Source of the DNA: Halalkaliarchaeum sp. AArc-CO
GTDB lineage: Archaea; Halobacteriota; Halobacteria; Halobacteriales; Haloferacaceae
NCBI RefSeq assembly: GCF_024972735.1
Contig: NZ_CP087723.1
Location: 2,666,001-2,730,000 of the forward strand
Length of the DNA stretch: 64,000 nucleotides
Reading direction: 5' to 3'
Part shown: positions 1 through 64,000 of the stretch, piece by piece
Layout: each line of letters opens with the position of its first letter
Numbering within the stretch: the stretch's first letter is position 1
Notes under the pieces: generated by a model
The model's database searches: none
What the model was told of the DNA's origin: nothing
Seen by the model: the letters and a program-made list of their open reading frames with translations, nothing else
Made by a program: the position numbers and the translations under genes

Positions 1-35
1 ACGATCAGCCCGACGGTGGCTGGCTCCCCGGTCAC
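1..35 (-). CDS. Possible 5' end of a gene leaving the left edge
   Basis: On the minus strand a GTG at 35 opens a frame reading VTGEPATVGLI off the window edge. It lies 38 bases beyond the E1 beta stop, in the same direction. In several prokaryotes an ATP-NAD-kinase-like gene (AcoX type, with an N-terminus of the form GLIVNP) accompanies acetoin/2-oxoacid dehydrogenase E1 genes, and the visible residues would fit. Only 11-12 codons are visible, so this is a guess from context. Confidence 0.22.
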   Translation of the reverse strand, partial: MTGEPATVGLI

Positions 36-73
36 GATCGACGGTCGGTCCCGGGAGTCGACGAATGAACCAC

Positions 74-1075
74 TCAGATCACCCGATCGATCGCCTCGCG
101 GACGTCCTCGCCCGTGGGGATCACCTCGTCCTCCAGGGTCGGGCTGAACGGGACGTGCGTGTCGGCGATGCCCACGCGCTGGATCGGCGCATCGAGGCTG
201 AAGAACTCCTCTTCGACGATCCGCGCGACCACCTCGGCGTGGGTGCCGTACGACAGCGGGCTCTCGTCGGCGACGACCAGCCGGCCGGTCTTCCGGACGC
301 TCTCGGCGATCGTCTCGGTGTCCAGCGGGTACAGCGATCGGGGATCGATGACTTCGAGGTCGGCCTCGTCGGCCATCTCCTCTGCAAGATCGAGCGTCTC
401 ACCGACGAGCCGCTGGGTCGCGACGACGGTGACGTCCTCGCCCTCGCGTTCGATGCTGGCCTCGCCCAGCGGAACCGTGAAGTCGGGATCGGTCGGAACC
501 TCCCCTTCCTGCTCGTAGATCACCTTGTTCTCGAACACCATCACCGGATCGTTAGACCGGATCGCCGACTTGAGCAGCCCCTTTGCGGCCGCCGGCGTTC
601 CGGGGGCGACCGCCTTGATCCCCGGGAAGTGCGCGAACCACGTGTGGACGGTGCCGGAGTGCTGGCTGGCGGCGCGCTGGCCGCCACCCTCGGTGGTGCG
701 GATCGTCACCGGCATCTCCGTCTTCCCGCCGAACATGTAGCGCATCTTCGCCATCTGGTTCATGATCTGTTCCATCGAAACCCCGAGGAAGTCGGAGAAC
801 ATCACCTCGACGACCGGCCGGGAACCGGTGGCTGCAGCCCCGACCCCGGCGCCGACGAAGCCGGCCTCGCTGATCGGCGTATCGCGGATCCGCTCTTCGC
901 CGAACTCCTCGATCAGGTCGCCGGTGACCTGGAAGACGCCGCCGAACGTGCCGACGTCTTCGCCCATCACGAACACGTCCTCGTCGCGGCGGAGCTCCTC
1001 GCGCATCGCCTCCCGGAGCGCCTCCCGGACGGTCATCGTCTCGGTCTCACCGGCGGTCTCGAGTCCGGTGCTCAT
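74..1075 (-). CDS. 2-oxoacid (pyruvate/acetoin-type) dehydrogenase E1 component, beta subunit
   Basis: This 333-residue cytoplasmic protein is the beta chain of a thiamine-diphosphate E1 heterotetramer that decarboxylates a 2-oxoacid or acetoin. The transketolase-like pyrimidine-binding domain occupies about residues 14-190, with the family signature GEDVGTFGGVF at 38-48 and DTPISE at 65-70; the transketolase C-terminal domain follows from about 205. The length is normal for the family. Its ATG overlaps the stop of the upstream alpha-subunit gene by four bases (ATGA), a translational coupling signal, so the two are one operon. No E2 or E3 gene is visible to the left before the window ends, so the substrate (pyruvate, acetoin or branched-chain 2-oxoacid) cannot be fixed from the sequence. 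Confidence 0.93.
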   Translation of the reverse strand: MSTGLETAGETETMTVREALREAMREELRRDEDVFVMGEDVGTFGGVFQVTGDLIEEFGEERIRDTPISEAGFVGAGVGAAATGSRPVVEVMFSDFLGVSMEQIMNQMAKMRYMFGGKTEMPVTIRTTEGGGQRAASQHSGTVHTWFAHFPGIKAVAPGTPAAAKGLLKSAIRSNDPVMVFENKVIYEQEGEVPTDPDFTVPLGEASIEREGEDVTVVATQRLVGETLDLAEEMADEADLEVIDPRSLYPLDTETIAESVRKTGRLVVADESPLSYGTHAEVVARIVEEEFFSLDAPIQRVGIADTHVPFSPTLEDEVIPTGEDVREAIDRVI

Positions 1076-2106
1076 CGGGAATCACCCCCGTCGGCGCGGG
1101 GCAGTTCAGCGAATGTTGCGATCTCCGGTGCAGGTTCCGCGAACATGTCCTCGTAAGCCTCGTGTGGTTCGGGCGGGTCGGCTCGCTGTGCGCTGTCGAC
1201 TGCCGCGTCGATCTCGGCGTCGATCTCCTCCCGGATCGATTCGAACTCCGCGTCGGTGAGCTCTCCGCGATCGATCAGCCGTTGTTTGAACTGGTCGATG
1301 GGGTCCCGCTCGCGCCAGGCCTCGATCTCCTCCTCGTCGCGATACGGCTGATGGTCGCCCTCGAAGTGTCCCTCGTAGCGGTAGGTGTCCGCCTCGATGA
1401 ACGTCGGCCCGTCGCCGGCGATCGCCCGCTTTCGAGCCTCCGCGACGGCCTCCGCGACGGCGGTCACGTCCATGCCGTCGATCGTAAAGCCCGGGATGTT
1501 GTACGCCTCGGCGGTCTCGCTGAGGTTCTCGACGTTGTGCTGTTTCTCCATCGGCGTCCCCTCCCCGTACTGGTTGTTCTCGACCAGGAAGATCGCCGGC
1601 AACCCCCAGGTCGCAGCGAGGTTTATCGACTCGTGTACCTGCCCCTGTGCGACCGCCCCGTCGCCGAAGAACGCCAGCGCGACCCGGTCTTCGCCGTTCC
1701 GGTGAGCGGTCAACGCCGCCCCCGTCGCGAGCGGCGGGCCGGCCCCGACGATGCCGTTCGCGCCGAGCATCCCGGCCTCCACGTCGGCGATATGCATCGA
1801 TCCGCCTTTGCCGTTGCAGTAGCCGTCGGCCTTGCCGTACAGTTCGGCCATCATCCGCTCGGTGTCGAGCCCCTTCGCGATGCAGTGGCCGTGGCCCCGG
1901 TGGGTGCTCGTGATGTAGTCGTCCGATTCGAGCGCGGCGGTGGCCCCCACGCCGACCGCCTCCTCGCCTTTGTACAGGTGGACGAATCCGGGGAGTTCGC
2001 CGTCCGCGAACAGCTCCCCCGCGGTGGACTCGAACGCGCGGATCCGGTACATCCGTCGGAGCGCCTCGATGCGCCCCTCCTCGGTATCCATGTCTATCGG
2101 TGGCAT
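1072..2106 (-). CDS. 2-oxoacid (pyruvate/acetoin-type) dehydrogenase E1 component, alpha subunit
   Basis: This 344-residue protein is the thiamine-diphosphate-binding alpha chain of the E1 enzyme. The ThDP/Mg motif is plain: GDG at 148-150 and NN at 177-178 (the GDG-X26-NN rule). The active-site loop STHRGHGH lies at 67-74 and the phosphate-binding segment NGKGGSMH at about 98-105. I start it at the ATG at 2106; an ATG 12 bases upstream (2118) and one 15 bases downstream (2091) are alternatives. It is followed with a four-base overlap by the beta subunit. The 193-bp gap to the upstream epimerase gene should hold its promoter. Confidence 0.92.
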   Translation of the reverse strand: MPPIDMDTEEGRIEALRRMYRIRAFESTAGELFADGELPGFVHLYKGEEAVGVGATAALESDDYITSTHRGHGHCIAKGLDTERMMAELYGKADGYCNGKGGSMHIADVEAGMLGANGIVGAGPPLATGAALTAHRNGEDRVALAFFGDGAVAQGQVHESINLAATWGLPAIFLVENNQYGEGTPMEKQHNVENLSETAEAYNIPGFTIDGMDVTAVAEAVAEARKRAIAGDGPTFIEADTYRYEGHFEGDHQPYRDEEEIEAWRERDPIDQFKQRLIDRGELTDAEFESIREEIDAEIDAAVDSAQRADPPEPHEAYEDMFAEPAPEIATFAELPRADGGDSR

Positions 2107-2299
2107 ACACCAATACATTGGCCGCCATGAGGTAAGACAATTATGTAAATATTCGATACTGTCACGTTTCGATAGTATTTGACGAAACCGAGCTCGAAAG
2201 GACCCGATAGCGGCGTTTGATATACAACATCCTCAGAAATGAGGGATTTAATATATAATATCCGTGGTGATACGATCCGGAACGCCGTCCGCTCGATCG
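2107..2299 (-). promoter_or_regulatory. Promoter region of the E1 alpha-beta operon
   Basis: This gap between the epimerase stop and the E1 alpha start is much richer in A and T than either gene. Read on the minus strand it carries an ATTATATATTAAAT stretch near 2257-2270 and another AT-rich stretch (ATATTTACATAATT) near 2140-2153, either of which could be a TATA box. A small dyad CCTCA-GAAA-TGAGG (2231-2244, plus strand) could form a GNRA-capped hairpin and might be the terminator of the epimerase gene. Roles are inferred from position only. Confidence 0.4.
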
Positions 2300-3286
2300 T
2301 CAGGAGTTCCGGACCAGCGGGTCGTACCAGTCCTCGTTTCGGCGGTACCAGTCGATGAACTGCCGGACGCCCTCGCGGATGTCGACGGTGGGTTCGTACT
2401 CCAGCAGCTCGGTGGCCTTCGAGACGTCGGCGTGGGTGTGTTCGGCGTCGCCTTCCCGGGGGTCGTCGTAGACGATCTCGAGTTCGGGGTCGATCTCGTC
2501 GCGGACGACCGCCGCGAGCGTGGTGATGTCGATGTTGTCCGTGGAGCCGACGTTGAGGATCTCCCCGTCGGCGCGGTCGTCGGAAAGCAGCTGTTCGTTG
2601 ACCCGGCGGACGTCGGTGACGTAGGTAAAATCGCGGGTCTGGGTGCCGTCGCCGTAGATGACGGGCGGTTCGCCGTGGAGACACCGGGAGACGAAGTTCG
2701 TCATCGCCATGTTGGGGCGCATCCGGGGGCCGTAGACGGTGAAGTAGCGCAGAGAGACCGTCGGAAGTCCGTAGCGCTCGTAGTACACGCGGGCGTACTG
2801 CTCGGTGGCGAGCTTGGAGACGCCGTACGGGGAGACGGGGGTCGTGGGGTGCTCTTCGTCGTACGGGAGGTACTCCGGCTTGCCGTAGACGGACGAAGAG
2901 GAGGCGACCACGACCCGATCGAGGTCGTGTTTCCGGGCGGCCTCGAGGAGCTCGATCGTACCGTCGACGTTGTAGCGGTTGACCTTCTTGGGTTCTTCGA
3001 CGCTCTTGCGGACCCCTGCCTGGGCCGCCTGGTGGTACATGATCTCGGCGTCGGCAACGAGTTCGTCGACGGTTTCGGCGTCGGTGATCGACCCCTCGAC
3101 GAGCTCGTAGGAGCCGTCGCCGTCCTCGGCGGCGCGTCTGGCTGCATCGACGTTGTGTCGCTTGATTCCGAGGTCGTAGTACGGTTCGAAGTTGTCGACG
3201 ACGGTGACGTCGTGACCCTGGTGGACGAGCTGTTCGGCGACGTGACCGCCGATGAAGCCGGCTCCCCCAGTGACGAGGACTCGCAT
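2300..3286 (-). CDS. NAD-dependent epimerase/dehydratase (UDP-glucose 4-epimerase-like)
   Basis: This 328-residue extended short-chain dehydrogenase interconverts or dehydrates nucleotide sugars, probably to feed S-layer glycosylation or surface polysaccharide. The N-terminal Rossmann nucleotide-binding loop TGGAGFIGG is at residues 6-14, an SSSVYG segment at 130-135, and the catalytic YxxxK pair is Y154/K158 (PYGVSK). Length is normal. The start ATG at 3286 places the glycine-rich loop where the family expects it. It is divergent from the histidine kinase gene (92 bp between starts). Substrate cannot be told from sequence; GalE-like and UDP-glucuronate-epimerase-like subfamilies share these motifs. 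Confidence 0.9.
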   Translation of the reverse strand: MRVLVTGGAGFIGGHVAEQLVHQGHDVTVVDNFEPYYDLGIKRHNVDAARRAAEDGDGSYELVEGSITDAETVDELVADAEIMYHQAAQAGVRKSVEEPKKVNRYNVDGTIELLEAARKHDLDRVVVASSSSVYGKPEYLPYDEEHPTTPVSPYGVSKLATEQYARVYYERYGLPTVSLRYFTVYGPRMRPNMAMTNFVSRCLHGEPPVIYGDGTQTRDFTYVTDVRRVNEQLLSDDRADGEILNVGSTDNIDITTLAAVVRDEIDPELEIVYDDPREGDAEHTHADVSKATELLEYEPTVDIREGVRQFIDWYRRNEDWYDPLVRNS

Positions 3287-3378
3287 GGCTGTGTAATGTG
3301 TAGGTGGCGTACAAAAAGCGGGCGCTTCGCCTCTCGACGTATCAGTACATCTACGGTGGACGATATTCTACGGGGAAT

Positions 3379-5055
3379 ATGACCGACCGACGGGACGAAG
3401 GCGACGGGACGTTCGATCGAAACGCCGCGTATTCGCAGCTCTACGAGGTGATGCAGTCGGAGGCGTCGCTGAACACCCGTCTCGAGGCGGCACTCGAGGT
3501 CGGCGCGTCCGCCTTCGACGTGGAGATGAGCTACATCGCGGAGATCGACCGCGAGGCGGGCGACTGGGAGATCGTCCTCACGAACTCCCCGAGCGAACGA
3601 CCGGACCCGATCGGGCTTCAGGAGGACCTCGAGAACACCTTCTGCAGCCGGACGATCGAAGAAGAGACGACGATCGCGTTCGCGGACGTCGCCGACGTCG
3701 GGCTGGAGGATCACCCGGCGGCCGTAGAGTACGGCATCAGCTGTTACCACGGGGCCCCGATCCTGGTCGACGGCAAGACGTACGGCACGGTCTGTTTCTC
3801 GTCGCAGGATCCCCGGGCGAAGCCGTTCACGGAAGCGGAAAAGTCGTTTACGCACCTGCTGGCCCAGATGATCGGTCACGAGATCGAACAGGCCGACTAC
3901 GACCGCGAACTCGCCGAACGGGAGCGCGAACTCAACGAACGGGAGGAGATCTACCGTGCGCTCATCGACGCAAGCTTCGACTTCGTCTTCCGGCTCGACC
4001 TCGACGGGCGGTTCGTCCACGAGGTCGGCGGTCGGGCAGTCCACGACACGCAGTCGATAGACGCGTTTCTTGGGTACGGCGACGAGGGGCTCGACGGAAC
4101 GCCGATCACGGTCGCCCATCCCAATCAGGAGACGACCGACTGGGCGTGGTCGCTGTTCGACCGGGTGCTGAACGGCGAGACGGTCGAGGCGCGGTACTTC
4201 CCGCTGGAGACGAACTCGGGAGAGATCGTGTATGTGGACCTCCGGGGTGCGCCGATCTACGACGGCGACGTCCCCCCGGAGGAGCGGTCGCCCGAGGACA
4301 TCGTCGGGGTCCAGGGGACCGCCCGGGACGCGACCGAGCGGAAGCGACGCGACGGGTTGATAAGCGTCATCAACCGCATCCTGCGGCACAACCTCCGGAA
4401 CGACGTGGGCGTGATCGACGGCTACGCCGAACTCCTCGAGTCGAACGTGAACGACGGCGAGAACGCGGCCCTGGCCGGACGGATCCGGACCGCCGCAGAC
4501 CGGCTGCTCGATCTGAGCGAGACCGCACAGAAGCTCGAGGAGAACGTCGACGCGCCCCCGGAACTGCGACCGGTAGACGTCGTGCCGGTACTCGACCGGG
4601 TGGTCGAGCAGATCGACGCGACGTATCCCGACGCGGAGATCACGGTCTCGGGACCCGAATCGGCCGTCACCGAAAGCGCCCCGCGGATGGAGACGGCGCT
4701 GTGGGAACTCGTGGACAACGCCGCAAAGCACACCGGCGAGTCTCCCGCGATCGACGTCGACGTGGCCATCGAGGGGACCGGGGAGGCCGACTCGTCGGCG
4801 ACGGTGGTGATCACCGTCGCGGACGACGGTCCCGGGTTGCCGGAGATGGAGCGGTCGGTGCTGGAGGCCGGCGAGGAGGAGCCCCTCGTGCACGGCCAGG
4901 GGCTCGGGCTCTGGCTGGTGTACTGGATCGTCACGAGCCTCGAGGGCGACGTGTCGGTGGCCGACTCCCGACGGGGAACAACCATCCAGGTGCGGTTGCC
5001 GGCGGCGGAGGGGTCGGCGGAGTCGTCCGGGCCGACGTCCGGCGAGTCGTCCTGA
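3379..5055 (+). CDS. Soluble sensor histidine kinase with GAF and PAS domains
   Basis: This 558-residue protein (ATG at 3379; an in-frame ATG at 3304 would add 25 residues that overlap the divergent promoter) is a cytoplasmic two-component sensor. A GAF domain spans about 20-170 (with the GAPILVDGKTYGTVCF core), a charged helix at 170-190 links it to a PAS domain at about 190-320, and a histidine-kinase core follows: H-box RHNLRND with phospho-acceptor H337, N-box ELVDNAAKH (443-451), ADDGPGLP (481-488) and GQGLGLW (506-512). There is no membrane segment. No response regulator lies beside it, as is usual in haloarchaea, so its output is unknown. Confidence 0.9.
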   Translation: MTDRRDEGDGTFDRNAAYSQLYEVMQSEASLNTRLEAALEVGASAFDVEMSYIAEIDREAGDWEIVLTNSPSERPDPIGLQEDLENTFCSRTIEEETTIAFADVADVGLEDHPAAVEYGISCYHGAPILVDGKTYGTVCFSSQDPRAKPFTEAEKSFTHLLAQMIGHEIEQADYDRELAERERELNEREEIYRALIDASFDFVFRLDLDGRFVHEVGGRAVHDTQSIDAFLGYGDEGLDGTPITVAHPNQETTDWAWSLFDRVLNGETVEARYFPLETNSGEIVYVDLRGAPIYDGDVPPEERSPEDIVGVQGTARDATERKRRDGLISVINRILRHNLRNDVGVIDGYAELLESNVNDGENAALAGRIRTAADRLLDLSETAQKLEENVDAPPELRPVDVVPVLDRVVEQIDATYPDAEITVSGPESAVTESAPRMETALWELVDNAAKHTGESPAIDVDVAIEGTGEADSSATVVITVADDGPGLPEMERSVLEAGEEEPLVHGQGLGLWLVYWIVTSLEGDVSVADSRRGTTIQVRLPAAEGSAESSGPTSGESS

Positions 5056-5177
5056 ACCGACGCCTGGAGGTCCGGACGCGTCGGATCGAACCCTCCCGGA
5101 CAGTACGCCGAGGAAGTGATACCTGTCCAATACGACGGTAACAACCACTAAGCCCGTGGAACGCCAGTGTACAGCAT

Positions 5178-5648
5178 ATGATCGACCGGCCACCGAGCGT
5201 TGGCAACGTGATGAGCGAGTCGGACGCGCGGGCGTTGCTCGAAGAATCCTTCACCGGCGTGTTGAGTCTGGGTGCCGGGAGTCGAGGCTACGGCGTGCCG
5301 ATGTCGTATCACTACGACCTGGACCAGGATCGGATCGTCGTGGGATTCGTCAACGGCTCCGGGAGCAAGAAGGAGGCGTTCGTGGAGGCGGGGGCCGAGG
5401 TGACGCTGACGGTGTACACCATGGACGACGTCGACGTCTGGGAGAGCGTCGTCGCGACCGGGACCCTCTCTCCCGTCAACGGGAACTCGATCCCCGAGGA
5501 GTTCGTGCCGGTGTTTTTTACGCGGGATCCGGAGTCGGTAGACCAGCGGGAGTGGAACGATCTCGACGAATGGGAACGCCAGTGGTACGAGATCCGGGTG
5601 CAGGACGTGTCCGGACGCCACAGCGGACAGACGCCCGTTAGAGAGTAG
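5178..5648 (+). CDS. Pyridoxamine 5'-phosphate oxidase family protein (FMN-binding split barrel)
   Basis: This 156-residue protein matches the small haloarchaeal PNPOx-like proteins: an N-terminal helix (MSESDARALLEES), then beta strands LSLG...YGVPMSYHYD and RIVVGFVNGSGSKKEAF, the typical flavin-binding split-barrel layout, followed by VTLTVYTMDDVDVWESVVATG. A role as an FMN- or F420-linked reductase or as a general stress protein is family knowledge; the substrate is not known. An internal ATG at codon 12 is an alternative start. It stands alone, 122 bp after the kinase gene, and is followed by a pilin gene 155 bp downstream. Confidence 0.85.
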   Translation: MIDRPPSVGNVMSESDARALLEESFTGVLSLGAGSRGYGVPMSYHYDLDQDRIVVGFVNGSGSKKEAFVEAGAEVTLTVYTMDDVDVWESVVATGTLSPVNGNSIPEEFVPVFFTRDPESVDQREWNDLDEWERQWYEIRVQDVSGRHSGQTPVRE

Positions 5649-5803
5649 CGGTACCAGGGAGCATTCTCACAGCTGATATTCGAGACGACGGGGATATATG
5701 ATCGCCGACGCAACTTGGTTGTAGCCACCGCGAGAGGGGTAACGCGTCGACGATCGCGTCGGCTGGGGGCGCTTCCCCTTTCGGTGGGATGGACACACGA
5801 CAG
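5649..5803 (+). promoter_or_regulatory. Region upstream of the first pilin gene
   Basis: This gap between the PNPOx-like gene and the pilin holds a short AT-rich segment near 5690-5705 (GGGATATATGAT) that could act as a TATA box for the pilin. No inverted repeat of note is seen. Confidence 0.3.
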
Positions 5804-6277
5804 ATGCAACTGAAATCATTTGTAACGGAAAAGCGAGCAGTATCGCCGGTCATCGGGGTCATTCTCATGGTCGCGATCACCGTCATTCTGGCGGCCGTGA
5901 TCGGGACGTTCGTGCTCGGCCTGGGCGATCAGGTCGGGGACACGGCGCCGAACGCGAACTTCGACGTCGACGTCGACGACGAGGAACAAAATGTCACGTT
6001 CACGCACTCGGGCGGGGACCAGATCGACCCGAGTACGCTGAAGTTTACCACGTCGGGGGATGTCGGGCTTAATGATAGTACCGACCTAAGCGCTAATTCC
6101 CATCACGATGAGAACGGTGACCTCAACTTAGGAAATATCACCTTCGACCAGATGTCGGCGGGCGACAGCCTCACGGCTGAGCTGGACGACAACGACGGAA
6201 CCGTCAACCTCGTCTGGGACTCCGGCGATCGGTCGTCGATCCTTCGATCGGTCGACGTGGCCTTCGGATCTAATTAA
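5804..6277 (+). CDS. Archaeal type IV pilin, N-terminal-domain (DUF1628-type) protein
   Basis: This 157-residue protein begins MQLKSF, then has a charged stretch and the class III (prepilin) hydrophobic segment [16 protein letters not shown] continuing to about residue 40, followed by the signature [12 protein letters not shown]. Such proteins are processed by the prepilin peptidase and assembled by the PilB/PilC machinery into adhesion pili; the acidic beta-rich C-terminal part faces the outside. An in-frame ATG 15 bases upstream exists but the two paralogues in this window also begin at MQLK/MKLK, which supports this start. The N-terminal third is nearly identical to the pilins at 46088-46591 and 47353-47817. 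Confidence 0.88.
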   Translation: MQLKSFVTEKRAVSPVIGVILMVAITVILAAVIGTFVLGLGDQVGDTAPNANFDVDVDDEEQNVTFTHSGGDQIDPSTLKFTTSGDVGLNDSTDLSANSHHDENGDLNLGNITFDQMSAGDSLTAELDDNDGTVNLVWDSGDRSSILRSVDVAFGSN

Positions 6278-6333
6278 CTGGGGATCTCTTTTCGAGGACT
6301 TTTCACGACGTTACGGACGGAGCCGAGCGTGTG

Positions 6334-6415
6334 ATAATGATTATTGTAGCGATTTACCGGTCGATCGGCCACCCGGTGGGCCGATCGTCCGGTTACGGCC
6401 TACAATAATCATTAT
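6334..6415. repeat. H2 palindromic repeat, copy 1 (82 bp)
   Basis: This is an almost perfect 82-bp palindrome. The outer arms, 16 bp each (6334-6349 and 6400-6415, ATAATGATTATTGTAG and its exact complement), enclose inner arms TACCGGTCGATCGGCC and GGCCGATCGTCCGGTTA around the loop ACCCGGTG. It lies between the pilin and the propeller lipoprotein. The same core with different outer arms occurs at 20076-20157, 56519-56600 and 59260-59353. It may act as a bidirectional terminator or be a small mobile element. Confidence 0.85.
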
Positions 6416-6535
6416 GAGAGATGGAAGGAAGTTTTGGCTAGCGAACGCGCTCCGGACGGGCCAACACACCCCATCCCTCAAATGGCCACTGAACCTTACG
6501 CCAGCGGTTTATAAACGCGCCCGGTAGGGGATGGT

Positions 6536-7741
6536 GTGAATAGACGGACGTTCCTCGCGACAGTGGGGGTCGGCGGGGCAGCCCTGACGAGTGGCTGCCA
6601 GGGACTCGCCGGCGACGACAGGCTCGAGTGGCGGTTCGAAACCGGCGGCAGCGTGACCTCGGTTCCCGCCGTCGACGACGGGATGGTTTACACCGGGAGC
6701 CGCGACAGGTCGGTGTACGCGATCGAGAGGGACTCGGGCGAGGAAGTGTGGCAGTTCGAAACCGACGACGGTGTCGCCGGCTCGCCGACGCTCGCGGGCG
6801 ACTACCTGTACGTCGGCAGCTGGGACGGCCATCTCTACGCGCTGGATCGCGAGGCGGGAACCGAACAGTGGGCCGTCGACGTCGGCGGATACGTCGGCGC
6901 GACGCCGACGATCGGCGAGAGGGGCGACGAGGGCGGCGAGGGCGGCGACGGCGACGAGGGCGGCGACGGCGACGAGGGCGGCGACGGCGACGAGGGCGGC
7001 GACGGCGGTGAGGGGGGCGACCGAGACGTCGTCTACCTCGGTAGCGGCGGTCGGGCGGTGTACGCGATAGACCGGTTCGAGGGCGAAACGCTGTGGACGT
7101 TCGAGGAGCCGACCGACGTGGTGCTCTCGACGGCCGTCGTCGATCCGGATCGGAACCGCCTGTACGTCGGTGCCAACGACGGTACCCTGTACGCCATCGG
7201 GACCGGCGGCGCCGGCGGGACCGACGGCACCGGCGGGACCGACGGTGCCGGCGCCGGGGAGCTCGCGTGGAAGTACCGGACCGGCGACGCCGTCAACTGC
7301 ACCGTCGCGCTGGAGGAAGAGCTGGTGTATTTCGGGAGCTACGACGGGGCCGTGTACGCGCTGGATCGGGAGACGGGCGACCGCGAGTGGGCGTTCGAGA
7401 CCGGCGACCGCGTGCAGTCGTCACCCACTGTCGCCGACGGGACCGTCCACGTCGGCAGCGCCGACGGGTCGGTGTACGCGATCGATCGGTTGACCGGCGA
7501 GAAGGAGTGGACGTACGACACCGGCGGCACGATATACAACTCGGCACCGGTGCTTTCGGGGGACACGCTTTACGTGGGCGGCGCCAGTGGATCCGGGCGC
7601 GTACACGCGCTCGACAGGGATTCCGGCGAGGAAAAGTGGCAGTTCGACACCGACGGTACCGTCCACGACTCGCCGACGATCGCGGCGGGGACGCTGTACG
7701 TCGGGAGCAACGACGGCCACCTGTACGCGGTGTCGATCTGA
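6536..7741 (+). CDS. PQQ-binding-like beta-propeller lipoprotein (BamB-like repeats)
   Basis: This 401-residue protein starts at a GTG. Its N-terminus MNRRTFLATVGVGGAALTSGC has a twin-arginine-like RR, a hydrophobic stretch and a lipobox ending at C21, so it should be exported through Tat and anchored by a lipid outside the membrane. From about residue 30 it consists of propeller blades of the form W-x-F-x-T-G...VYxGSxDGxxYAxD, at least seven of them. Two low-complexity linkers interrupt the blades: a Gly/Asp/Glu run at about 130-163 (GGDGDE repeated) and a Gly/Thr/Asp run at about 222-244. The family includes quinoprotein-like and scaffold proteins; no catalytic residues can be assigned. Confidence 0.87.
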   Translation: MNRRTFLATVGVGGAALTSGCQGLAGDDRLEWRFETGGSVTSVPAVDDGMVYTGSRDRSVYAIERDSGEEVWQFETDDGVAGSPTLAGDYLYVGSWDGHLYALDREAGTEQWAVDVGGYVGATPTIGERGDEGGEGGDGDEGGDGDEGGDGDEGGDGGEGGDRDVVYLGSGGRAVYAIDRFEGETLWTFEEPTDVVLSTAVVDPDRNRLYVGANDGTLYAIGTGGAGGTDGTGGTDGAGAGELAWKYRTGDAVNCTVALEEELVYFGSYDGAVYALDRETGDREWAFETGDRVQSSPTVADGTVHVGSADGSVYAIDRLTGEKEWTYDTGGTIYNSAPVLSGDTLYVGGASGSGRVHALDRDSGEEKWQFDTDGTVHDSPTIAAGTLYVGSNDGHLYAVSI

Positions 7742-7803
7742 GTCGCAGCCGCGACCAGGTCGGGTCGGTTCCGTCGCCGAAGAGTGCAACCACGTCCTCG
7801 ATC

Positions 7804-8073
7804 TCACCCCGTCCAGCGGATCTCGTACTCCAGTTCGTAGCGCTCCTCCCCGGTTTCCGAGTCGGTGAGGCGTTCGAGCTCGACCTCGAACAGTGGGGTG
7901 TCGGGGATCTCGACGGTCGTCGCGTCCCCGTCGCCGTCCAGTCGGACCGTCCCCGCCCCGATCTCCTCGGCGGCGACGAGCGCCTCGGCGATTTCGGCTC
8001 TGGATCTCGGTTCCTCGGTCTTGAAGAGTACTTCTTCGGGGATCGGTTGATGGTCCGTCCCGAGTGGACACAT
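7804..8073 (-). CDS. amphi-Trp domain-containing protein
   Basis: This 89-residue protein fits the small archaeal amphi-Trp family: PEEVLFKTEEPRSRAEIAEAL at the N-terminus (helix after a strand), then VRLDGDGDATTVEIPDTPLFEVELE and the diagnostic ending YELEYEIRWTG with the conserved Trp near the C-terminus. The role of the family is unknown. It is convergent with the propeller lipoprotein (62 bp between stops). The first few residues (MCPLGTDHQ) are less typical and an internal start is possible. Confidence 0.85.
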   Translation of the reverse strand: MCPLGTDHQPIPEEVLFKTEEPRSRAEIAEALVAAEEIGAGTVRLDGDGDATTVEIPDTPLFEVELERLTDSETGEERYELEYEIRWTG

Positions 8074-8348
8074 ATGTATTATACAGTTGTCATTCTATGA
8101 GGACAGCGATCCGTTCGGGGAGACGTGCGAAGTCGGAACGGTCGGCGGCAGGCGGGGAAGGCGTCATCGCATACACACACCCACCGTCCGACGAGAGAGT
8201 TCTCGCACGGTCTCCTCGAGTTCCGTACATCCGTTCGTTCATCTAGTGCGCCTGTTGGCGGCTGGCGTCCGCCTCTCGTCGACGAATAGCTACAATCGAC
8301 GTTTCACCGTTCGTCGAGACTATACCGGCCCCGACCGACCCCTACAGT
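8074..8348. other. Intergenic 275 bp, divergent promoter region
   Basis: The gap between the divergent amphi-Trp and PRC-barrel genes. A TATGTATTATACAG segment at about 8072-8085 is a likely TATA region for the amphi-Trp gene. Nothing else recognisable was seen; possible frames here are short and unsupported. Confidence 0.4.
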
Positions 8349-8594
8349 ATGTCCCCGATCTTCGCCTCCGAACTCGCAGGCGACCCCGTGATGACGACCG
8401 AGGGGGTCGAAATCGGAACCCTCGAAAACGTGACGGTGGACCCCGAAACCGGTACGCTCGATGCGTTCATCGTCGTCCCGAACTCCGGACGGATCGACGC
8501 GTTCGACCGCAACGAGGAGGGTCAACTCCTCGTTCCTGCCACGAGCGTCAAAGCACGGAGTGATTACCTGCTCGTCGAGCCCGACGGTGGGTGA
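8349..8594 (+). CDS. PRC-barrel domain protein
   Basis: This 81-residue protein has the one-domain PRC-barrel pattern: MSPIFASELAGDPVMTTEGVEIGTLENVTVDPETG followed by LDAFIVVPN and a final LLVPATSVKARSDYLLVE. Single-domain PRC-barrel proteins in archaea are thought to act in RNA metabolism or in division (CdpA/CdpB-type complexes in haloarchaea); which applies here cannot be told. Length is normal. It is followed 95 bp later by a membrane protein on the same strand, with a small hairpin between. Confidence 0.85.
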   Translation: MSPIFASELAGDPVMTTEGVEIGTLENVTVDPETGTLDAFIVVPNSGRIDAFDRNEEGQLLVPATSVKARSDYLLVEPDGG

Positions 8595-8602
8595 CATCCG
8601 TA

Positions 8603-8618
8603 TCCGCCTGAAGGCGGA
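8603..8618. repeat. Small GC hairpin after the PRC-barrel gene
   Basis: TCCGCC-TGAA-GGCGGA forms a six-base stem nine bases after the PRC-barrel stop. It could be a transcription terminator, or the orphan right-end hairpin of an IS200/IS605-type tnpB element, since such hairpins look alike (compare 19265-19283). No tnpB lies beside it and no T-run follows. Confidence 0.4.
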
Positions 8619-8689
8619 GAAATCCCGATTGCGACACTCGGTTAGCAGCTCGGGAGTAGCTTTACGACGATAGCGAACGAGGGAACTGC

Positions 8690-9493
8690 ATGACCGCCCT
8701 GAACGCCCTCCGTCCAGCGGTCGGTGCACTGTTCCGAAACCCGATACTGGTGGCCCTGGTCGGCCTGTTCGGCCTCCTTCAGCTCCCGCAGTTCGCGTTG
8801 CAGCCGTCACAGCCGCTCCTGGCCGCCGCCGTCTCTCTCGGGATGACGGGCGTGTTGCTCGTGGTCATGCCGTTCTTCCAGGGAGGACTGCTCGGCATGG
8901 CCGACGAGGCGCTCGGCGGCCGAACCGGCCTGGGGACGCTCGTCGCCGAAGGAAAGGCCAATTACGTGAGACTTCTGATCGCGTATCTCGCGGTCTTCGC
9001 GGTGAACGCCGTCCTCGGGTTCGTGGTGGTTTTCGCGGTGATTCTCGGTGTCGCCAGTCAGTACACGGGCGATGGAGGGACCAACGTGGTACTCCTCGGG
9101 ATCGCCGCGGTCCTGGGACTGCTGTTCGCGCTCGCGTACTTCCTGGTCGCGTTCTTCATCCAGTTTTACGCCCACGCGATCGTCCTGAGCGACACCGGCC
9201 TCGTGGCCGGATTCAAACACAGCGTCGGCCTCGTCCGCCGGAACCTGGTGAGCGTTTTCGGGTACACGCTCGTTCTTCTTGCGGGAAGCCTCCTCTTCGG
9301 CGGGGTCGGCGGCATCGCCTCGATGCTGTTGTCGCCCCAGCCGACCGGCTCCCCCCTCCCACTGCCCGATCTTTCACTCCCCCTTCTAATCGGTGCGGCG
9401 ATCGTCTACGTGGGTACGCTGGCTATTCTCGGCGCCTTCTACGCGACGTACTCGGTTGCATTCTATCGATCTCTCGATAGGAGGTCGTGGTGA
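8690..9493 (+). CDS. Multi-pass membrane protein of a haloarchaeal uncharacterised family
   Basis: This 267-residue protein is strongly hydrophobic, with membrane segments at roughly 18-45, 48-66, 87-117, 122-160, 178-205 and 225-255. The layout and the GLFRNP-like N-terminus resemble the haloarchaeal membrane family that I believe is catalogued as DUF7847; I could not check this. The C-terminal YATYSVAFYRSLDRRSW is typical of those proteins. No transport or enzymatic motif is visible. Its stop at 9493 coincides with the beginning of the recombined toxin-antitoxin debris, so this gene marks the left edge of the first accessory island. Confidence 0.7.
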   Translation: MTALNALRPAVGALFRNPILVALVGLFGLLQLPQFALQPSQPLLAAAVSLGMTGVLLVVMPFFQGGLLGMADEALGGRTGLGTLVAEGKANYVRLLIAYLAVFAVNAVLGFVVVFAVILGVASQYTGDGGTNVVLLGIAAVLGLLFALAYFLVAFFIQFYAHAIVLSDTGLVAGFKHSVGLVRRNLVSVFGYTLVLLAGSLLFGGVGGIASMLLSPQPTGSPLPLPDLSLPLLIGAAIVYVGTLAILGAFYATYSVAFYRSLDRRSW

Positions 9494-9763
9494 ATCCAAC
9501 TCCTTGATCACTTTTAGTGCCCATGGACACTTTTAGTGTCCAGTATCGGTAACGCGGGATTCGATCCGTGGTTTCAGCGATCCCTTCGTGACGAGATCGG
9601 CGTCTCGATAGCCGAACTGTTCACGGCGCGTTCGGACGACGACGATCATCGGGAGGCGTTCGCCGACCGGGAACGGGAGTTCGCGACCGCACGGCAGAGC
9701 GGAGACCGTCGAACCCGATCGCTGCTCGCGGACGGTTCGAAGGTGACGGAGCGAGCCGACTGA
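9491..9763 (+). pseudogene. Three-way chimeric relic: nucleotidyltransferase promoter, MNT fragment, DUF433 tail
   Basis: Three unrelated fragments are joined here. Bases 9491-9542 copy the promoter and first codons of the nucleotidyltransferase gene at 14759-15481, including both dyads. Bases 9547-9600 copy, on the complementary strand, the 3' end of the minimal nucleotidyltransferase at 19273-19626. From about 9601 to 9763 comes the C-terminal half of a DUF433 antitoxin (SIAELFTA...HREAFADREREFATARQ). The resulting 75-codon frame is a product of fusion and unlikely to work. It shows that recombination, not simple decay, shapes this region. Confidence 0.75.
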
Positions 9764-9835
9764 TCGGGATCACGGAGGACGCCGAATCGGAACGGGACGC
9801 GTTCGACTGACGTCTTCGGTTTCGGTGGTGCGAAC
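9764..9835 (+). pseudogene. DUF5615 toxin-like relic
   Basis: After the DUF433 tail, the bases match a segment of the DUF5615 gene at 21508-21831 (the ITEYAESERYAVLSTDVSDFGG part) with deletions that break the frame. The same relic follows the DUF433 fragments at about 13040 and 20875, so all three descend from one decayed DUF433-DUF5615 pair. Confidence 0.6.
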
Positions 9836-9887
9836 GGGGAATGTTCGGTCGAGTCGAAACACGTGACTCGGTCGCTGTTCCGACCAT

Positions 9888-9995
9888 CTCGAAAGCCCCC
9901 GGCGTCTCGACTCCCGGGATCGCGGCTGCGCTCCTCGCTTCGCTGCGGTGCTTGCCGGATCCGGGTTCGCCGAGACGCCGGCCCCTTTCAGTCCC
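9888..9995 (-). repeat. H1 structured repeat, copy 1
   Basis: Read on the minus strand: GGGACTGAAAGGGGC, then stem arm CCGGCGTCTCG (9971-9981), apical part containing GCACCGCAGCG and GAGGAGCGCA, the second stem arm CGAGACGCCGG (9899-9909), then GGGGCTTTCGAG. GAAAG and CTTTC can pair outside a GGG/GGG internal loop. Copies 2 (13174-13281) and 3 (21002-21109) are nearly identical; copies 4-6 keep the outer and apical parts but have a different, again complementary, stem. Confidence 0.85.
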
Positions 9996-10090
9996 ACCCG
10001 GCCGGTCGGACGGGCCAGCCATCGCTTATCTGAACGCTGTTTGTCCGAGTTGTTCGAGGGGGTATACGGCAGGCCGACCAACGGACGCTC

Positions 10091-10185
10091 ACGACGAGGA
10101 TCGTCCGCGACGAGGAGGTCCGTTCGGGATCGCCACGGATCGACGCCACCCGGATCACCGTCCTCGACGCCCGAGGCGGGACTGG
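10091..10185 (+). pseudogene. DUF433 antitoxin 5' relic with lost start codon
   Basis: The bases from 10040 to about 10180 match the promoter and first 30 codons of the DUF433 gene at 21205, but the ATG has become ACG at 10091 and the match ends after ITVLDARG. About 570 bp (9600-10180) correspond overall to 20715-21290, so this is one block of a long dispersed repeat. Confidence 0.7.
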
Positions 10186-10309
10186 ATATCTCTCGCGTCG
10201 ACCGTGTCCAGCTCCAAACGGAACGTCAGCTCAGTATCATAGCCTACAGTATTTTCGTAGCTTTCACTGCTAACGCTTTTCACGGTGAGCGACGTACATC
10301 CAATCAGCG

Positions 10310-10681
10310 ATGTCCATCGATCGAGAAACCTTCGAAAACACGAGCGAGGACGAACTCGAGGAACTCTCCGTTCCCGACCAGGTACTCGGGTTTCTCGCTG
10401 CTCACGAAGATCGCGCGTTCAAAGCGCGCGAGATCGCCTCTCAAATCGGCATCGACGAGGGCGCAGTCAGCACTGCACTCTCCCGGTTGAAGGACCGCAG
10501 CCTCGTCGAACACAAGGCGACGTACTGGGCAGTGACCGACGACACCGACCGACTCGAGGGGTATAGCGGCTACGAGCGGGCGACTGCCCTGTTCAACGAG
10601 CAACTCGGAGCGGAGGACCCGGAGTCGTGGCGCGAGCACGCTCCCAGCGACCCCCACCCCAGCACGGAAAACGAGCAGTGA
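10310..10681 (+). CDS. Winged-helix (MarR-like) antitoxin of a MazF-type pair
   Basis: This 123-residue protein has a winged-helix domain at about 22-75 (DQVLGFLAAHEDRAFKAREIASQIGIDEGAVSTALSRLKDRSLVEH), the form found in haloarchaeal MarR-like regulators that precede PemK/MazF toxins. It should bind DNA at its own promoter and neutralise the toxin through its acidic C-terminal tail, by analogy with other type II systems. Its stop overlaps the toxin's GTG start by four bases (GTGA), so the two are translated together. The promoter is in 10240-10309, where TATTTTCGTAG lies near 10250. Confidence 0.8.
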   Translation: MSIDRETFENTSEDELEELSVPDQVLGFLAAHEDRAFKAREIASQIGIDEGAVSTALSRLKDRSLVEHKATYWAVTDDTDRLEGYSGYERATALFNEQLGAEDPESWREHAPSDPHPSTENEQ

Positions 10682-11031
10682 CTGACGAAAAAGCGGCGCC
10701 GACGTTCGATCGGGGCGATGTCATCTATGGCGACGATCCGTTCAAAAGCGAAGCGGCTGCCCGCCCGTGGCTCGTTCTCTCGAACCACGAGGGGCGTCCG
10801 TTCCATGGCGAGCAGTACATCGCGGTGACGTTGACGTCGAAATCGTGGATGGATGGACTCATCGACATTCCCGAGGAGAGTTGGCTTCGTGGTGGGACGC
10901 CAGACGAGAGTCGGATCGTTCCGTGGGGCGTCCAATCGATCGATCACGAGGACATCGATTTCTGGCAGGGCCGTCTGGAAGGCGATCTCGTCGACGAAGC
11001 AGTCGCCGCTCTCGTCGAGGAACTACAGTAG
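10678..11031 (+). CDS. PemK/MazF-family endoribonuclease toxin
   Basis: This 117-residue protein starts at the GTG at 10678 (a longer frame from 10627 would run through the antitoxin gene and is less likely). It has the MazF-fold pattern: FDRGDVIYGDDPF at the N-terminus, RPWLVLSNHEGRPFHGEQYIAVTLTS as the second and third strands, and the ending SRIVPWGVQSIDHEDIDFWQGRLEGDLVDEAVAALVEELQ. MazF proteins cut single-stranded mRNA at short sites; the archaeal branch has not been characterised in detail. The upstream winged-helix protein is the expected antitoxin. Confidence 0.82.
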   Translation: MTDEKAAPTFDRGDVIYGDDPFKSEAAARPWLVLSNHEGRPFHGEQYIAVTLTSKSWMDGLIDIPEESWLRGGTPDESRIVPWGVQSIDHEDIDFWQGRLEGDLVDEAVAALVEELQ

Positions 11032-11034
11032 CCA

Positions 11035-11178
11035 GTTTTCGGGACTCGTTCGTTTCTCTCCGGTCACGGGATGGGTGTACTTCAAGATCGCATGATCGCC
11101 GCGCGTTCGGTCGTGCCGATATCCGAACTTCAGTAGCACGGAAACGATTTCCTCGCCGGAGAAATCTCGAGAACCCAT
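11035..11178 (-). pseudogene. hicA toxin gene, truncated after codon 44
   Basis: The first 44 codons (from ATG at 11178) match the HicA at 20096-20380: MGSRDFSGEEIVSVL, then RHDRTRGDHAILKY with the catalytic His, ending at GEKRT. The frame then passes into unrelated sequence (SPENWLL and a stop). The missing 3' third of hicA is not here; a matching piece lies at 12969-13026. The protein lacks the final strand and helix of the double-stranded-RNA-binding-like fold and is probably inactive. Confidence 0.8.
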
Positions 11179-11394
11179 CTATCGGCGTTCGAACCACGGC
11201 GCGTCGGGTTCGGGAGCCGACGTGTCCTCGGCCCGGGCCCGTCTGGTTTCCGCCACCGCCTGGTCGAGGTTGGCGAGGGCCTCCTCTCGCGATGGCCCCT
11301 GGCTCGCAACGCCCACGTCCTCGTCGATGGCCGACCACCACCCGTCGTCCTCCTCGACGAGACGAATTTCGCGACCGGTGCTCAGACGGATCAC
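11179..11394 (-). CDS. hicB: HicB-type antitoxin (copy 1)
   Basis: This 71-residue protein (IRLVEEDDGWWSAIDEDVGVASQGPSREEALANLDQAV) has the partial RNase-H-fold pattern of short HicB antitoxins, including the helix that follows GPSREEALANL. Its stop touches the hicA start directly. It differs from the copy at 20381-20596 by only about three residues. With hicA broken, it is now an orphan antitoxin, which might protect against the intact toxin 9 kb away. Confidence 0.85.
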   Translation of the reverse strand: MIRLSTGREIRLVEEDDGWWSAIDEDVGVASQGPSREEALANLDQAVAETRRARAEDTSAPEPDAPWFERR

Positions 11395-11630
11395 TTGGTC
11401 GGAATATGGGATAAGCGTTCGGTCCGGGATTTCTCGAGTGCAGGCGACAGCCGACCCTCCGACGGTCGACTCAACAGGAAGCCCTCCACGTGGTCGGCGG
11501 CGAGGACGACGTCTCGATGGCCGAACTGTTCACGGCGCATTCGTTCGACGACGATTACCGGGAGGCGTTCGCCGACCGGGAACGGGAGTTCGCGACCGCA
11601 CGGCAGAACGGAGACCGTCGAACCCGAGCG
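11395..11630 (+). pseudogene. DUF433 antitoxin relic next to hicB
   Basis: Bases 11395-11490 repeat the sequence upstream of the other hicB (20597-20695); from about 11490 the frame VVGGEDDVSMAELFTA...YREAFADREREFATARQNGDRRTR is the C-terminal half of DUF433. The N-terminal half, with the HTH-like part, is missing. The frame then runs directly into a PIN-gene fragment, so this is another recombined joint. Confidence 0.7.
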
Positions 11631-11780
11631 TCCCGAACACGACCCTCTTGCACACGACCCTCTTGCACATAACCCTCTTGCACACGACCGTCCTCTCGAA
11701 TGTTTCCGATATCGACCAGCTGTGGGTGGTTGCAGGACTCTCCGGTATCTGTACGGTTCCGATCGTTCGCGAGGAACTCA
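11622..11780 (+). pseudogene. PIN-domain toxin 5' relic carrying a tandem 15-bp expansion
   Basis: The bases match the first 50 codons of the PIN toxin at 22365-22871 (SNPSVLNTTVLSN...DQLWVVAGLSGICTVPIVREEL) but the NTTVLSN part is expanded by three extra 15-bp units, each near ACACGACCCTCTTGC (11636-11681). The match stops at REEL, where the 3' end of the ArsR-like gene on the other strand begins. No full-length product is possible. Confidence 0.75.
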
Positions 11781-12188
11781 CGCAGTCGAGCTGTCGTACA
11801 GTTCCGAAAACGTCTGCTCGCCGCGAATCAACTCGTCGACGCCGTCGGTAAGCGTTACGTCACCGAATACGGTCGCGCGATAATACGTGTACAGCCCGCC
11901 CTGTCCCCGTTCCGTGCGCTGGCGCTTCTCGACCAGGCCGACGTCGACGAGTTTGTTGAGGTGATAGTGGAGCGTGCTATCGTCGATTTCGAGTGCGTCC
12001 TCGAGTTCCTTCGGACTCATCTCGCCGCCGTGGACGAGCCGATAGAGGATTTCATAGCGGGTGCGGTGACCCACAGCGGCGTGCATGTCGAGGTATTCGT
12101 CGAGATCGAGGACGCTCTCCTCGGGCAGCAGATCTGCCGGATCGTCCGGGACGTCGCCGTCGAACCTCCGCGTTTGATCCGTCGCCAT
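11778..12188 (-). CDS. ArsR-like winged-helix transcriptional regulator
   Basis: This 136-residue protein has an HTH of the ArsR/HTH_20 type: LDEYLDMHAAVGHRTRYEILYRLVHGGEMSPKELEDALEIDDSTLHYHLNKLVDVGLVEKRQRT, then a wing with GLYTYYRATVFG. There are no metal-binding cysteines, so it is not a classic metal sensor. It is divergent (98 bp) from a Rossmann-like protein gene at 12287, and a similar wHTH/Rossmann-like arrangement recurs at 13398-14486, so it probably controls that neighbour. Confidence 0.82.
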   Translation of the reverse strand: MATDQTRRFDGDVPDDPADLLPEESVLDLDEYLDMHAAVGHRTRYEILYRLVHGGEMSPKELEDALEIDDSTLHYHLNKLVDVGLVEKRQRTERGQGGLYTYYRATVFGDVTLTDGVDELIRGEQTFSELYDSSTA

Positions 12189-12286
12189 CGTGCGTCACGC
12201 TACGAGTCGAATACGCTTAGTCGTTATCAAGCCGAGAGTTCTCGAAAACACCGCTTTTTATATACCTCTGCCGGATAGGAGCAGCC
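12189..12286 (+). promoter_or_regulatory. Divergent promoter with strong TATA box
   Basis: TTTTTATATA at 12253-12262 lies 25-34 bases before the ATG at 12287, a textbook archaeal TATA position for a nearly leaderless transcript. A GGAG (12277-12280) could serve as a ribosome-binding site if there is a short leader. Confidence 0.55.
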
Positions 12287-12907
12287 ATGACCGTCGAGAT
12301 CACGCGCGAGTTGATCGCTGAGCGGCTCGGAGGCGTGACGTACGACCGGTTTCTCTTCTATCTGATGGGGCCGTACAAGTCGTTCAACCTCAACTACGTG
12401 CTCAGCGAGGAGGAACGCCGCGAAATCGACGTCGACGATCTTCCCGGGCCCTTGCGCCGACTCTTCCGGAACAAAGCGGACATCAACGCGGCGCAGGCAC
12501 TCTTGCGACGCGTACAGGGGGAACTTCGAACCGACCCGGGAGTGAACGCGTTTCTCGCGCTCGATGTGGGTGTCGACACCGACGACGTGGATGCAGTGAC
12601 CCAGAGCATCGAATACGCCCGGTGCAGCAACGCAACCGCGTTCGTAGTGCCGTTCCTCGGTCACAATTTTGGCGTCGGGGAAGAGGCCGGCAGTATCCTC
12701 GAGAACGTCGCGGAGACGCACGGTGACCGGTTGATCTTCGTCCACGAGGACGACGTGACGAGTGCGATGATCCGATCGGCGCCAGTCCGGTGGGATCTGC
12801 GTGTCGAGACCTATGAAAGCGAGAGCGAACTCGTCGCCAAACTGCGGCGGTTCGCCGGCGAGGTGATGCACGCCGAACGGCGGGGCGACCTCCGTCGGCT
12901 GGAGTAG
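12287..12907 (+). CDS. Rossmann-like protein of uncharacterised haloarchaeal family (DUF7509-like)
   Basis: This 206-residue protein is not a family with known function; I believe it falls in DUF7509 but could not check. The visible pattern suggests a TIR/nucleoside-2-deoxyribosyltransferase-like Rossmann fold: strand FLFYLMGPYKSFNL (22-35), a helical insertion (60-90), strand VNAFLALDVGVDTDD, helix, strand ATAFVVPFLGHNFGVGEEAGSILEN with a GxNxGVxxE element typical of glycosidase-type active sites, and LIFVHEDD. If so it might cleave or bind a nucleotide such as NAD. It is divergent from an ArsR-like regulator inside a toxin-antitoxin island. Alternative: a purely structural or signalling protein. 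Confidence 0.6.
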   Translation: MTVEITRELIAERLGGVTYDRFLFYLMGPYKSFNLNYVLSEEERREIDVDDLPGPLRRLFRNKADINAAQALLRRVQGELRTDPGVNAFLALDVGVDTDDVDAVTQSIEYARCSNATAFVVPFLGHNFGVGEEAGSILENVAETHGDRLIFVHEDDVTSAMIRSAPVRWDLRVETYESESELVAKLRRFAGEVMHAERRGDLRRLE

Positions 12908-13125
12908 GATCGGAGCGCACACCGCCGCGGGTGCTGCAACGCGTCCCCCGACGTCGATCGGTGGACGACGCGTGAAAATCGTTCGCTCCACACTGGTCGG
13001 CGATACTCTGGAGCGTCCCGGTTCGAACGCGACGGAGCGAGCCGACTGATCGGGATCACGGAGGACGTCGAATCGGAACGGGACGCGATCCGTTCGACGG
13101 ACGTCTTCGGTTTCGGGGGGAACAG
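12908..13125. pseudogene. Fused relics: hicA 3' end (minus) and DUF433/DUF5615 tail (plus)
   Basis: Bases 12969-13026 equal the 3' part of the intact hicA at 20167-20225 (minus strand), i.e. the piece missing from the truncated hicA 1.8 kb to the left. It is joined at GGTTCGAACGCG to the C-terminal codons of DUF433 (NATERAD) and then to the DUF5615 relic (13040-13125). The joint lies in sequence common to both parents, which suggests recombination at short homology. Confidence 0.65.
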
Positions 13126-13173
13126 GGAGTGTTCGGTCGGTCGAGAACAGTGGCTCGACCACTGTACGAACAG

Positions 13174-13281
13174 CTCGAAAGCCCCCGGCGTCTCGACTCC
13201 CGGGATCGCGGCTGCGCTCCTCGCTTCGCTGCGGTGCTTGCCGGATCCGGGTTCGCCGAGACGCCGGCCCCTTTCAGTCCC
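13174..13281 (-). repeat. H1 structured repeat, copy 2
   Basis: Nearly identical to copy 1 (9888-9995), with the same stem arms CCGGCGTCTCG/CGAGACGCCGG and outer GAAAG/CTTTC. As in copy 1 it follows a DUF433/DUF5615 relic, and the match continues past the element to about 13322 (CCATCGCTTATCTGAAC). Confidence 0.85.
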
Positions 13282-13397
13282 ACCCGGCCGGTCGGACGGG
13301 CCAGCCATCGCTTATCTGAACACGACCTCCGAGTACGTCTCCCGGTCTCGGAGGCCGTCGAGGAACCGAGATCTCGCGATCTCGTTCGAATACCGAG

Positions 13398-13943
13398 TCA
13401 CGGGAGTTCCTCGGTCATCGCAACGAGGTCCTCTTCGGTCCGCCAGCGGTACAATCGCCCGTGCCGGTCGAACAGTTCGAAGACGCCATCTTGCATCCAG
13501 CCGAACGGATGCTCCTCCTCGTACTCTCGTTTGAGGACGTGACTTTTGGAGAAATACTCGATCGTCCCGACCAGCAGACCCTGTTCGACGAGGAAGTCGC
13601 TCGGTTCCTTCTCGGCGACGCCGACGAGGTGCGTCACGACGTCGGCGATCAGGCAGAACTTCTGGATACTGTTGTCCCACTCGCCGCGGATGTCGACCAT
13701 CCGGAAGGCGTAGGCGTCCTGCCGGCGGTTGAGGCGATCGACCACTAGATTCAGCCGCCGGATCGGCTCCCGGTCGTAGTTCCCGAGGACGAAGTACGAT
13801 CGATCGTTCTCGTATACGGGCGTCAGTTCGCTCAGGGCGTGGAGGATCTCCTCGTTGTCCGCCAGCGAGATCTCCTCCTCGCCGAGCTGCTCTTTGGCGC
13901 TCGTGAGAACTTCCTCGGGGACGGGCGACTCCTCGTCGGACAT
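13398..13943 (-). CDS. Uncharacterised protein, possible TIR/nucleoside-deoxyribosyltransferase-like fold
   Basis: This 181-residue protein (ATG at 13943) has no family I recognise. The sequence SYFVLGNYD (strand), RRLNLVVDRLNRRQ (helix), YAFRMVDI (strand), NSIQKFCLIADVVTHLVGVAEKEPSDFLVEQGLLVG (helix-strand-helix, with an AD-x-V...S-x-L-x-E-x-G pattern) is what one sees in TIR-like and nucleoside-2-deoxyribosyltransferase-like Rossmann proteins. The C-terminal half (EYEEEHPFGWMQDGVFELFDRHGRLYRW) is of unknown type. It is divergent, 129 bp away, from a PadR-like regulator with dyads before it. The arrangement mirrors 11778-12907. A frame in the same phase extends upstream to 14534 but runs antisense through the regulator gene and is not credible. 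Confidence 0.6.
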   Translation of the reverse strand: MSDEESPVPEEVLTSAKEQLGEEEISLADNEEILHALSELTPVYENDRSYFVLGNYDREPIRRLNLVVDRLNRRQDAYAFRMVDIRGEWDNSIQKFCLIADVVTHLVGVAEKEPSDFLVEQGLLVGTIEYFSKSHVLKREYEEEHPFGWMQDGVFELFDRHGRLYRWRTEEDLVAMTEELP

Positions 13944-14008
13944 GCACTGCCGTTCTCGGAACCGCAAGATATGATTTATGGAGTAATTCACCGAGTTATT
14001 CGTCCTTC

Positions 14009-14043
14009 TGTTTACGTTAGCGTAATTTACCCGAGGGTAAACT
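14009..14043. promoter_or_regulatory. Two adjacent dyads, candidate operator of the PadR-like gene
   Basis: TTACG-TTAG-CGTAA (14012-14025) is followed at once by TTTACCC-GA-GGGTAAA (14026-14041), 32 bases before the regulator's ATG at 14073. Both are near-perfect inverted repeats of a size that suits a winged-helix dimer, so autoregulation by the PadR-like protein, and control of the divergent gene, is likely. Confidence 0.55.
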
Positions 14044-14072
14044 ACTTGACGTCGGGGGGTGTACCGTGGCGT

Positions 14073-14486
14073 ATGAGCACCGACGTGGGGACCGCCGAGG
14101 GGACGGAAACCCGCGAACTCGTCCACTTCGTGACCCAGCGGACGCGGTTCGCGCTCGTCAACAACATCCTCCAGCACCCCGAGCAGTTGCCCTCGATGTA
14201 CGAACTCGAGGAACTCAACCCCAGCGTGAGCGACGCCACCGTCTACAAGCACGTCCAGAAGCTGATCGACGCTGGCATCGTGAGGGAGGTCGCACTCGAC
14301 GACGACCAGCGCCGGCAGGGCTATCCCTGGAAGTTCTACGGACTCACGGAGGAGGGACTGGCGTTCCTCGAGGAACACAACCTGCTCGCCGCAGAGGAGA
14401 CCCTCCAGAGGATCTACGAGAGCATCTCCGACAAGCCCGAGAAAATGGTGAAATACGAGAACGCCCCCCGTCCCGAGGTCGAGTAA
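14073..14486 (+). CDS. PadR-like winged-helix transcriptional regulator
   Basis: This 137-residue protein has a winged-helix domain: ELVHFVTQRTRFALVNNILQHPEQLPSMYELEELNPSVSDATVYKHVQKLIDAGIVREV, followed by a wing with YPWKFYGLTEEGLAFLEEHNLL and a C-terminal helix, as in PadR/ArsR-type haloarchaeal regulators. The start at 14073 is preferred because two dyads end 31 bases before it. It is divergent from the uncharacterised gene at 13398-13943 and probably regulates it. The stop is followed at once by a DUF433 relic. Confidence 0.8.
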   Translation: MSTDVGTAEGTETRELVHFVTQRTRFALVNNILQHPEQLPSMYELEELNPSVSDATVYKHVQKLIDAGIVREVALDDDQRRQGYPWKFYGLTEEGLAFLEEHNLLAAEETLQRIYESISDKPEKMVKYENAPRPEVE

Positions 14487-14735
14487 CCCACCGCATCGTG
14501 GCCCGCGACGAGGAGATCCGGTCGGGATCGCCACGGATCGGCGGCACCCGGATCACCGTCCTCGACGTCGAGTACGACGTCTCGATGGCCGAGCTGTTCA
14601 CGGCGCTTTCGTACGACGACGATCACCGGGAGGCGTTCGCCGACCGGGAGCAGGAGTTCGCGACCGCACGGCAGAACGGAGAGCGTCGAACCCGATCGCT
14701 GCTCGCGGACGGTTCGAACGCCACAACGACGGTGC
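14487..14735 (+). pseudogene. DUF433 antitoxin relic with internal deletion
   Basis: The codons match DUF433 at 21205-21504 (RDEEIRSGSPRI-GTRITVLDV, then YDVSMAELFTALS and the C-terminal half) but about 17 codons between ITVLD and EYDVSM are missing, and the first codons (VTHRIVARDEE) come from the C-terminus of a wHTH gene like that at 60186-60701. The two genes share ATCGT-CGCGAC bases there, so the joint probably arose at microhomology. Confidence 0.75.
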
Positions 14736-14758
14736 TCAACTCGTCGCTGCACGGATCC

Positions 14759-15481
14759 TCACTGCGCATCGCCGAGCACCTCCGCGGCGTCGGCACCTCC
14801 CAACGCCACGTCTTTGACGCGCTCTAACGCGTCGCTGTCTTCGATCACGATTCCCTCGGCCAGCACTTCGTCGATTCCGTCGTCTGCCTCGCCGTGGCTC
14901 ACCGCCGACTCCACGGACTCGACCAACACCTCGAACTCGTAGCGGTCACCCGGCTCGCCGAATCGCTTCTCGCCGAGGTCGACGGCGATATCGGTCGCCG
15001 TGCGTCGTGCCTGCAGGATGTCGTCGCTGTCCTCGACCAGCAGCCAGACGTCGATGTCGCTGCGGCGGTCGGCCTCACCGCGTGCGACGCTCCCGAACAC
15101 GAGCAGGGCCGAAAACGACGGTACCTCCCGGCGAGCCCGTTCGACAAATTCTCGCACCGGTTCACGGAACTCGTCTTGGGGCAGCGCGAACAACGGCTCC
15201 TCGGGAATCATCACCCGCTCGCGGTTCAGGCGCACGCTCCGGCTGCGCCCGCTCTCGTCGACCCGGACGAGCCCCAGCCCCTGGAGCAGGTCGACCGCAC
15301 GCGTCGTCGTCTTCGAGCCGTTGTCCGTGATCTCGCGAAGCTGGCGCACGGTGAACTCCCTGAACGGGTTGCAGGTTAGGAGTTCGAGGACGTCTTCCAT
15401 CGCCACGTACCGGAACACTTGTTCTTCCCCGAACGGGAAGGAGATGTGCAATCCAACTCTTTGATCACTTTTAGTGCCCAT
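14759..15481 (-). CDS. Nucleotidyltransferase with N-terminal winged-helix domain
   Basis: This 240-residue protein (ATG at 15481; a frame continues upstream to 15541 but crosses the operator) has a winged-helix region at about 28-95 (MEDVLELLTCNPFREFTVRQLREITDNGSKTTTRAVDLLQGLGLV) and a polymerase-beta-like nucleotidyltransferase domain with the catalytic signature GSVARGEADRRSDIDVW (130-146; GS then DxD). Such HTH-NTase fusions are antitoxin-like, and may modify a toxin or RNA by adding nucleotides. It is the third gene after MntA and HepT on the same strand. Two dyads overlap its start codon, so it probably represses itself through the HTH. Confidence 0.78.
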   Translation of the reverse strand: MGTKSDQRVGLHISFPFGEEQVFRYVAMEDVLELLTCNPFREFTVRQLREITDNGSKTTTRAVDLLQGLGLVRVDESGRSRSVRLNRERVMIPEEPLFALPQDEFREPVREFVERARREVPSFSALLVFGSVARGEADRRSDIDVWLLVEDSDDILQARRTATDIAVDLGEKRFGEPGDRYEFEVLVESVESAVSHGEADDGIDEVLAEGIVIEDSDALERVKDVALGGADAAEVLGDAQ

Positions 15482-15500
15482 GGACACTTTTAGTGTCCAG
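15464..15500. promoter_or_regulatory. Pair of dyads overlapping the nucleotidyltransferase start
   Basis: CACTTTTAGTG (15466-15476) and GGACACT-TTT-AGTGTCC (15482-15498, perfect) are two tandem inverted repeats 16 bp apart that flank the start codon at 15479-15481. An exact copy of the pair stands without its gene at 9509-9541. The spacing suits cooperative binding of two wHTH dimers. Confidence 0.6.
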
Positions 15501-15555
15501 TAGCAGTAAAACGTTTTGTCAGCCCTCTCACTCGAATACATCGCTACAACGGTCC

Positions 15556-16008
15556 CTATCCGTCGTCAGTAGCTGCCTCGTCGAGATACTTTCGAACTTC
15601 GCGACAGAAGATCGGGAACCATCGCAAATCCTCCTGGAGATGGGAATACACTTGTTCGTCGTCGAGGTCGCCCCCGTAATTGTGTGCGAGGACGTTTCGG
15701 AACCCGGCAGCCTCCCCCATTCGAGTCGCAGTTTCCGTCGAGAGGGCGCCCAGTCGTTCGAGACGGTGAAATTTGTCGGCGTTGGTGGCGGGCATTTCCT
15801 CCTCCGAATCCCGGATGAGCAACTCGGCGATGTCGATGCACGCCTCGATAGCGACCTGGAACTCCCGTTCGACGATCGCCTGCTGCTCTCGATCGGCGAG
15901 GTACTCCTCCCGTTCGAGCGACTGTTTCCGGGCGAGTAGCCCCGTCGCATCCGCCACGAACTCGACCTTGTCGACGATGCGCTCGATCGTCTCCGTATCA
16001 GACGTCAA
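15556..16008 (-). CDS. hepT: HepT-like (HEPN) ribonuclease toxin
   Basis: This protein (150 residues from the TTG at 16008; an ATG at 16029 gives 157) is an all-alpha HEPN protein. The catalytic RX4HXY motif is intact: RNVLAHNY near residue 110. In the characterised MntA-HepT system of bacteria HepT is an RNase that is silenced when MntA adenylylates the tyrosine of this motif. It overlaps the upstream mntA by 11 bp (32 bp with the longer start), so the two are coupled. The nucleotidyltransferase gene 74 bp downstream may be a third member. Confidence 0.85.
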   Translation of the reverse strand: MTSDTETIERIVDKVEFVADATGLLARKQSLEREEYLADREQQAIVEREFQVAIEACIDIAELLIRDSEEEMPATNADKFHRLERLGALSTETATRMGEAAGFRNVLAHNYGGDLDDEQVYSHLQEDLRWFPIFCREVRKYLDEAATDDG

Positions 16009-16438
16009 CGGCCTCCTCCATCTCGGCAAGCAGCGCGTCGAACCGGGCGAGTCGGTCCCCGTTCTCGTCGTCGGGCGTCCGATCGGCGAACCGACGTCGG
16101 AGTCGGTCGGCCCGATCGGGACTCCCGACCAGAAGCACCCCGCGCTCGAGGGCCGCCTTCCCGACCGCCGGCCGAACTCCGTCGAGATCGACCACGTCGA
16201 CGTCGTCGGTCCCCAGCTCCCGGGTCAGCTCGACGATCACGTCGAGACGCGCCCGCCGTCTGTCGTCGGACGACAGCTCCGCGTCGAATTCGACCGCGAC
16301 GTCGACGTCGCTGTGGGCGTGTGTCGAACCGGTCACCTGCGAGCCGAAGAGGACGCCCAGCCGGATCGGGTGTCCCTCGAGCACGCCGCGGATCGCATCG
16401 ACGTCGATCCCGTCCACGTCGTCGATCGCAGGGGCCAT
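15998..16438 (-). CDS. mntA: MntA-like minimal nucleotidyltransferase antitoxin
   Basis: This 146-residue protein has the nucleotidyltransferase signature GSQVTGSTHAHSDVDVAVEF (GS at 32-33, DVD at 44-46), the core of MntA antitoxins that AMPylate HepT. I start it at the ATG at 16438; an upstream start at 16462 is possible, but on the minus strand a TTTTATG box lies about 30 bases before 16438, which fits a leaderless transcript. It is followed by hepT in the usual order. Confidence 0.85.
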   Translation of the reverse strand: MAPAIDDVDGIDVDAIRGVLEGHPIRLGVLFGSQVTGSTHAHSDVDVAVEFDAELSSDDRRRARLDVIVELTRELGTDDVDVVDLDGVRPAVGKAALERGVLLVGSPDRADRLRRRFADRTPDDENGDRLARFDALLAEMEEAVDV

Positions 16439-16512
16439 ACCAGTAGGTAGCCTCGCCATCACATAAAAGATGGCTCGCGTCGACGACGATCACAGTAATT
16501 TCGAGGCGGAAA

Positions 16513-16524
16513 CCCACGGCTTTA
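16513..16524. repeat. Left half of an IS605-type hairpin, split by an IS
   Basis: CCCACGGC followed by TTTA here, and TTTA followed by GCCGTGGG at 17910-17921, would form one hairpin (CCCACGGC-TTTA-GCCGTGGG) if the 1385-bp IS between them were removed. Such hairpins mark the ends of IS200/IS605-type tnpB elements. The four-base loop became the target duplication. Confidence 0.75.
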
Positions 16525-17909
16525 CAGTAGTTGCTGATTTGGACGAGTCGAAAACTCGTAGAGGTGCTTCATCGATCAGTTCGGTCTGTAATTTCGGTAG
16601 AGTTGAGCTGAGAGACTAGGGTAAAATAGCGACGGCCCTTGTCATGAGTTAGAGACAGCAGTCTTGCCAGTAGACAGGGGCGTGCTGACCTGGGCCGGCC
16701 GCCCAGGTCAGCCGCCACAGACTGCGTTACCCGTACGGAACAACACCGAGAAACTCCCGAAAGATCGCTGTCGGAATTGATTGGTCATCTTCTGTTTGGT
16801 GGTGTGGTGTCAAGAGCAGATTCACCAGCACCCAGAGATTGTACAGTGCGACAGCGAACAAAAAGTAAAACAGCCGGACAGAGAACGTCGGTGACGTTGT
16901 CTTGGGGAGAAACTCACCGACTTTCCGGTAGGAGGTTTCGATCCCCCAGCGTCGGCGGTAGGCTTCGGCCAACGCCTCCGCGAACTCGACCGCGTCGGGG
17001 TCGAGTTCGCTGGTGGTCACCAGACAGAAGTGGTCGTCCTCTCGCGTCCGGTGTGGGACGACGACCAACCGAACATCCACCCGGCACGTCGGTGGATTCG
17101 ACCGCCGCATCTCGTACTCTGTGATGAACGTGTCTGCGTCGTGTTCCTCAATCCGGCGTTGCACGCCGCGATTTGTTGGTGCACGCATCACCAGATTAAC
17201 GTCTAGTTCGTCGAAGACCTTGACCAACCGCACGCGGTAGAGTTCGCGGTCGCAGTAGACCTGATTGAGCGTCACGTACTCGCGTGCGGTTGAGACGAGT
17301 TGGCGGACTACGGCCGCCAACTCGTCGGTACTACCGTCTTCGAGAACTGCCCAATCGAGCGTAAAGCGGACATCTGGATCGACGATGCAGATGGTGGCAA
17401 ACTTGTATGCGAGATTCGTTCCCTGGTCTGGGTTCGTGTTCGCCACTTTCGGCGTTTTTTCCTCACCGTAGAACAGCCAATCGTGGATGTCGATTGCCAC
17501 GTCAACGGGCTGTTCGAACACGCGAGTCCGAACAGCGTGCGTAAGCATCTGTTTGCGGACGGCATCGAACTGATCGTCGATGCCGTCCGCGTCAAGATCA
17601 CGAAGATTGTACAACAGTGCCCGAGCGAGCGGATTTCGTGCGTCTGTCTCTAAAGAAACTTCCTCACCACGAGCACACTGGTATGCTTTCGCGCCAGCAT
17701 TGGCAAATTCGTTGTCGAAGGCGATTCGAGAGAGGACTGGCTCGAAGTCCTCTCTCGTGTAAGTTGCATTCGACGCGACACCGAAGTCGATCTCGGGAAA
17801 CAACAACGATGATGCTGCTGACGTGACCTGCTTTGCCTCCCTTGTATCGACCATACTGAAAAAAACGAACCCAGTCAAGTCGGCTCTTTGGCTACTTCAG
17901 CAACTACTG
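16525..17909 (-). mobile_element. DDE (IS4-superfamily) insertion sequence, complete
   Basis: The element is 1385 bp. Its terminal inverted repeat begins CAGTAGTTGCTGA at both ends (16525 on the plus strand, 17909 on the minus strand) and it is flanked by the direct repeat TTTA (16521-16524 and 17910-17913). It carries one transposase gene. The target was the loop of an IS605-type hairpin. The sequence between the left end and the transposase stop (16525-16726) has a GC-rich dyad near 16700 (GACCTGGGC...GCCCAGGTC) that may shield the element from outside transcription. Confidence 0.85.
16727..17854 (-). CDS. IS4-superfamily DDE transposase
   Basis: This protein (375 residues from the ATG at 17854; 383 from 17878) has the features of a DDE transposase: the first acidic motif in VDVAIDIHDWLFYG, a later DREL segment, and the C-terminal YRRRWGIETSYRKVGEF, which is the Y-(2)-R-(3)-E-(n)-K signature of IS4-type enzymes. 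It is followed by hydrophobic helices (LFYFLFAVALYNLWVLVNLLL) as in ISH-type haloarchaeal transposases. The frame is intact and the element ends are intact, so it may still move. I do not recognise the exact ISfinder name. Confidence 0.85.
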   Translation of the reverse strand: MVDTREAKQVTSAASSLLFPEIDFGVASNATYTREDFEPVLSRIAFDNEFANAGAKAYQCARGEEVSLETDARNPLARALLYNLRDLDADGIDDQFDAVRKQMLTHAVRTRVFEQPVDVAIDIHDWLFYGEEKTPKVANTNPDQGTNLAYKFATICIVDPDVRFTLDWAVLEDGSTDELAAVVRQLVSTAREYVTLNQVYCDRELYRVRLVKVFDELDVNLVMRAPTNRGVQRRIEEHDADTFITEYEMRRSNPPTCRVDVRLVVVPHRTREDDHFCLVTTSELDPDAVEFAEALAEAYRRRWGIETSYRKVGEFLPKTTSPTFSVRLFYFLFAVALYNLWVLVNLLLTPHHQTEDDQSIPTAIFREFLGVVPYG

Positions 17910-17913
17910 TTTA

Positions 17914-19283
17914 GCCGTGGGAGGAAGCCGACATGGTAGGAAACAGCCACCGAGAAGCGGCAGTCTGACTCCCCCATGTTACCGTAGCACTTATGAATCT
18001 ATTCCTCTACATATGAAGTATGGCGGAGGTGCGTCGCACAGTCGTCGTCAAACTCGACATAGACGACAGCGACGCAACTCTCCTCCACGAAACCGTCGAG
18101 GAGTACCTGTGGGCGTGCAACTACGTCGTCCGCGACGCATGGCAGGACGACTACAAGCCCACTTCTAAGACGGAACTTCACGACCGGACGTACGCCGACG
18201 TGCGCGAACAGACGCGCCTCCAGGCGAACCTCGTTCAATCCGCACGCAACCGAGCCGCCGAAGCCATCAAGGGCGTCGTCGCCCGGTGGAAACGCGGCAA
18301 GAAAGCGTCGCAACCACACTTCACGACGCCCTCGGTTCGCTACGACAAACGGAGTGCGACGTTCTACGACGACCGAGTGTCTCTCTCCACGGTGAACGGA
18401 CGCATCGAAGCCGAGTACGTCCTGCCGCCGGAAGGCGAGAACCCGCAGACGAAGTACCTCCGAAACGGCGAGTACGAGGTCACGGGTGCGACGCTCCAGT
18501 ACCGCGAGACGACGGACACCTTTTTCCTCCACATCGGAACAAAGGCCGACGTGGAGTCCGAGATACCGGACCAAGGCGACGCCGAGCACAGCACAGTCCT
18601 CGGCGTCGACCTCGGTATCGAACAGATTGCCGTCACGTCAACTGGGATGTTCTGGAGCGGCGATTACCTCAACCACCGTCGGCGGGAGTACGAGCGGGTG
18701 CGGGGCGACCTGCAACGGACAGGCACGGAGTCGGCCCATCGAACCATCGAACGCATGGGCGACCGAGAGACGCGGTGGGTAGAAGACTACCTCCACCGCA
18801 TCTCGAAAGCCATCGTCCACGAAGCCGTCGCGCACGACTGCGAGACGATCGCGTTCGAGGAGTTGACGGACATCCGCGAGCGTATTCCGGGTGCAAAGAA
18901 GTTCCATGCGTGGGCATTTCGGCGTCTGTACGACTACGTGGCGTACAAGGCCGAAGCGGAAGGTATCGAAGTGACGCAGGTAGACCCCGCGTACACATCC
19001 AAGCGGTGTTCGAAGTGCGGGACGACGTTGGACGAGAACCGATCGTCACAAGCGAAGTTCTGTTGCCGGAAGTGCGGCTACGAAGTCCACGCAGACTACA
19101 ACGCGGCGAAGAACATCGGCTTCAAACTACTCCGTGCGGGGCAAAAGTCTCCGCACGGAGGGGCGACACGTCACCTCGCCCTGAAGTCGGGGACGCTGAA
19201 CGTGAATGGCGGCTACTCGCCTGCCACCCAGTAGGGTCGGCCAGAACGGGAGTCCACCGACAAGCCCACGACTTAGTCGTGGG
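17914..19283 (+). mobile_element. IS200/IS605-type element with tnpB only
   Basis: A tnpB gene without tnpA. A hairpin CCCACGAC-TTA-GTCGTGGG (19265-19283) stands 30 bases after the stop and probably marks the right end. The left limit is uncertain: the hairpin split by the IS at 16513-17921 is either the left end of this element or the right end of an earlier one. Confidence 0.6.
18020..19234 (+). CDS. tnpB: TnpB-family RNA-guided endonuclease
   Basis: This 404-residue protein has the three RuvC catalytic positions D197 (VLGVDLG), E280/E281 (IAFEEL) and D359 (ADYNAAKN), with a zinc ribbon between the last two (C330-x2-C333 and C349-x2-C352). TnpB proteins use an RNA from the element's own right end to cut DNA, which keeps the element in the genome. 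The N-terminal WED/REC-like part starts MAEVRRTVVVKLDIDD. All key residues are present, so the nuclease should be active. No tnpA is nearby, so movement would need one in trans. Confidence 0.9.
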   Translation: MAEVRRTVVVKLDIDDSDATLLHETVEEYLWACNYVVRDAWQDDYKPTSKTELHDRTYADVREQTRLQANLVQSARNRAAEAIKGVVARWKRGKKASQPHFTTPSVRYDKRSATFYDDRVSLSTVNGRIEAEYVLPPEGENPQTKYLRNGEYEVTGATLQYRETTDTFFLHIGTKADVESEIPDQGDAEHSTVLGVDLGIEQIAVTSTGMFWSGDYLNHRRREYERVRGDLQRTGTESAHRTIERMGDRETRWVEDYLHRISKAIVHEAVAHDCETIAFEELTDIRERIPGAKKFHAWAFRRLYDYVAYKAEAEGIEVTQVDPAYTSKRCSKCGTTLDENRSSQAKFCCRKCGYEVHADYNAAKNIGFKLLRAGQKSPHGGATRHLALKSGTLNVNGGYSPATQ

Positions 19284-19290
19284 TTGGTGA
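19130..19290 (+). ncRNA. Predicted omega/right-end RNA overlapping the tnpB 3' end
   Basis: In TnpB elements the guide RNA comes from the end of tnpB and its downstream sequence; overlapping sense transcripts have been reported for halophile tnpB genes. Here the candidate covers the last codons, the hairpin at 19265-19283 and ends near 19290, where the guide would continue into flanking DNA (the nucleotidyltransferase gene on the minus strand). This is a prediction by position. Confidence 0.45.
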
Positions 19291-19626
19291 CACGTAGACG
19301 ACGTCGTCGGTAACGCGGGATTCGATCCGCGGTTTCAGCGACCCCTTCGTGACGAGATCGACGTCGACGCCGAGCCGCTCCGTCAGTTCGTTCTCCAGGC
19401 GAACGAGATCAAGCAGCGTCACCGGTCGCTCGAACGCGACGAGCACGTCGAGATCGCTGTCGGGTCGCTGTTCCCCCCGAGCGTACGAGCCGAAGATCCC
19501 GAGCTCGCTGATGGGGTACTCCTCCTGGAGCTCCGGCTTGAGCGCAGCGAGCGCCGCCCGGATCTCCTCGTCTGGAGGCATGTTCGACCGTTCGACGTCG
19601 ACCGGTAATTGTATTGCGGTCGTCAC
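19273..19626 (-). CDS. Minimal nucleotidyltransferase (MNT), C-terminus rewritten by the tnpB element
   Basis: This 117-residue protein (an internal ATG at codon 16 is an alternative start) has GSYARGEQRPDSDLDVLV (46-63), the nucleotidyltransferase signature. Archaeal relatives normally end soon after DDVVYV; here the frame runs into the right end of the tnpB element, and SPTHD plus the stop are encoded by the element's hairpin. The enzyme core is thus intact. Its usual HepT partner would lie downstream, where the tnpB element now is, so the partner seems lost. Confidence 0.75.
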   Translation of the reverse strand: MTTAIQLPVDVERSNMPPDEEIRAALAALKPELQEEYPISELGIFGSYARGEQRPDSDLDVLVAFERPVTLLDLVRLENELTERLGVDVDLVTKGSLKPRIESRVTDDVVYVSPTHD

Positions 19627-19651
19627 TCCCTGAACCGGCCACGGGAGGTGA

Positions 19652-19858
19652 TCACAGCCGTTCCTCGCGAGCGTCGTCGACGACGTCGCTCATCGGTTTC
19701 CCCTCGGCAGCGGCGGCCCGGAGGTCCCGAAGATCGGATCCTTCGTCGGTGGCATGTTCGTCGAGGAACGCCTCCAGCCGCCGACGGAGTCCCCCCGTGC
19801 GCGAGGGACGCAAGAGGTGTCTTCCGAGTCCGGCGACGTCCTCGTCTCCGTTGCTCAT
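19652..19858 (-). CDS. Small protein of unknown function upstream of the MNT gene
   Basis: A 68-codon frame (MSNGDEDVAGLGRHLL...DLRDLRAAAAEGKPMSDVVDDAREERL) 25 bp before the nucleotidyltransferase gene and on the same strand. Acidic helices and the spacing make it a possible antitoxin-like partner. I recognise no family and codon use alone supports it, so it may also be a relic. Confidence 0.4.
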   Translation of the reverse strand: MSNGDEDVAGLGRHLLRPSRTGGLRRRLEAFLDEHATDEGSDLRDLRAAAAEGKPMSDVVDDAREERL

Positions 19859-19884
19859 GGCGGATTCTCGGCGTTCCCTCGGTT

Positions 19885-20000
19885 ATAATAACTTCCCCGA
19901 CGGGTCGGTGACTCACCAGATCGTGGCCCGCGAGCAGGAGATTCCGCCCCTGGAGGCTGGAATCATTCTGGAGGCGCTGCGGCCCGTCGTCGAGGGCTGA
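19885..20000 (+). pseudogene. wHTH regulator, C-terminal relic
   Basis: The frame DGSVTHQIVAREQEIPPLEAGIILEALRPVVEG and its stop equal, with few changes, the C-terminus of the wHTH protein at 60186-60701 (DGSVTHHIMAREQEISPLEAG...RPVVED). The first 140 codons are missing. Confidence 0.75.
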
Positions 20001-20007
20001 GTTCGAA

Positions 20008-20076
20008 TGGCTGCCGACAGAGAACTCGTGTTCGTCGACTCCTCGGTGCCCATCACCGGTGTTCGTCGATCCAACA
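20008..20076 (+). pseudogene. PIN-like toxin, N-terminal relic cut by an H2 palindrome
   Basis: Immediately after the wHTH relic a frame begins MAADRELVFVDSSVPITGV, the start of a PIN-type protein (FVDSS with the first catalytic Asp). It is cut at 20076 by the H2 palindrome. The pair was probably a wHTH antitoxin with its toxin. Confidence 0.5.
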
Positions 20077-20157
20077 TACTGACAGTTGTAGGCCGTTACC
20101 GGGCGATCGGCGGGCCGGGTGGCCGATCGACCGGTAAATCACTACAACTGCCAGTAT
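20076..20157. repeat. H2 palindromic repeat, copy 2 (82 bp)
   Basis: Outer arms ATACTGACAGTTGTAG (20076-20091) and CTACAACTGCCAGTAT (20142-20157) pair with one mismatch; inner arms contain ACCGGGCGATCGGC and GGCCGATCGACCGGT. It has the same length and core as copy 1 but a different outer arm. On its left it cuts a PIN relic and on its right it supplies the last codons of hicA. Confidence 0.85.
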
Positions 20158-20380
20158 CACACCACGCGTGAAAATCGTTCGCTCCACACTGGTCGGCGAT
20201 ACTCTGGAGCGTCCCGGTTCGAACGCGGTCGTGAAGCGGAACCGTGACCGTTCGTTTCTCCCCGGTCACGGGATGGGTGTACTTCAAGATCGCATGATCG
20301 CCGCGTGTTCGGTCGTGCCGACATCCGAACTTCTGTAGCACGGAAACGATTTCCTCGCCGGAGAAATCTCGAGAACCCAT
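20096..20380 (-). CDS. hicA: HicA-type mRNA interferase toxin (intact core)
   Basis: This protein (94 residues) has the complete HicA fold: MGSRDFSGEEIVSVLQKF, CRHDRTRGDHAILKY with the catalytic His in GDHAILKY, then RTVTVPLHDRVRTGTLQSIADQCG. After about residue 70 (NDFHAW) the frame enters the H2 palindrome, which adds about 24 foreign residues before a stop at 20096. HicA binds and cuts mRNA; the added tail might or might not harm it. The start follows the hicB stop directly. Confidence 0.8.
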   Translation of the reverse strand: MGSRDFSGEEIVSVLQKFGCRHDRTRGDHAILKYTHPVTGEKRTVTVPLHDRVRTGTLQSIADQCGANDFHAWCDTGSCSDLPVDRPPGPPIAR

Positions 20381-20596
20381 CTATCGGCGTTCGAACCACG
20401 GCGCGTCGGGTTCGGGAGCCGACGTGTCCTCGGCCCGGGCCCGCCTGGTTGCCGCCACCGCCTGGTCGAGGTTGGCGAGGGCCTCCTCTCGCGATGGCCC
20501 CTGGCTCGCAACGCCCACGTCCTCGTCGATGGCCGACCACCACCCATCGTCCTCCTCGACGAGACGAATTTCGCGACCGGTGCTCATACGGATCAC
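20381..20596 (-). CDS. hicB: HicB-type antitoxin (copy 2)
   Basis: A 71-residue HicB (REIRLVEEDDGWWSAIDEDVGVASQGPSREEALANLDQAVAATRRARAED), the partner of the hicA that follows it without a gap. About three residues differ from copy 1 at 11179-11394. About 590 bp around it (20240-20830) repeat the locus at 11040-11620 almost exactly. Confidence 0.87.
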   Translation of the reverse strand: MIRMSTGREIRLVEEDDGWWSAIDEDVGVASQGPSREEALANLDQAVAATRRARAEDTSAPEPDAPWFERR

Positions 20597-20689
20597 TAGG
20601 TCCGAATATGGGATAAGCGTTCGGTCCGGGATTTCTCGATTGCAGGCGACAGCCGACCCTCCGACGGTCGACGCAACAGGAAGACCTCC

Positions 20690-20960
20690 ACGTGGTCGCC
20701 GGCGAGGACGACGTCTCGATGGCCGAACTGTTCACGGTGCTTTCGTACTACTACGATCATCGGGAGGCGTTCGCCGACCGGGAACGGGAGTTCGCGACCG
20801 CACGGCAGAACGGAGAGCGTCGAACCCGATCGCTGCTCGCGGACAGTTCGAACGCGACGGAGCGAGCCGACTGATCGGGATCACGGTGGACGCCGAATCG
20901 GAACGGGACGTGATCCGTTCGACGGACGGCTTCGGTTTCGGTGGTGTGAACGGGGAGTGT
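20690..20960 (+). pseudogene. DUF433 C-terminal relic followed by DUF5615 relic
   Basis: VVAGEDDVSMAELFTVLSYYYDHREAF...NATERAD (20692-20874) is the C-terminal two thirds of DUF433; the following 85 bases are the decayed DUF5615 segment (ITVDAESERDVIRSTDGFGFGG). The N-terminal part and promoter are replaced by the hicB upstream region. Confidence 0.75.
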
Positions 20961-21001
20961 TCGGTCGGTCGAGAACAGTGGCTCGGTCACGTTACAGACA
21001 T

Positions 21002-21109
21002 CTCGAAAGCCCCCGGCGTCTCGACTCCCGGGATCGCGGCTGCGCTCCTCGCTTCGCTGCGGTGCTTACCGGATCCGGGTTCGCCGAGACGCCGGCCCCT
21101 TTCAGTCCC
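21002..21109 (-). repeat. H1 structured repeat, copy 3
   Basis: Same stem subtype as copies 1 and 2. Its 3' flank (CATCGCTTATCTGAACGC and on to 21190) is shared with copy 1 and forms the promoter region of the DUF433 gene, with GGTTTATACGG near 21173-21183 as a possible TATA box. Confidence 0.85.
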
Positions 21110-21204
21110 GCCCGGCCGGTCGGACGGACCACCCATCGCTTATCTGAACGCTGTTTGTCCGAGTTGTTCGAGGGTTTATACGGCAGGCCGACCAACGGAC
21201 GCTC

Positions 21205-21504
21205 ATGACGAGGATCGTCCGCGACGAGGAGATCCGGTCGGGATCGCCACGGATCGACGGCACCCGGATCACCGTCCTCGACGTCAAGCGTCGAGTCATC
21301 GACGAGCAGGAGGACCCCCACGTCGTCGCCGGCGAGTACGACGTCTCGATGGCCGAGCTGTTCACGGCGCTTTCGTACTACTACGATCACCGGGAGGCGT
21401 TCGCCGACCGGGAACGGGAGTTCGCGACCGCACGGCAGAACGGAGAGCGTCGAACCCGATCGCTGCTCGCGGACGGTTCGAACGCGACTGAGCGAGCCGA
21501 CTGA
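21205..21504 (+). CDS. DUF433 (COG2442) family antitoxin
   Basis: A 99-residue protein and the only full-length DUF433 in the first island: MTRIVRDEEIRSGSPRIDGTRITVLDVKRRV, with the conserved GxPRIxGTRI, then SMAELFTALSYYYDHREAFADREREF, the YYYDH segment typical of the family. The family has a short HTH-like region and is usually the antitoxin of a DUF5615 PIN-like toxin, which follows here. At least five partial copies of this gene lie in the window. Confidence 0.8.
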   Translation: MTRIVRDEEIRSGSPRIDGTRITVLDVKRRVIDEQEDPHVVAGEYDVSMAELFTALSYYYDHREAFADREREFATARQNGERRTRSLLADGSNATERAD

Positions 21505-21507
21505 TAA

Positions 21508-21831
21508 CTGCGAATTCTCGCCGATACGAACGTCCCCGACGAGTACGTGTCCGCCCTCCGGGGGGACGGCCACGAGGTCGTCTACAGCCGCGACGTCTCT
21601 CCGTTGGGCCCGGAAGCGACCGACGACGCGATCACGGAGTACGCCGAATCGGAACGGTACGCGGTACTTTCGACGGACGTCTCCGATTTCGGAGGCAGAA
21701 ACGCCGACGTCCCGATACTCGTCGCACCACAGGACATGTCCGGAAGCGACGTCCGCGTCGCCGTCGCCCACCTGGAAGCACTCCCGTTCGACCCCGCACA
21801 GACGGACCCCATCTGGCTGTCCGGCCTCTGA
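21508..21831 (+). pseudogene. DUF5615 PIN-like toxin, start codon apparently lost
   Basis: The frame reads LRILADTNVPDEYVSALRGDGHEVVYSRDV...VLSTDVSDFGGRNADVPILVAPQDMSG to the stop at 21831: a full-length DUF5615 protein with the N-terminal catalytic ADTNVP and the second acidic site STDVSDFGG. But the first codon in frame after the DUF433 stop is CTG (21508), directly after TAA; no ATG, GTG or TTG exists before the catalytic Asp. The first GTG (21547) would remove it. Either CTG is used or the gene has lost its start. Confidence 0.65.
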
Positions 21832-21999
21832 TACTGATTCTCGGCCGTAACAGAACGATCCGTGGGCCGGGTGGCCGATCGACGGGTGATAACTTCCCCG
21901 TCGTCGATCGGTCGGTGACTCACCGTATCGTGGCCCGCGACCGGGAGACCCTCCGACACAGTTCATAAATAGTATGAAGACGTAGCTTCGGGCGGACAG
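21832..21999. other. Relic-bearing gap before the UPF0175-PIN pair
   Basis: Bases 21832-21900 are a decayed H2 palindrome (TACTGATTCTCGG...GGGTGGCCGATCGACGGG). Bases 21910-21945 (GTGACTCACCGTATCGTGGCC) are again the C-terminal codons of the wHTH family at 60186. AGTTCATAAATAGTATGAAG (21961-21980) holds the probable TATA box of the next operon. Confidence 0.5.
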
Positions 22000-22368
22000 A
22001 TGGCACGAATCACCGGCTCCTACCCGGACGATCTCGACCTCCTCATCGAGGGTGCCGTCGAGGCTGGCGTGTTCGGGGGCAAGAGCGACGCGTTGAGAGA
22101 GTTCGTTCGTGAATACTTCGAAGACCACGAAAACGAGCGCATTGCCGCTGCAGTTGCCCTCTACGAACGCGAACGGATCACGCTCGGTGACGCTGCGCGA
22201 CTTGCCGACGTCGATCGATGGACGATGCGTGACATCCTCCGGGAGCACGGGGTCGAACTCCGATTCGGTCTCGTCGACGAGGACGACGCAGCCGACGAGG
22301 CCGCCGCAGCGAGCGAACTCGAATTCAGTGACGAGGACTCGGACGACGAGGAGACGCGTGCGAAATGA
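22000..22368 (+). CDS. UPF0175-family antitoxin
   Basis: This 122-residue protein has an N-terminal RHH-like segment (GSYPDDLDLLIEGAVEAGVFGGKSDALREFVREYFEDH) and a UPF0175 core (AVALYERERITLGDAARLADVDRWTMRDILREHGVELRFG). UPF0175 proteins are antitoxins of PIN (DUF3368) toxins. The acidic tail (DEDDAADEAAAASELEFSDEDSDDEE) probably binds the toxin. Its stop overlaps the toxin start (ATGA). Confidence 0.83.
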   Translation: MARITGSYPDDLDLLIEGAVEAGVFGGKSDALREFVREYFEDHENERIAAAVALYERERITLGDAARLADVDRWTMRDILREHGVELRFGLVDEDDAADEAAAASELEFSDEDSDDEETRAK

Positions 22369-22871
22369 CAGGTGACGGCGCTCCGTCGAACCCGAGCGTC
22401 CTGAACACGACCGTCCTCTCGAATTTCGCCTACGTCGACCAGCTGTGGGTGGTTGCAGGACTCTCCGGAATCTGTACGGTTCCGATCGTTCGCGAGGAAC
22501 TCGAAAACGGCGTCGATGACCATCCGTATCTCCGGTCAGCGCTGGATGCACTCGACGACCAGATTCCAGTCGCAACGGTTTCGGACGCAGTCGCAAACAG
22601 GGAAGCGATCGTCAGTGACCATCTCGATCCCGGGGAGGCACAGGCGTTCGCCCTGGCGGACGCACGTGACGGTCGACTGCTGACCGACGACGGCGATGCC
22701 CGGTCGTTCGCGAAAGACCAGGGCGTGACCGTCGTCGGGTCGGTCGGCGTCCTGTTGGCTGCAATCGACGCCGGAAAGATCGACGAACCAACCGCTGACG
22801 AGTGGCTGTCGACCTGGATCGACGAGATCGGCTACTACGTTCCGTACCGAACAATCGGAGAGTATCGGTGA
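22365..22871 (+). CDS. PIN-domain (DUF3368-type) toxin
   Basis: This 168-residue nuclease has the PIN acidic residues in order: NTTVLSNFAYVDQL (in place of the more usual DTS-x-L), VREEL, HLDPGEAQAFALA and RLLTDDGDARSFA. DUF3368 proteins cut RNA and pair with UPF0175. The first motif reads N-T-T rather than D-[ST]-[ST]; this is common in the haloarchaeal branch. A broken copy of its 5' end is at 11622-11780. Confidence 0.82.
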   Translation: MTGDGAPSNPSVLNTTVLSNFAYVDQLWVVAGLSGICTVPIVREELENGVDDHPYLRSALDALDDQIPVATVSDAVANREAIVSDHLDPGEAQAFALADARDGRLLTDDGDARSFAKDQGVTVVGSVGVLLAAIDAGKIDEPTADEWLSTWIDEIGYYVPYRTIGEYR

Positions 22872-22893
22872 CGAACGTCCTCGGAGTTCAACA

Positions 22894-22977
22894 CTCGACG
22901 ACGAGCAGGTGACCTGGCTCACGGGAGGCGAACTCGCCGACGAGCTCGACGCGGACTTCGTCTCGGAGTTCGAGTAG
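22894..22977 (+). pseudogene. Short 3' gene relic (unknown family)
   Basis: LDDEQVTWLTGGELADELDADFVSEFE and a stop form a 27-codon stretch with haloarchaeal codon use between the PIN gene and the glycosyltransferase, with no start. It looks like the end of a lost gene. Confidence 0.35.
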
Positions 22978-23050
22978 CTCACGACGGGGAACAGCGGGTT
23001 CGTAACGTATAACCGTCCGACGGTGGACCTTCCACCGATCACCGGACGCC

Positions 23051-24001
23051 ATGACGGACCCAGCGGACCTCCGCGTTTTGCACCTGGTCACCGCCGAGGA
23101 GATCTTCTTCCGGCAACAGATCGAGACCCTGGAACGGAAGGGCGTCGACTGCACGGTGCTGGTGGTCCCCGGCGCCGAGCAGATCGACGGCGACATGGCG
23201 GCGCGGCGGGGCGTGCGGGAGTACCTGCAGTTCTTCCCGATGGTCCGGCGGGAGCTGCGCCGGGGGGAGTACGACCTGATCCACGCGAACTACGGGCTGA
23301 CCGCCCCGTACGCGGTCACGCAGTTCCGGCTGCCGGTCGTGGTGACGCTGTGGGGTTCGGACGTGGTCGGGTTCGACGGCCTGGTGACGAAGGCGTTCGC
23401 CTGGCGGGCCGACGCGGTGACGGTCCGCAGCGAGGAGATGCGGGAGTTGCTGGGGCGGGAGGACGCGTATATCGTGCCGAGTGGGGTGGATCTGGAGCGG
23501 TTCCGGCCGATCGATCGGGGGGTGGCCCGGGAGCGCGTCGGGTGGGATCCCGACGGGACGCACGTGTTGTTCCCGTACGCGCCCGACTACGAGCGGAAGA
23601 ACTACCCCCTGGCGAGGCGGGTGGTCGATCGGGTCGAGTCGGCGCTGGGCGAGGCGGTGCAGTTGCAGACGATTTCGGGGGTGCCCCACGAGGAGGTGCC
23701 GTACTACGTGAACGCGGCCGATGTGTTGCTGTTGACGTCGCGGCACGAGGGGTCGCCGAACACGGTCAAGGAGGCGATGGCGTGTGATGTTCCGGTGGTC
23801 TCGACGGACGTGGGGGACGTCCGGGAGCGATTGGCGGGAGTGGAGCCCGGTGGGGTTGGGGGGAGTGAGGAGGAGTTGGTGGCGCTGGTTCGGGAGGTTC
23901 TGGAGTCCGAGGGTCGGTCGAACGGGCGGGAGGTTGTGAGGGAGGTTAGTTGGGATCGGATCGGGAAGCGGTTGGTAGAGATATACAGGGACGTTTTATA
24001 A
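23051..24001 (+). CDS. Family 4 glycosyltransferase
   Basis: This 316-residue protein has two Rossmann halves. The C-terminal one carries the GT4 donor site: VLFPYAPDYERKNYPLA, VQLQTISGVPHEEVPYYVNAADVLLLTSRHEGSPNTVKEAMACDVPVVSTDVGDV with the E-x7-E motif. The N-terminal half (LRVLHLVTAEEIFFRQQIETLERKG) is the acceptor side. It probably adds a sugar to a surface glycan. It opens the polysaccharide locus; its last six bases overlap the convergent gene. Its 3' end is richer in G-tracts than its neighbours. Confidence 0.88.
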   Translation: MTDPADLRVLHLVTAEEIFFRQQIETLERKGVDCTVLVVPGAEQIDGDMAARRGVREYLQFFPMVRRELRRGEYDLIHANYGLTAPYAVTQFRLPVVVTLWGSDVVGFDGLVTKAFAWRADAVTVRSEEMRELLGREDAYIVPSGVDLERFRPIDRGVARERVGWDPDGTHVLFPYAPDYERKNYPLARRVVDRVESALGEAVQLQTISGVPHEEVPYYVNAADVLLLTSRHEGSPNTVKEAMACDVPVVSTDVGDVRERLAGVEPGGVGGSEEELVALVREVLESEGRSNGREVVREVSWDRIGKRLVEIYRDVL

Positions 24002-25120
24002 GTCCGAGAAGATCTCCCGGTACTGGTCAGTCACGGATTTCATCGAATACTGTTCCCGAACGAGTTCTCGACCGTTCTGGCCCAGCGTGCGACGTTTTCG
24101 AACGTCCCGATAGAGATCCTCGACGACGTCAGGAAGGTCTTCCACCGAATCCGCCTGTATCCCGACCTCCCGATCGGTGATCTCCCCATGTAGCGTGTAC
24201 TCGACGGTGACGACGGGTGTCGCGTATCGCCACGCCTCGAGAAAGGTGTTGCCGAAGCCTTCGTACGCCGACGTGTTCACGAAGATACTCGCCTTTCTGA
24301 AGTATTCGTGAATCTCGTTCGGAGGAACGAATTCGATGAATTCGAGGTTGTCGATCGTCTCTGCTCGGCTCGTTATTTGTTCGAAATAGGAATTGTCCCG
24401 GTCGTCGTTGTCGGGCGGGCCGATCATGACGAACGGTACCTCCGGAAGCGATTCGGCGAGATTTAAAAATCGCTCCGGGCGTTTTTGATCGCGGTCGAGG
24501 CGACCGACCCACAGGACGTACTCGCGTTCGTCGTGATCGAGAACCTCCTCGTCGGGTGGGAGGTCGTACCCACAGGGTACGACGGTGGAATCGATCCCGT
24601 GTTCTCGATCGAGAACCTCTCGCTGGTGGGGAGTGAGGACCGTGACGTGGTCGGCGCTCCGGACGGCAGACAAATACGACTTCGCGAGAGCCGGGTTTTT
24701 GTTCCGGAGGTGCTCCGGTTCGACGTTGGAATCGTTCGCGACGGCGTAGACGAATTTCGCATCCGAAAGGCGGCAGTAGAGAGCCGTCACGATGCAGAGG
24801 AAGTCGTTCCCCCGGACGTAATAGACGTCTGCGTCGACGGCTCGGAGGGCTCGAAGCAACGAGGTCGTCTTCAGGGGAGCGTTCAGAACGCCGCGTTTGT
24901 CCGGGATCTCTTTCCAGACCTCGATGTCGTCGATGGTTTCTGGGGACGGTTTTTCGTCGTAGTCGAGAGTAACGATCGAGACGGGAACGCTCTCGTCCCG
25001 GAGTCTCTGTGCGATCAGGTACTGCTGCCGTTCCGCACCACCGACGCCCTGCTCGACACCCGATCCAAAATACGTGTGAATGGTGTCCGAGACGAAGCAG
25101 ACGTGGGGAGACTGGCTCAT
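23996..25120 (-). CDS. Family 4 glycosyltransferase
   Basis: A 374-residue GT4/GT-B enzyme. The N-terminus VCFVSDTIHTYFGSGVEQGVGGAERQQYLIAQRL has the glycine-rich acceptor loop with GGAERQ; the donor half has LWVGRLDRDQKRPERFLNLAESLPEVPFVMIG and FRKASIFVNTSAYEGFGNTFLEAWRYATPVV (E-x7-E). It is convergent with the gene on its left (overlap of six bases). ISH6 has landed 40 bp before its start, so its promoter may now come from, or be blocked by, that element. Confidence 0.9.
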   Translation of the reverse strand: MSQSPHVCFVSDTIHTYFGSGVEQGVGGAERQQYLIAQRLRDESVPVSIVTLDYDEKPSPETIDDIEVWKEIPDKRGVLNAPLKTTSLLRALRAVDADVYYVRGNDFLCIVTALYCRLSDAKFVYAVANDSNVEPEHLRNKNPALAKSYLSAVRSADHVTVLTPHQREVLDREHGIDSTVVPCGYDLPPDEEVLDHDEREYVLWVGRLDRDQKRPERFLNLAESLPEVPFVMIGPPDNDDRDNSYFEQITSRAETIDNLEFIEFVPPNEIHEYFRKASIFVNTSAYEGFGNTFLEAWRYATPVVTVEYTLHGEITDREVGIQADSVEDLPDVVEDLYRDVRKRRTLGQNGRELVREQYSMKSVTDQYREIFSDL

Positions 25121-25160
25121 GGAGATAGTGGCTTCAACGCCGTCTTCTCGCTTAAATCTT

Positions 25161-26609
25161 GGTCGCGTCGCAAAGCGGTCTAGAGTTTGCCTCCGGTGCT
25201 CTCAATTGAGAGGTCACAGCTCATTGCTGTTTTGGTTGATCGCTGGAGCAGTTTGTCGAGAAACGACTGATAGTGCGGTGGATCAGCGTACTTCACGAGT
25301 CGAAGCTGGAGTACCGCCTCCAATCCCTCTGCTGTCCAGCGCATCCCTTGGTTCTTACAGCGCTTGCTGACTTCACCCATCAGTCGTTCGACGGGGTTCG
25401 AGGTCCATGGCACCTCGAACCCCTCGATGGCTGCCTCTGCAAATGTTACAATCGACTGCAGCCACCGCCGAAGATACCCCGTGGCCTTCTCTGATCCGTA
25501 CTGGTCTAGTTGCCACGCTGTTTTCTCGATGCGATCAGTCGTGCGCGCGATCCGCGAGCGGATCGCCGCGAACTCTTCGTCTGGACGGTGCTTGGCGACG
25601 GAGTTCTTCAGATGGAACACCTCGTCGATCACTTCCGAGACAATTTCGTTACGCTGATCCATAGAGAACACGCCGTCGTCCCAGAGATTGTAATCAAGCG
25701 TCCGGCCGACGTGGACAAGATCAAGTTGGTGATCGGTGTGTTCATCGGTAAAGGCCGTGACGATGCCCTCTTCGGCGTCACTGACGACCGTCGCGTCGTC
25801 AGTGACTGCATCCTTGTCATCGAGTTCAGCGGCTGTCTCGTCCCAATCAGCGTTAACTGAGAGATCCAGCAGAGAGCGTGACTCGTCGGCGGTGTCTTCG
25901 CCGAGCGTGGCTTGGACAGAATGATATGAGCGGTCGTCGTCTTGGCTGTGACACTTCGTGCCGTCAGGAATGACAGCGTCAGCGTCTGTGTCAGCGACAC
26001 AGTCTGGAAGAAACTGCTTGAGCTTGCCGCCGTATTCTCTTGCACGGCGGTTGATGGTGGTCGGCGACGGCATCCGTTCGAAGATGCCGTCGCCGTGATC
26101 AGCAGTATCACGATAGCTGAGCGACGTAGCGAGATCGACACCTTTGGCGGCGATATCTTGTTGATAGCGGTTTTGCCCGTCGAAGGCGATCATGTCTTCG
26201 ACGGGCCGGAAGTAGCTGGATTCATCGTGGTCTGCAGCGGTGTCTTGGACGTAGTGAAGAGAGAACTCGTGCTCACCAGCGGTTGTGACGGCTGTACGGG
26301 TATCGGTGCCAGCACGTTGGAAGCGATTATCACCGTTGCCAGTGGCGTGTTTCTCCCCACAGAGCGCCTCGACGCGGGCGGCGTCGAGGCTCTCGACCAG
26401 TGATTCGAGGAGAGCCGATTCGACATTCCGATCGGTGATGAACTCGGCGAGCGTGGCCAGCGGTATCGTTTTGTCGTCGTCGATGCTAACGGTCAACCGC
26501 ACGTCGATTGTGGCGTGCATGGGACACCTCTCTGGGTGGACACCAGAGGCGTCCCCTTCCTCAGGGGAATCAGTTGCTACTGAACTCTAGAGGACTTTGC
26601 GACACGACC
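25161..26609 (-). mobile_element. ISH6-type insertion sequence (1449 bp)
   Basis: Terminal inverted repeats begin GGTCGCGTCGCAAAG (25161-25175) and, on the other strand, GGTCGTGTCGCAAAG (26609-26595), with a further match TCTAGAGTT. The length agrees with what I recall for ISH6. I find no target duplication in the flanking eight bases, so rearrangement next to the element is possible. Confidence 0.85.
25180..26520 (-). CDS. ISH6-family transposase
   Basis: This 446-residue protein begins MHATIDVRLTVSIDDDKTIPLATLAEFITDRN and continues with EALCGEKHATGNGDNRFQRAGTDTRTAVTTAGEHEF, the hallmark start of ISH6 transposases. It has the acidic positions of a DDE enzyme (ADAVIPDGTK; LVHVGRTLDYNLWDD; NPVERLMGEVSKRCKNQGMRW with the terminal Glu). 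The frame is intact. Confidence 0.9.
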   Translation of the reverse strand: MHATIDVRLTVSIDDDKTIPLATLAEFITDRNVESALLESLVESLDAARVEALCGEKHATGNGDNRFQRAGTDTRTAVTTAGEHEFSLHYVQDTAADHDESSYFRPVEDMIAFDGQNRYQQDIAAKGVDLATSLSYRDTADHGDGIFERMPSPTTINRRAREYGGKLKQFLPDCVADTDADAVIPDGTKCHSQDDDRSYHSVQATLGEDTADESRSLLDLSVNADWDETAAELDDKDAVTDDATVVSDAEEGIVTAFTDEHTDHQLDLVHVGRTLDYNLWDDGVFSMDQRNEIVSEVIDEVFHLKNSVAKHRPDEEFAAIRSRIARTTDRIEKTAWQLDQYGSEKATGYLRRWLQSIVTFAEAAIEGFEVPWTSNPVERLMGEVSKRCKNQGMRWTAEGLEAVLQLRLVKYADPPHYQSFLDKLLQRSTKTAMSCDLSIESTGGKL

Positions 26610-26731
26610 AACTATTCTTCGAGCGAGTGGATCAACGCCTGAAAGTCACCCATTATTAATCTGAGACGCATTACAGCTTCCTCACCTTCTATATCAAGAT
26701 TCTGCCTTCAGCAGATTCAGTAGGTGCTTAC

Positions 26732-26840
26732 AGAGCCTGTCCGAAAAATGTTTATCTTGCCGGTAAATCCGGCTAATAAACGCTCTAACCGATTCTGAGA
26801 CCGTAAAATTCGGATCAAAATTGTTTTTCGGACAGGCTCT
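26732..26840. mobile_element. 109-bp MITE-like element
   Basis: AGAGCCTGTCCGAAAAA at 26732-26748 and its exact complement at 26824-26840 are 17-bp terminal inverted repeats. The flanks are TAC on both sides (26729-26731 and 26841-26843), a possible 3-bp target duplication. The inside is AT-rich and non-coding. It is a candidate deletion derivative of an IS not present in this window. Confidence 0.75.
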
Positions 26841-26886
26841 TACAACGCACAATTTATATTAATATGCGATTGAATATGACTCAGTA

Positions 26887-28188
26887 ATGAATGATGTCTT
26901 TTTAATCACTGTTGATGCCCTGCGCCGAGATCACTTCAACAAAACGTATTTTTCCGAGTGTTGGAACAGTGGATTCAATGACTTTGTACATTTTCAAAAT
27001 TGTTATTCAAATGGTGTCGCAACACCCCTATCATTTCCCAGCATACACACAGGATACCCGGTTGAAGCTAAAGGAGAATTAAAAACTGATGTGCCAACAA
27101 TAGCTGAACTTTACGATGACTATACTTTTGCAATAACCAACAATCCACATCTTCGGCCGGATAGAGGATATGATCGTGGTTTTGATTCATTCACTCGGAA
27201 ACCTGGGGGGTCCTCATCGCTATCTATCTACAAACAGATAAAACAGGTTGCAGGCAAATCTGATATTCTAACCAAAGTCCACAATCTCTTTTGGGAAACT
27301 GTTCGTGACTCTATGAGTACTCAGCCAGATTTATCACCATCATCTAGTAGAACTGCTGAGAATATATTGGGACAGTTGGAAAGCTCAATTCAGTCACAAC
27401 CTGGGTTTTTTTGGGTTCATCTTATGGAACCACATCATCCATATTATCCGCAAAAAGTCACGGATCGAGATATAGTAACACAATATGATAGTGAACAAAT
27501 CAAACATATAAATAATAAGATCCGGGGTCCTGCGATAAGAAGCATGGGGCTTGACAAAACAGGTAAGGATCTACCATCACCTACAGAAGAAGAGATTGAG
27601 TTCTGTCGGGAAATGTATGGTGAGATTGTTAAATATATAGACAGAAATATTGCGAAATTTTTCAAAGAAATTCAGCAGAGTGGTCGATGGGAACAGAGTA
27701 TGATAATACTCCTCGCTGACCATGGGGAAGCCTTTGGAGAAAATGGTGTTTTTCAACATGACTGGTCTGCGAATCCGATTGACTCACTTATTGAGGTTCC
27801 TTTAGCAGTGAAATATCCGAACAACAAATACGCCGGAGAAAATCATACACACGCAGTACAAACGGGTGATTTGTTGGCTACGTTATCTGGGGTGTTTGAC
27901 TGGAACGTGAACTTACCACGCCACACTCGCCCGTTTATAGAATCGGGATACCGGCCCATTATTTCGAAATCAAATAATGCGCTCAGAGTAACTACAGATA
28001 ATGGGTATGCTATCCAACGGGATGATTCGATTGTTGAAACTAATGGTGAGATCGCTGATGAGGCCCTGACCGTTCTTCGATCCGCTTCCCTGCCTTCCGT
28101 TGAATCTATGTCTGGTGATATTCCGGGGTTAACTGGTAGAGAGCAGGATGAATTGGAAGATCGTCTTAAGCATCTCGGTTATAAATAG
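26887..28188 (+). CDS. Sulfatase / alkaline-phosphatase-superfamily protein
   Basis: This 433-residue protein has the family metal sites: FLITVDALRRDHF (D10), FWVHLMEPHHPYYP and MIILLADHGEAFGENGVFQHD (DH). The nucleophile should lie in GVATPLSFPSIHTGYP (T or S); there is no C-x-P-x-R sulfatase signature, so it may be a phosphoglycerol or phosphoethanolamine transferase-like or hydrolase protein acting on glycans. There is no signal peptide. It is strikingly AT-rich compared with its flanks, as are the next genes, which suggests transfer. A TATA-like TTTATATTAATATG lies at 26852-26865. Confidence 0.82.
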   Translation: MNDVFLITVDALRRDHFNKTYFSECWNSGFNDFVHFQNCYSNGVATPLSFPSIHTGYPVEAKGELKTDVPTIAELYDDYTFAITNNPHLRPDRGYDRGFDSFTRKPGGSSSLSIYKQIKQVAGKSDILTKVHNLFWETVRDSMSTQPDLSPSSSRTAENILGQLESSIQSQPGFFWVHLMEPHHPYYPQKVTDRDIVTQYDSEQIKHINNKIRGPAIRSMGLDKTGKDLPSPTEEEIEFCREMYGEIVKYIDRNIAKFFKEIQQSGRWEQSMIILLADHGEAFGENGVFQHDWSANPIDSLIEVPLAVKYPNNKYAGENHTHAVQTGDLLATLSGVFDWNVNLPRHTRPFIESGYRPIISKSNNALRVTTDNGYAIQRDDSIVETNGEIADEALTVLRSASLPSVESMSGDIPGLTGREQDELEDRLKHLGYK

Positions 28189-28665
28189 ACGTTCTTATTT
28201 TGTGTATGGTGTGACGACAGTATATGGTGTGTAGTTGTGGCTATATCTAACTTATTTATTTCTCATTTCTTTGAGGTGTATCACATCGTCTGATGAAGGT
28301 CGTAATTTGAACTCCGACGTTGACTCCCCTTGTTATCTAACGAAGAAGTCTTGCCCAGGGTATGGTCACGGTCTGCTGAAAAAAGTTGCCTGATCGTCTG
28401 ACGTAATACTATGTATTCCGAACTCAACACAGTGGAATACAATGGTATCACTCACTTTCGACACCCGGAGATCTTCGATCGGTCAATTTTGCGTCTGTCA
28501 GTTATCTACTTCGCTCATGAGTAGAACATTGTTGATGGACTGCCTTCTTGGACTTCGCTCAGTTTACTCTCAATTTGAAACTCCACGTAGAGGTGCTTAA
28601 AACGGTGCTCGCAGCTCGGACTCTGATAACCGTAGCTCTATTAACAATCTCCTACACAAGAGCGT
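28189..28665. other. 477-bp AT-rich gap
   Basis: No credible gene is seen. Dispersed stop codons in all frames and a patch (28440-28600) of mixed composition suggest decayed sequence. TCTATTAACAATCTCC (28637-28652) may be the promoter of the FkbM gene. Confidence 0.4.
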
Positions 28666-29445
28666 ATGAAGAATATGATTGAATCGCAGGTGAAGAGTGG
28701 CCTGCGGAGATTTGGGATCGACATCAGTTATGTGAATGATGGGGACCGCAACCCGCAAATGTACACAAACAGTTTGAAAGGCGCCATTTCAGTAAAAAAG
28801 CCCATGAATATTATCCAAGTTGGTGCTAATGATGGAAAACATAATGATCCAATTTATGAATTTGTGAAAGATCAGGAAGGTTCCACTAATATTATTCTGG
28901 TTGAGCCAATAAGAACTGTTATTCCATATTTAGAAGAAAATTATTCATATCACTCGTCAGCAGAAATAGTTAATAAAGCTATTGGGGGTCAAGAATCTTC
29001 GTCTATACGGTTATACGGGATAGATCAAAATTATTGGGATGATATAAATGCAGGATATGGAGAAGATTGGCCTGATTATCGAATCCCAACTGGCGTGACT
29101 ACTACAAATAGGGATCAGTTGTTGCAATGGATCTCGGAAAATGTCCAGTCTGACGCTAACCCAGAAAGTATTATAGAAGAATTTGATGTGGAAGTAGCTC
29201 AGCCAAATTCGATTATAAGCCAATCACAGAACATGGATGATGTCCAGCTGTTACAGGTGGATGCAGAAGGGTTTGATGACGAGGTGGTCTTTTCATTTTT
29301 TGAAGCAGATGTGTACCCGAATATCATCAATATCGAAAGGAAACATCTAAGCCAAGAAAGGCAGGAAATATATGATCAAAGATGCAAAAACGAGGGGTAT
29401 GATGTATACAACTACACCTCTAGTGAGAAACTTGCGATGAAGTGA
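28666..29445 (+). CDS. FkbM-family methyltransferase
   Basis: This 259-residue enzyme has the SAM-binding motif MNIIQVGANDGKHNDPIYEFV (46-66), then NIILVEPIRTVIPYLEENY (motif II, acidic end), VNKAIGG and later DVQLLQVDAEGFDDEVVFSFF, the D-x-E-G of FkbM proteins. It would O-methylate a sugar of the surface glycan. It is AT-rich like its neighbours. A TATA-like box is upstream. The start at 28666 places the SAM motif normally. Confidence 0.85.
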   Translation: MKNMIESQVKSGLRRFGIDISYVNDGDRNPQMYTNSLKGAISVKKPMNIIQVGANDGKHNDPIYEFVKDQEGSTNIILVEPIRTVIPYLEENYSYHSSAEIVNKAIGGQESSSIRLYGIDQNYWDDINAGYGEDWPDYRIPTGVTTTNRDQLLQWISENVQSDANPESIIEEFDVEVAQPNSIISQSQNMDDVQLLQVDAEGFDDEVVFSFFEADVYPNIINIERKHLSQERQEIYDQRCKNEGYDVYNYTSSEKLAMK

Positions 29446-29448
29446 TGT

Positions 29449-29752
29449 ATGAAACACATAGAATTTATCGGGCCTGCTGGCAGTGGGAGATCTAAACCGA
29501 GCCAGAGAGCGAGTGGGCAAGATCACTGCACCACTCGGTGGATTGTTTGCAGTCTGGATGACTCCTGCTCACCCTTCAGAAGTCGGCGTCGGTATTCGGA
29601 TTGATGTACGCCCGCAGGCGCTTGTACGATGGCGGTATCTCGCTGGACTTCTCCTTTTCGTCAGATCAGGAGACGCAGTTAATAAGTTATGCTGAGGGGT
29701 GGACGGTCCTAAATGGGTTGATTTATACGGATGATTTACTATCTGGGATATA
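29449..29752 (+). pseudogene. P-loop protein relic with internal deletion
   Basis: A start MKHIEFIGPAGSGRS (29449 on), the beginning of a P-loop kinase or sulfotransferase-like protein found in glycan loci, shifts frame after a few codons. The 3' part continues in another frame as QKSASVFGLMYARRRLYDGG and later WTVLNGLIYTDDLLSGI with a stop at 29750. Between them most of the gene is missing. Confidence 0.5.
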
Positions 29753-31621
29753 ATGGCAGGACTCTGCGGGGTTGTAGGTGCCCAGAGAGGGGCTATTACT
29801 GACCTTGCTAATGCGATCAACACTTTTGGTGATCAACGAGAGTCACTTTTTCGTGATGATCTCTTGGAGCTCGGGTATGTCGATCATGCAGTCGCATTTG
29901 ATGAGCAACCAGCAACCACAAAAAACGTCTCAATTTGGTGCTGGGGTGATATTCTGGGACACGAACACCGTGGTAAGTATACCCCCAGATCAGGCAATCT
30001 AAGCGATGCAGAATACTGTGCATCCCTTTACGAGACCTATGGGTTGAATTTCGTTGCAGGATTGAATAGTGAATTTTCGGGAGTTATCTATGATCACGAA
30101 TCCGAAACTGTCTCCTTGTTCACAGACCGGTTAGGATCTCGGCCAGTATACTATACGCGTACTCCAGATGGATCTCTCGTCTTTTCGTCGCTATTGCAGT
30201 CACTTGCTGCTCACCCAGAAGTGGGACTAGAAGCAAACCCAGAGTTTCTCGCGGAGTTTCTTGCATTTAGTCATGTGTCCGGTGTGGAGACACCTGCCAA
30301 GGGAGTTGAAGAGATCCCGCCTGGTTCAATATTGACGTTTGACACAGAAGGGAAAATCGTTGATAGCTGGCGATATTGGTGGCCGGTTCCAACTGAGAGA
30401 AAGAGTTCATATTCAGAATTTGTTGACGAGTTTAGTGAGGTATTCGTTGACGCAGTACGTGACCGTTCCGACCAAAAACGATACCAGGGAATATTATTGA
30501 GTGGGGGATCAGATTCCAGACTCCTTCTAGCATCAATAGAAGATGATGTGACTGCGTTCCATATGAATGAGCAGTTGGATGGCAATAAAGAGGCGCAGAC
30601 AGCACAGCAAGTAGCTAACAAACTGTCTCAAAGTTTCAAATTTCTAGAGCGAACAGAAGATTATTATCCAGGTGTATTCAGTATGGTAGGAGAGATCACG
30701 AACTTCAATGGACTCCCTCGTCATGCTCATCCTACTGGTTTTACTGACAAAATATCCAATCAGGTTGAACAATTGTATTGCGCTCAATATAGCGATACGA
30801 TTTTGAGTGGAACATATGTTCCGAAAGAATCCATTTCATACCCGTTGTTGAACCATCTGTACCCGTCATCGTCCCCCCGAAAAATCCGTTCTCCTGAAGC
30901 ATATTTTGATGCAATAAGTAGTGGCGAAGTTGGAGATTACAATTGTCCTCTGCCCTACCTAACAGATGAGTTAAACCCAAGAGAGACACTGTTGGAACGA
31001 GTTGAAGAGAAAGAAAGCTCGATCCAAAATAGCGGTGTGAAGTATCAATCATGGAATGCAATGATCGAGTTCGGCATGATTCATCCCATCACCAATGTGA
31101 AAACTTTCATCTTTTATGAAACCCTCAATCAAATGCTTCCTACAAAGTATCCATTCTTAGACAATCGTATTGTGGACCTTGCGCTACAGATGCCATCCTC
31201 GTATCGGTACAAAAGGGATATTGTTGAAACGTCGTTGTCTGAACTTAACCCCGAGCTTGCTTCGATTCCTCACCCGGGTCACGGTCTGCCTCTGCATTAC
31301 CCATATTATATAAAACACTATGTGGGGAAGGCAGCCGCACTTCGGAATAAGGTTGAACGAGCGGTCGCTTCGAGCGAGACTGAGGATTCAATAGGTGGTG
31401 GCGGTGGATCGTGGCCTAATCACGAAACATTGGTCCGTCAGCATTCGTTTGTTAGGGATATACTGGAGAAAAATGAGGACCGGATTCGTGCTTCTCCGTA
31501 TTTAGACTACGATGCTGCCCAAGACTGTTATACTGCTCACCTTAACGGTGAAAACTACACACAGCAGTTGTATGCCCTGATCACAGTCTTAGAGTCCTCG
31601 ATAGATTTAAACAGCGCGTGA
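29753..31621 (+). CDS. Asparagine-synthase-related protein
   Basis: This 622-residue protein has an N-terminal Ntn-type glutamine amidotransferase-like domain (about 1-200: MAGLCGVVGAQRG; LTDRLGSRPVYY at about 122-134) and a C-terminal ATP-pyrophosphatase domain with the P-loop GILLSGGSDSRLLLAS (about 242-257). Class II amidotransferases need Cys right after the initiator Met; here the Cys is residue 5, so glutamine use is doubtful and ammonia may be the donor. Such proteins in glycan loci amidate sugar acids. Its stop is three bases from the next ATG, so it is in an operon with the flippase. Confidence 0.85.
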   Translation: MAGLCGVVGAQRGAITDLANAINTFGDQRESLFRDDLLELGYVDHAVAFDEQPATTKNVSIWCWGDILGHEHRGKYTPRSGNLSDAEYCASLYETYGLNFVAGLNSEFSGVIYDHESETVSLFTDRLGSRPVYYTRTPDGSLVFSSLLQSLAAHPEVGLEANPEFLAEFLAFSHVSGVETPAKGVEEIPPGSILTFDTEGKIVDSWRYWWPVPTERKSSYSEFVDEFSEVFVDAVRDRSDQKRYQGILLSGGSDSRLLLASIEDDVTAFHMNEQLDGNKEAQTAQQVANKLSQSFKFLERTEDYYPGVFSMVGEITNFNGLPRHAHPTGFTDKISNQVEQLYCAQYSDTILSGTYVPKESISYPLLNHLYPSSSPRKIRSPEAYFDAISSGEVGDYNCPLPYLTDELNPRETLLERVEEKESSIQNSGVKYQSWNAMIEFGMIHPITNVKTFIFYETLNQMLPTKYPFLDNRIVDLALQMPSSYRYKRDIVETSLSELNPELASIPHPGHGLPLHYPYYIKHYVGKAAALRNKVERAVASSETEDSIGGGGGSWPNHETLVRQHSFVRDILEKNEDRIRASPYLDYDAAQDCYTAHLNGENYTQQLYALITVLESSIDLNSA

Positions 31622-31624
31622 AAT

Positions 31625-33040
31625 ATGGATCTTGCTCGATCTACGCTTAAAATCACCGCAGCAAAAGTTGGTAGCCTAGTACTGACGTTTGTGGGTACGG
31701 CGTTCTTTGCCCAGGAGCTCGGTGCAACATTACTCGGGATCTTCTTCCTGTTTCAGGCTGTTCTGGGTATTTCCGCGCTCCCCGCCAACCTGGGTACACG
31801 TATTGCTGTCGAAAAACGTATAAGCGAAGGTGGGCCTGCGGATCGGATTCTCGGGACTGGTATCGCCCTGAAATCAGCACTACTTGTGATTATAACTGGA
31901 GCGATTCTTCTTTTTCAGTTTCATCTGAACCAGTATATCGGGGCTGAAGTAGCCGGATTACTCATTCTCGCAATCTTCCTTCAGGAATTCGCTGGCTTGA
32001 TGATGAATGTTCTCAAGGGAGAGTTGCGAGTAGGAGAGACAGCAACGCTTCGCTTTGCCTATTCCGTTGTCTGGGTTACTCTCGGTGTGTTCCTTGTGAC
32101 ACTTGATTACGGTGTGATCGGTTTGATTTATGCCGTGATCGCAGGGAAAGGGCTGCAGCTTCTCTGGGCGAAATATAAGACCTCTGTTGGGATTGGTCGC
32201 CCAACTATGACCCAGGCTCATTCCTTAATTGATTATGCTAAGTACAGCATCGTTCCCGAAATAGATAGCCAAGTCCACAGTTGGATGGACGTGTTGATCA
32301 TCGGGTTCTTCCTCACCCAAGCGGATGTCGGAGCATACGAGGTTGCATGGCAGGTCGCCGGCCCCGTCTTGCTACTCACCGGGGCGATTGGGACAACGAT
32401 CTTTCCGCAAATCAGTTCCTGGTCAGCAGATGATGCTATCGAACCACTCGAAAGGTTACTCCCGAAGATCATTGTACCATCGGTGATCTTTGTGTTTCCT
32501 GCGTTCTTTGGGGGCCTTTTATTGTCAGAAGAGATTCTCGGATTGATTTTCGGTGAAGAATTCACAGCGGCTTGGCTTGCGTTAATTATTCTTTTAGCAG
32601 GCAAGCTCCCCCGTGCTATCAGACAAATCGCTGGGAAGTCTCTACTTGGACTTGATCGTCCTGACCTAGTCACTCATGCCGCTATTGTAGATATTATCGC
32701 TAATCTTCTGCTTAACCTTGTACTCATCTGGCAATTCGGAATCGTGGGTGCAGCATTAGGAACAGTGTTATCAATGACTCTCGGTACCATCCTCCGGACC
32801 TATTATTTGTCACAGTTCGTCAAAATCAGAATACCGTATAACGAACTTGGATGGTGCTTACTATCCTCAGTCGCAATGTACGTCATATTGTACCTGGCGA
32901 AAAGTACGGTTGAAATCAATTCGATTATTCATTTATTCGGGTTCGTATTCGCAGGCGCAGCACTGTACGGAGTGTTCATTTTATTGTATCAACCCCTAAG
33001 GGTAGAAGTCGTTGAGCAGACCCGAGCAGTCATCCGGTGA
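31625..33040 (+). CDS. Wzx-like oligosaccharide flippase
   Basis: This 471-residue membrane protein has about 12-14 hydrophobic segments, beginning STLKITAAKVGSLVLTFVGTAFFAQELGATLLGIFFLFQAVLGISA, the typical N-terminus of polysaccharide exporters of the MOP/MATE superfamily. It should move lipid-linked glycans across the membrane. It lies at the end of an operon after the asparagine-synthase-like gene and is convergent with an FkbM gene. Confidence 0.9.
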   Translation: MDLARSTLKITAAKVGSLVLTFVGTAFFAQELGATLLGIFFLFQAVLGISALPANLGTRIAVEKRISEGGPADRILGTGIALKSALLVIITGAILLFQFHLNQYIGAEVAGLLILAIFLQEFAGLMMNVLKGELRVGETATLRFAYSVVWVTLGVFLVTLDYGVIGLIYAVIAGKGLQLLWAKYKTSVGIGRPTMTQAHSLIDYAKYSIVPEIDSQVHSWMDVLIIGFFLTQADVGAYEVAWQVAGPVLLLTGAIGTTIFPQISSWSADDAIEPLERLLPKIIVPSVIFVFPAFFGGLLLSEEILGLIFGEEFTAAWLALIILLAGKLPRAIRQIAGKSLLGLDRPDLVTHAAIVDIIANLLLNLVLIWQFGIVGAALGTVLSMTLGTILRTYYLSQFVKIRIPYNELGWCLLSSVAMYVILYLAKSTVEINSIIHLFGFVFAGAALYGVFILLYQPLRVEVVEQTRAVIR

Positions 33041-33069
33041 GTTAGACAGAGATCAGGGGAGACTTGGGA

Positions 33070-33939
33070 TCATTTCTTAGCTTTATAGAAGATCTCACTC
33101 CCCCTACTGCTGTGGAGTCGTTCAACTGTAAAACCGAACTCTCTCAATCGGTTCTCTATGTCTTCTGCTGAACTTCCAAAATCTTCAACAGAAGGCCGGA
33201 GATCCAGTCCCGGTAGATGAACCTCACAGTATACCGTTCGGCAACTGGGGGCGGAGAGTGCCTTTTCTAACCCCTCAAGAACAAGTGGCTCTGATCCTTC
33301 CACGTCTATCTTAATCACATTCGGTGCAGGTATTTCACCATCAGCAATAAGCTGATCCCCGGTCGTTGTTGGGACTTCAATTGTGGCTTCTGACTCGTCT
33401 GCTTCTATCGACGATGACCCATAACCCACATCGTCTTCACTTGGCTGGCTGAATTCGATATTCCCAACGGAATCCGACAGCGCAACATCGACGATCTCCA
33501 CATTCTGTAGCTGATTTCGAGCGACATCTTGTTTCAACAGGTCGAGGTTCGGGGGATACGGCTCGAATGCGATCACTTCTCCATCTGGACAGGCTTTCGC
33601 TGCAAAAAGCGTGTACAGGCCCGTATTCGCTCCAACATCGTATACAACGTCCCCTTCTTTGATCTCGTTAATGAAATCTGCAAGCTCCTGTTTTTCAGAT
33701 TTGAAACGACTTCGATTTCGCTTTACCACCGTGGGTGTCGGAGCAGAAAATGTAATAGTATGATCAGCCAGTGTGAAGGAGTACCGGCCGCGGACAGACA
33801 TTGACTTGCAGTAGACATCTCGGTGTATTTTTCGGAGAGTTCTCTGAAGCAGCGTTATTGCACCTTTCTCTTTATAAATGGATATACCTCGAGTGATGGC
33901 AGATGTCACGGTTAAGAACAGATAACTATAGTAGACCAA
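33070..33939 (-). CDS. FkbM-family methyltransferase
   Basis: A 289-residue enzyme. After about 85 variable residues it has motif I EGDVVYDVGANTGLYTLFAAKACPDGEVIAFEPYPPNLD, then VEIVDVALSDSVGNIEFSQPS and VIKIDVEGSEPLVLEGLE (the D-V-E-G-S of FkbM). It probably methylates a glycan hydroxyl. The first 30 residues (LFLTVTSAITRGISIYKEKGAITLL) are mildly hydrophobic. It is convergent with the flippase gene. Confidence 0.87.
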   Translation of the reverse strand: MVYYSYLFLTVTSAITRGISIYKEKGAITLLQRTLRKIHRDVYCKSMSVRGRYSFTLADHTITFSAPTPTVVKRNRSRFKSEKQELADFINEIKEGDVVYDVGANTGLYTLFAAKACPDGEVIAFEPYPPNLDLLKQDVARNQLQNVEIVDVALSDSVGNIEFSQPSEDDVGYGSSSIEADESEATIEVPTTTGDQLIADGEIPAPNVIKIDVEGSEPLVLEGLEKALSAPSCRTVYCEVHLPGLDLRPSVEDFGSSAEDIENRLREFGFTVERLHSSRGSEIFYKAKK

Positions 33940-34089
33940 TATCTGTTTTGATTAAATTCTGGTATCATCAATTTAACTATTTCTAATCAAGGGTAACCAA
34001 TCGCCCACAACTTGTACTGATTGAATCCCACACCCACCTCCCGTTCAGTTCGTCCCAAGCTCTTGCCCCCACACCACGTACCGAGTGTA
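33940..34089. other. Gap between FkbM gene and the cdc6 pseudogene
   Basis: An AT-rich left half (33940-33995) probably holds the FkbM promoter. The right half contains CACACCCACCTCCCGTTCAGT (34029-34049), which faintly recalls an origin box. Nothing firm is seen. Confidence 0.3.
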
Positions 34090-34745
34090 CTACTCGCGGT
34101 CGAGACCCTCAACAACAACCTCGGGGGACCGGAGCAACTGGTGGACCCGATAGCTGCCCTCCCCGTGACCGCCACCGGTGTGTTCGCTTTCGGTGATGCC
34201 CAGAAACGCCTGTTCCTTGAGGAGACGCTGGACCCGATCGTAGCTCAACGGAGACGACTCCGTTTGACTGACGACCTTCTCGTAGGCGTCGTACACCTCC
34301 GCAGTGCGAAACCGCGTTTCCTCCGTCTTCTCGGTGAGCAACGCGAGCGAGCGAAGGACGTGTTTCACGTGTGGCGTCTGTCCGCTCACGAGTCGCTGGA
34401 ATCGGTTGATCTCCGCCTTTCGGAGGGCGGCGTCGACGTGACCTTCGGTGACGGTCGTGGCGCCTTCCTTTTCGGCGAGGCGCCCGGCCTCGTAGAGCAC
34501 GTCGATGGCCTTGCGTGCATCCCCGTGTTCACGGGCGGCAAGCGCCGCGGTCTTCGAGATGACGCCGTCCTCGAGAACTCCCTCGACGAAGGCGTCCCGG
34601 CGGTGATCGAGGATCGCCCGGAGCTGCGTGGCGTCGTAGGGGTCGAAGACGAGTTCGTTGTCCTGCAGGGACGAGTCGACACGTTCGCCGAGTCGATCAC
34701 GGTATTCGATCTTGTTGCTGATGCAGATCACACCGGTCATCAGTA
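34090..34745 (-). pseudogene. orc1/cdc6 gene, 5' half removed
   Basis: The frame starts in the sensor-1 region (GVICISNKIEYRDRLGERVDSSLQDNELVFDPYDATQLRAIL) and continues through the AAA+ lid (AALAAREHGDARKAIDVLYEAGRLAEKEG) and winged-helix domain to the normal end. The Walker A and B motifs are gone; the break lies at the edge of the ISH3 relic. What remains could bind DNA but not ATP. An ATG at 34740 exists but is fortuitous. Confidence 0.85.
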
Positions 34746-34759
34746 CCTCACAAAGCATC

Positions 34760-35117
34760 GCCTGTTAGCCTGACCTGAGCCACCTGCTCTGGTGTGATAA
34801 GTCATCTGTAACGGTCGAGCAACGCTGATCGAAGACGGAGCTGTCGCTGTCGGCGGCGCTCAGCCGCCGACGCGACAGCGTCGCCACTCGCGACTGCTGC
34901 CACGACCGATGGACCGTTACCGGACGAACCGGTCGTCGAGCCGCTGGTTCGCTGAAACAACTCTGTACACACTAAGTGCTGTCCAGGCTGCCCACAGTAC
35001 CATCTCACAGAACTTTGTGAACGGCCATCTCCAGAGACGGCACCCCCGCGCCGGGGCGCCGCCAGGTTCCACACTCTTCCCGAGGAGACGCTGCCCCTAA
35101 CGCGATGTGATCGACTA
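34760..35117 (-). mobile_element. ISH3 deletion derivative
   Basis: The part 34838-35060 matches the last 70 codons of the ISH3 transposase at 37064-38209 (MVRRAAWT...VSANQRLDDRFV) and the flanking hairpin CGCTGTCGGCGGCGCT. It is joined at CGCCGCCAGGTTCCAC to the ISH3 5' end, finishing with the inverted repeat CGATGTGATCGACT (35103-35116). About 1 kb from the middle is missing. The left terminal repeat is not visible. Confidence 0.75.
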
Positions 35118-35146
35118 AGCTTGGATAGGACAAGAGTGTTCTAGTG

Positions 35147-36067
35147 TTAGTTACGGAGATCGACTGCGGAACGCCGAAGTTGCCGGATCAGTCGTATCAT
35201 ACGTTCATCTCCGAACGATAGTATAAAAAACATAACCGACATATAATTAAACGGGTTATAACAAATAGATTTCAACAAATACCTGCGTGCTTCTCGTAAC
35301 TCACCCTTCCTAACCCCTGCACTCCCGACTTCGTAGCAGAGATTACTCTTCACTTTACGCTCAAGCAATCTTCCACTGTTTTCTATTTCCTGTTGATATT
35401 TATCTATAAATACTTCTTTCGATCTTTTTAGTTTTTGATAGTTATTACCACCTTGTTTCTCTTGAGTGACTAGAATCTCTGGTACGTATTCAAATTCACA
35501 TATATGAGATAACCGCAAATACCACTCCCGATCTTGCCATCTCTCAAATTGAACATCAGGCAATCCAGCCTCATCAATCACTTGTCTCTTAACCATTACT
35601 GATGAATAGCTACCCACAAAGTTTTGTAAGAGAATATCTGTAGTTACCTTTCCATTATTTTTGGAATTTTTAACTAGAATAGTTTGACCGTCTGTATCAG
35701 TTCTACGTATCCAACAATAGACTAGTCCAACCTCAGAGTCGCAACTTTCAAACTTCGACACTTGCTTTGAGATTTTATTTGATTCCCAAACATCATCATC
35801 GTCAAGGAAGGCAATATATTTTCCACGAGAACAACGAATGCCGGTATTTCGTGCAACGGATCCACCTCTATTTTCATTGTGCGTGATAATCCTAACCGAC
35901 GTATTATACTGAGAGAGTGTTTTACGAGCAGGTATATCAGATCCATCATCGACCACAACTATCTCTATCTTTTCATATGTTTGTGTCAAAGCACTCTCAA
36001 CAGCACGTGTTAACAATTCTGGTCGATTATACGTGGGAATAACCACGCTTACGAGCGGTTTGTTCAT
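35147..36067 (-). CDS. Family 2 glycosyltransferase
   Basis: This 306-residue GT-A enzyme has VSVVIPTYNRPELLTRAVESALTQTYEKIEIVVVDDGS (7-44), NRGGSVARNTGI, FLDDDDVWE (the metal-binding DxD) and the later FERWQDREWYLRLS catalytic region. It transfers a sugar from a nucleotide donor during glycan synthesis. It is AT-rich. A C-terminal region of about 90 residues has charged helices that may touch the membrane. Confidence 0.9.
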   Translation of the reverse strand: MNKPLVSVVIPTYNRPELLTRAVESALTQTYEKIEIVVVDDGSDIPARKTLSQYNTSVRIITHNENRGGSVARNTGIRCSRGKYIAFLDDDDVWESNKISKQVSKFESCDSEVGLVYCWIRRTDTDGQTILVKNSKNNGKVTTDILLQNFVGSYSSVMVKRQVIDEAGLPDVQFERWQDREWYLRLSHICEFEYVPEILVTQEKQGGNNYQKLKRSKEVFIDKYQQEIENSGRLLERKVKSNLCYEVGSAGVRKGELREARRYLLKSICYNPFNYMSVMFFILSFGDERMIRLIRQLRRSAVDLRN

Positions 36068-36873
36068 GGAGGGACGAGTGAAGTCAATCGTAGTTATTAA
36101 CTCTTTACTGCACTCCTTGGATTTATTGATTACCTTTTCGATCGGGTAATGACGCTGTGGTTAGTCGTTTGACGCTTGCGTTAGTCTAGAGTAAATAATT
36201 TGGTATTTAGCTATCAAGATTTCGGTGGCAAAATATTATTCCAATGGGAGAAATAGTGATGGCGAGAGTGTTACTCACACTAGTTTCACTCAATTAATCA
36301 CTTAGAGTCGTCGACTGCAGTCCTCGGGTATTACTTCGGTGAATCAGCACCTCCTCGTGATTGGGGAGATGGTATCTCAATAAGGGCGCTTTAACTCCGT
36401 TCAACGATCATCTATCTGATTTTTCATAGCTTCGGTCGGGCATAGAGGCGACTTATCGATGGTGAATTTAAGGGCTACATGGCCCCTTCTGGAGTGGAAC
36501 TTCCATGGAGAAAAGCATCTCTTCGTTAATCAGTTGTCCGGAAGGCAGGAAAGTTTTCGCTATGATATCGCACCCTCTCACTCAGGCCAGCCAAAATTGT
36601 CCTCTCTGGATCGGCCTTCGCTCTCCGTTGTACTCCATCCCCTCTAGAAAAGAATGCCACAAAAAATTTTACACGATTCTTGTCAACTCTCAGAATTTCC
36701 CATCCGCATTGGTGCGATTATTTCACCAACCATATCCAACAGACCCGTTTAGGGGATTTAATCCCAGGACAGCACCGGATATGTGAACCTTTCTGTGGGA
36801 CCCTCCTTCTAGAAACTTAGCAGAGTGTCATAGCATAGAACCGTATTACCCACGACTGGACAGAAACAGATGC
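36068..36873. other. 806-bp non-coding, AT-rich gap
   Basis: No gene is supported: the frames are short and have no recognisable motifs. The part next to 36067 should hold the glycosyltransferase promoter (TTATTAACTCTTTACT at 36094-36109). The remainder looks like decayed DNA. Confidence 0.45.
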
Positions 36874-36878
36874 ACACT

Positions 36879-38256
36879 CAGTCGATCACATCGACACCTC
36901 TCAAACTTCTCGGGAAGAGCTTGAATCTGCGTTTTTGATGCGTGGTTAGTGCTCAGAATGACACGGGCGGTAAGCTCAGGCGACAAGGAGTCGCTGTCGG
37001 CGGCGCTCCGCCGCCGACGCGACAGTGTCGCCACTCACGACCGCTGCCCGGATCGGTGGACAGCTACCGGAAGAACCGGTCGTCGAGTGGTTGATTCGCT
37101 GGGACAGCCCTGCGCACACCCAGTACTGTCCAAGCGGCCCGCCGCACCATCTCACAAAACTCCGTGAACGGCCATCTCCAGAGGCGGCGCCCCCCGCGGC
37201 GGGGCGCCGCCACGTACCTCCAATGCAGATACCGCCAGCTGTTCTGGAGCAGCAGGCTCACCACAAACATCAACAGTCGCAATCCAGCGTCCCGGGAACT
37301 AGTGAGAGCGAGGCTCTGCTTGGCTAATCGGTAGCTCGACTCGATGCCGAAACGCTTGCTGTAGTGCTCTCGAGCATCTCGTGGCGTGTCGATGAACGGC
37401 GCGTCAGCGGCGTAGCCGTGACGCGCCACTCCGTGTTCATCGTACCGCTCCTGCTGGTACACACAATCGATGAACACGGGGAACGTTACCTTGCCGGCGA
37501 GATCGTGCTCGATCTCGCGGCTCCAACCTCTGCTGAGTTCGTCTTGAATCGTCTCGCCCCACTTGACGATCGGCATCGCATAGGCGTAGTTGTGCGCGTA
37601 CAGCAGTCCGAGACAGGTGCTGTTGTAGAAGCCGCGGTCAAGATAGACGGCCTTGACGCTGAGGTCAAGACCGTCGAGGAGTTCGAGAAACTCAGCGAGG
37701 ACATCGCTGGTGGTGTCGCCAGCGACAAGCTGGCGCACCGCCAGCGTGTATCGCTTGTTGCGTACCCGTGCGTAGAGTGTCGCGTACGCGTGAAATGCAG
37801 TTGTTCCTCGTTTCGCTTGCGAGAAGTACAGCGCCTCTGTCTCGTCTTCGTCACCGTAGTAGGGATCGAGGTGGAGGTCTGCGCAGACCTCCACCGGTCG
37901 ATCCGGAAGTGTCGCAAGCGCATCTCGTTGCAGAAGCGTGTCCCCAACCGCCTCAACCGAGTCAAGCTCGAACTGCTCGGTGAGATGTCCCCGGACAGTG
38001 TTGGCGTGTGGCGAGTCGTCGGTCGTTTCGCAGACGTGGTTGATTGAGGTCCCGCCGGCGCTGGCGCCGGCGAGGACCTCGTACAACGTCTCTGTCGTGA
38101 CCTCGACATCCTAACCGAGATCTATCGCAAGCTCTTCGTCGAGGCTGTTGACGACAAAATTAAGCAGGTACTCTTCCTCTATCTCGCTGTCTGCTTCGGT
38201 AGGTTCCACACTCTTCCCAAGCAGACACTTTCACTCAAACCCGATGTGATCGACTG
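36879..38256 (-). mobile_element. ISH3-family insertion sequence (1378 bp) with 5-bp target duplication
   Basis: Terminal repeats CAGTCGATCACATCG (36879-36893) and its complement (38242-38256) enclose the element; ACACT flanks it on both sides (36874-36878 and 38257-38261). A hairpin GCTGTCGGCGGCGCTCCGCC lies at 36992-37011, inside the left end. Confidence 0.9.
37064..38209 (-). pseudogene. ISH3-family transposase with an in-frame stop
   Basis: From about 38209 the frame VEPTEADSEIEEEYLLNF, then VVNSLDEELAIDLG, meets TAG at about 38114, then continues DVEVTTETLYEVLAGASAGGTSINHVC through the complete DDE core (VEVCADLHLDPYYGDEDET; VKAVYLDRGFYN; KRFGIESSYRLAKQ) to the normal end PANQPLDDRFFR. 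A product from an internal start (ATG at 38086) would lack the N-terminal DNA-binding part. So the transposase is probably inactive although the element's ends are intact. Confidence 0.85.
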
Positions 38257-38352
38257 ACACTGGTTACAGAACTTCACACGCTAGTATAGCCAAACTGATC
38301 ACTACTACACAAGAACCCTCAGCAGTTTTGACACCGGTGAGCAGCGTCAGGA

Positions 38353-39645
38353 TCATTCAATAGTGTGATGAAATCCCCCACCATTAATTAGTTGATGTGT
38401 AGATAAAATCAAGGCGACGATCAGTGGTGCAATCCGTCCGGTGAACGCACTATTAGCAATAGAATATACCAACATAATCGGTACCATAGATGCCACGCAT
38501 AGAGCCATTAGTGGGGCATCATCAAAATAAGACGTAATCAATTGAGCAGCTATACGAACAAGACTCACGATTAATATGACGAAAACTAATAAACCGAATA
38601 TACCTCTTTCAACTAAAAATCCAATATAACCACTATGGGGGGTTGTTCCAACTATGTAGATAGTTTGTCTAGGTCCTAATCCAAAGAAAAGAGAAGTGTC
38701 CAACATTTCACTGAGTGCTTGCCTCCAGATTCGAACTCGGGATTGTTCACCAGGAGACGTTATGAGGCTATACAGTTGATCTATTGCTCGTTCAACTGCA
38801 CCGACCTCAAAGTAGACTAAGGGTACAAGAAGTACGCCCCCGAACAGGAGTGGATATAGCGAAATCAACTCTCGACTTCGAATTGCCACTGCGACAACTG
38901 GAAGGAACGCGAAAGGAAGAATGAGTAATCCAATTCGAGAACCACTAAAGAAGATCGACAAAACACCTCCAGCAACCAATCCGGTATAAAAAACTTTTAA
39001 TATTCGGTTAGTTGCTGTGATTGTTCTTGTTACGAGTATCGGCAGCATCAATCCCATATACAATACAAATGGTCCCTGCCATCGGAACGTCCCCGCGATG
39101 CGCGTACCACCTCCCCGGATGTTTTCCCATCGGAAGAGCGGATCAAATGGTGCGATTCCCAACACTGCAAGACTTTGACTAATGGCAACGAGTAATACCA
39201 GAATATAGCAGCCAACAAATACTTGGATATAGATTCGCCAGTTTCTATGGTGTGTTATAATTGGCAGAAGGCAAAAAACTACCGCGCCGTACAACAGGTA
39301 CCTGATTGAATCAGTTACTGCTCTCCCGACATTTGGGAGCTCGGCTACTAGAATTAAATAGAGTATTGAAAAAAACCCAGTAATTCCGAGACAGAGCAGC
39401 GAAAGTATGACGATGAAGCCACCGCGTGTAAGATGAACTTGAAAGGCAGTGACGGCAGTCACAACAACGAATAATACCATAGTGACATCTGCAAACACGA
39501 ATCTTCCAATTGGGGTCGTGAATGCAAACCGATCGTAGTCGAAAATGACAACAGCAACGACCAGTATACCAGCGAGGATTATTGGTATCCACTCCGTTAG
39601 CGAGTTGGATTCATCTCCGAGTTTTTGATATCCTTTATTCGCCAT
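38353..39645 (-). CDS. O-antigen ligase/polymerase-like membrane protein
   Basis: This 430-residue protein (ATG at 39645; an upstream start at 39663 is possible) has 10-12 membrane segments and, near residue 290, a large loop with SRVRIWRQALSEMLDTSLFFGLGPRQTIYIVGTTPHSGYIGFLVERGIFG, typical of the Wzy_C/O-antigen ligase family (R...W...P..H...). It would polymerise or ligate glycan units at the outer face. It overlaps the upstream glycosyltransferase gene by 11 bp. Confidence 0.85.
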   Translation of the reverse strand: MANKGYQKLGDESNSLTEWIPIILAGILVVAVVIFDYDRFAFTTPIGRFVFADVTMVLFVVVTAVTAFQVHLTRGGFIVILSLLCLGITGFFSILYLILVAELPNVGRAVTDSIRYLLYGAVVFCLLPIITHHRNWRIYIQVFVGCYILVLLVAISQSLAVLGIAPFDPLFRWENIRGGGTRIAGTFRWQGPFVLYMGLMLPILVTRTITATNRILKVFYTGLVAGGVLSIFFSGSRIGLLILPFAFLPVVAVAIRSRELISLYPLLFGGVLLVPLVYFEVGAVERAIDQLYSLITSPGEQSRVRIWRQALSEMLDTSLFFGLGPRQTIYIVGTTPHSGYIGFLVERGIFGLLVFVILIVSLVRIAAQLITSYFDDAPLMALCVASMVPIMLVYSIANSAFTGRIAPLIVALILSTHQLINGGGFHHTIE

Positions 39646-40828
39646 TTGGAGATTTTGTCTCATTCCCTACCTCGGACAGAAACTCTTCGTATTTCTGTAC
39701 GTAGTTCTCCATTGAAAAGGAATCAACTACGTGTTTTCGTCCCTCTCTGGCCATCCGGTCAGCCTCACTAGGATTTCTCATGAAAAATATGACTGACTCT
39801 ACAATCTGTTCTGAATCTTTTGGCTCTATTAAGAGTCCTGTGGATTTATGAATCACGACTTCAGGGGTCCCTCCAACATTGGTTGCGATTACCGGAACCT
39901 CCATGGCAAGCGCCTCACGGACAGCCCCCGGAATTCCTTCGTTTAACGAAGGGAGAACAAACACGTCTAGCGTATTGAGATATTCTGGCATCTCATCAAC
40001 CCATCCTAAAAATTCTACATATTCTTCAATCCCAGTTTCCTTCACTTGATTTCTCAGCTTATCTGCGTAAGTTTCGTCTTCCTTCGGCGTTTGACCTGCA
40101 ATGAGAACTTTCACGTTTTCATTTTCTTCTACAAGGTCCGGAACAGCATCTATTAGATACTCAATGCCTTTCCGGGGAGTGAGTGATACGGCTGTACCGA
40201 TTCGAAATTCGTCTGTATTCGTAGGATCAGATAATCGTGATGGATCAAATTTGCTCACGTCAATTCCTTTGTGGAACACTGTGAACTTCTCTCTGTACTG
40301 TTCGTGTACATCGGAGTCAAAGATTCGGTTCGCTTGCTCCTCCGATTCGATGAACACGTAGTCTACAGTTGCTAGCGCAACGCGGTGAAGGTATCTAATT
40401 GTCCCCTCGGAGTTTAGACCGAGACCTATATTCCAGATGGTTGGTGTTTGACTGACCTGCAGATGAGGGAACACAGTCAATACTGCACGGAGATTCTGAC
40501 ACCAAATGATGTCTGCACTTTGAAGGCATTTCCGAGCCTCAAAATTGTATTGCAGCATACGAAATAGTGCTGGAATCATAATCTTCGGGTCCGATAGCAA
40601 TCCCTGTCGGTAAGTATCAAGAGCGCCTTTAAATGGAACGATCTTAACGTCGATATTCAATTTGCGTACCTGTTTGCAGAGATACCCCTCGTTTGGCGAG
40701 AGTAAAACCGGTGCGAAGCGGTCTGAATCTAGAGAACTAAGAAGTCGAAAAAGCATCTTTGGAGCTCCTCCGTAGTATTCCTCTCCCGTATGAATGTGAA
40801 AAAAGACAACCCGTAATGGACGAGTCAT
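39635..40828 (-). CDS. Family 4 glycosyltransferase
   Basis: A 397-residue GT-B enzyme: VVFFHIHTGEEYYGGAPKMLFRLLSSLDSD at the N-terminus with the glycine-rich acceptor loop, FRIGTAVSLTPRKGIEYLIDAVPDL at the donor half and LDVFVLPSLNEGIPGAVREALAMEVPVIATNVGGTPEVV with E-x7-E. It is second in a minus-strand operon running from the ATP-grasp gene region toward the ligase. AT-rich composition is shared with its neighbours. Confidence 0.9.
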   Translation of the reverse strand: MTRPLRVVFFHIHTGEEYYGGAPKMLFRLLSSLDSDRFAPVLLSPNEGYLCKQVRKLNIDVKIVPFKGALDTYRQGLLSDPKIMIPALFRMLQYNFEARKCLQSADIIWCQNLRAVLTVFPHLQVSQTPTIWNIGLGLNSEGTIRYLHRVALATVDYVFIESEEQANRIFDSDVHEQYREKFTVFHKGIDVSKFDPSRLSDPTNTDEFRIGTAVSLTPRKGIEYLIDAVPDLVEENENVKVLIAGQTPKEDETYADKLRNQVKETGIEEYVEFLGWVDEMPEYLNTLDVFVLPSLNEGIPGAVREALAMEVPVIATNVGGTPEVVIHKSTGLLIEPKDSEQIVESVIFFMRNPSEADRMAREGRKHVVDSFSMENYVQKYEEFLSEVGNETKSPNGE

Positions 40829-40891
40829 TCTGTGCTTTGTTGAAAGTAATGAGTTAAAAAGGCTATCGTTTGAGGGAATCCCTCACCGAAT

Positions 40892-41842
40892 TCACTGGAC
40901 ATCCCAATGGGTGCCGAATTCGAAATCGTAGTCAATAGGGCGGATACGGCTTCCTCCCGAACCGTGAGCCACAGTCAGTTCACCAAAGACAACCCCATGT
41001 TCAGCCGTATTGTACAAGTCAACTCGAAGGAAGTCAAACTCCTTACCCAATTCTTCCGCCACGCGAAGCATCTCTTCGAAGGTTTCTGGTTTATCCACGT
41101 CTTCACAGCGTGGGAATTTTACTGATACGGGTACCCAATTCCAATCTCGGTCAAATACGGCTCTTCTATGGTCACCCATCCTGTCAATATCAACAAGAAC
41201 GTACTCAACTGTACCGTCATAGACGAAGAATTTGTAATCTCTTGGAATTTCTTGATTAATACCTTCAAGATATTCTTCTACTATAATTTTTGGAGGGATA
41301 TCTTGATACCAATACTCTTTTGCCGAAGGTGCATATGTTTGAGATAGCCAAGTCTGGCAAGTTTCTCTGATTTTGTCGTAATCAGCTTCATCTTTGTTCT
41401 CAACGAGAATATTCCAGCTGCTCCCGTGATTTGCCTTTACAACGAACTCATCAGGTAAGTTTTTAAACGGAATCTCACCGGGGTCCTCTGTTATGAAATA
41501 GGTTTCATTCAAATAGCTACTCCCAACTTTTTTCTGAACGTAATTTCTGACCCTCACTTTATCTTCAATTATAGAAAAAATATCATTTTCAGTATATATT
41601 TTTCGATGCATAGTTTTCTCATTGAGTGATCGAGGATTTTTTATTTTGGGCCAGTATCCAATAGTGACAGATCTAACTAATTTTTCGTGTAGAATATCTC
41701 CAAGGATACCCCTGAGTTGGGGAGACAGAAAAGAATATAGAAGTATGTAGCGCCATACTTGTACGAGGATATTCCTTACTCCTCCATTCTTGTACTCCTC
41801 ATAGATGTCCTTAATTCCAGGAACTTTATGTTGGAACGTCAT
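40892..41842 (-). CDS. TupA-like ATP-grasp protein
   Basis: This 316-residue protein fits the TupA-like ATP-grasp family of glycan loci: YWPKIKNPRSLNEKTMHRKIYTENDIFSIIEDKVRVRNYVQKKVG, then LPDEFVVKANHGSSWNILVENK (ATP-binding Lys), IIVEEYLEGINQEIPRDYKFFVYDGTVEYVLVDIDR and FLRVDLYNTAEHGVVFGELTVAHGSGGSRI (Mg-binding E/N region). Members probably link amino acids to sugar acids of surface polymers. Length is normal. Confidence 0.87.
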   Translation of the reverse strand: MTFQHKVPGIKDIYEEYKNGGVRNILVQVWRYILLYSFLSPQLRGILGDILHEKLVRSVTIGYWPKIKNPRSLNEKTMHRKIYTENDIFSIIEDKVRVRNYVQKKVGSSYLNETYFITEDPGEIPFKNLPDEFVVKANHGSSWNILVENKDEADYDKIRETCQTWLSQTYAPSAKEYWYQDIPPKIIVEEYLEGINQEIPRDYKFFVYDGTVEYVLVDIDRMGDHRRAVFDRDWNWVPVSVKFPRCEDVDKPETFEEMLRVAEELGKEFDFLRVDLYNTAEHGVVFGELTVAHGSGGSRIRPIDYDFEFGTHWDVQ

Positions 41843-41890
41843 TTTCCTAAATGGTAAATTTGTGTGTCACTATTTCTAGCTACACGATAT

Positions 41891-42976
41891 CTACGGTTTG
41901 TCTTCATTTAAACTGGTAAGATATTTTAGATTTATGGTAGTTTTCTTAACTGTTTGATTCCATCGGAGTTCCTGAGAAAGGGTAGGGGCTTGGTCTGCAT
42001 CAATACGTTCCTTTATTGCACTGGCAATCTCCTCTATATCTTCTTTGGAAGTATATCTCACACATTCTCCAAAAACAGACCGAACTTGGGGAAGATCAGA
42101 ACAGACCACAGGAACTCCTGTAGATAACGCTTCCATTATAGTTCGCGGCGTCCCCTCTGCACGACTCGGTAGAACCAGTAAATCTGCTGCACGGTACACT
42201 TCGGGCATCTCTTCGTGTGGGACCAGACCTAAAAAAGTGACCTGTGGTCCAGCGGTGGCTTCCAACTCCGATCGTAATGGGCCATCGCCACAGATATAGA
42301 GGTGAATGTCGTCATCAAGCCGGCTAACAGCTTGGATCACGTCCATTGGGCGCTTTCCCTCAACTAATCTCCCCACAAACAGAACGACGTAGCCGTCGTG
42401 ATCAATCCGTTCGCTTACAGGCCCGTCAGACCTGAACCGTTCGGTATCCACGCCGTTTGGCACCACTTCGATCCGGCTCGTCACACCCAGATCCCGCACC
42501 CGCTGTTTGTCGGTCTCTGTATAGCAGAACACCGTATCGGCCTGGTTGAACGTCCACCGCCCCAGCGTCTTCAAATACCACCGGAAGAGCCGCTCTGGCG
42601 CGGATTGGCTGTACAGCCCGTGGTTCGTGATCGCAAGCGGTGGTCCGCCGAGCCGTCGCGTGAGAGCCGCCAGGTTCGTCACGAAATACAGATGCGAGTG
42701 GGCATGGATCACATCGAAGTCACCACTTTGCTTCCAGAGATACCGCGCGACGGCCGGCGAGACGTCGTTGCCCAGGATATTCACGCCGGGCGAGACCCGC
42801 ACCACCGTGTACCCGTCGGTCTCCTCGATCTGTGGCAACGACTCATCGACGCGCGTCGTCAACACCGTCACGTCATGCCCCATCGCCGCCTGGTCTCTGC
42901 TCATCGCGTGGACGTGGTACTGGCCACCGCCTTTCGTGTCGGGGTATAGCCAGGGTGCGACCCGGAGGATTCGCAT
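41891..42976 (-). CDS. Family 4 glycosyltransferase (parent of several relics)
   Basis: This 361-residue GT4 starts at ATG 42976: MRILRVAPWLYPDTKGGGQYHVHAMSRDQAAMGHDVTVLTT with GGGQYH acceptor loop; donor half VVLFVGRLVEGKRPMDVIQAVSRL and AADLLVLPSRAEGTPRTIMEALSTGVPVVCSDL. The frame is open upstream to 43168 but homologues and five relic copies show that coding begins at MRIL. The first 220 codons are GC-rich while the last 60 become AT-rich, so the gene may be a recombinant at the border of the AT-rich island. Fragments of its promoter and first 50 codons recur at 49842, 57490, 60890, 61925 and 63160. Confidence 0.88.
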   Translation of the reverse strand: MRILRVAPWLYPDTKGGGQYHVHAMSRDQAAMGHDVTVLTTRVDESLPQIEETDGYTVVRVSPGVNILGNDVSPAVARYLWKQSGDFDVIHAHSHLYFVTNLAALTRRLGGPPLAITNHGLYSQSAPERLFRWYLKTLGRWTFNQADTVFCYTETDKQRVRDLGVTSRIEVVPNGVDTERFRSDGPVSERIDHDGYVVLFVGRLVEGKRPMDVIQAVSRLDDDIHLYICGDGPLRSELEATAGPQVTFLGLVPHEEMPEVYRAADLLVLPSRAEGTPRTIMEALSTGVPVVCSDLPQVRSVFGECVRYTSKEDIEEIASAIKERIDADQAPTLSQELRWNQTVKKTTINLKYLTSLNEDKP

Positions 42977-43266
42977 TCGAATCCGGATTGCAGAGCCCGA
43001 TACACAAACGTGCCGATTCGCACGCGACCCGGCGTCGGGGCGACGAGCCAGCGGCCGCGTCCATCCCTCACGGTTCGTCCGGTCGTGTGCTATATCGCTG
43101 CCGCGATCGACCGCGCCGGTCCCGCCAGGGAAACCCGCAGTGAACACATCAACTACCGGGCGAGCCACGCCGATCCCGAGACGACCGGCGAGTCCACCCA
43201 GACAGCGTAATAGAGACTACTTTGAGACCCCAGAACGGGAAGACGTCGAGATCGGTAGTGCCGGTC
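42977..43266. other. Region upstream of the GT4 gene
   Basis: The segment 42977-43035, with ATTCGAATCCGGATTG and GTGCCGATTCGCACG, is the part that is copied in the second island together with the gene's first codons. No other gene is seen. Confidence 0.5.
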
Positions 43267-43620
43267 TCACAACTCTTCGAGCGTTCGATACGAGCTGAAC
43301 CGGATCTCGTCGGGGTCCTCGGAGAGTACCGGCGCAAGCAGTTCGTCCTCCCATTCGAGCCACGGCTCCGGATACTCCGCTTTGGGCTTTGGATCATCAA
43401 CGGGCCCCCACAGCTGTCGCCACGCCGCCCGACTCTCGTACTGCCAGACAGCAGTATACTGATCGACACGAGCGCCTTTGATGCCCTTCAGGAACCAGTA
43501 CTCACTCAGCCCCGGAAGATCGAACAGGTTTCGCGACTCCGCCTCGGCGACGGCCGCCTCGAACGCTGCCGGCGTTGCGTCGTCGGCCAGTTCGTATTCG
43601 TGGATGCTGACGATCGTCAT
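43267..43620 (-). CDS. Small protein, possibly dimeric alpha/beta-barrel
   Basis: A 117-residue protein, overlapping the end of cdc6 by four bases and on the same strand. TIVSIHEYELADDATPAAFEAAVAEAESRNLFDLPGLSEYWFLKGIKGARVDQYTAVWQYES has the strand-helix-strand-strand order of ABM/NIPSNAP-type dimeric barrel proteins. I recognise no exact family. Its place after cdc6 is probably chance rather than function. Confidence 0.65.
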   Translation of the reverse strand: MTIVSIHEYELADDATPAAFEAAVAEAESRNLFDLPGLSEYWFLKGIKGARVDQYTAVWQYESRAAWRQLWGPVDDPKPKAEYPEPWLEWEDELLAPVLSEDPDEIRFSSYRTLEEL

Positions 43621-44918
43621 CCTTCGAGATCCTCGGGGTTCGTCCCGAACGCCGAGTTGACGCAGTTGCGAACCACCTCCGGATCCTTCAACAGGCGGTG
43701 GAGTTTGTACGTTCCCGCCCCGCGACCGCCGCTTGTCACGTGGGCCTCCGTGATGTCCAGGAACGCCTGTTCGTCGAGGAGCTCCCGAACGCGGTCGAGT
43801 TTCAGCGCCTCGATCCCCTCGTTCGCACAGACGAGCCGGTACACGTCGAACACTTCGGTCGTCCGGAACTCCTCGCTGTCGCGGTGTTCGGTCAGGGAGG
43901 CGAGCGCCAGCAGGACGTGCTTGGCGTGGGGCGTCTGCGTCGATAGCAACTCCAGCAGCCGGTCGGCCTCCGCACGCTTCTTGGCGGCCTCGAGATGTGA
44001 CTCCCGGACCATCTCGTCGGCACGTTGTTCGGCGATCTCGCCGGCGTTTTTGAGGATTCGGATCGCCTTCCGGGCGTCGCCGTGTTCCCGGGCGGCGAGG
44101 GCGGCCGCCTTCGGAATCACCTCCTCGGCGAGGGCGCCCTCCCGGAACGCGTCCTCGCGGGCGTACATGATGTCTCGAAGCTGATCGGCGTCGTACGGGG
44201 GAAAGATGAGTTCCTCGCTGCCCAGCGAGGAGCGAACGCGCTGGTTGAGTTCTTTCCCCCAGTCGATCTTGTTGGAGATGCCGATGATCCCGACGTCGGT
44301 GTCGACCTTGCCCGCCTCTCGCGCCCGGGAGAGCTGCATCAGAATGTTGTCGCGGTTGCCGTCGGCGTCGGGTTGAAGCCGATCGATCTCGTCGAGGATC
44401 ACGATCGCGCCGTCGAAGTGCGCCTCGAGCAGCTCCCAGGTGTACGTGTAGTAGTGGGATCGTCCGAGCCCCTTCAGTGGGATCCGTTCGGGGGACCCGG
44501 CTGCGGTGTTCAGCGCACGAGCCACGGCGCAGGCGGCCTGCGCTTCCGTCGAGTGTTGCGCGCAGTCGACGTACGCGACGGCGAGACGCCGACCGCGTCG
44601 GTCCGCCTCCGCCCGGGCACGCTCCGAGACGTGCCGGGACACCAGCGATTTGCCGGTCCCGGTCTTACCGTACACGAGCACCGGCGTCGGCGCGGCGCCG
44701 GAAACCACCGGACGAATGTAGCCCGCGAGATCCTGAATCTCTTCGTCCCGCCCGACGATGCGATCCGAATCGGGAACCGTTCCCACCTCCAGCAGCGTCC
44801 GGTTCCTGAACAGCGTCGTGGTTTCGTCGTCGTCCGGGGCAAAGAGCGGATCCGGACCGGACGCAACCGAGTCGTTCGTTCCGGACCCCGTCTCACCGGG
44901 GCGTGGATCGTCGGTCAC
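43617..44918 (-). CDS. Orc1/Cdc6-family replication initiator
   Basis: This 433-residue AAA+ ATPase binds origin boxes and loads the MCM helicase. Walker A GKTGTGKS is at 84-91, Walker B ILDEID at 174-179, sensor 1 ISNK at 214-217, the lid with AALAAREHGDARKAIRIL at about 272-290, and the winged-helix domain from about 320 (TTEVFDVYRLVC...LLDEQAFLDITEAHVTSGGRGAGTYKLH). All key residues are present. It reads away from an origin-like region that starts at its 5' end. TATAAAATAG at 44940-44949 (plus strand) holds its TATA box. Confidence 0.93.
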   Translation of the reverse strand: MTDDPRPGETGSGTNDSVASGPDPLFAPDDDETTTLFRNRTLLEVGTVPDSDRIVGRDEEIQDLAGYIRPVVSGAAPTPVLVYGKTGTGKSLVSRHVSERARAEADRRGRRLAVAYVDCAQHSTEAQAACAVARALNTAAGSPERIPLKGLGRSHYYTYTWELLEAHFDGAIVILDEIDRLQPDADGNRDNILMQLSRAREAGKVDTDVGIIGISNKIDWGKELNQRVRSSLGSEELIFPPYDADQLRDIMYAREDAFREGALAEEVIPKAAALAAREHGDARKAIRILKNAGEIAEQRADEMVRESHLEAAKKRAEADRLLELLSTQTPHAKHVLLALASLTEHRDSEEFRTTEVFDVYRLVCANEGIEALKLDRVRELLDEQAFLDITEAHVTSGGRGAGTYKLHRLLKDPEVVRNCVNSAFGTNPEDLEG

Positions 44919-45460
44919 GTTCGGACCTTTCTGGGGATAGTATAAAATAGTACCTAACCCGAGTCAAAGTGTAAATTCGATATAGGCGCCATTTTATTTG
45001 TATAATCCATTTATTTTCTACAAGTCGACTACAGACACACACCTCAGTCAAACTGTATTCTCCGAGCAGTCCAGTCAGCAATATTCGGAGATTGGGTGTT
45101 CGTAAATAAAGTGTATACAATCTCCGAAGGAGCGAATCAATTCAACCACCGTCGGGCAGAGATCTTCGACGGCAGAGAGTGGTAGCTGATTCAAAATTGG
45201 TGGACCATGGACGGGACACACACCCCAGTCCAACTGTAATCTCCGAACAGTGTTGAGGGGAGATCATGGGTTAAGGAACCCAGGACACACCCCAGTCCAA
45301 CTGAAAACGGATGCTCGAAAACGCTCGAAGAACTCGACACCGTACCTAGGCCGCCTGCAGTATATTGATTCAGCACGATTTCGTCTTTAGACGTCGAACG
45401 ACCCTCCTCCTGCCGAACAGTTACACTTGGACTGGGGTGTGTCTCCGGGGAAGACGTGGA
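44919..45460. other. Candidate replication origin with four ORB-like boxes
   Basis: Next to orc1/cdc6 lie three direct boxes, GACACACACCTCAGTCAAAC (45034-45053), GACACACACCCCAGTCCAAC (45215-45234) and GACACACCCCAGTCCAACTG (45284-45303), and one inverted, ACACTTGGACTGGGGTGTGT (45423-45442). Boxes 1 and 2 share a longer tail with CTGTAATCTCCGAACAGT. An AT-rich stretch (44935-45025) between the gene and box 1 and the region between boxes 3 and 4 are the candidate unwinding sites. This layout is the standard haloarchaeal one. Confidence 0.85.
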
Positions 45461-45681
45461 AACACGACCGGGAACTATTGAGCGATCACAGCGTCTACAG
45501 CCACCTCAACGAACTCGTCATGCTCGGCGTCCTCGACCGACACGACCTCAACCAGGGGCCATCAGGCGGTATCTACTAGGAGTTTGGACTGGCAGTAAAA
45601 CTTGACACAGTACTCTCCGTGTTTGAGGACAACCACCCGCCCGACGGAATCGACATAGAGGCCCTGCGCGTTCGCCTCTGA
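45442..45681 (+). pseudogene. orc1/cdc6 3' remnant with an internal stop
   Basis: Beginning within box 4, the frame KTWKHDRELLSDHSVYSHLNELVMLGVLDRHD, then LNQGPSGGIY-stop-EFGLAVKLDTVLSVFEDNH and IDIEALRVRL with a stop at 45681, is the C-terminal winged helix of a second Orc1/Cdc6 (GPSGGIYYEF is the usual form; TAT has become TAG at about 45576). The rest of the gene is absent. It shows that the origin once had an initiator gene on both sides, or was rejoined. Confidence 0.85.
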
Positions 45682-46087
45682 GGAACGATCGAAAGTTCTC
45701 AGAAAGAATGAAACGGTGGTGTGTGCTCGTGCGTCTGACCTCGGAGGATCGTTCGAAGCCATCGCGTAGCGGTGAGAACGATTGAAATGTTGGTGTGGGT
45801 GTGAATCTTGCCAGTGCAGAACACTCGTATTCGGCTGCGATATCGAAGTAGTATTTCGAATTCAGTCCAACCATCTCAGGTAAAAACGATTGAAGCGAAG
45901 TTGCGGTGGATCCAGTAGTGAGCGCGTTCTTTCTTAGTCATAGCGTCACCTACAGGACTTTTTTGCGCATCCGATCGATGATTTCTACATAGAGTTCCGT
46001 CCGAAAGTCTACCGTCAATGTGGCCTCCTCTATTCGAGCGGCGGCTGGATAATGGCTTAAAAACCTAAAAATAGGGACTAACTCTTG
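45682..46087. other. 406-bp gap with two ORB-like motifs
   Basis: GAATGAAACGGTGGTGTGTGC (45706-45726) and ATTGAAATGTTGGTGTGGGT (45781-45800) belong to a second, dispersed motif family seen also at 48.6-48.9, 53.7, 54.2-54.3 and 57.7 kb. The rest is AT-rich and without a gene. Confidence 0.45.
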
Positions 46088-46591
46088 TTAGACGTTAGCT
46101 TCTACTGTATTTGGCACTGTAAATTCACGAAGGACGGATGACCGATCACCAGATTCCCACGTAAGGCTCACGGTTGCTCCCTCTGAGACAAGGGGATCGC
46201 CGTTTTCAACCCCACTATCGTGGTCCACAGTAATTCCCACAACGTTGCCTGCACTTATGGTATCACCTGCGCCATTGTCCACGTCGAATTCATCCACATT
46301 ATCTGAGTTGTCATTATTTGCAACACTCACTCCGAGCGCATCAAACTCAACTGAATCCCCTCCCTGATGAGTGAATTCCATGAATCGTTCTTCATCATCC
46401 ACGCTCTCATAGTCAGCAACGAGTTCTCCTTCGAACTGCGAATTCGGCGCCGTGTCCCCTACCTGATCACCGAGACCCAACACGAATGTGCCAATAACAG
46501 CCGCCAAGATTACTGTTATGGCAACCATCAATATGACGCCGATAACGGGCGATACAGCATCTTTATCTTCGGCAAACGTTTTCAATTGCAT
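46088..46591 (-). CDS. Archaeal type IV pilin, N-terminal-domain protein
   Basis: This 167-residue pilin-like protein begins [50 protein letters not shown]. The prepilin signal and hydrophobic assembly helix are almost identical to the other two pilins here, while the exposed part ([21 protein letters not shown]...[19 protein letters not shown]) differs. It would be cut by PibD and join an adhesion pilus. Confidence 0.88.
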
Positions 46592-47352
46592 ACTTTCGAT
46601 GTCCTCTTTTTCTCTCCACCATCCTTAGGAAAGATGCAGTGACCTTCCGTGTATTCTGGCACGACAGGCCGTTGGATCATTTCACACTTTCCGGCATGGT
46701 GGTTATTCATAACTATCGACAGTAAAGAGTTAAATCCGATGATCTAATTATCAATTATGAACACAGGTCCTCAAGGCACTTTTTGACTAACAAGACGGTA
46801 GACGACTTAAAGATTGACAAGTTGTTAGCCCAGAACGAAAAGTTATCGGCATATTTTGTCAGTCGCGTAACCTCTGTCGATCTTAAGTCTAGCGCACGCA
46901 AGACATTCAATTCGGCTGAGTGTACTCTCAGTTGTATGACGCGTTTTCTTCAATACCGCGGATGAAGCATAGTGATAGCGCGGAACGTTAATAAACTTAA
47001 AATCGCTCGCCACTAGTCGATAACGCTAACACATTACTGGATGATTGTTGGATCCAGGGCCGCCGCAGAGATTTACTGACCCACCAGTGACACTCACAAG
47101 ACCCTAGCATCTCAGTATCTACTGGGAATTTTCAACTGTTACACCGTAAAATCACACCAACGCAATTATAATTTGAACTATTATCCAGAGATGCTATTTG
47201 GGAGCCAATTCCACCATTGTTCAAGCAAACACTGACAGCTAGTAACCACCGTCTCCAGCTATCGCGACGAGTTTACGTGCCAGTCGAAATGTTGGAACAG
47301 GTACTGTTCGGCTATACGGCAAAATGAAAAAAAGTAATTAGAGAGGTAGCGT
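46592..47352. other. 761-bp AT-rich gap
   Basis: Between two co-directed pilin genes. The part near 46592-46740 should hold the promoter of the first; TCGACAGTAAAGAGTTAAAT (46717-46736) is AT-rich. A 60-codon frame at 46783-46965 has no recognisable motif or haloarchaeal codon bias and I do not call it. Otherwise nothing is seen. Confidence 0.45.
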
Positions 47353-47817
47353 TTAATCCGAGTACTCAACGTCTATCGATTTAAGAATCGATGAGGAATC
47401 ACCTGACTGCCAGACAAGTCGAATTGACGCTTCAGCCTCGCCACTAGTCTGATCAGTCAAGTCAGCGGTAAAGCTATCCCCTGCTGATAACGACTCCGGA
47501 GCTGGGCCTGTCAGCCCTGTCACATCATCATGGTCTTCTACCGTCACAACATCCGTATCGGATGACACAACAGTAAGCGTGTCGGCGTCAACACTGTCGC
47601 CACCATTGTGCGTGAACGTCACTTCCCCAGGGTCAACAGGTTCATCAGCATTTGCATCCCAATTCGCATTCGGCGCTGTGTCCCCGACCTGGTCACCCAG
47701 ACCGAGCACGAACGTCCCGATGACGGCTGCGAGAATCACCGTAATCGCAACCATCAGGATAACGCCGATGACGGGCGATACTGCCTCTCTGTCCTCGAAA
47801 AACGCTTTCAATTTCAT
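47353..47817 (-). CDS. Archaeal type IV pilin, N-terminal-domain protein
   Basis: A 154-residue pilin beginning [50 protein letters not shown], then a variable acidic domain ending [23 protein letters not shown]. The end motif W-x-SGD-x-SS-[IV]-L is shared by all three pilins of the window, so they are paralogues with variable middles, consistent with pili of different adhesive properties. Confidence 0.88.
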
Positions 47818-48259
47818 GGTCGTAGTGTTTCAACCCCCCACTGACGATCGGCCGGCCCCCAGCTCGCTGCTGCAGCACCGCACGCCCTGCGACCGACACT
47901 CGACGGCAACGTCCCGATCATCGTGGTGGCTATCGACGACTTTCCTTGCACCACTGATAAATCCAACCTCCCGATTATCACCGCTGAAACTGAGCAACCA
48001 GATTACATATCACCGCCCAGAAAGCCACCGACTCTGACGCGGGGACACCAGGAAAGCGACTCGTCGACACCAACTCGACAACGAGTCAGGCCACCGTCCA
48101 CGAACTGCCCGCCAACCATGAGGACGCACAGGCCTCCGGCGCCAGGAACCCCACCACTACCGGTTCGCCTCCCTCGACCGACCGAAGATACTCGAGACCG
48201 AGTGTCGCTCCACGATTCGATCACATACCAACCAGCGCTGCCCAGCAACCGGTCCGGCC
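47818..48259. other. Gap before H1 copy 4
   Basis: No gene is seen. The first 60 bases upstream of the pilin start have no clear TATA box. The rest is GC-rich, without motifs. Confidence 0.4.
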
Positions 48260-48373
48260 GGGACTGAAAGGGGCGAGTCGCTGGAGGAAGACGGCTGACG
48301 GAAGCACCGCAGCGAACGACGTGAGCGAGGAGCGCACCGAAGCCCTCGACTCCAGCGACTCGGGGCTTTCGAG
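48260..48373 (+). repeat. H1 structured repeat, copy 4 (second stem subtype)
   Basis: GGGACTGAAAGGGG, stem arm CGAGTCGCTGGAG (48274-48286), apical part with GCACCGCAGCGAAC and GTGAGCGAGGAGCGCA, stem arm CTCCAGCGACTCG (48350-48362), GGGCTTTCGAG. The 13-bp stem is perfect. Compared with copies 1-3 the outer and apical parts are conserved but both stem arms are exchanged together. Confidence 0.88.
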
Positions 48374-48665
48374 GTCGTCACCGATCTGTTCCACCTCGTT
48401 CAAAAACGCACACCAACGCGATCCCCAGCAGAATCAGTCACTATTGGCCCTCGGACAGCGTCGGCCCGACTGAATCCGTCACAAGGACTGCTCGCATGCC
48501 CGTTCGACCGACAACGCCTGTCCGACCGGATTCCGACTCCATTCGAAGACGACCTCACCACTGACCCAACCGACCGACTGGAGCCTGCCTGACCGTGAAC
48601 CGTCTGCGGCCGATTGCGACGTCGTCGTACTCGGGTGGTTTCACTCGAAATCGTGGTGTGTCTCT
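48260..48665 (+). repeat. Long direct repeat, copy 1 (about 406 bp)
   Basis: Beginning with H1 copy 4 and ending with TTTCACTCGAAATCGTGGTG and TGTCTC, this block recurs at 53839-54244 with only about a dozen differences. It includes no gene. Confidence 0.85.
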
Positions 48666-48850
48666 CGGCCCGAGCCGAACCGACTCGATCTGCTCCGATC
48701 TGATCTGACTCCACTGCAGAACACTCGACGTGGTGGGGTGTGCCTCCCGTCGGACGAAGAACCCACACACCGACAGTTCGAGTGAAGCGTGACTGTCCAG
48801 TGCATCCCCCGACCACGTCGCGCTTCACTTGCAAGAGTGGTGTGTCTCTC
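48639..48850. repeat. Cluster of three ORB-like motifs
   Basis: TTTCACTCGAAATCGTGGTG (48639-48658), ACACTCGACGTGGTGGGGTG (48721-48740) and TTCACTTGCAAGAGTGGTGT (48824-48843) share the form CACT-x-GAA/CAA-x-GTGGTGTGT. They resemble the T/C-rich-plus-G-run form of haloarchaeal origin boxes but differ from the four boxes beside cdc6. A role in replication is only a possibility. Confidence 0.4.
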
Positions 48851-48870
48851 CAGGCCGACCAACCGAAGGA

Positions 48871-49078
48871 TTCGACCGGATCGTGACTCACCTCCATCGT
48901 GGCGATCTCGAGAAACTCGCTGGCCGTATCGACACTGTCCTCGAGCGGCTCACCTCCGAGGGGTTCGGCGACGCGTTTGAAGGCGTTTTCGAGCAGCAGA
49001 TCGTCCCGAAGCGCGACGTCGACGCCGTCGTCGAGTTCCTTCGGGACCGGCGACGGCGCCTCGATTCCGACACCTGAC
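48871..49078 (+). pseudogene. Duplicated C-terminus of the AbiEii-like nucleotidyltransferase
   Basis: FDRIVTHLHRGDLEKLAGRIDTVLERLTSEGFGDAF...RRRLDSDT and its stop equal the last 68 codons of the gene at 58521-59216 (two residues differ). The catalytic N-terminal part is missing. The copies lie 10.1 kb apart in the same orientation. Confidence 0.85.
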
Positions 49079-49088
49079 GGCAGCAGTA

Positions 49089-49520
49089 TCAGGCGAACGG
49101 ATCGTCGGGAGTATCGAGACGGATGAGACCGTCGACGACATCGAAATCCTCGTCGAACGAGTAGAGATGATCGATCCCAGTCCGCTCCATGTAGGCGACG
49201 ATCGTCGCGTCACCGAATGCGAGACTGTCGTAGGTTTCGAACAGTTCGACCGCCCGGTGGAAATCCGACTGTGTTCCATGAACCAGTTCGAACCCTGCCG
49301 ATTCGGACAGGCGTGATCGGAGATCGACGGCGATGTCGTGGCGCTGCCGTTCGTGGATCCAGTTCAGCGTCTCGAGGAGAACGTAATTTGTAACCCTGAC
49401 TGTCGGAAGCTCGTCCCGGTCGATCCTGCGAACGATCGCGTCTGCCCGATCGTGACGGCCACCCGCCCCCGTATCCTTGTAATCGATCAGGACGTTTGAA
49501 TCGATAACTGCACGCGTCAT
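49089..49520 (-). CDS. PIN-domain toxin (VapC-type)
   Basis: A 143-residue PIN nuclease: MTRAVIDSNVLIDYKD (first Asp), LLETLNWIHERQ (Glu), YDSLAFGDATIVAYMERTGIDHLYSFDEDFDVV (the two late acidic positions). VapC-type toxins cut tRNA or rRNA. Its ATG overlaps the antitoxin stop by one base (TAATG). Confidence 0.87.
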   Translation of the reverse strand: MTRAVIDSNVLIDYKDTGAGGRHDRADAIVRRIDRDELPTVRVTNYVLLETLNWIHERQRHDIAVDLRSRLSESAGFELVHGTQSDFHRAVELFETYDSLAFGDATIVAYMERTGIDHLYSFDEDFDVVDGLIRLDTPDDPFA

Positions 49521-49789
49521 TAGAAGGACTCCGAGGCAGACGGGTCTGCCTCGCGGCCGGCGAGATCGTGTGTCTCTAGCCCGTCGCCACCGAGATCGGC
49601 TTGCAAGTCGTCGTCCTCGAACGCGCCGTATCGTTGCCGGATCACCTCGACTCGCAGCTCGTCGTTCACCACCTCCCAGCGGAGTTTGTCCCCGGATTCG
49701 ATGTCGAGGCGTCGACGAAGCGAGGCCGGCACCGTCACCATCCCCCTGTCGTTGACCGTCGTCTCTTCGGGGACGTCATCAGTCGACAT
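49520..49789 (-). CDS. AbrB-type antitoxin (VapB-like)
   Basis: This 89-residue protein (ATG at 49789; upstream in-frame sequence to 49864 runs into unrelated DNA) has the SpoVT/AbrB swapped-hairpin pattern VNDRGMVTVPASLRRRLDIESGDKLRWEVVNDELRVEVIRQ, then an acidic tail that should neutralise the toxin. It should also repress its own promoter. CTTATACATGTTTCCACACATG (49811-49832), with a CATGT/ACATG dyad, may be operator plus TATA box. Confidence 0.86.
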   Translation of the reverse strand: MSTDDVPEETTVNDRGMVTVPASLRRRLDIESGDKLRWEVVNDELRVEVIRQRYGAFEDDDLQADLGGDGLETHDLAGREADPSASESF

Positions 49790-49841
49790 AGCCGTGGATA
49801 GCCGCCGATGTCTTATACATGTTTCCACACATGTGCACCGG

Positions 49842-49890
49842 TCGTGACGAGATCCGACCCTCACCGGGCACAGCCACGGTGCGACCCGGC
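49842..49890 (-). pseudogene. GT4 5' relic (short)
   Basis: GACGAGATCCGACCC and CACAGCCACGGTGCGACCCGG match the relic segments at 61033-61075 and 63139-63190, parts of the first codons of the GT4 at 41891 joined to H3 end sequence. Confidence 0.5.
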
Positions 49891-49916
49891 GTCACTCCCG
49901 GTCTTCGTCCGAAACG

Positions 49917-52900
49917 TCACTCCCGGTCTTCGTCCGAAAGCCGCTTCCTCAACAGGTACGCCGCGCCACCGACTCCCGCGATCCCCGCCCCGATACCGAA
50001 TCCGGGCGATTCCGTGTCCGTCTCCGTGTCCTCGTTCTCGATCCTCTCGTCGTCGTCAGTCGCCTCTCCGTCATCCTCGTCATCTGCGTGTCCTCCATTC
50101 TCGTCGATCACCCCATCGTCCGACTCGTCGCCTGTCACGTCCCCGGACGTGCGTGAGAGCAGACCCTGGAGTGCTACGAGGTTGACGACGAGCGCCCACT
50201 CGTCTGATCCGAACTCGACTTGGCTGGCGAGGAGATACCCCGCGCCGACCACAAACCCTTCGCCGTGTGAAACTGCCACACCCACGGGTGCGCCGGCCGC
50301 ATCCTCGTCGTCCGGTTCCCGATCGTGGACCGGTCCATGAGTGCGGTTCAACCACGCCCCGGTGTCTTCCGGCAGACGGGCCCACACGTGGGCGTCGCCG
50401 ATATCCGTCAGAACTGTCCGGGGTCGAGAACCGGTGAACATCCACGTCAGCCTCGAGGGCTCGATCGCCGCCTCGATGCGTTCCCCTTCGGGACGACCGA
50501 TTTCGGCACGATCGAAGTTAAACCCGTAAACGGACGTCAACTCGCTAATGTCTTCGGGCATACCCGCGAAACCTTCGACCACGAGTCCACCCCCGTTTGT
50601 GACGAACGACTCGACGGCATCCAGCTCCGTTTCGGTAAATTCGTATAGGGCGTCTCCGAGTGCAGGCGGCACGAACAACAGATCCAGTTCCTCGAGCGTT
50701 TCGTGATTCCACTCGGGTACTGGCCGCACCTCGTACTCCGGGAATGCGTCCGCGAACGCTGCGAACGATCCCCCACCGTCGTCCCACTCGAAATCGGGAT
50801 GTGATGGCTGGTTGTGGGCCTGATCGATCCCGATCACCGGCGTCCGGTAAGCCCGGTCTGCCCAGTCGATCGCCGCCGTCGCACGCTCCTTTGCGACGTC
50901 GTACTGTTCGAACGCGAAGGCCTGTTCTGCGTTGTGCAGTGTCGCGGATGCAGCCTCCAGCAACTCCTCTCGATCGTCCGTCACTGCCGTCTCGACGGCC
51001 TCCCGAGCTTCATTGATCGTCGTCCGCGCCGCCGCCTCGTCCGTGGCGGGTCGCAAGGCAGCGTCCGACTCCGCGAAGACAAGGAATCCCCACACGTCCA
51101 GCGTCGGGACCGTCACCGATACCTCGTCTGCATCCCCGTCGATTTCGAGGGCGGTCGACCCGTCGACCGTGTAGTAAGACGCCGCAGCCGGCGAGAACGG
51201 CAGGTCACGAACGGTCACCTTGACGGCTTCGCGGGATCGCATCGCGTCGGTGTCCCGGTCGTAGGCGTAGTTGAGGAGATGGACGACGACGAATTCGGCG
51301 GTGTCGCTGTCGGCACCACTCCCATCGTCGTCAGCTGCACCGGTCTCGCGTTCTGTCCCATCGCTGACCGCCATCCGAGTGAGACTGATTCGGGCGTCAC
51401 TATCGAGTTCCACGCCCGGATCGAACGCTGCCAACTGGTCCCGAACTGCCTGTGCACCCACCCCGTTTCCGTCGGCTGACACGTCATCGTCGACGACCGT
51501 CGCGTTCGAGGCCGATTCGAGGGTTGCCTGTAGATCCTCGCGGGGTTCAAACGCGGCACTCCGGGTGGGTGCCCCACCGGCGACGAGTACAGACGTGCCG
51601 GCCGCAAGTGCCTCCTCGAGTGCCGCCACGTGATCGTCCGACACACACTCAACACTCGGCAGCACCACCTGGTCGTACGTCTGGAGCGCCGCGGTCTGCT
51701 CTGGCGCCGCCCACAACTCCGGATCGTCGAGGATGACGACATCGAAGGGCAGTTGTGCCTCTCGGAGGAGCCGACCGGTGCCGTGGACCGCGTTTCGGTG
51801 ACTACGGGGAGTTCCCCATTCCGGGGCGTCCTCCCACAGCAACGTCGGTAGCGAGACGACGATCGCCGTCCGATGCTGCTCTCGACCGTTGCTCAGGAAC
51901 CGACGATGGGATCGGAGGAAATCGACGAACCGATGGAGACGATCCCCGATAGTGCCGTCTTCGCGCATCCAGGTGTCGATCCGCCAGTCGTAGGACTCGT
52001 CCGGGCCGCTGGTTAACTGGATCTGGTGGACTGCGCCGTGAGCGTACGACTGGGCGACGTGAAACTCGAGCAGCGTCGGGTAATACTCGGTGCTGTCGAA
52101 TCCCTCGGCCTCGGGTTGTTCGTGCCAAATTGTGTGAAACACTCTGACTGCCTTCTCGAACCGCCCGGACGCTCGCGCGATCTTGATCGAGACGTCCGAC
52201 AGCTCTTCGGGCGGAATCGCAGGTGAGGTCTCCAGCAGGATCTCATCGAAGACGTCGCTCAGATACACCGACGCCGGTCGCAAAACGTGGCTCTGTAATC
52301 CGAACTGTACTCCCAGATTCGTCGAACCTGCCGCCTCGATCTCGGCTGGCAAGTCTTCTCTGGCGTCCTCGAAAAACCGATCGAAGAGTCGCTTGGCGGT
52401 TCGGTGCTGGAGCTTTCGCCGTTCGCGGTACACGGGATCGACGGCGGGAACCTCGACATCGTCGGGCATCAGGTCGTTCGTCTGGAGATACGATCGCATA
52501 TCGAATCCGTCGACATCGTCGATGCCATACTCCGCGAGAGTACTGTCCGGGAGTGACTCGAGGTACTCCCGGAACGTGACGTCCGCCCAGAGAGAGCAGT
52601 CGAGGCCCGAGCTAGTACCGAACGAGATGTGATCGACCCAGAGCTGTGTGAACCCCATTTGGGAGATCTCCCGTCCCCGCTGGGTGAAGTACTTCAGTGT
52701 GCCCTCCGCGAATACTGACGGAAAAATCGCGTCTGGATCGTCGCCCGGCCCGGCGGGTGGCTTCCAGGGCTCTCCATCGATCCCCACGCCTGCAAGTTCT
52801 GCAACACTCGTGACCGGTGTGCCGTCGGGATGGTACCACCGCTCGTCGTCGGGCTGGTCGTCGTACCAGTCGTCGACGGTTTCGACGGGCGTGATTGGAT

Positions 52901-53336
52901 GAATCCCACCCGATGCCGAGGACCCGTAGCGATGAGTGAGCATTCCGCCTGCTCGTGTACGCCTGCCGACCCCACCGTCGAACGGTGGCAAGCGTCCGAA
53001 CAGATGCTGGTTGGAGATCATATCCGGATCGAGACGTAACACCTCCTCGATCATGACGTCCCGATCAGCGTCCTGCCATTCGCCCATATAGACGGGCGCA
53101 GCACCGTACGCGAGTAGGAACGGCTCGGTGACGTTGTCCGGGACGTCCATGGCAAACTGGGATCCAGGACCTGAGCCAACCTCAGACCGGGCTTCCCCTC
53201 CAGATTCAGCCGCATCCTCAAGGAATGGAACCGTCGATCGGTCTTCTGCGCCGAGATCAGCATCGAATGGCATCCAGCCCAACATCGGAACTGAACCAAT
53301 CCCTGTTAGCATCGAGCGCCGGGTGGGGTTACGCAT
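49917..53336 (-). CDS. Large Tat-exported, PGF-CTERM-like surface protein with glycoside-hydrolase-like domain
   Basis: A 1139-residue protein (ATG at 53336). The N-terminus MRNPTRRSMLTGIGSVPMLGW is a twin-arginine-type signal. About 60-500 looks like a TIM-barrel hydrolase (FLLAYGAAPVYMGEW; FTQLWVDHISFGTSSGLDC; FHTIWHEQPEAEGFDSTEYY), as in GH42-like or alpha-fucosidase-like proteins; 500-640 and 880-1080 look like two GATase/DUF4350-type Rossmann domains (FDVVILDDPELW...TSVLVAGGAP; GLVVEGFAGMPEDIS). The C-terminus has an acidic linker, then SPGFGIGAGIAGVGGAAYLLRKR, a PGF-CTERM-type sorting tail, a substrate of archaeosortase. It probably acts on polysaccharide at the cell surface; enzyme specificity is not clear. 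Confidence 0.75.
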   Translation of the reverse strand: MRNPTRRSMLTGIGSVPMLGWMPFDADLGAEDRSTVPFLEDAAESGGEARSEVGSGPGSQFAMDVPDNVTEPFLLAYGAAPVYMGEWQDADRDVMIEEVLRLDPDMISNQHLFGRLPPFDGGVGRRTRAGGMLTHRYGSSASGGIHPITPVETVDDWYDDQPDDERWYHPDGTPVTSVAELAGVGIDGEPWKPPAGPGDDPDAIFPSVFAEGTLKYFTQRGREISQMGFTQLWVDHISFGTSSGLDCSLWADVTFREYLESLPDSTLAEYGIDDVDGFDMRSYLQTNDLMPDDVEVPAVDPVYRERRKLQHRTAKRLFDRFFEDAREDLPAEIEAAGSTNLGVQFGLQSHVLRPASVYLSDVFDEILLETSPAIPPEELSDVSIKIARASGRFEKAVRVFHTIWHEQPEAEGFDSTEYYPTLLEFHVAQSYAHGAVHQIQLTSGPDESYDWRIDTWMREDGTIGDRLHRFVDFLRSHRRFLSNGREQHRTAIVVSLPTLLWEDAPEWGTPRSHRNAVHGTGRLLREAQLPFDVVILDDPELWAAPEQTAALQTYDQVVLPSVECVSDDHVAALEEALAAGTSVLVAGGAPTRSAAFEPREDLQATLESASNATVVDDDVSADGNGVGAQAVRDQLAAFDPGVELDSDARISLTRMAVSDGTERETGAADDDGSGADSDTAEFVVVHLLNYAYDRDTDAMRSREAVKVTVRDLPFSPAAASYYTVDGSTALEIDGDADEVSVTVPTLDVWGFLVFAESDAALRPATDEAAARTTINEAREAVETAVTDDREELLEAASATLHNAEQAFAFEQYDVAKERATAAIDWADRAYRTPVIGIDQAHNQPSHPDFEWDDGGGSFAAFADAFPEYEVRPVPEWNHETLEELDLLFVPPALGDALYEFTETELDAVESFVTNGGGLVVEGFAGMPEDISELTSVYGFNFDRAEIGRPEGERIEAAIEPSRLTWMFTGSRPRTVLTDIGDAHVWARLPEDTGAWLNRTHGPVHDREPDDEDAAGAPVGVAVSHGEGFVVGAGYLLASQVEFGSDEWALVVNLVALQGLLSRTSGDVTGDESDDGVIDENGGHADDEDDGEATDDDERIENEDTETDTESPGFGIGAGIAGVGGAAYLLRKRLSDEDRE

Positions 53337-53838
53337 ACCACAAAACAACACGCCAACCCGTAATTATCGTTTTCGTGGGCACGATATCAACCTGCCATGA
53401 TCTCAAAGTCGTGCCGACTATCAATCGCTCCCAAAACCCCTACACGAAGCCGATTCGATTTCCTCGCTTTACCGATCAGATTCCGATGAGATCGCGGTTT
53501 TCGCGGGGGGACCACCCCTCGTTTCGTCTGTTCTGGATCAACGTCCGCGATCGACCTCGACAGTCCACCTCGGTGCTGTACCGCCAGGAACGAACCACGC
53601 AGCCGAGACGATTCGAAGACGCCCCCTCGCGATGCCACGCGACTTCCGACGCCTCACGACTCGAGATCGTCGGGGGTCGTCCCGAGAACGATCGACACGG
53701 TGGTGTGTGTGGCGGGGCTACCGGGAGGGCACTCGGGAAGAAGCCACCGAGAATACAACAGAACCACAGAACGATTCGAAAGCGCTCGCTATATTGGGGT
53801 CACAACTGACGGCAACCGGCCGATCAGACAGCGGGGTT
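53337..53838. other. 502-bp gap with fragments of dispersed repeats
   Basis: AAGCCGATTCGATTTCCTCG (53446-53465) and ACCCCTCGTTTCGTCTGTTC (53514-53533) recur near 61127 and 61191; they belong to the GT4-relic neighbourhood. GATCGACACGGTGGTGTGTG (53690-53709) is an ORB-like motif. CAACTGACGGCAACCGGCCG (53803-53822) is shared with the left flank of H1 copy 6. No gene. Confidence 0.5.
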
Positions 53839-53952
53839 GGGACTGAAAGGGGCGAGTCGCTGGAGGAAGACGGCTGACGGAAGCACCGCAGCGAACGGAG
53901 TGAGCGAGGAGCGCACCGAAGCCCTCGACTCCAGCGACTCGGGGCTTTCGAG
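53839..53952 (+). repeat. H1 structured repeat, copy 5
   Basis: Identical in form to copy 4, with the same perfect CGAGTCGCTGGAG/CTCCAGCGACTCG stem; the apical part reads GCGAACGGAGTGAGCGAGG. It begins the second long direct repeat. Confidence 0.88.
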
Positions 53953-54244
53953 GTCGTCACCGATCTGTTCCACGTCGTCCAAAAACGCACACCAACGCGA
54001 TCCCCCGCAGAATCAGTCACTATTGGCCCTCGGACAGCGTCGGCCCGACTGAATCCCTTATAAAGACTGCTCGCATGCCCGTTCGACCGACAACGCCTGT
54101 CCGACCGGATTCCGACTCCATTCGAAGTCGACCTCACCACTGACCCAGCCGACCGACTGGAGCCTGCCTGACCGTGAACCGTCTGCGGCCGGTTGCGACG
54201 TCATCGTACTCGGGTGGTTTCACTCGAAATCGTGGTGTGTCTCA
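53839..54244 (+). repeat. Long direct repeat, copy 2 (about 406 bp)
   Basis: Matches 48260-48665. It ends in the ORB-like TTTCACTCGAAATCGTGGTG (54219-54238). A further motif of the same kind, ACGATTGAAACGCTGGTGTG (54301-54320), follows. Confidence 0.85.
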
Positions 54245-54416
54245 CCAGGCCGACCAATCGAACGTCTCGAACGAAACAGGCCGACCGAAGATCTCCAAGA
54301 ACGATTGAAACGCTGGTGTGGGGTAGCGTAACTGTTACAAAATCCAGTATATTCAGTAGTACCCAGTCGTCTTTCCGAGCGAAATATTTAATTATATGTA
54401 TACCATATAGTAATGT

Positions 54417-54572
54417 ATGGGAGATCGGTACGAAATCGAAGGAGAAGAAATCGTTGAACGCGAAGTCAAGCCGTTCGGGAGTGGCGGCGCACACGTCACC
54501 GCCCCAAAAGACTGGATCGGCGCAACCGTCAAACTCGTCCGGACGACAAAACCAGACCACGACGACGACTAA
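54417..54572 (+). CDS. DUF2080-family transposase-associated protein
   Basis: A 51-residue protein: MGDRYEIEGEEIVEREVKPF, GSGGAHVTAPKDWIGATVKLV, RTT. The AHVTAPKDWIGATVKL segment is the mark of DUF2080, an AbrB-like fold found only beside archaeal tnpB-type genes. It starts two bases before the next gene's spacing would suggest coupling (stop 54572, tnpB ATG 54575). A TATA-like ATTTAATTATATG lies at 54386-54398. It may repress the element or help the nuclease. Confidence 0.85.
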   Translation: MGDRYEIEGEEIVEREVKPFGSGGAHVTAPKDWIGATVKLVRTTKPDHDDD

Positions 54573-54574
54573 CG

Positions 54575-56305
54575 ATGCAACTCACCGAACAGTTCCACAT
54601 CCCCGACGAGCATCACGAGGCTTGCGACCGCCTCACCACACTCGTCCAGCAACACACACAGCGCCTCCTCGACACTGAATACTGGACTGACACGCATCTC
54701 GACGCTATCAGCGACCACACAGGCCAGTCCTACACCTACATCCGCGACGACGACTCTGACGCCTTCGAAGACGTTGAAGAGTACGTCTACAGTCGATTCA
54801 AACGATGTGTCTACCACCGCGTCACGCACATCCTCGACGCCCACACCGACGAGTATCAGGCGTTCCAGTTCGTGACCGACACCGTTGCCGAGCGCAAGAT
54901 TCGACGCATCGGCTGGCACAGACTCCGCCAACGGTTGTTCGATGAAAACTCACCATACATCAACTGGCGCGTACTGGAGTCTGTCGTCGAGCAACTCAAC
55001 ACCTACTACGACCAGCACGGACACTTCCCCGAAAAGTACACGGAACTCGTCGAGACGCCCGAACCCAACGGCACACTACCCTACGCACCCGATAAGGGCG
55101 ATTACCACATCCACGAACTAGCAGTCGAAGACGATGAACTCCGCCTCGTGCTGAACGCGCCAGACTCGCTTTCACCGGAGAGCTACCACGACTGGACGAA
55201 CCACGAACTCCGCTTCCCGACCCATTCCCGAGTTAACGAGATGCTCGAAGCGGGAGACGTGAAAGCCCCAACATTGCACGCTTCCGAGCATGGCTACACC
55301 CTCGACGTGCCTGTTTCTGTGCCCGAGCAGGAAACAGAGACAGTTGCCGACCGCGTGTTAGCGGTCGATCTCGGCGTCAAGAAACAGGCCACGGCGGTCG
55401 TTCTTGACACCGGCGACGAGACACACGAGCAGGTGACGCCGCCACAGTTCATCGACCATCCAGCGAAGGACAAACTGTTCCGGGTGAAAGCCGACGCCGA
55501 AGGCATCAACGACCGCCTCGCAGAACTCCGCAGACAGGGGAAAGCACACACGGAACGGTTCGATCACTTGCTCTGTGAGTACCGCCAGACGCGGCGAAAA
55601 GAACGCCGCCTTCGTGAGCAAATTCAACACGACGTGGCGAACCAGTTGGTGTGGGCAGCCGCCGAGAACGGCTGTGAAACCATCGTGTTCGAGTCCCTCG
55701 GCCAGTTTGACGCAGACGATACAAGTGGGGCAGTCGCGTGGTCGATTTCCTCGTGGGCACGGGGAGAACTGCTCGACCACGTCGAGTACAAGGCCGGGTT
55801 GCTCGGAATCGAGTTTGCGACGGTGAATCCGTGGGGCACTTCGCGGTACTGTCCGCGATGCGGTGAGCGTGGAGAGACGGTAAACGCACCGAACGATCAC
55901 ACGGAGTGTCGTCACGGTGGACATTTCCACTGCCCCGGGTGTGGCTACGAGTGTGATCGTGACGTGGTTGGGGCGGTGAACGTCGGACGGAAACACATCG
56001 ATGCGTGCAAGATGGAGACGGCGAACCCCGCTGAGTATATCTCGACGGGGAACCACGCCAGCTTTCCATCACGCCACGCGGGGTGTGCCCGTTCTGCTGG
56101 CGTTCAGTCCGCGACCGACCAACAGGATCAGGCGAGCGGTCGTCAGACCCGCCTCTCTCAGCACCGTGCCCGGTCACTCACGGTGAAACCGGGTGAGGGA
56201 GACATGGGTGGACTGCACAGAAATCGCGGTAGTAACACGGGTCAGCGGCGACCCAGACGTAGTGTGACACAATCTGTCCTCGCCAGTACTACTGATTGTG
56301 GGTGA
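54575..56305 (+). CDS. TnpB-like RNA-guided nuclease of a DUF2080-associated element
   Basis: A 576-residue protein, larger than typical TnpB. RuvC positions are visible: AVDLGVKKQATAVVL (Asp near 266), ETIVFESLGQFDAD (Glu near 372) and CDRDVVGAVNVGRK (Asp near 466), with a zinc ribbon CPRCGERGE...CPGCGYEC between the last two. About 90 residues after the RuvC core (from NPAEYISTGNH) have low similarity to known TnpB and their DNA may double as guide RNA. There is no tnpA. The N-terminal 240 residues are a distinct helical domain. Confidence 0.8.
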   Translation: MQLTEQFHIPDEHHEACDRLTTLVQQHTQRLLDTEYWTDTHLDAISDHTGQSYTYIRDDDSDAFEDVEEYVYSRFKRCVYHRVTHILDAHTDEYQAFQFVTDTVAERKIRRIGWHRLRQRLFDENSPYINWRVLESVVEQLNTYYDQHGHFPEKYTELVETPEPNGTLPYAPDKGDYHIHELAVEDDELRLVLNAPDSLSPESYHDWTNHELRFPTHSRVNEMLEAGDVKAPTLHASEHGYTLDVPVSVPEQETETVADRVLAVDLGVKKQATAVVLDTGDETHEQVTPPQFIDHPAKDKLFRVKADAEGINDRLAELRRQGKAHTERFDHLLCEYRQTRRKERRLREQIQHDVANQLVWAAAENGCETIVFESLGQFDADDTSGAVAWSISSWARGELLDHVEYKAGLLGIEFATVNPWGTSRYCPRCGERGETVNAPNDHTECRHGGHFHCPGCGYECDRDVVGAVNVGRKHIDACKMETANPAEYISTGNHASFPSRHAGCARSAGVQSATDQQDQASGRQTRLSQHRARSLTVKPGEGDMGGLHRNRGSNTGQRRPRRSVTQSVLASTTDCG

Positions 56306-56340
56306 ACACTACTAAATACTACTGAAAATTAGAACGGTGT
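56230..56340 (+). ncRNA. Possible guide RNA at the 3' end of the DUF2080-tnpB element
   Basis: By analogy with TnpB the guide RNA should overlap the gene end. This stretch has repeated ACTACT units (CAGTACTACTG, ACACTACTAAATACTACTG at 56307-56325) just after the stop. No clear hairpin like that at 19265 is seen, so the right limit is uncertain. Confidence 0.3.
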
Positions 56341-56520
56341 CACAACTCCCATCCCTGGATGCAGTCTCGAACGCTCCGCTCTTCTCTGAACGCGACCCCG
56401 ACTACGGGATCGTCTCGAAGAAGATCGAACTGCCGACGGTCGAGGAGTGCAAAGAGCGCGTGGAAGGGCGAGCCGACGACGTCGAACTGTCCATCGAAGG
56501 ACTCGACCGGCCGGTCCTCA
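56337..56520 (+). pseudogene. Gene 5' fragment of unknown family cut by an H2 palindrome
   Basis: From GTG at 56337: SQLPSLDAVSNAPLFSERDP, DYGIVSKKIELPTVEECKER, VEGRADDVELSIEGLDRPVL, then the H2 element. The codon use is haloarchaeal and the break lies exactly where H2 begins. I recognise no family. Confidence 0.45.
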
Positions 56521-56600
56521 TAATGGCAGTTGTATCGAGTTACCGATCGATCGGCCCAGCGGGTGGCCGATCGTCCGGTAACGGCCATCACCTCGTATGT
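56519..56600. repeat. H2 palindromic repeat, copy 3
   Basis: Core ACCGATCGATCGGCCCAGCGGGTGGCCGATCGTCCGGTAAC as inner arms, with left arm TAATGGCAGTTGTAT and a decayed right arm. It lies between a cut gene and the stop of an HVO_A0114-type gene. Confidence 0.75.
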
Positions 56601-56966
56601 TCAGACGATCGGCTCGACGACCACGTGCTCCTGCGTGAGCCGCGGACGTTTCGCGTTCCCGACCCGCTCGTACCGAACGATTCCGTGCTCTGCTAGCACG
56701 CCCAGGTCACGACTGACCTGCCCCTTGTCGCGCCCGAGTTCGCGCGCGAGACCCCGTACCGACTCGACCTCCCGCTCCCGGAGGGTCTCGATGATCTCCC
56801 GGCGACGGGGAGTGAGAACCTCCTCGGCGCTCTCCCAGCTGATGACCTGCACGCCCGGCAGCCCCCCGCGAGCGAGCGCCCGAGCCATGCGGGCTCGGAG
56901 CTCCGCGCGATCGACTGGGGCCGTCGAGTCCGGCGGGACGTCCCCTCGTGACTCCGTGTCAGACAT
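56601..56966 (-). CDS. HVO_A0114-type winged-helix protein (TumA-like antitoxin)
   Basis: A 121-residue protein. LPGVQVISWESAEEVLTPRRREIIETLREREVESVRGLARELGRDKGQVSRDLGVLAEHGIVRYERVGNAKRPRLTQEHVVVEPI is the pattern of the HVO_A0114 family, winged-helix proteins that in many archaea accompany TumE toxins. No toxin gene is beside it; its 3' end is next to an H2 element, so the partner may have been lost. ATATTTTTTCAC (56966-56977) may be part of its promoter. Confidence 0.8.
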   Translation of the reverse strand: MSDTESRGDVPPDSTAPVDRAELRARMARALARGGLPGVQVISWESAEEVLTPRRREIIETLREREVESVRGLARELGRDKGQVSRDLGVLAEHGIVRYERVGNAKRPRLTQEHVVVEPIV

Positions 56967-57142
56967 ATTTTTTCACTTATCGTTGAGTTCGAACCACAAC
57001 GTTATAAACGTTTCTCGATCGTTCCGGAGAACGGCATACTCAAACTACTTGTGAAATAGATAGCTATAAAATAAAATAGTTATATGAGTGATTAATACCG
57101 GTCGGTGCGTGAACATTCGAAACCACCAATCAGTTATGTAAT
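56967..57142. promoter_or_regulatory. AT-rich divergent promoter region
   Basis: Contains TATAAAATAAAATAGTTATATG (57065-57086, several TATA-like boxes) between the divergent HVO_A0114 and DUF7718-like genes. Confidence 0.5.
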
Positions 57143-57502
57143 ATGAGCGAATTTCCAGAATTCGATTACATGTACGAGGTCGGATCACTACGGGGGACGG
57201 TCTTTCACGTCGGTGTCCGTGCCGATCCGAGCGTCGACGACGTCGACTCTTTCGCCGCGGTTTTGGTCTTCGAACTGTCGGACGGATCGCTCGTCGAAGT
57301 CGCGAAAGTGGACGACGCCGAACACGACGACGGGACGATCCACCTCGACAGATACTATCGGGAAACCGGTGCCGAAATCAAGGATTTCGACGTCGAGATC
57401 TCGAATCTCTGGGAGGCGGATGCCCACTTGCAGGCGAACTGGCGGCGGTTCGCCCGGGCGTACCTCGATAATCACGGGACAGCCCCGCGAGATGGTCGGT
57501 AG
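57143..57502 (+). CDS. DUF7718-like protein
   Basis: A 119-residue protein: GTVFHVGVRADPSVDDVDSFAAVLVFELSDGSLVEVAKVDDAEHDDGTIHLDRYYRETGAEIKDFDVEISNLWEADAHLQANWRRFARAYLDNHG. The same plan (variable strand pair, DxGxxHxDRY, a helix ending with W-x-R-F) occurs at 61405-61779. I believe the family is DUF7718, of unknown function, often near toxin-antitoxin genes. A relic of its 3' end lies at 60765-60880. Confidence 0.65.
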   Translation: MSEFPEFDYMYEVGSLRGTVFHVGVRADPSVDDVDSFAAVLVFELSDGSLVEVAKVDDAEHDDGTIHLDRYYRETGAEIKDFDVEISNLWEADAHLQANWRRFARAYLDNHGTAPRDGR

Positions 57503-57700
57503 CTGTCCTGATCGTCGCCACCGTCACGTCGTGACCCACCGCCGTCTGGTCCCGACTCAGCGCGGCCACGTGATACTGGCCTCCACCCTTCGTATCGGGG
57601 TACAGCCACGGCGCGACCCGGCGGATTCGGATTCGAACCCGGATTGTGTACCCCGATACACGAGCGTGTCGATTCGATCTCTTCGACGCTTCGAACGAAA
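57490..57700 (-). pseudogene. GT4 5' relic
   Basis: On the minus strand RIRRVAPWLYPDTKGGGQYH, VAALSRDQTAVGHDVTVATI repeats the first 45 codons of the GT4 at 41891-42976, together with about 60 bp of its upstream region (57625-57690). The ATG is gone (the codon is now GTT). It directly follows the DUF7718-like gene; the same pair of fragments is seen at 60765-61140. Confidence 0.8.
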
Positions 57701-57849
57701 CGGACCGACCGGAGATCTCCAAGAACGATCGAAACGGAGGTGCGGGTGTCTCCCCTCCTGGAGCGAGGGATTATCTGTGTACCAATAACTGCATGTGGAT
57801 TTCAGGGGGGCAAAACTAATAGTATTGGATGTGATACCGATAACTAGGG
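57700..57849. other. Promoter region of the AbiE-like pair
   Basis: GAACGATCGAAACGGAGGTG (57724-57743) is an ORB-like motif. AAAACTAATAGTATTGGATG (57813-57832) probably holds the TATA box of the next operon. Confidence 0.4.
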
Positions 57850-58524
57850 ATGATGGAGTACGTCGACGAGACCGCGGCGAAGATCACCTTGGCGGTCCGA
57901 CCGGGTGATTCGATCCGCCGGATCTCCGGGAAGATCGACGGTTCCTACTCGTGGGTTTACGAGTGGATCGAACGGCTGGAGGGGGCGGGGATTCTCCGGC
58001 GTGACGACGGCGTCTACGTCGAGAATTACGAGGTCAGGGATCGCTACCGTGACGTCGTCGCGGCGCTGTCTCGATCGATCCCGCCGTCGATCGACGACGG
58101 GTACGTCATCCCGCACTTCGCCGGAATGCCGTTCGCGTACACGAAAATCGACGGCGTCTACGTCTGGACCCACGGTGGCTATCAGATCGCCCGCGGCCAC
58201 GACGACTATCCCATCTTCCTCCGGGTCACAGACCGGGATCTACAGCGGTGGACGGCGTTCTTCGACGAGTTCGGGGTCCCCCACTCTGTCGAAGACCGGC
58301 TGGATTCGTCCGAACACGACGGGACAGTCTCGTACGTTCTGTTTCCCACGACGGGGGACCTCACCCGCGAGTGGGTCGACGGCAACCCGGTCGTTCCGCT
58401 GGAGGAGACGATCGACCACATGATGAGGTACCGGGTGAACTACGAGCCGGCGCTGGAGATGATCGCCGACGAGTACGACCGCGAAATCGACGCCTCCCAC
58501 GAGGATCCTCGCGTGAACGCATGA
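57850..58524 (+). CDS. Winged-helix protein of an AbiE-like (type IV) pair, AbiEi-like
   Basis: A 224-residue protein with an N-terminal HTH (TAAKITLAVRPGDSIRRISGKIDGSYSWVYEWIERLEGAGILRRDDGVYVEN) and a C-terminal part (DGYVIPHFAGMPFAYTKIDGVYVWTHGGYQIARGHDDYPIFLRV) as in haloarchaeal proteins that precede nucleotidyltransferases. In AbiE systems the HTH protein represses the operon and protects against the nucleotidyltransferase toxin. Its stop overlaps the next ATG (ATGA). Confidence 0.75.
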   Translation: MMEYVDETAAKITLAVRPGDSIRRISGKIDGSYSWVYEWIERLEGAGILRRDDGVYVENYEVRDRYRDVVAALSRSIPPSIDDGYVIPHFAGMPFAYTKIDGVYVWTHGGYQIARGHDDYPIFLRVTDRDLQRWTAFFDEFGVPHSVEDRLDSSEHDGTVSYVLFPTTGDLTREWVDGNPVVPLEETIDHMMRYRVNYEPALEMIADEYDREIDASHEDPRVNA

Positions 58525-59216
58525 GTCTCGGCGAACGCGAAGACGAGTTGCTGGATACGCTGGAAGCGGTCATCGACACCGAGTTGCCGTACGTACTGGT
58601 GGGGGGGTGGGCGATCGCGGCGTTCAACCAGCGGTTCACGACGGACGTCGACGTCGTCGTTCCGGCTCAGGCGGTCGACGACTACACCACACTTCTCGCC
58701 GACCGTGGCTACGAGAAAACTGCCGACGTCGAGCACAATCACCGGTACGAGGGGCGCACCGTCCGGTTCGAGAAAGACGTCGGCAACCCGGTTCGATTCG
58801 ACGCGATGATCGATGCGTTGGGCTGTCGACAGACGGAGGCCGAGTGGTCGTACCGCTATCTAGCACAGCACTCCACGACGGAAGAGTTGCGAACCGGTCG
58901 CCCGCTAACGGCCAGGATTCCGGAACGAGAACTGTTGTTCGTGGTGAAACTTCACAGTGGTCGACGGGCAGATACCCGTGATCTGGTGGTGCTTGCTGCA
59001 GACGCGGATTTCGACCGGATCGTGACTCACCTCCATCGTGGCGATCTCGAGAAACTCGCTGGCCGTATCGACACTGTCCTCGAGCGGCTCACCTCCGAGG
59101 GGTTCGGCGACGCGTTTAAAGGCGTTTTCGAGCAGCAGATCGTCCCGAAGCGGGACGTCGACGCCGTCGTCGAGTTCCTTCGGGACCAGCGACGGCGCCT
59201 CGATTCCGACACCTGA
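58521..59216 (+). CDS. AbiEii/JHP933-like nucleotidyltransferase
   Basis: A 231-residue protein with the active-site pattern YVLVGGWAIAAFNQRFTTDVDVVVP (GG-W...DxD at about 42-45), a later FDAMIDALG acidic position, and ERELLFVVKLHSGRRADTRDLVVL, the K/H-RDxxD-type segment of AbiEii toxins. AbiE toxins act on tRNA or GTP and give phage defence. The last 68 codons are duplicated at 48871-49078. Confidence 0.8.
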   Translation: MSLGEREDELLDTLEAVIDTELPYVLVGGWAIAAFNQRFTTDVDVVVPAQAVDDYTTLLADRGYEKTADVEHNHRYEGRTVRFEKDVGNPVRFDAMIDALGCRQTEAEWSYRYLAQHSTTEELRTGRPLTARIPERELLFVVKLHSGRRADTRDLVVLAADADFDRIVTHLHRGDLEKLAGRIDTVLERLTSEGFGDAFKGVFEQQIVPKRDVDAVVEFLRDQRRRLDSDT

Positions 59217-59259
59217 CGGCGGCACCCTCTTTTCGCCCGTACTGTCGTCTCTCCTGGTC

Positions 59260-59353
59260 ATACTGGCAGTTGGGGGGCCGTTATCGGCCGATCGGCCATC
59301 TGGTGGCCGATCGCATGGTCCATCGTCCGGTAACGGCTGACAACCGTCAGTGT
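59260..59353. repeat. H2 palindromic repeat, copy 4
   Basis: Outer arms TACTGGCAGTTG (59261-59272) and CAACCGTCAGTG (59341-59352), inner arms CCGTTATCGGCCGATCGGCC and GGTGGCCGATCG...CCGGTAACGG with a 12-bp insertion. It lies 44 bp after the AbiEii-like stop. Confidence 0.78.
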
Positions 59354-59490
59354 CGGGCGGCCGGCTGTCGGCTATGTCGGAAGCGACTGCACACGAGAGT
59401 TCGCTCCTCCGGAAGTCGCAGGTCCCGTCAGTAGTAGGGGTTGCCGAGGCCGACGGGTTATGTACGGTGACGGCCAATCCTCCCGCAGAG
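59354..59490. other. Promoter region of the DUF433 gene with H3-like remnant
   Basis: GGCCGGCTGTCGGCTATGTC (59359-59378) repeats the left part of H3. No clear TATA box was seen before 59491 except GGTTATGTAC (59457-59466). Confidence 0.4.
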
Positions 59491-59769
59491 ATGACGCGCA
59501 TCGTCCGGACCGACGACGTCCTCGGCGGGGAGCCCCGCATCGAGGGCACCCGGATCGGCGTCCGTCACGTCGCCGCGCGGGCGGTCGACGCCGGGCAGCC
59601 GCCGGCCCACGTGGCCGACCAGCTCGGGATTTCCCTCTCGGAGGTGTACGAGGCGCTTTCGTATTACTACGCGAACCTCGAGGAACTCCGCGAGTTCGAG
59701 CGAGCGAACGAGGCCGCCTTCGACCGCGTCGAGAACGAGTCGCTGGAGCCGAAAGAGCGGGTCCAGTGA
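59491..59769 (+). CDS. DUF433 (COG2442) family antitoxin
   Basis: This 92-residue protein (ATG at 59491) has MTRIVRTDDVLGGEPRIEGTRIGVRHVAARAVDAGQPPAHVADQLGISLSEVYEALSYYYANLEELREFE, a complete DUF433 with HTH-like helices. It is only moderately similar to the copy at 21205, so it is a separate lineage. Its stop overlaps the GTG of the DUF5615 frame by four bases (GTGA). Confidence 0.85.
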   Translation: MTRIVRTDDVLGGEPRIEGTRIGVRHVAARAVDAGQPPAHVADQLGISLSEVYEALSYYYANLEELREFERANEAAFDRVENESLEPKERVQ

Positions 59770-60134
59770 CCGATCCGACAATCCTTCTGGACGAGCACGT
59801 CGGGAGAGTCTTCGAGACCGTCCTTCGGGAGCGCGGCTACGAAACTGTCCAGGCCGAAGATCGCTTCGGGGAGTAAACCGTCGACCGGGAACTGCTGAAG
59901 TGGTGTGCCGAACGCAGGATCGTGTTGCTCTCGAACAACGCGAAGGACTTCGAGCCGCTCCATCGAGAACTCACCCACGCCGGAATCGTTCTGTATCGCG
60001 AACAGGATCTTCCCGACCGCGACCCCGATGGGCTGGGTCGGGCCCTCGACGAGGTGTTCGCACAGTACGGAGCTGACGGCCTCGAAAACGAGATCGTCGA
60101 CCTCGGAGACTGGTACGACTGGTTCCACCAGTGA
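59766..60134 (+). pseudogene. DUF5615 PIN-like toxin with in-frame stop
   Basis: From GTG at 59766: TDPTILLDEHVGRVFETVL, RERGYETVQAEDRFGE, TAA (59874-59876), then in the same frame TVDRELLKWCAERRIVLLSNNAKDFEPL, HRELTHAGIVLYREQDLP and on to the stop at 60134. The reading frame is otherwise whole, so one nonsense change inactivated the toxin while the antitoxin stayed intact. An internal ATG-like start would lose the first catalytic Asp. Confidence 0.85.
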
Positions 60135-60185
60135 CCGGGAGACACGGACGTCGACTATTCCGGGGCGATCGCGCTCCATCTCGGA

Positions 60186-60701
60186 TCAATCCTCGACGAC
60201 GGGTCGGAGTGCATCCAGGATCACTCCCGCTTCCAGCGGAGAGATCTCTTGTTCACGAGCCATGATGTGGTGCGTGACCGATCCATCGACGTATTCGCGA
60301 GCGTACTCGAGCGCAACGGAAAGCCCATCCAGTCCGTGGCGATCGACGTACGTATCGATGTCTTCGTTCCGCGTTCGACGGGCAATCGCCTCGACCAACG
60401 CCGGCGTGATCCGTCGTTCGACGTCCCCTGATATCAGCTGGAGGTCCATCTCGTGAGCCGTGTACGTCGCCGGACGTCCGTCGTTCGACTGCTCGATGAA
60501 GCCTGCAGCTTCGAGCTCGTCGACGTATTCGTAGACCGTTCGTTGCGGGAGATCGAGCGTTTCGACGATGTCCTGAATCGTTGTCTCCGGATGATGCCGG
60601 AGATAGGTATAGATCCATGCTTTGCGAGCGTTCCCGAGGAGCTCGAACGCCTCGCCGCCAGTATCGAGCGGAGTATCCCAGTTCGCTTCTCTCGTTGCCA
60701 T
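60186..60701 (-). CDS. Winged-helix regulator of a haloarchaeal toxin-antitoxin type
   Basis: A 171-residue protein (ATG at 60701): GGEAFELLGNARKAWIYTYLRHHPETTIQDIVETLDLPQRTVYEYVDELEAAGFIEQSNDGRPATYTA is a winged-helix domain, followed by a helical part and the C-terminal DGSVTHHIMAREQEISPLEAGVILDALRPVVED. I think the family is DUF7437 but could not check. Its C-terminus occurs as a relic at 19885-20000, followed there by a PIN fragment, so it is probably an antitoxin; here no toxin is directly downstream. Confidence 0.75.
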   Translation of the reverse strand: MATREANWDTPLDTGGEAFELLGNARKAWIYTYLRHHPETTIQDIVETLDLPQRTVYEYVDELEAAGFIEQSNDGRPATYTAHEMDLQLISGDVERRITPALVEAIARRTRNEDIDTYVDRHGLDGLSVALEYAREYVDGSVTHHIMAREQEISPLEAGVILDALRPVVED

Positions 60702-60890
60702 CCTAGTAGTGAATTGCACGCAAATCGCAATAAATCTTGTCGAAACGAATGTTACGGAGTTCGACATCGAGGTTTCGAATCGCTGGTAGGCTGACGCACA
60801 CTTTGCAAGCGAACTGATGGCGGGTCGCCCGGGCCTGCCTCGACAATCACGGGAAAGCGCCGCGAGATAGTTGGTAGCTCTCCGGATCGA
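60702..60890. pseudogene. Promoter of the wHTH gene and DUF7718 3' relic
   Basis: The minus-strand promoter is near 60715-60745 (GCACGCAAATCGCAATAAATC). From about 60765 to 60880 the plus strand repeats the last 35 codons of the gene at 57143-57502 (ISNLWEADAHLQANWRRFA...DNHG) with frameshifts. Confidence 0.6.
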
Positions 60891-61140
60891 AGCAAGCGCG
60901 TCGTGGCCCATCGCCGCCTGATCCCGACTCGTCGCGTGGACGTGGTACTGGCCGCCGCCCATCGTGTCAGACGGTCGGCTGTCGGCTATTCCGGGGGCGA
61001 CCGCGCCCTCCTGCGCGGTCGTCCCGGTAGGTAACGAAATCCGACCGTCTGTGGGTACAGCCACGGTGCGACCCGGAGAGGATTCGGGTTCGAACCCGGG
61101 TTGTGTACCCCGATACACAAGCGTGCCGATTCGATTTCCT
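60890..61140 (-). pseudogene. GT4 5' relic interrupted by an H3 element
   Basis: Minus-strand codons LRVAPWLYP (61048-61080) and GGGQYHVHATSRDQAAMGHD (60900-60962) are the two halves of the GT4 N-terminus; between them about 80 bp of H3 are inserted. The upstream region of the GT4 follows to 61140. Confidence 0.75.
60966..61046. repeat. H3 hairpin element, copy 1
   Basis: The element has ends AGACGGTCGG and CCGACCGTCT as perfect inverted repeats, an internal CTGTCGGCTATTCCGG and a GC-rich hairpin GCGACCGCG...CGCGGTCGT. It is inserted between codons of a glycosyltransferase relic, so its limits are well defined. Confidence 0.75.
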
Positions 61141-61404
61141 CGCTGGTCCGATCTGCTTTCGGGAACGACGAGGTATCCGAAGCGAGGAACACACCCCTCG
61201 GTTCGTCTGTTCTGGATCGAGTGTGCTTCCTCCCACACACTTCTCTTCGGAACGGCCCCGGACGAGTGTCCCGGGTTTTATAACCGATAGCCAGACGAAG
61301 TGCGTTCGGGGTCAGGAGGCCAAGGAATCGCGTATGTCAGGGAGACAAAACAGCTGGCCATCAAAAACGCGACGAAGAACTTCGAGCGGCCGTGGTAATG
61401 AGAA
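61141..61404. other. Gap before the second DUF7718-like gene
   Basis: ACACCCCTCGGTTCGTCTGT (61189-61208) is shared with 53512. GGTTTTATAACC (61273-61284) is a TATA-like palindrome but lies 120 bp from the gene. Nothing else is recognised. Confidence 0.4.
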
Positions 61405-61779
61405 ATGACGGACGACGAGGTAACGCCCCCGCCCGAGCGGCTGGCCGACCGCGTGCAGTTGCGCACGGCGTTCTCCACAGAGAGCGGCGTAGTGACCCGG
61501 TTTATGATCCAGTTGGAGTACTGGATCGACGGCGACTGGCAGGAGGTCGTTCGGTACGATCACGATCAGGACGCTCCCGGGGGCCACGACGTGACCGAAA
61601 GGGGATCACACCGTGACGTGTACCGCGACGGAGAGAAGTACCGCACAGAGGAGGTTTCGCCGCCGATTCCGGCGAACGAGGCGTTCGACTACGCCGAAGA
61701 AGATTTACGCGAGAACGCCGAACGATTCGTCAAGAGGTTTGAGCAATGGCACGGAGTGAAAGACAGGAGCCGCCTGTAA
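61405..61779 (+). CDS. DUF7718-like protein
   Basis: A 124-residue protein: LRTAFSTESGVVTRFMIQLEYWIDGDWQEVVRYDHDQDAPGGHDVTERGSHRDVYRDGEKYRTEEVSPPIPANEAFDYAEEDLRENAERFVKRFEQWHG. It has the same plan as 57143-57502 (strands, D-H-D...GHDV...GxHRDxY). Function is unknown. A 43-codon gene overlaps its end by 34 bp, which suggests a two-gene module, perhaps toxin and small antitoxin. Confidence 0.65.
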   Translation: MTDDEVTPPPERLADRVQLRTAFSTESGVVTRFMIQLEYWIDGDWQEVVRYDHDQDAPGGHDVTERGSHRDVYRDGEKYRTEEVSPPIPANEAFDYAEEDLRENAERFVKRFEQWHGVKDRSRL

Positions 61780-61877
61780 GCGAGAACGAGTTCGAGTCGA
61801 TGCCCGAGGGCATCAGCAGCCACTTCGACCGAGTACGTGAGCTGTTGAAGCAAGAAGCCGACCGCTCTGACGCCTGA
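61746..61877 (+). CDS. 43-residue protein overlapping the DUF7718-like gene
   Basis: ATG at 61746: MARSERQEPPVSENEFESMP, EGISSHFDRVRELLKQEADR, SDA. It is acidic and helical with haloarchaeal codon use. The overlap with the preceding gene (34 bp, different frame) and the same direction suggest coupling. I know no family. Confidence 0.55.
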   Translation: MARSERQEPPVSENEFESMPEGISSHFDRVRELLKQEADRSDA

Positions 61878-61924
61878 ACGCTGCTTTTTCTCGGCTCTCG
61901 ATTGGAGAGAACGATCTACGTAGT

Positions 61925-62060
61925 CGGTGGACGTGGTACTGTCCGCCGCCGTTCGTGTCGGGAGATACCTGTCGAGCGCCCCGGCGGATTCGGGTTCGAA
62001 CCCGGATCGTGTACCCCCATACACGAGCGTGCCGATTCGATCTCCTCGACGCTCCAACCG
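61925..62060 (-). pseudogene. GT4 5' relic (degenerate)
   Basis: GGACGTGGTACTGTCCGCCG (61928-61947) and the block GGCGGATTCGGGTTCGAACC to TGCCGATTCGATCTCC (61982-62045) match the N-terminal codons and upstream region of the GT4 gene, with the APWLYP part lost. Confidence 0.65.
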
Positions 62061-62233
62061 GATTCCGGAGAGGCGAGGCCCCAGACCCGAGGAACGCCTC
62101 ACAACGTTCGCCGCCAGAGTGGCCATCCCGCGCTGGCCCACGAGACGATCGAGGGGCGACCCGACGACGCCCGAAACGACTACCGGATCGTCCAACAGTT
62201 TATTAGTGATGGGGAGGGAACCATCATTCGTGG

Positions 62234-62518
62234 ATGGCGGACTACGAGACGGTCGAAGAGTACACGCGGAACGTCGGCGATTACGTCGAACACGTTCGCA
62301 TCCGACGAACGTGCGACGATCAGTATCCCTCTGGGTGGGACTACGCCCTCCACTACGGGACCGTCGACGGCGAAACGCTGCTTCGATACGATAATGCACA
62401 CGAACGTACGAACGGTCACGAGCGGCACACGCCCGAGGGCGTCGAGACGATCACCGTTCCGGGGATGCTCGAACTTCTCGAGCAATTTCAGACCGAAGTC
62501 GACGGCCTCCCACCGTAA
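62234..62518 (+). CDS. TumE-family toxin
   Basis: A 94-residue protein: DYVEHVRIRRTCDDQYPSGWDYALHYGTVDGETLLRYDNAHERTNGHERHTPEGVETI. The YALHYG...RYDNAH...HHxH-like pattern is that of TumE toxins (RYDNAHG-x-HHRH), which pair with HVO_A0114/TumA regulators. The pair here has the toxin first. CAGTTTATTAGTGATG (62196-62211) holds the probable TATA box. Confidence 0.82.
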   Translation: MADYETVEEYTRNVGDYVEHVRIRRTCDDQYPSGWDYALHYGTVDGETLLRYDNAHERTNGHERHTPEGVETITVPGMLELLEQFQTEVDGLPP

Positions 62519-62554
62519 CGCCACAACGACAGGACCAGTTTCCGGAGGAAAACC

Positions 62555-62953
62555 ATGACAGATCGAACCAAACTCGTCGTTCGCGTCGGCACCGGCGATC
62601 GAACCCGCAGAGAGGCACGAGAACGGATCCGAGCGCTCGAACGCGACGAAGACGTCGAGGACCGACACGTGCTCGTCCTCGAAGACGAGACCGAACTGCA
62701 TCGGTTGCTGAGCCCCGCGAACCTCCAGCTGTTGCGGGCGATCAGGGAACACGAACCCGAAAGCATGCGCGAAGCCGCCGACGTCGTCGACCGTGACTTC
62801 AAGGAGGTACACCGTAACTTGACCGAACTCGAGGCGCTCAACGTCGTCGAGTTCGAAACGGACGGCCGGGCGAAACGACCGATCGTTCGCTTCGACGAAA
62901 TCGACGTCGAGGTTTCTCTCGACGCACCGGACACGGGTCAGGCACCCGCCTGA
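62555..62953 (+). CDS. HVO_A0114-type winged-helix antitoxin (TumA-like)
   Basis: A 132-residue protein: KLVVRVGTGDRTRREARERIRALERDEDVEDRHVLVLEDETELHRLLSPANLQLLRAIREHEPESMREAADVVDRDFKEVHRNLTELEALNVVEFETDGRAKRPIVRFDEIDVEVSL. The winged helix covers about 48-115. It follows the toxin by 36 bp and should repress the operon and bind the toxin. Confidence 0.84.
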   Translation: MTDRTKLVVRVGTGDRTRREARERIRALERDEDVEDRHVLVLEDETELHRLLSPANLQLLRAIREHEPESMREAADVVDRDFKEVHRNLTELEALNVVEFETDGRAKRPIVRFDEIDVEVSLDAPDTGQAPA

Positions 62954-62994
62954 TCCCGGCCCAGCACGTGCACGGGAGACTGACCCCCACCTCG

Positions 62995-63160
62995 GTGCCG
63001 AACGACCGGCTGTCGGCTATTCCGGGGACGACCGCGCCCCCACGCGCGGTCGTCCCGGTAGGTGACGAGAGGCGGTCGTAGTGAAGACCGGCTGTCGGCT
63101 ATTCCGGAGGCGACCGCGCCCCCACGCGCGGTCGTCCCGGTAGGTGACGAGATCCAACCA
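62995..63160. repeat. H3 hairpin elements, copies 2 and 3 in tandem
   Basis: Two copies, 62999-63065 and 63079-63145, each with CCGGCTGTCGGCTATTCCGG and the hairpin ACGACCGCG...CGCGGTCGT, then CCCGGTAGGTGACGAG. They differ in a few bases and are separated by 13 bp. Confidence 0.75.
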
Positions 63161-63262
63161 TCTTCGGGTACAGCCACGGTGCGACCCGGAGGATTCGGGT
63201 TCGAACCTGGGTTGCAGACCCCGATACACGAGCGTGCCGATTCGATTTCCCCGATGGTCCGA
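63160..63262 (-). pseudogene. GT4 5' relic
   Basis: GGGTACAGCCACGGTGCGAC (63167-63186) through GTGCCGATTCGATTTCCCCG (63233-63252) are the APWLYP codons and the upstream region of the GT4 gene (RILRVAPWLYP on the minus strand). The H3 pair lies where the next codons should be, as in the relic at 60890. Confidence 0.75.
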
Positions 63263-63371
63263 TCGGATTCCGTAGACGACGAGGCCCCAGACCCGGAGGA
63301 ACGTCCACGAAGTTCGCCGCCAGAGACGAATCCGACCAAATCGTTTTGCCCCCGGGAGCGTAGTGTGACGT

Positions 63372-63812
63372 ATGGCGGAAGGGAACGCGGACGGGGCGAC
63401 GGTCGACGGCGTGGACGTGGAGAGGATTCGCCAGTATCTCGCGGACGCCGACGTGGTCTTCGCGATCCTGTTCGGATCACGGGCTCGGGGCACTCCCCAA
63501 GAATCGTCCGACGTCGATATCGCCCTCCGGTTCCCCGATGAACTGTCCCCGAAGGAGCGGTTCCGCCGGCGAAATCGGATCGACGCGGATCTCCAGGAGT
63601 ACGCCGACGGGTTCGTGGACGTGAGCGACGTCTCCCAGCTCCCGCTTCCGGTCGCCCACGCCGCCCTCCAGGAGGGGATCCGATTGATCGGCGACGAGCG
63701 GGACGTCGACGCTTACCGAGAGCGGATCGACGCCGAATACGAGGAGACGGCCCCCGCTCGGGAACGGGAACGGCGGGAATTCATCGACCGACTCGCGAAA
63801 GGAGAGATCTAG
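63372..63812 (+). CDS. mntA: MntA-like minimal nucleotidyltransferase antitoxin
   Basis: A 146-residue protein: IRQYLADADVVFAILFGSRARGTPQESSDVDIALRFPDELSPKERFRRRNRIDADLQEYADGFVDVSDVSQLPLPVAHAAL, with the GS-x10-D-x-D nucleotidyltransferase motif. It is the usual partner of HepT, whose gene starts three bases after its stop but is cut short. Confidence 0.88.
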   Translation: MAEGNADGATVDGVDVERIRQYLADADVVFAILFGSRARGTPQESSDVDIALRFPDELSPKERFRRRNRIDADLQEYADGFVDVSDVSQLPLPVAHAALQEGIRLIGDERDVDAYRERIDAEYEETAPARERERREFIDRLAKGEI

Positions 63813-63815
63813 ATA

Positions 63816-63900
63816 GTGGACGAGGAGGTCGTCGCGACCAAACTGAAACAGGTACACGAGTACACAACTGACGGCAACCGGCCGGTCAGACAGCGGGGTT
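63816..63900 (+). pseudogene. hepT toxin gene cut after about 15 codons
   Basis: From GTG at 63816: VDEEVVATKLKQVHEYT, the N-terminal helix of HepT (compare I-x-x-K-L-x-x-V-x-x-Y of the family). After that the sequence is the left flank of H1 (CAACTGACGGCAACCGGCCG, also at 53803), and the frame ends within H1. The HEPN active site is therefore missing and mntA is an orphan antitoxin. Confidence 0.75.
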
Positions 63901-64000
63901 GGGACTGAAAGGGGCGAGTCGCTGGAGGAAGACGGCTGACGGAAACCGCAGCGAACGACGTGAGCGAGGAGCGCACCGAAGCCCTCGACTCCAGCGACTC
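63901..64000 (+). repeat. H1 structured repeat, copy 6 (runs off the window)
   Basis: GGGACTGAAAGGGGCGAGTC with the second stem subtype, apical part ACCGCAGCGAACGACGTG, ending at CTCCAGCGACTC at the window edge. Three bases of the GCACC segment are missing relative to copies 4 and 5. Confidence 0.85.

Follow-up and report, generated by a model that had tools for sequence, protein, structure and literature searches.

The locus lies within a window of 64,000 bp, the whole stretch of DNA analysed here, which represents positions 2666001-2730000 of the 3,012,260-bp chromosome of Halalkaliarchaeum sp. AArc-CO; with a second contig of 166,871 bp the host genome amounts to 3.18 Mb. The putative origin is located at 2.711 Mb of the chromosome, about 300 kb before oriC1, and an oriC1-type orc1 gene is found at chromosome position ~0. 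An intact initiator gene, orc-A (43617-44918, minus strand, GTG start), encodes an Orc1/Cdc6 protein of 433 amino acids (TIGR02928, 394 bits) with an AAA+ domain, a lid (Pfam Cdc6_lid, 69 bits) and a C-terminal winged helix (Cdc6_C, 65 bits), including Walker A (GKTGTGKS) and Walker B (VILDEID) motifs. An earlier annotation made from the letters alone (the sequence-only reading) had placed an intact orc1/cdc6 gene beside the origin boxes, which is borne out.

Orc-A shares 39% identity over about 265 residues with the Orc1 of the same genome's oriC1, and the boxes of the two differ. At the threshold of Wu et al. (2012), by which an Orc is at least 80% identical to the members of its oriC family, Orc-A thus falls outside the oriC1 family. 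Outside its genus, the best identity of Orc-A was 74% (391 genomes of the class and 72,556 plasmids), which makes membership in the oriCa or oriCb families improbable at the same threshold. The same chromosome additionally carries a very divergent Orc1-like protein (G000:C2:2037014-2037904; at most about 30% identity to the others) without A-boxes.

When the window was searched with the box consensus ACACACCCCAGTCCAACTG, allowing up to 3 mismatches, four matches were obtained, all within 45037-45442 (three direct, one inverted), and none in 100 dinucleotide shuffles, so the four origin-box-like repeats of the sequence-only reading are real. The rest of the genome contained only two matches, far away and with 3 mismatches each, and no copy with 2 or fewer mismatches was present outside the locus in the whole 3.18 Mb. 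Including a weak copy, five A-boxes were annotated: A-box 1 (weak, CCTAACCCGAGTCAAAGTGTAA; 44953-44974, plus strand), A-box 2 (45037-45058, plus; consensus at 45037-45055 with 2 mismatches), A-box 3 (45218-45239, plus; 45218-45236, no mismatch), A-box 4 (45285-45306, plus; 45285-45303, no mismatch), and the inverted, distal A-box 5 (45421-45442, minus; 45424-45442, 1 mismatch). All lie upstream of orc-A. Their G-run is short (on the reverse strand TTACAGTTGGACTGGGGTGTGT, GGGG followed by TGTGT), and longer in the boxes of related Orcs, e.g. GAGGGGGGTGG and GAGGGGTGGG. A-box 1 adjoins the TATA-like element of orc-A (44939-44947, minus strand) on its upstream side and is a candidate autoregulatory site of the gene. 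Between A-boxes 1 and 2, a stretch at 44940-45059 reaches 65-70% A+T versus about 36% in the chromosome, and may represent the unwinding element; from the last direct box to the inverted box, A+T is only about 50%. The locus thus combines what is expected of an orc1/cdc6-adjacent origin, i.e. an intact AAA+ and winged-helix initiator beside repeated ORB-like elements (four, or five with the weak one), one of them an inverted copy.

GC skew, which had been suggested as a check for an origin at 45.2 kb, gave no signal at 2.711 Mb or at the oriC1 control (contiguous over 2.41-3.01 Mb, sampled elsewhere). As the control was likewise flat, GC skew is uninformative in this genome and does not decide the matter.

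Remnants of two further initiators and a second box family

Beyond the inverted box, on the plus strand, a stub of a second initiator gene (Orc-B; 45466-45678) reads away from the A-boxes and contains a TAG codon at 45577-45579. The sequence-only reading was right about this direction and the nonsense codon; an almost full-length gene interrupted by a single nonsense codon is ruled out, as only the last ~70 codons remain, corresponding to half a winged-helix domain (PF09079, 22.8-24.4 bits). The inverted box had also been said to overlap the start of the remnant. This is true only if GTG at 45439 is the start codon, and the homology begins at 45466, 24 nt beyond the box. The box as a part of the remnant is likewise ruled out, because Halohasta has polB, not cdc6, beyond its corresponding box and because the lineage of the remnant has another box type.

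In another genome (G005), an intact Orc of 411 aa has a C-terminus with 63% identity to the stub. Plasmid Orcs of the pNMAG02 type share 44-46% identity with the stub, and BLAST placed it nearest to these and far from Orc-A. In the phylogenetic tree, Orc-A and the full-length pNMAG02-type lineages fall apart. The sister species (genome G001, same genus) has an even smaller Orc-B stub, and no intact close Orc-B was found in either of the two genomes. For the stub, differences at codon positions 1, 2 and 3 number 5, 11 and 15, a pattern compatible with decay.

The pNMAG02-type plasmid Orcs have boxes of their own (ACACCACC-NN-TTCAAWCGTT), and a scan with this type unexpectedly revealed a pair of matches immediately beyond the stub and a further three as far as 57.7 kb, all on the minus strand. 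The sequence-only reading had overlooked this second box family. B-box 1 (ACACCACCGTTTCATTCTTT; 45703-45722) lies 21 nt past the stop codon of the stub and is matched perfectly at the corresponding position of the sister genome (3021097); B-box 2 (45777-45796) follows. The dispersed B-boxes 3 (53687-53706), 4 (54300-54319, about 255-275 nt upstream of a tnpB) and 5 (57724-57743, which shares a 56-nt stretch with B-box 4) are far from any Orc-B gene and near perfect in the sister. The local form ACACCACCGTTTCAATCGTT had five matches in the whole genome, which share one strand and lie no more than 12 kb apart, and none of 30 permuted patterns had a match in the 200 kb around them. This form was derived from the window and the sister after the first scan, so the window count is not an independent test; the confinement within the genome and the search of other genomes are. 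In the sister, four B-boxes with 0, 0, 1 and 1 mismatches were found at 3013138-3023726, and the spread is about 10-12 kb in both species.

A scan of 391 genomes for the B-box identified three more. In G005, four B-boxes are upstream of the intact 411-aa Orc and one is just past its stop codon on the strand opposite to the gene, the same geometry as at the stub in the window. In G340, a partial Orc that matches the stub at 47% has B-boxes on either side, and in G295 the stretch read around the boxes held no Orc relative. In further relatives, box type changes together with Orc lineage. Taken together, the lineage of the stub, the B-boxes and the intact Orc of G005 indicate that the locus consists of two origin modules placed back to back, of which one is intact and the other dead. 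That the B-boxes would still be bound by another Orc, as sites of titration, incompatibility or regulation, is improbable, although their near-perfect state in the sister despite its smaller stub, and their spread in both species, would fit this; if true, the orphan array would control the intact origin or interfere with incoming Orc-B plasmids.

The third cdc6 gene (34090-34758, minus strand) is 5′-truncated and retains the lid and winged helix without Walker motifs, as the sequence-only reading had it in describing a cdc6 devoid of its ATPase half. Its truncated 5′-end adjoins a 205-nt stretch (34843-35047, minus strand) that matches, at 83%, the 3′-terminal region of the ISH3 transposase at 37064-38086. 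The fragment represents a deep lineage of the Orc-A clade. In comparison to its sister counterpart, changes are mostly at third positions (dN/dS 0.11), with a dS of 0.68 that exceeds the median of the species pair (0.38); separate histories are thereby indicated, and the third-position bias may predate the truncation. Lid and winged-helix Cdc6 fragments without the ATPase part were also observed near intact origins in several haloarchaea (the window, 34090-34758; L021, 10269-10541; L082, 13386-13830; L157, 9597-10115).

Three initiator genes within the 12-kb region and a single survivor, as originally described, are therefore present. The phylogeny, which had been proposed as a check, and BLAST together placed the three Cdc6 proteins in three different lineages, which rules out that they are duplicates of one another.

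The hypervariable island, conservation and relatives of the module

The same module is present in the sister species at 3.020 Mb of 3.313 Mb, at the same chromosomal place. The backbone shared by the two species ends at 6332 and restarts at about 80040 (window coordinates, past the window end), leaving a 74-kb island that is hypervariable, rich in transposons and in part occupied by polysaccharide genes, with a GC content of 0.41-0.47 in part of its length. Its genes include glycosyltransferases, a flippase, an O-antigen ligase, a sulfatase, FkbM methyltransferases and transposons. The main piece common to the islands of both species is the 2.2-kb block of orc and boxes, in addition to a few smaller shared pieces.

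Near-identical repeats (97-98%) at 48260-48664, 53839-54243 and 63901-64000 suggest recent duplications in the island. Two paralogous genes for archaeal type IV pilins (46088-46591 and 47353-47817) adjoin the origin, with homologues elsewhere in the sister's island. The region 49917-53351 encodes a protein of 1144 amino acids with a PGF-CTERM motif and almost no other Pfam match, possibly a surface protein.

All five A-boxes are kept in the sister, with 106 of 110 positions identical (96%; 22/22, 21/22, 19/22, 22/22 and 22/22 for A-boxes 1 to 5), versus 275 of 423 (65%) between the boxes and elsewhere in the same intergenic region (Fisher p 4e-13). Orc-A is 97% identical between the species (dN 0.014, dS 0.23, dN/dS 0.06), and its dN is below that of all 36 sampled backbone ORFs of more than 300 codons (median 0.0525, minimum 0.019). 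Orc-A and the A-boxes are thus under strong purifying selection, and the surviving origin is maintained, not decaying. The suggestion that the origin "has since been reduced" accordingly applies to the second module, not to the first. The conservation could in part be due to autoregulation of orc-A instead of use of the origin.

Relatives of Orc-A with at least about 60% identity were found in only 7 of 170 genomes of the family, and the A-box in few. In Halohasta litorea, a 15-kb scaffold encodes an Orc of 73% identity, with four boxes upstream, an inverted distal box and four more boxes downstream, and a gene for family-B DNA polymerase beside the boxes. A 323-kb plasmid of Halomontanus rarus (NZ_CP119799.1) encodes an Orc of 74% identity whose boxes are of the same type, arranged as a distal inverted box, a box array with 45-bp spacing and, at the same promoter-proximal place as A-box 1, its variant CCCGAGTCAAAGTGTAAA. 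At the origin of this plasmid (L082, 11605-11806), five tandem boxes repeat in an iteron-like fashion with a 45-bp period. In G045, of the Halohasta group, orphan A-boxes without an adjoining Orc lie beside a truncated polB (L080, 9526-10347), which seems to be an origin that has lost its initiator.

Only two gene pairs are common to the island and the plasmid or contig relatives. Two genes at 13397-14476, for an HTH regulator and an unknown protein, correspond to the neighbours of Orc-A in Halohasta litorea (82% nucleotide identity) and occur on 92 plasmid records, and the neighbours of the Halomontanus Orc recur at the right edge of the island. The window contained no tRNA gene, and no integrase was present among the window ORFs looked at, nor was a complete plasmid backbone found. 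The homologous module on NZ_CP119799.1 supports a plasmid source for the Orc-A module, as judged from relatives, not from junctions. A viral source for Orc-A was rejected: no viral contig relative was found, and the only match was a partial one of 31% to one haloarchaeal virus.

Interpretation of the locus

The locus is best explained, at a probability of roughly 0.78, as a plasmid-type orc1/cdc6-adjacent origin that became fixed in the island, with a dead second module of Orc-B type back to back. We infer that the origin reached the chromosome by plasmid integration and was then fixed in the hypervariable island. By analogy with characterised origins, and with the cognate cdc6-origin pairs of Haloarcula hispanica (PMC3936714), Orc-A would most likely bind the A-boxes, which represent the haloarchaeal ORB in its local form and are arranged as four boxes opposite a single inverted distal one, melt the AT-rich DNA at 44940-45059 and then load the MCM helicase, and the origin would fire. 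Orc-A bound to the promoter-proximal A-box 1 may limit its own synthesis. The unrelated module of Orc-B and B-boxes would once have stood back to back with that of Orc-A, until a deletion presumably took its upstream boxes and about 85% of the gene, leaving the C-terminal stub and the downstream B-boxes.

A serious competitor, which we consider possible but less probable, is a dormant origin in which Orc-A and boxes are intact and silent in the wild type, kept as a backup or by autoregulation. In haloarchaea, an origin may be dormant even where its ORBs are intact, and in Haloferax mediterranei recently acquired, intact orc-adjacent origins stayed so until the main origins were removed (PMC4595724). 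Conservation of boxes and gene fits dormancy equally well; however, the module has survived as the principal element common to islands whose other content was replaced, and it is unusually strongly constrained, which suggests regular use without proving it. That Orc-A and the boxes are only a regulatory pair, i.e. a transcription factor and its operators with no role in replication, is unlikely. An A-box does abut the TATA-like element of orc-A, and Orc proteins that regulate transcription and are not initiators are known (Orc1-2; PMC9738581). Against this reading stand the array, whose inverted distal box is 500 nt away from the gene, the recurrence of its layout on a plasmid and beside a family-B DNA polymerase gene in Halohasta, and a box type that tracks the Orc type, as it does in both predicted and characterised origins (PMC3528665).

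It is similarly doubtful that one plasmid brought all three initiators in a single integration and that the origin is now a relic. From the integration of a plasmid or megaplasmid as first proposed, the plasmid source is supported, given the 74% identical Orc and the same boxes, and the presence of three cdc6 genes in 12 kb would agree with a common arrival. Against a single event stand the three lineages of the Cdc6 proteins, the further intact Orcs of other lineages in the sister's island and the dS of the 34-kb fragment, which indicates separate histories, and the search for an integrase or a complete backbone noted above lends it no support; the purifying selection on Orc-A and its boxes argues against a relic. 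The reading of a maintained plasmid-type origin beside a dismantled second module is thus preferred. The locus would then be a snapshot of origin gain and loss in archaeal chromosomes, where one of two plasmid-type modules was kept by very strong selection amid changing surroundings and the other was taken apart, its binding sites remaining. The box type could be assigned to an initiator lineage from sequence alone. As the search with orphan boxes led to their intact initiator in a different genus, the pairing rule of initiator and box becomes directly testable.

Comparison with known origins

The kind of locus is already known: strain-specific origins that are gained, lost and disrupted, in variable regions together with polysaccharide genes and transposases, were described by Wu et al. 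(2012) and in the follow-up of 2014. On the same chromosome, oriC1-orc1 has in common with the locus the Orc1/Cdc6 family and the initiator role, with the difference in identity and boxes given above. In H. hispanica oriC2-cdc6E, an ORB-rich region is located downstream of the gene (PMC3936714); boxes likewise flank both sides in the Halohasta relative of Orc-A and at the Orc-B locus of G005, whereas Orc-A in the window has upstream boxes only. The disrupted Cdc6H of the same species is accompanied by a separate winged-helix fragment, Cdc6H_C (PMC4441112), similarly a C-terminal piece left from an initiator, but the fragment in the window contains a stop codon and is found at the intact origin of another lineage.

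A close counterpart, Haloarcula VR1 with oriC3-cdc6D, is an orc/cdc6-adjacent origin in a chromosomal variable region (PMC3528665, PMC4441112). Common to both are an origin and initiator in a divergent region at the same chromosomal place, with polysaccharide genes, transposases and disrupted neighbours, as well as the link between ORB sequence and Orc lineage. In VR1 the origin comes and goes, whereas here it is the best-conserved part of the variable region, which is new, and it stands back to back with what is left of another, different origin module. The presence of two families of boxes at a single initiator gene has been reported (PMC3528665); new at this locus is that the second family is assignable to a dead initiator of which the stub is still present.

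Follow-up and report, generated by a model that had tools for sequence, protein, structure and literature searches.

An order-wide family of intergenic hairpins in haloarchaea with variable but paired stems, possibly dispersed as non-autonomous mobile elements

Background

The known sequences most akin to those described here come from Haloquadratum, whose MITEs, PATEs and SMRs are presented in PMC3119063 as transposase-free repeats forming families of related copies in one species, the PATEs carrying near-terminal palindromes related to IS605 ends (PMC3119063). The present analysis began from a stretch of 64,000 nucleotides of Halalkaliarchaeum sp. AArc-CO (NZ_CP087723.1, positions 2,666,001 to 2,730,000), referred to below as the window. 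A first-pass annotation made from its sequence had singled out six copies of a structured repeat, and had proposed that base pairing of the stem is itself selected and that the repeat could be a structured RNA, a protein-binding DNA cruciform or a non-autonomous element moved by an enzyme that reads structure.

Results and discussion

The hairpin and its copies in the window

All six copies were recovered where they had been placed, three on the minus strand (9888, 13174, 21002) and three on the plus strand (48260, 53839, 63901). GGGACTGAAAGGGG is exact at these six sites, whereas the chance expectation at up to 2 mismatches is 0.6. The copies and their parts are:

48260..48373, plus strand: hairpin copy A1, made up of GGGACTGAAAGGGG, the 13-bp stem CGAGTCGCTGGAG/CTCCAGCGACTCG, the apex and GGGCTTTCGAG; R1 match, 120 bits
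48265..48270, plus strand: 5' arm UGAAAG of the A1 outer helix, with its partner CUUUCG at 48366-48371, from the fold
48271..48273, plus strand: unpaired GGG of A1, facing GGG at 48363-48365 in a 3x3 internal loop
48274..48286 (5' arm) and 48350-48362 (3' arm), plus strand: variable 13-bp stem of A1, from the fold and covariation
53839..53952, plus strand: hairpin copy A2, which matches A1 with 96.8% identity along 405 bp from the element start
63901..64000, plus strand: hairpin copy A3, truncated at the edge of the window and whole at G000:C2:2729897-2730015
9888..9995, minus strand: hairpin copy B1, with the stem CCGGCGTCTCGGC/GTCGAGACGCCGG
13174..13281, minus strand: hairpin copy B2
21002..21109, minus strand: hairpin copy B3
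10025..10035, minus strand: GTTCAGATAAG, end motif of an IS6-family insertion sequence, upstream of B1
13311-13321 and 21139-21149, minus strand: counterparts of GTTCAGATAAG near B2 and B3

The predicted fold comprises, from the outside in, a 6-bp outer helix, a GGG/GGG 3x3 loop, the 13-bp stem, shorter inner helices and an apex conserved as AAGCACCGCAG...GAGGAGCGCAGCGAG; RNA folding z-scores of the window copies, on the strands given, range from -2.1 to -3.7. The earlier suggestion that GAAAG/CTTTC continues the helix beyond the GGG/GGG loop agrees with this fold, in which UGAAAG/CUUUCG forms the 6-bp outer helix around the stem. The two stem subtypes it had described are likewise present, CCGGCGTCTCGGC/GTCGAGACGCCGG in the B copies and CGAGTCGCTGGAG/CTCCAGCGACTCG in the A copies, but the stem had been drawn too short, each being 13 bp. 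The GGGCTTTCGAG of the copy at 63901 lies just past the window edge, and the genome holds the full copy (L007).

Within the window each subtype is a group of recent duplicates: the B copies have at least 300 bp in common at 92-94% identity, and the A copies 133-405 bp at 96-97%. As the window copies form two duplicated groups, these six alone could not prove covariation; the original case was in this respect too thin, and it is the wider family described below that upholds selection for pairing. The source genome has eight copies, seven of them inside or just beyond the window and one (L001) at a distance of about 130 kb, whose stem, CCGCCCTCGCAGCC, is of a third type and whose apex has an insert. 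The eighth copy (L008) and that at 63901 have 149 bp in common at 98.7% identity, with largely unrelated flanks.

Several other features of the window were recorded. B1-B3 are enclosed by a duplicated island (9592-22502) with genes for a PemK/MazF-like toxin, MarR and ArsR-like regulators and a DUF7509 protein, together with fragments resembling DUF433. A 60-bp repeat with CACTTTTAGTGCCCATGGACACTTTTAGTG is found at 9493-9552 and 15450-15509 (95% identity), and an open frame contains a 9-bp tandem repeat array of the GGCGACGAG/GGCGGCGAC type at 6887-7057. Two archaeal type IV pilin genes (Pilin_N) are located at 46088-46591 and 47353-47817, and inverted sequence related to them occurs at 5804-5975. 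A Cas12f-like TnpB gene (PF07282) occupies 54575-56305, its start about 620 bp downstream of A2.

Spread of the family

A strict pattern search detected copies in 14 of 60 relatives, nearly each with its own compensated stem. A covariance model trained on 19 pattern-found copies from different genomes gave matches in 24 of 36 relatives, with a maximum of 81 copies per genome, and in 234 of 293 genomes of the order. This search of haloarchaeal genomes, which the first-pass annotation had proposed as a check, brought in many further compensated stem variants. In a sample of 197 genomes of the phylum, 29 have a match, all from the same order, and the sampled genomes outside the order yielded no covariance-model match. 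The named carriers include Halobaculum, Haloparvum, Haloarcula, Natrinema, Halorussus and Haladaptatus; many complete genomes of relatives have zero copies, and a low-copy genome (G081) has 3 intact ones.

Copies are also present on haloarchaeal plasmids. The megaplasmids pJ7-1 (L230:3980-4096) and pHS2 (L231:3964-4080) share a diverged copy, CAGAAAGGGC...GAGGGCTTTC, in nearly identical form, and on both of them it adjoins the same pair of HTH and hypothetical genes with TFB and DNA-binding genes close by; similar single matches occur on other plasmids. A virus-borne element was rejected as an explanation, since none of the 16 fifteen-mer matches in IMG/VR fits the model better than expected by chance (best E 0.066). 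Neither an array nor a link to cas was observed that would favour a CRISPR-like interpretation of ACTGAAAG.

No Rfam 15 family reaches its gathering score with the hairpin, and relaxing the threshold to E 5 adds only matches of the kind expected by chance. No description of the family was found in the open literature searched, although an earlier one may exist in subscription papers or supplements, and the sequence string sought in papers gave only unrelated matches. The hairpin is thus an abundant, order-wide feature that has neither an Rfam model nor a description in the open literature searched.

Covariation and strand-specific pairing

In the set of 19 copies, drawn from different genomes, both sides have changed at 18 of 28 pairs, 95.2% of cells are paired as against 76% in shuffled and 28-46% in slid controls, and the observed covariation score was reached by 0 of 500 shuffles; in these pairing statistics the copies are phylogenetically non-independent, and the flank conservation of pattern-found copies partly reflects the search. 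These figures bear out the claim that base pairing itself is selected. The 248 well-paired copies have 206 distinct 13-bp stems, almost all paired, with arms that vary together, rather than a single ancestor without stem variants. Compensation extends beyond the 13-bp stem, as the outer helix has been recoded in some lineages (UCGAAG/CUUCGG, UGGAAG/CUUCCA, UCAAAG/CUUUGG), and the GGG/GGG internal loop is retained in these variants.

The composition of the pairs provides information on the strand involved. The 206 distinct stems contain 1045 CG, 942 GC, 315 TA and 216 AT pairs, and their 88 G.T or T.G wobbles stand against 14 A.C or C.A mispairs (p=3e-14). This excess recurs in subsets, being 47 to 5 on the contigs of named genomes and 10 to 0 in a Halorubrum-like genus. 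A.C and G.T arise by mirror-image transitions, and equal counts would therefore be expected if the DNA structure were symmetric or if one arm were copied from its partner. At conserved positions of the apex C>T (95/1524) and G>A (142/2282) are equally frequent, each 6.2%, so that mutation bias does not account for the excess. The surplus of G.U over A.C, taken with equal rates at the apex, indicates that it is the G-rich strand whose pairing is selected, either as RNA or as single-stranded DNA, two forms that the wobble test cannot separate, G.T being stabler than A.C in DNA too. The structure thus covaries and tolerates wobble pairs, as is looked for in structured RNAs.

Other aspects of stem turnover concern the route by which pairs change. 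Close stems often differ by double transversions (CG/GC), and the recent copies of one genome (G167) include compensated single-pair variants with no mismatched intermediate. Templated correction of one arm by the other may contribute to this turnover.

Architecture and IS6-type ends

The hairpin occurs either singly or in inverted pairs joined 5' to 5'. Its 5' foot is GGGTGG, conserved at 80-100% per base. For about 44 of 279 copies, an inverted partner is located no more than 75 nt upstream; in such pairs the 5' feet face each other across a centre of 26-38 nt with a TGRYCA-like palindrome, and some of the inverted partners are mini-hairpins without the apex.

TGTTCAGATAAG lies upstream of some copies at a distance of about 48 nt, and its complement follows roughly 40 nt downstream of them. 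TGTTCAGATAAG is the end of an insertion sequence of about 685 bp that encodes an IS6-family transposase (NF033587, 185.8 bits), and the units L234 and L235 have terminal inverted repeats in common with the transposase-bearing insertion sequence. In L234 a 203-bp unit is bounded by TGTTCAGATAAG on both sides and shows the 8-bp duplication GGGCGGGC; this is the one copy with a clear target-site duplication. End motifs were found at 35 of 279 copies (about 1 in 8), compared with 3 in a swapped-position control; the B copies of the window retain the left one. Pairing is no poorer in hairpins lacking the motif: at least 12 of 13 pairs are formed in 80% of these and in 71% of the hairpins that have it. 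The unit dispersed in the Halorubrum-like genus measures about 253-260 bp.

Gain and loss at orthologous sites

One orthologous intergenic region of the Halorubrum-like genus is filled in ten species (G014, G337, G272, G078, G295, G140, G149, G246, G338, G254) and cleanly empty in five (G309, G310, G312, G319, G286), and the filled sites show exchanged stem heads. Such differences between species in the occupancy of orthologous sites imply that copies come and go, and the empty sites could represent precise deletions rather than the state before insertion. Two further observations were made at the same region: the apical part in G254 is inverted relative to the outer arms, unlike in all other species, and six species (G246, G295, G272, G078, G254, G338) carry 1-4 tandem partial units of about 60 bp, each consisting of the hairpin 3' arm and a spacer with TTATAAAT.

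Between nucS and endA, several Natrialbaceae and one Haloarcula carry a copy, which is oriented in the sense direction in every case; most genomes, including relatives of the same genus, have none at this site. The seven Natrialbaceae orthologues have mostly different stems, which are 98.6% paired with 7 pairs changed on both sides, and their covariation score is 0.464 as against 0.141 when shuffled (n=7). This indicates that the resident copies at nucS-endA are under selection for pairing.

Genomic context and candidate mobilising enzymes

Just 6 of 177 copies overlap predicted genes, as called by a simple codon-usage script that was checked on annotated plasmids and makes some errors. The gene arrangements around the copies match the background of long intergenic regions, and orientation between tandem genes is balanced (47 sense, 39 antisense); a cis-acting terminator or UTR role was rejected in the absence of enrichment by gene arrangement. 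No TATA-like AT-rich peak was found upstream of the hairpin. In 49 of 95 cases its 3' end lies 80-120 bp ahead of a downstream start codon on the same strand. The element ends just upstream of the promoter of the downstream gene, which occupies this interval, and a leader element, as the distance might suggest, was discarded on that account.

The comparison with REP elements and their associated transposases, offered in the first-pass annotation, does not hold as stated, since the Y1 transposase (Y1_Tnp, PF01797) is absent from G014 and G016, which have 81 and 70 copies; dependence on a RAYT/Y1 enzyme is thereby rejected for these two genomes. Strict dependence on IS6 fails in the same manner, with no match to its transposase in G016 or G078, each of which has at least 18 copies, and IS6 may instead have moved some lineages of the element. 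Neither a transposase nor an integrase gene recurs beside the copies among 643 neighbour proteins, the largest clusters of which are ordinary host genes.

Interpretation

Taken together, these observations are, on a somewhat better than even judgement, best read as a non-autonomous mobile hairpin, similar to REP/BIME elements or MITEs, whose single-strand fold is still selected after insertion. In this best reading the working part is the hairpin of the GGGACTGAAAGGGG strand, as RNA or single-stranded DNA; the two are about equally likely, with a slight preference for RNA. Among the options originally offered, the non-autonomous element read by its structure is thus favoured by presence and absence at orthologous sites and by inverted pairing, whereas the symmetric cruciform suffers from the six-to-one ratio of G.U to A.C.

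The main rival, which we consider rather unlikely, is a structured non-coding RNA with a host function, stand-alone or as a UTR element, that was spread by duplication and is mobile only incidentally. The tolerance of G.U on one strand would suit such an RNA, as would the compensated changes in the persisting, always sense copies at nucS-endA and the intact copies kept by low-copy genomes such as G081 with its 3; the unbiased overall orientation to genes, the AT-rich promoter that was not found upstream, the frequent presence/absence differences at orthologous sites and the many complete relatives with zero copies argue against it. The strand asymmetry of the wobbles weighs heavily on a symmetric protein-binding DNA cruciform or supercoil sink, and largely refutes it; the inverted pairs and intergenic position do recall BIMEs, but we regard this as very improbable.

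A plain IS6-type MITE, whose stem would be paired incidentally, through template switching (quasi-palindrome correction) and not through selection, is consistent with the terminal inverted repeats and 8-bp duplication of some copies, the numerous double transversions, the G167 variants compensated without a mismatched intermediate and the inverted apex of G254. It appears improbable, because such correction predicts equal G.T and A.C where 88 and 14 were observed with symmetric mutation at the apex, and would also remove the conserved GGG/GGG mismatch loop, and because most copies keep the hairpin despite missing ends. Integron attC sites are recognised as a folded single strand and have conserved feet and a variable stem. 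By analogy, the hairpin might be a recombination site folded as a single strand and used by a host tyrosine recombinase, and conserved feet with a free yet paired stem, the palindromic TGRYCA-like core of the 5'-to-5' junctions, the tandem partial units of about 60 bp on the 3' arm and the inverted apex could all be accommodated in this manner; the lack of a recurrent neighbouring integrase gene and of gene cassettes makes it quite doubtful.

Returning to the mobile hairpin with a selected fold, a trans-acting structure-reading protein might recognise the feet, internal loop and apex, and sense the stem purely as a helix, which would leave the stem sequence to drift freely. The unit would be copied by that activity or another, in some lineages possibly by an IS6 transposase acting through the terminal inverted repeats, and host selection or ongoing binding might preserve resident hairpins after the ends decay. 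Tentatively, and short of an even chance in our estimate, this could be an archaeal mobile hairpin recognised by shape via a putative protein, with the folded G-rich strand as the recognised form and each copy having its own stem. The hundreds of natural compensatory stems make recognition by shape directly testable, and the reader protein, if found, would lead either to a new structure-guided mechanism of archaeal mobility or to structured archaeal RNAs of a new class. Comparing G.U with A.C as a test of the strand involved is transferable to other prokaryotic palindromic repeats.

Comparison with known systems

REP/BIME sequences served by RAYT (TnpA-REP) resemble the present family in being intergenic, non-coding, high-copy imperfect palindromes with a conserved foot, here GGGTGG, and in forming inverted pairs. 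The GTAG/GTGG foot tag of REP might correspond to this haloarchaeal foot, a likeness seen at the level of sequence. Unlike REP/BIME, the haloarchaeal hairpin is about 114 nt long rather than 20-40, its stem is almost free within and between genomes, and several high-copy genomes lack the Y1 transposase. IS6-family MITEs are comparable to the units of about 203 bp with TGTTCAGATAAG ends, one with an 8-bp duplication; however, the end motif is limited to 35 of 279 copies, the hairpin is conserved independently of the ends, and IS6 is missing from some high-copy genomes. The similarity to integron attC, by analogy, would lie in conserved feet with a variable stem, whereas neither integrase nor cassettes are linked to the hairpin. 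With Rfam families it has in common a conserved, covarying secondary structure, but it has no gathering-score match in Rfam 15. The Haloquadratum MITEs, PATEs and SMRs come closest in kind, being likewise transposase-free haloarchaeal repeats; the hairpin family differs from them in its independence of Y1 and in its covarying stem, a feature not reported in the portions of PMC3119063 drawn on here.
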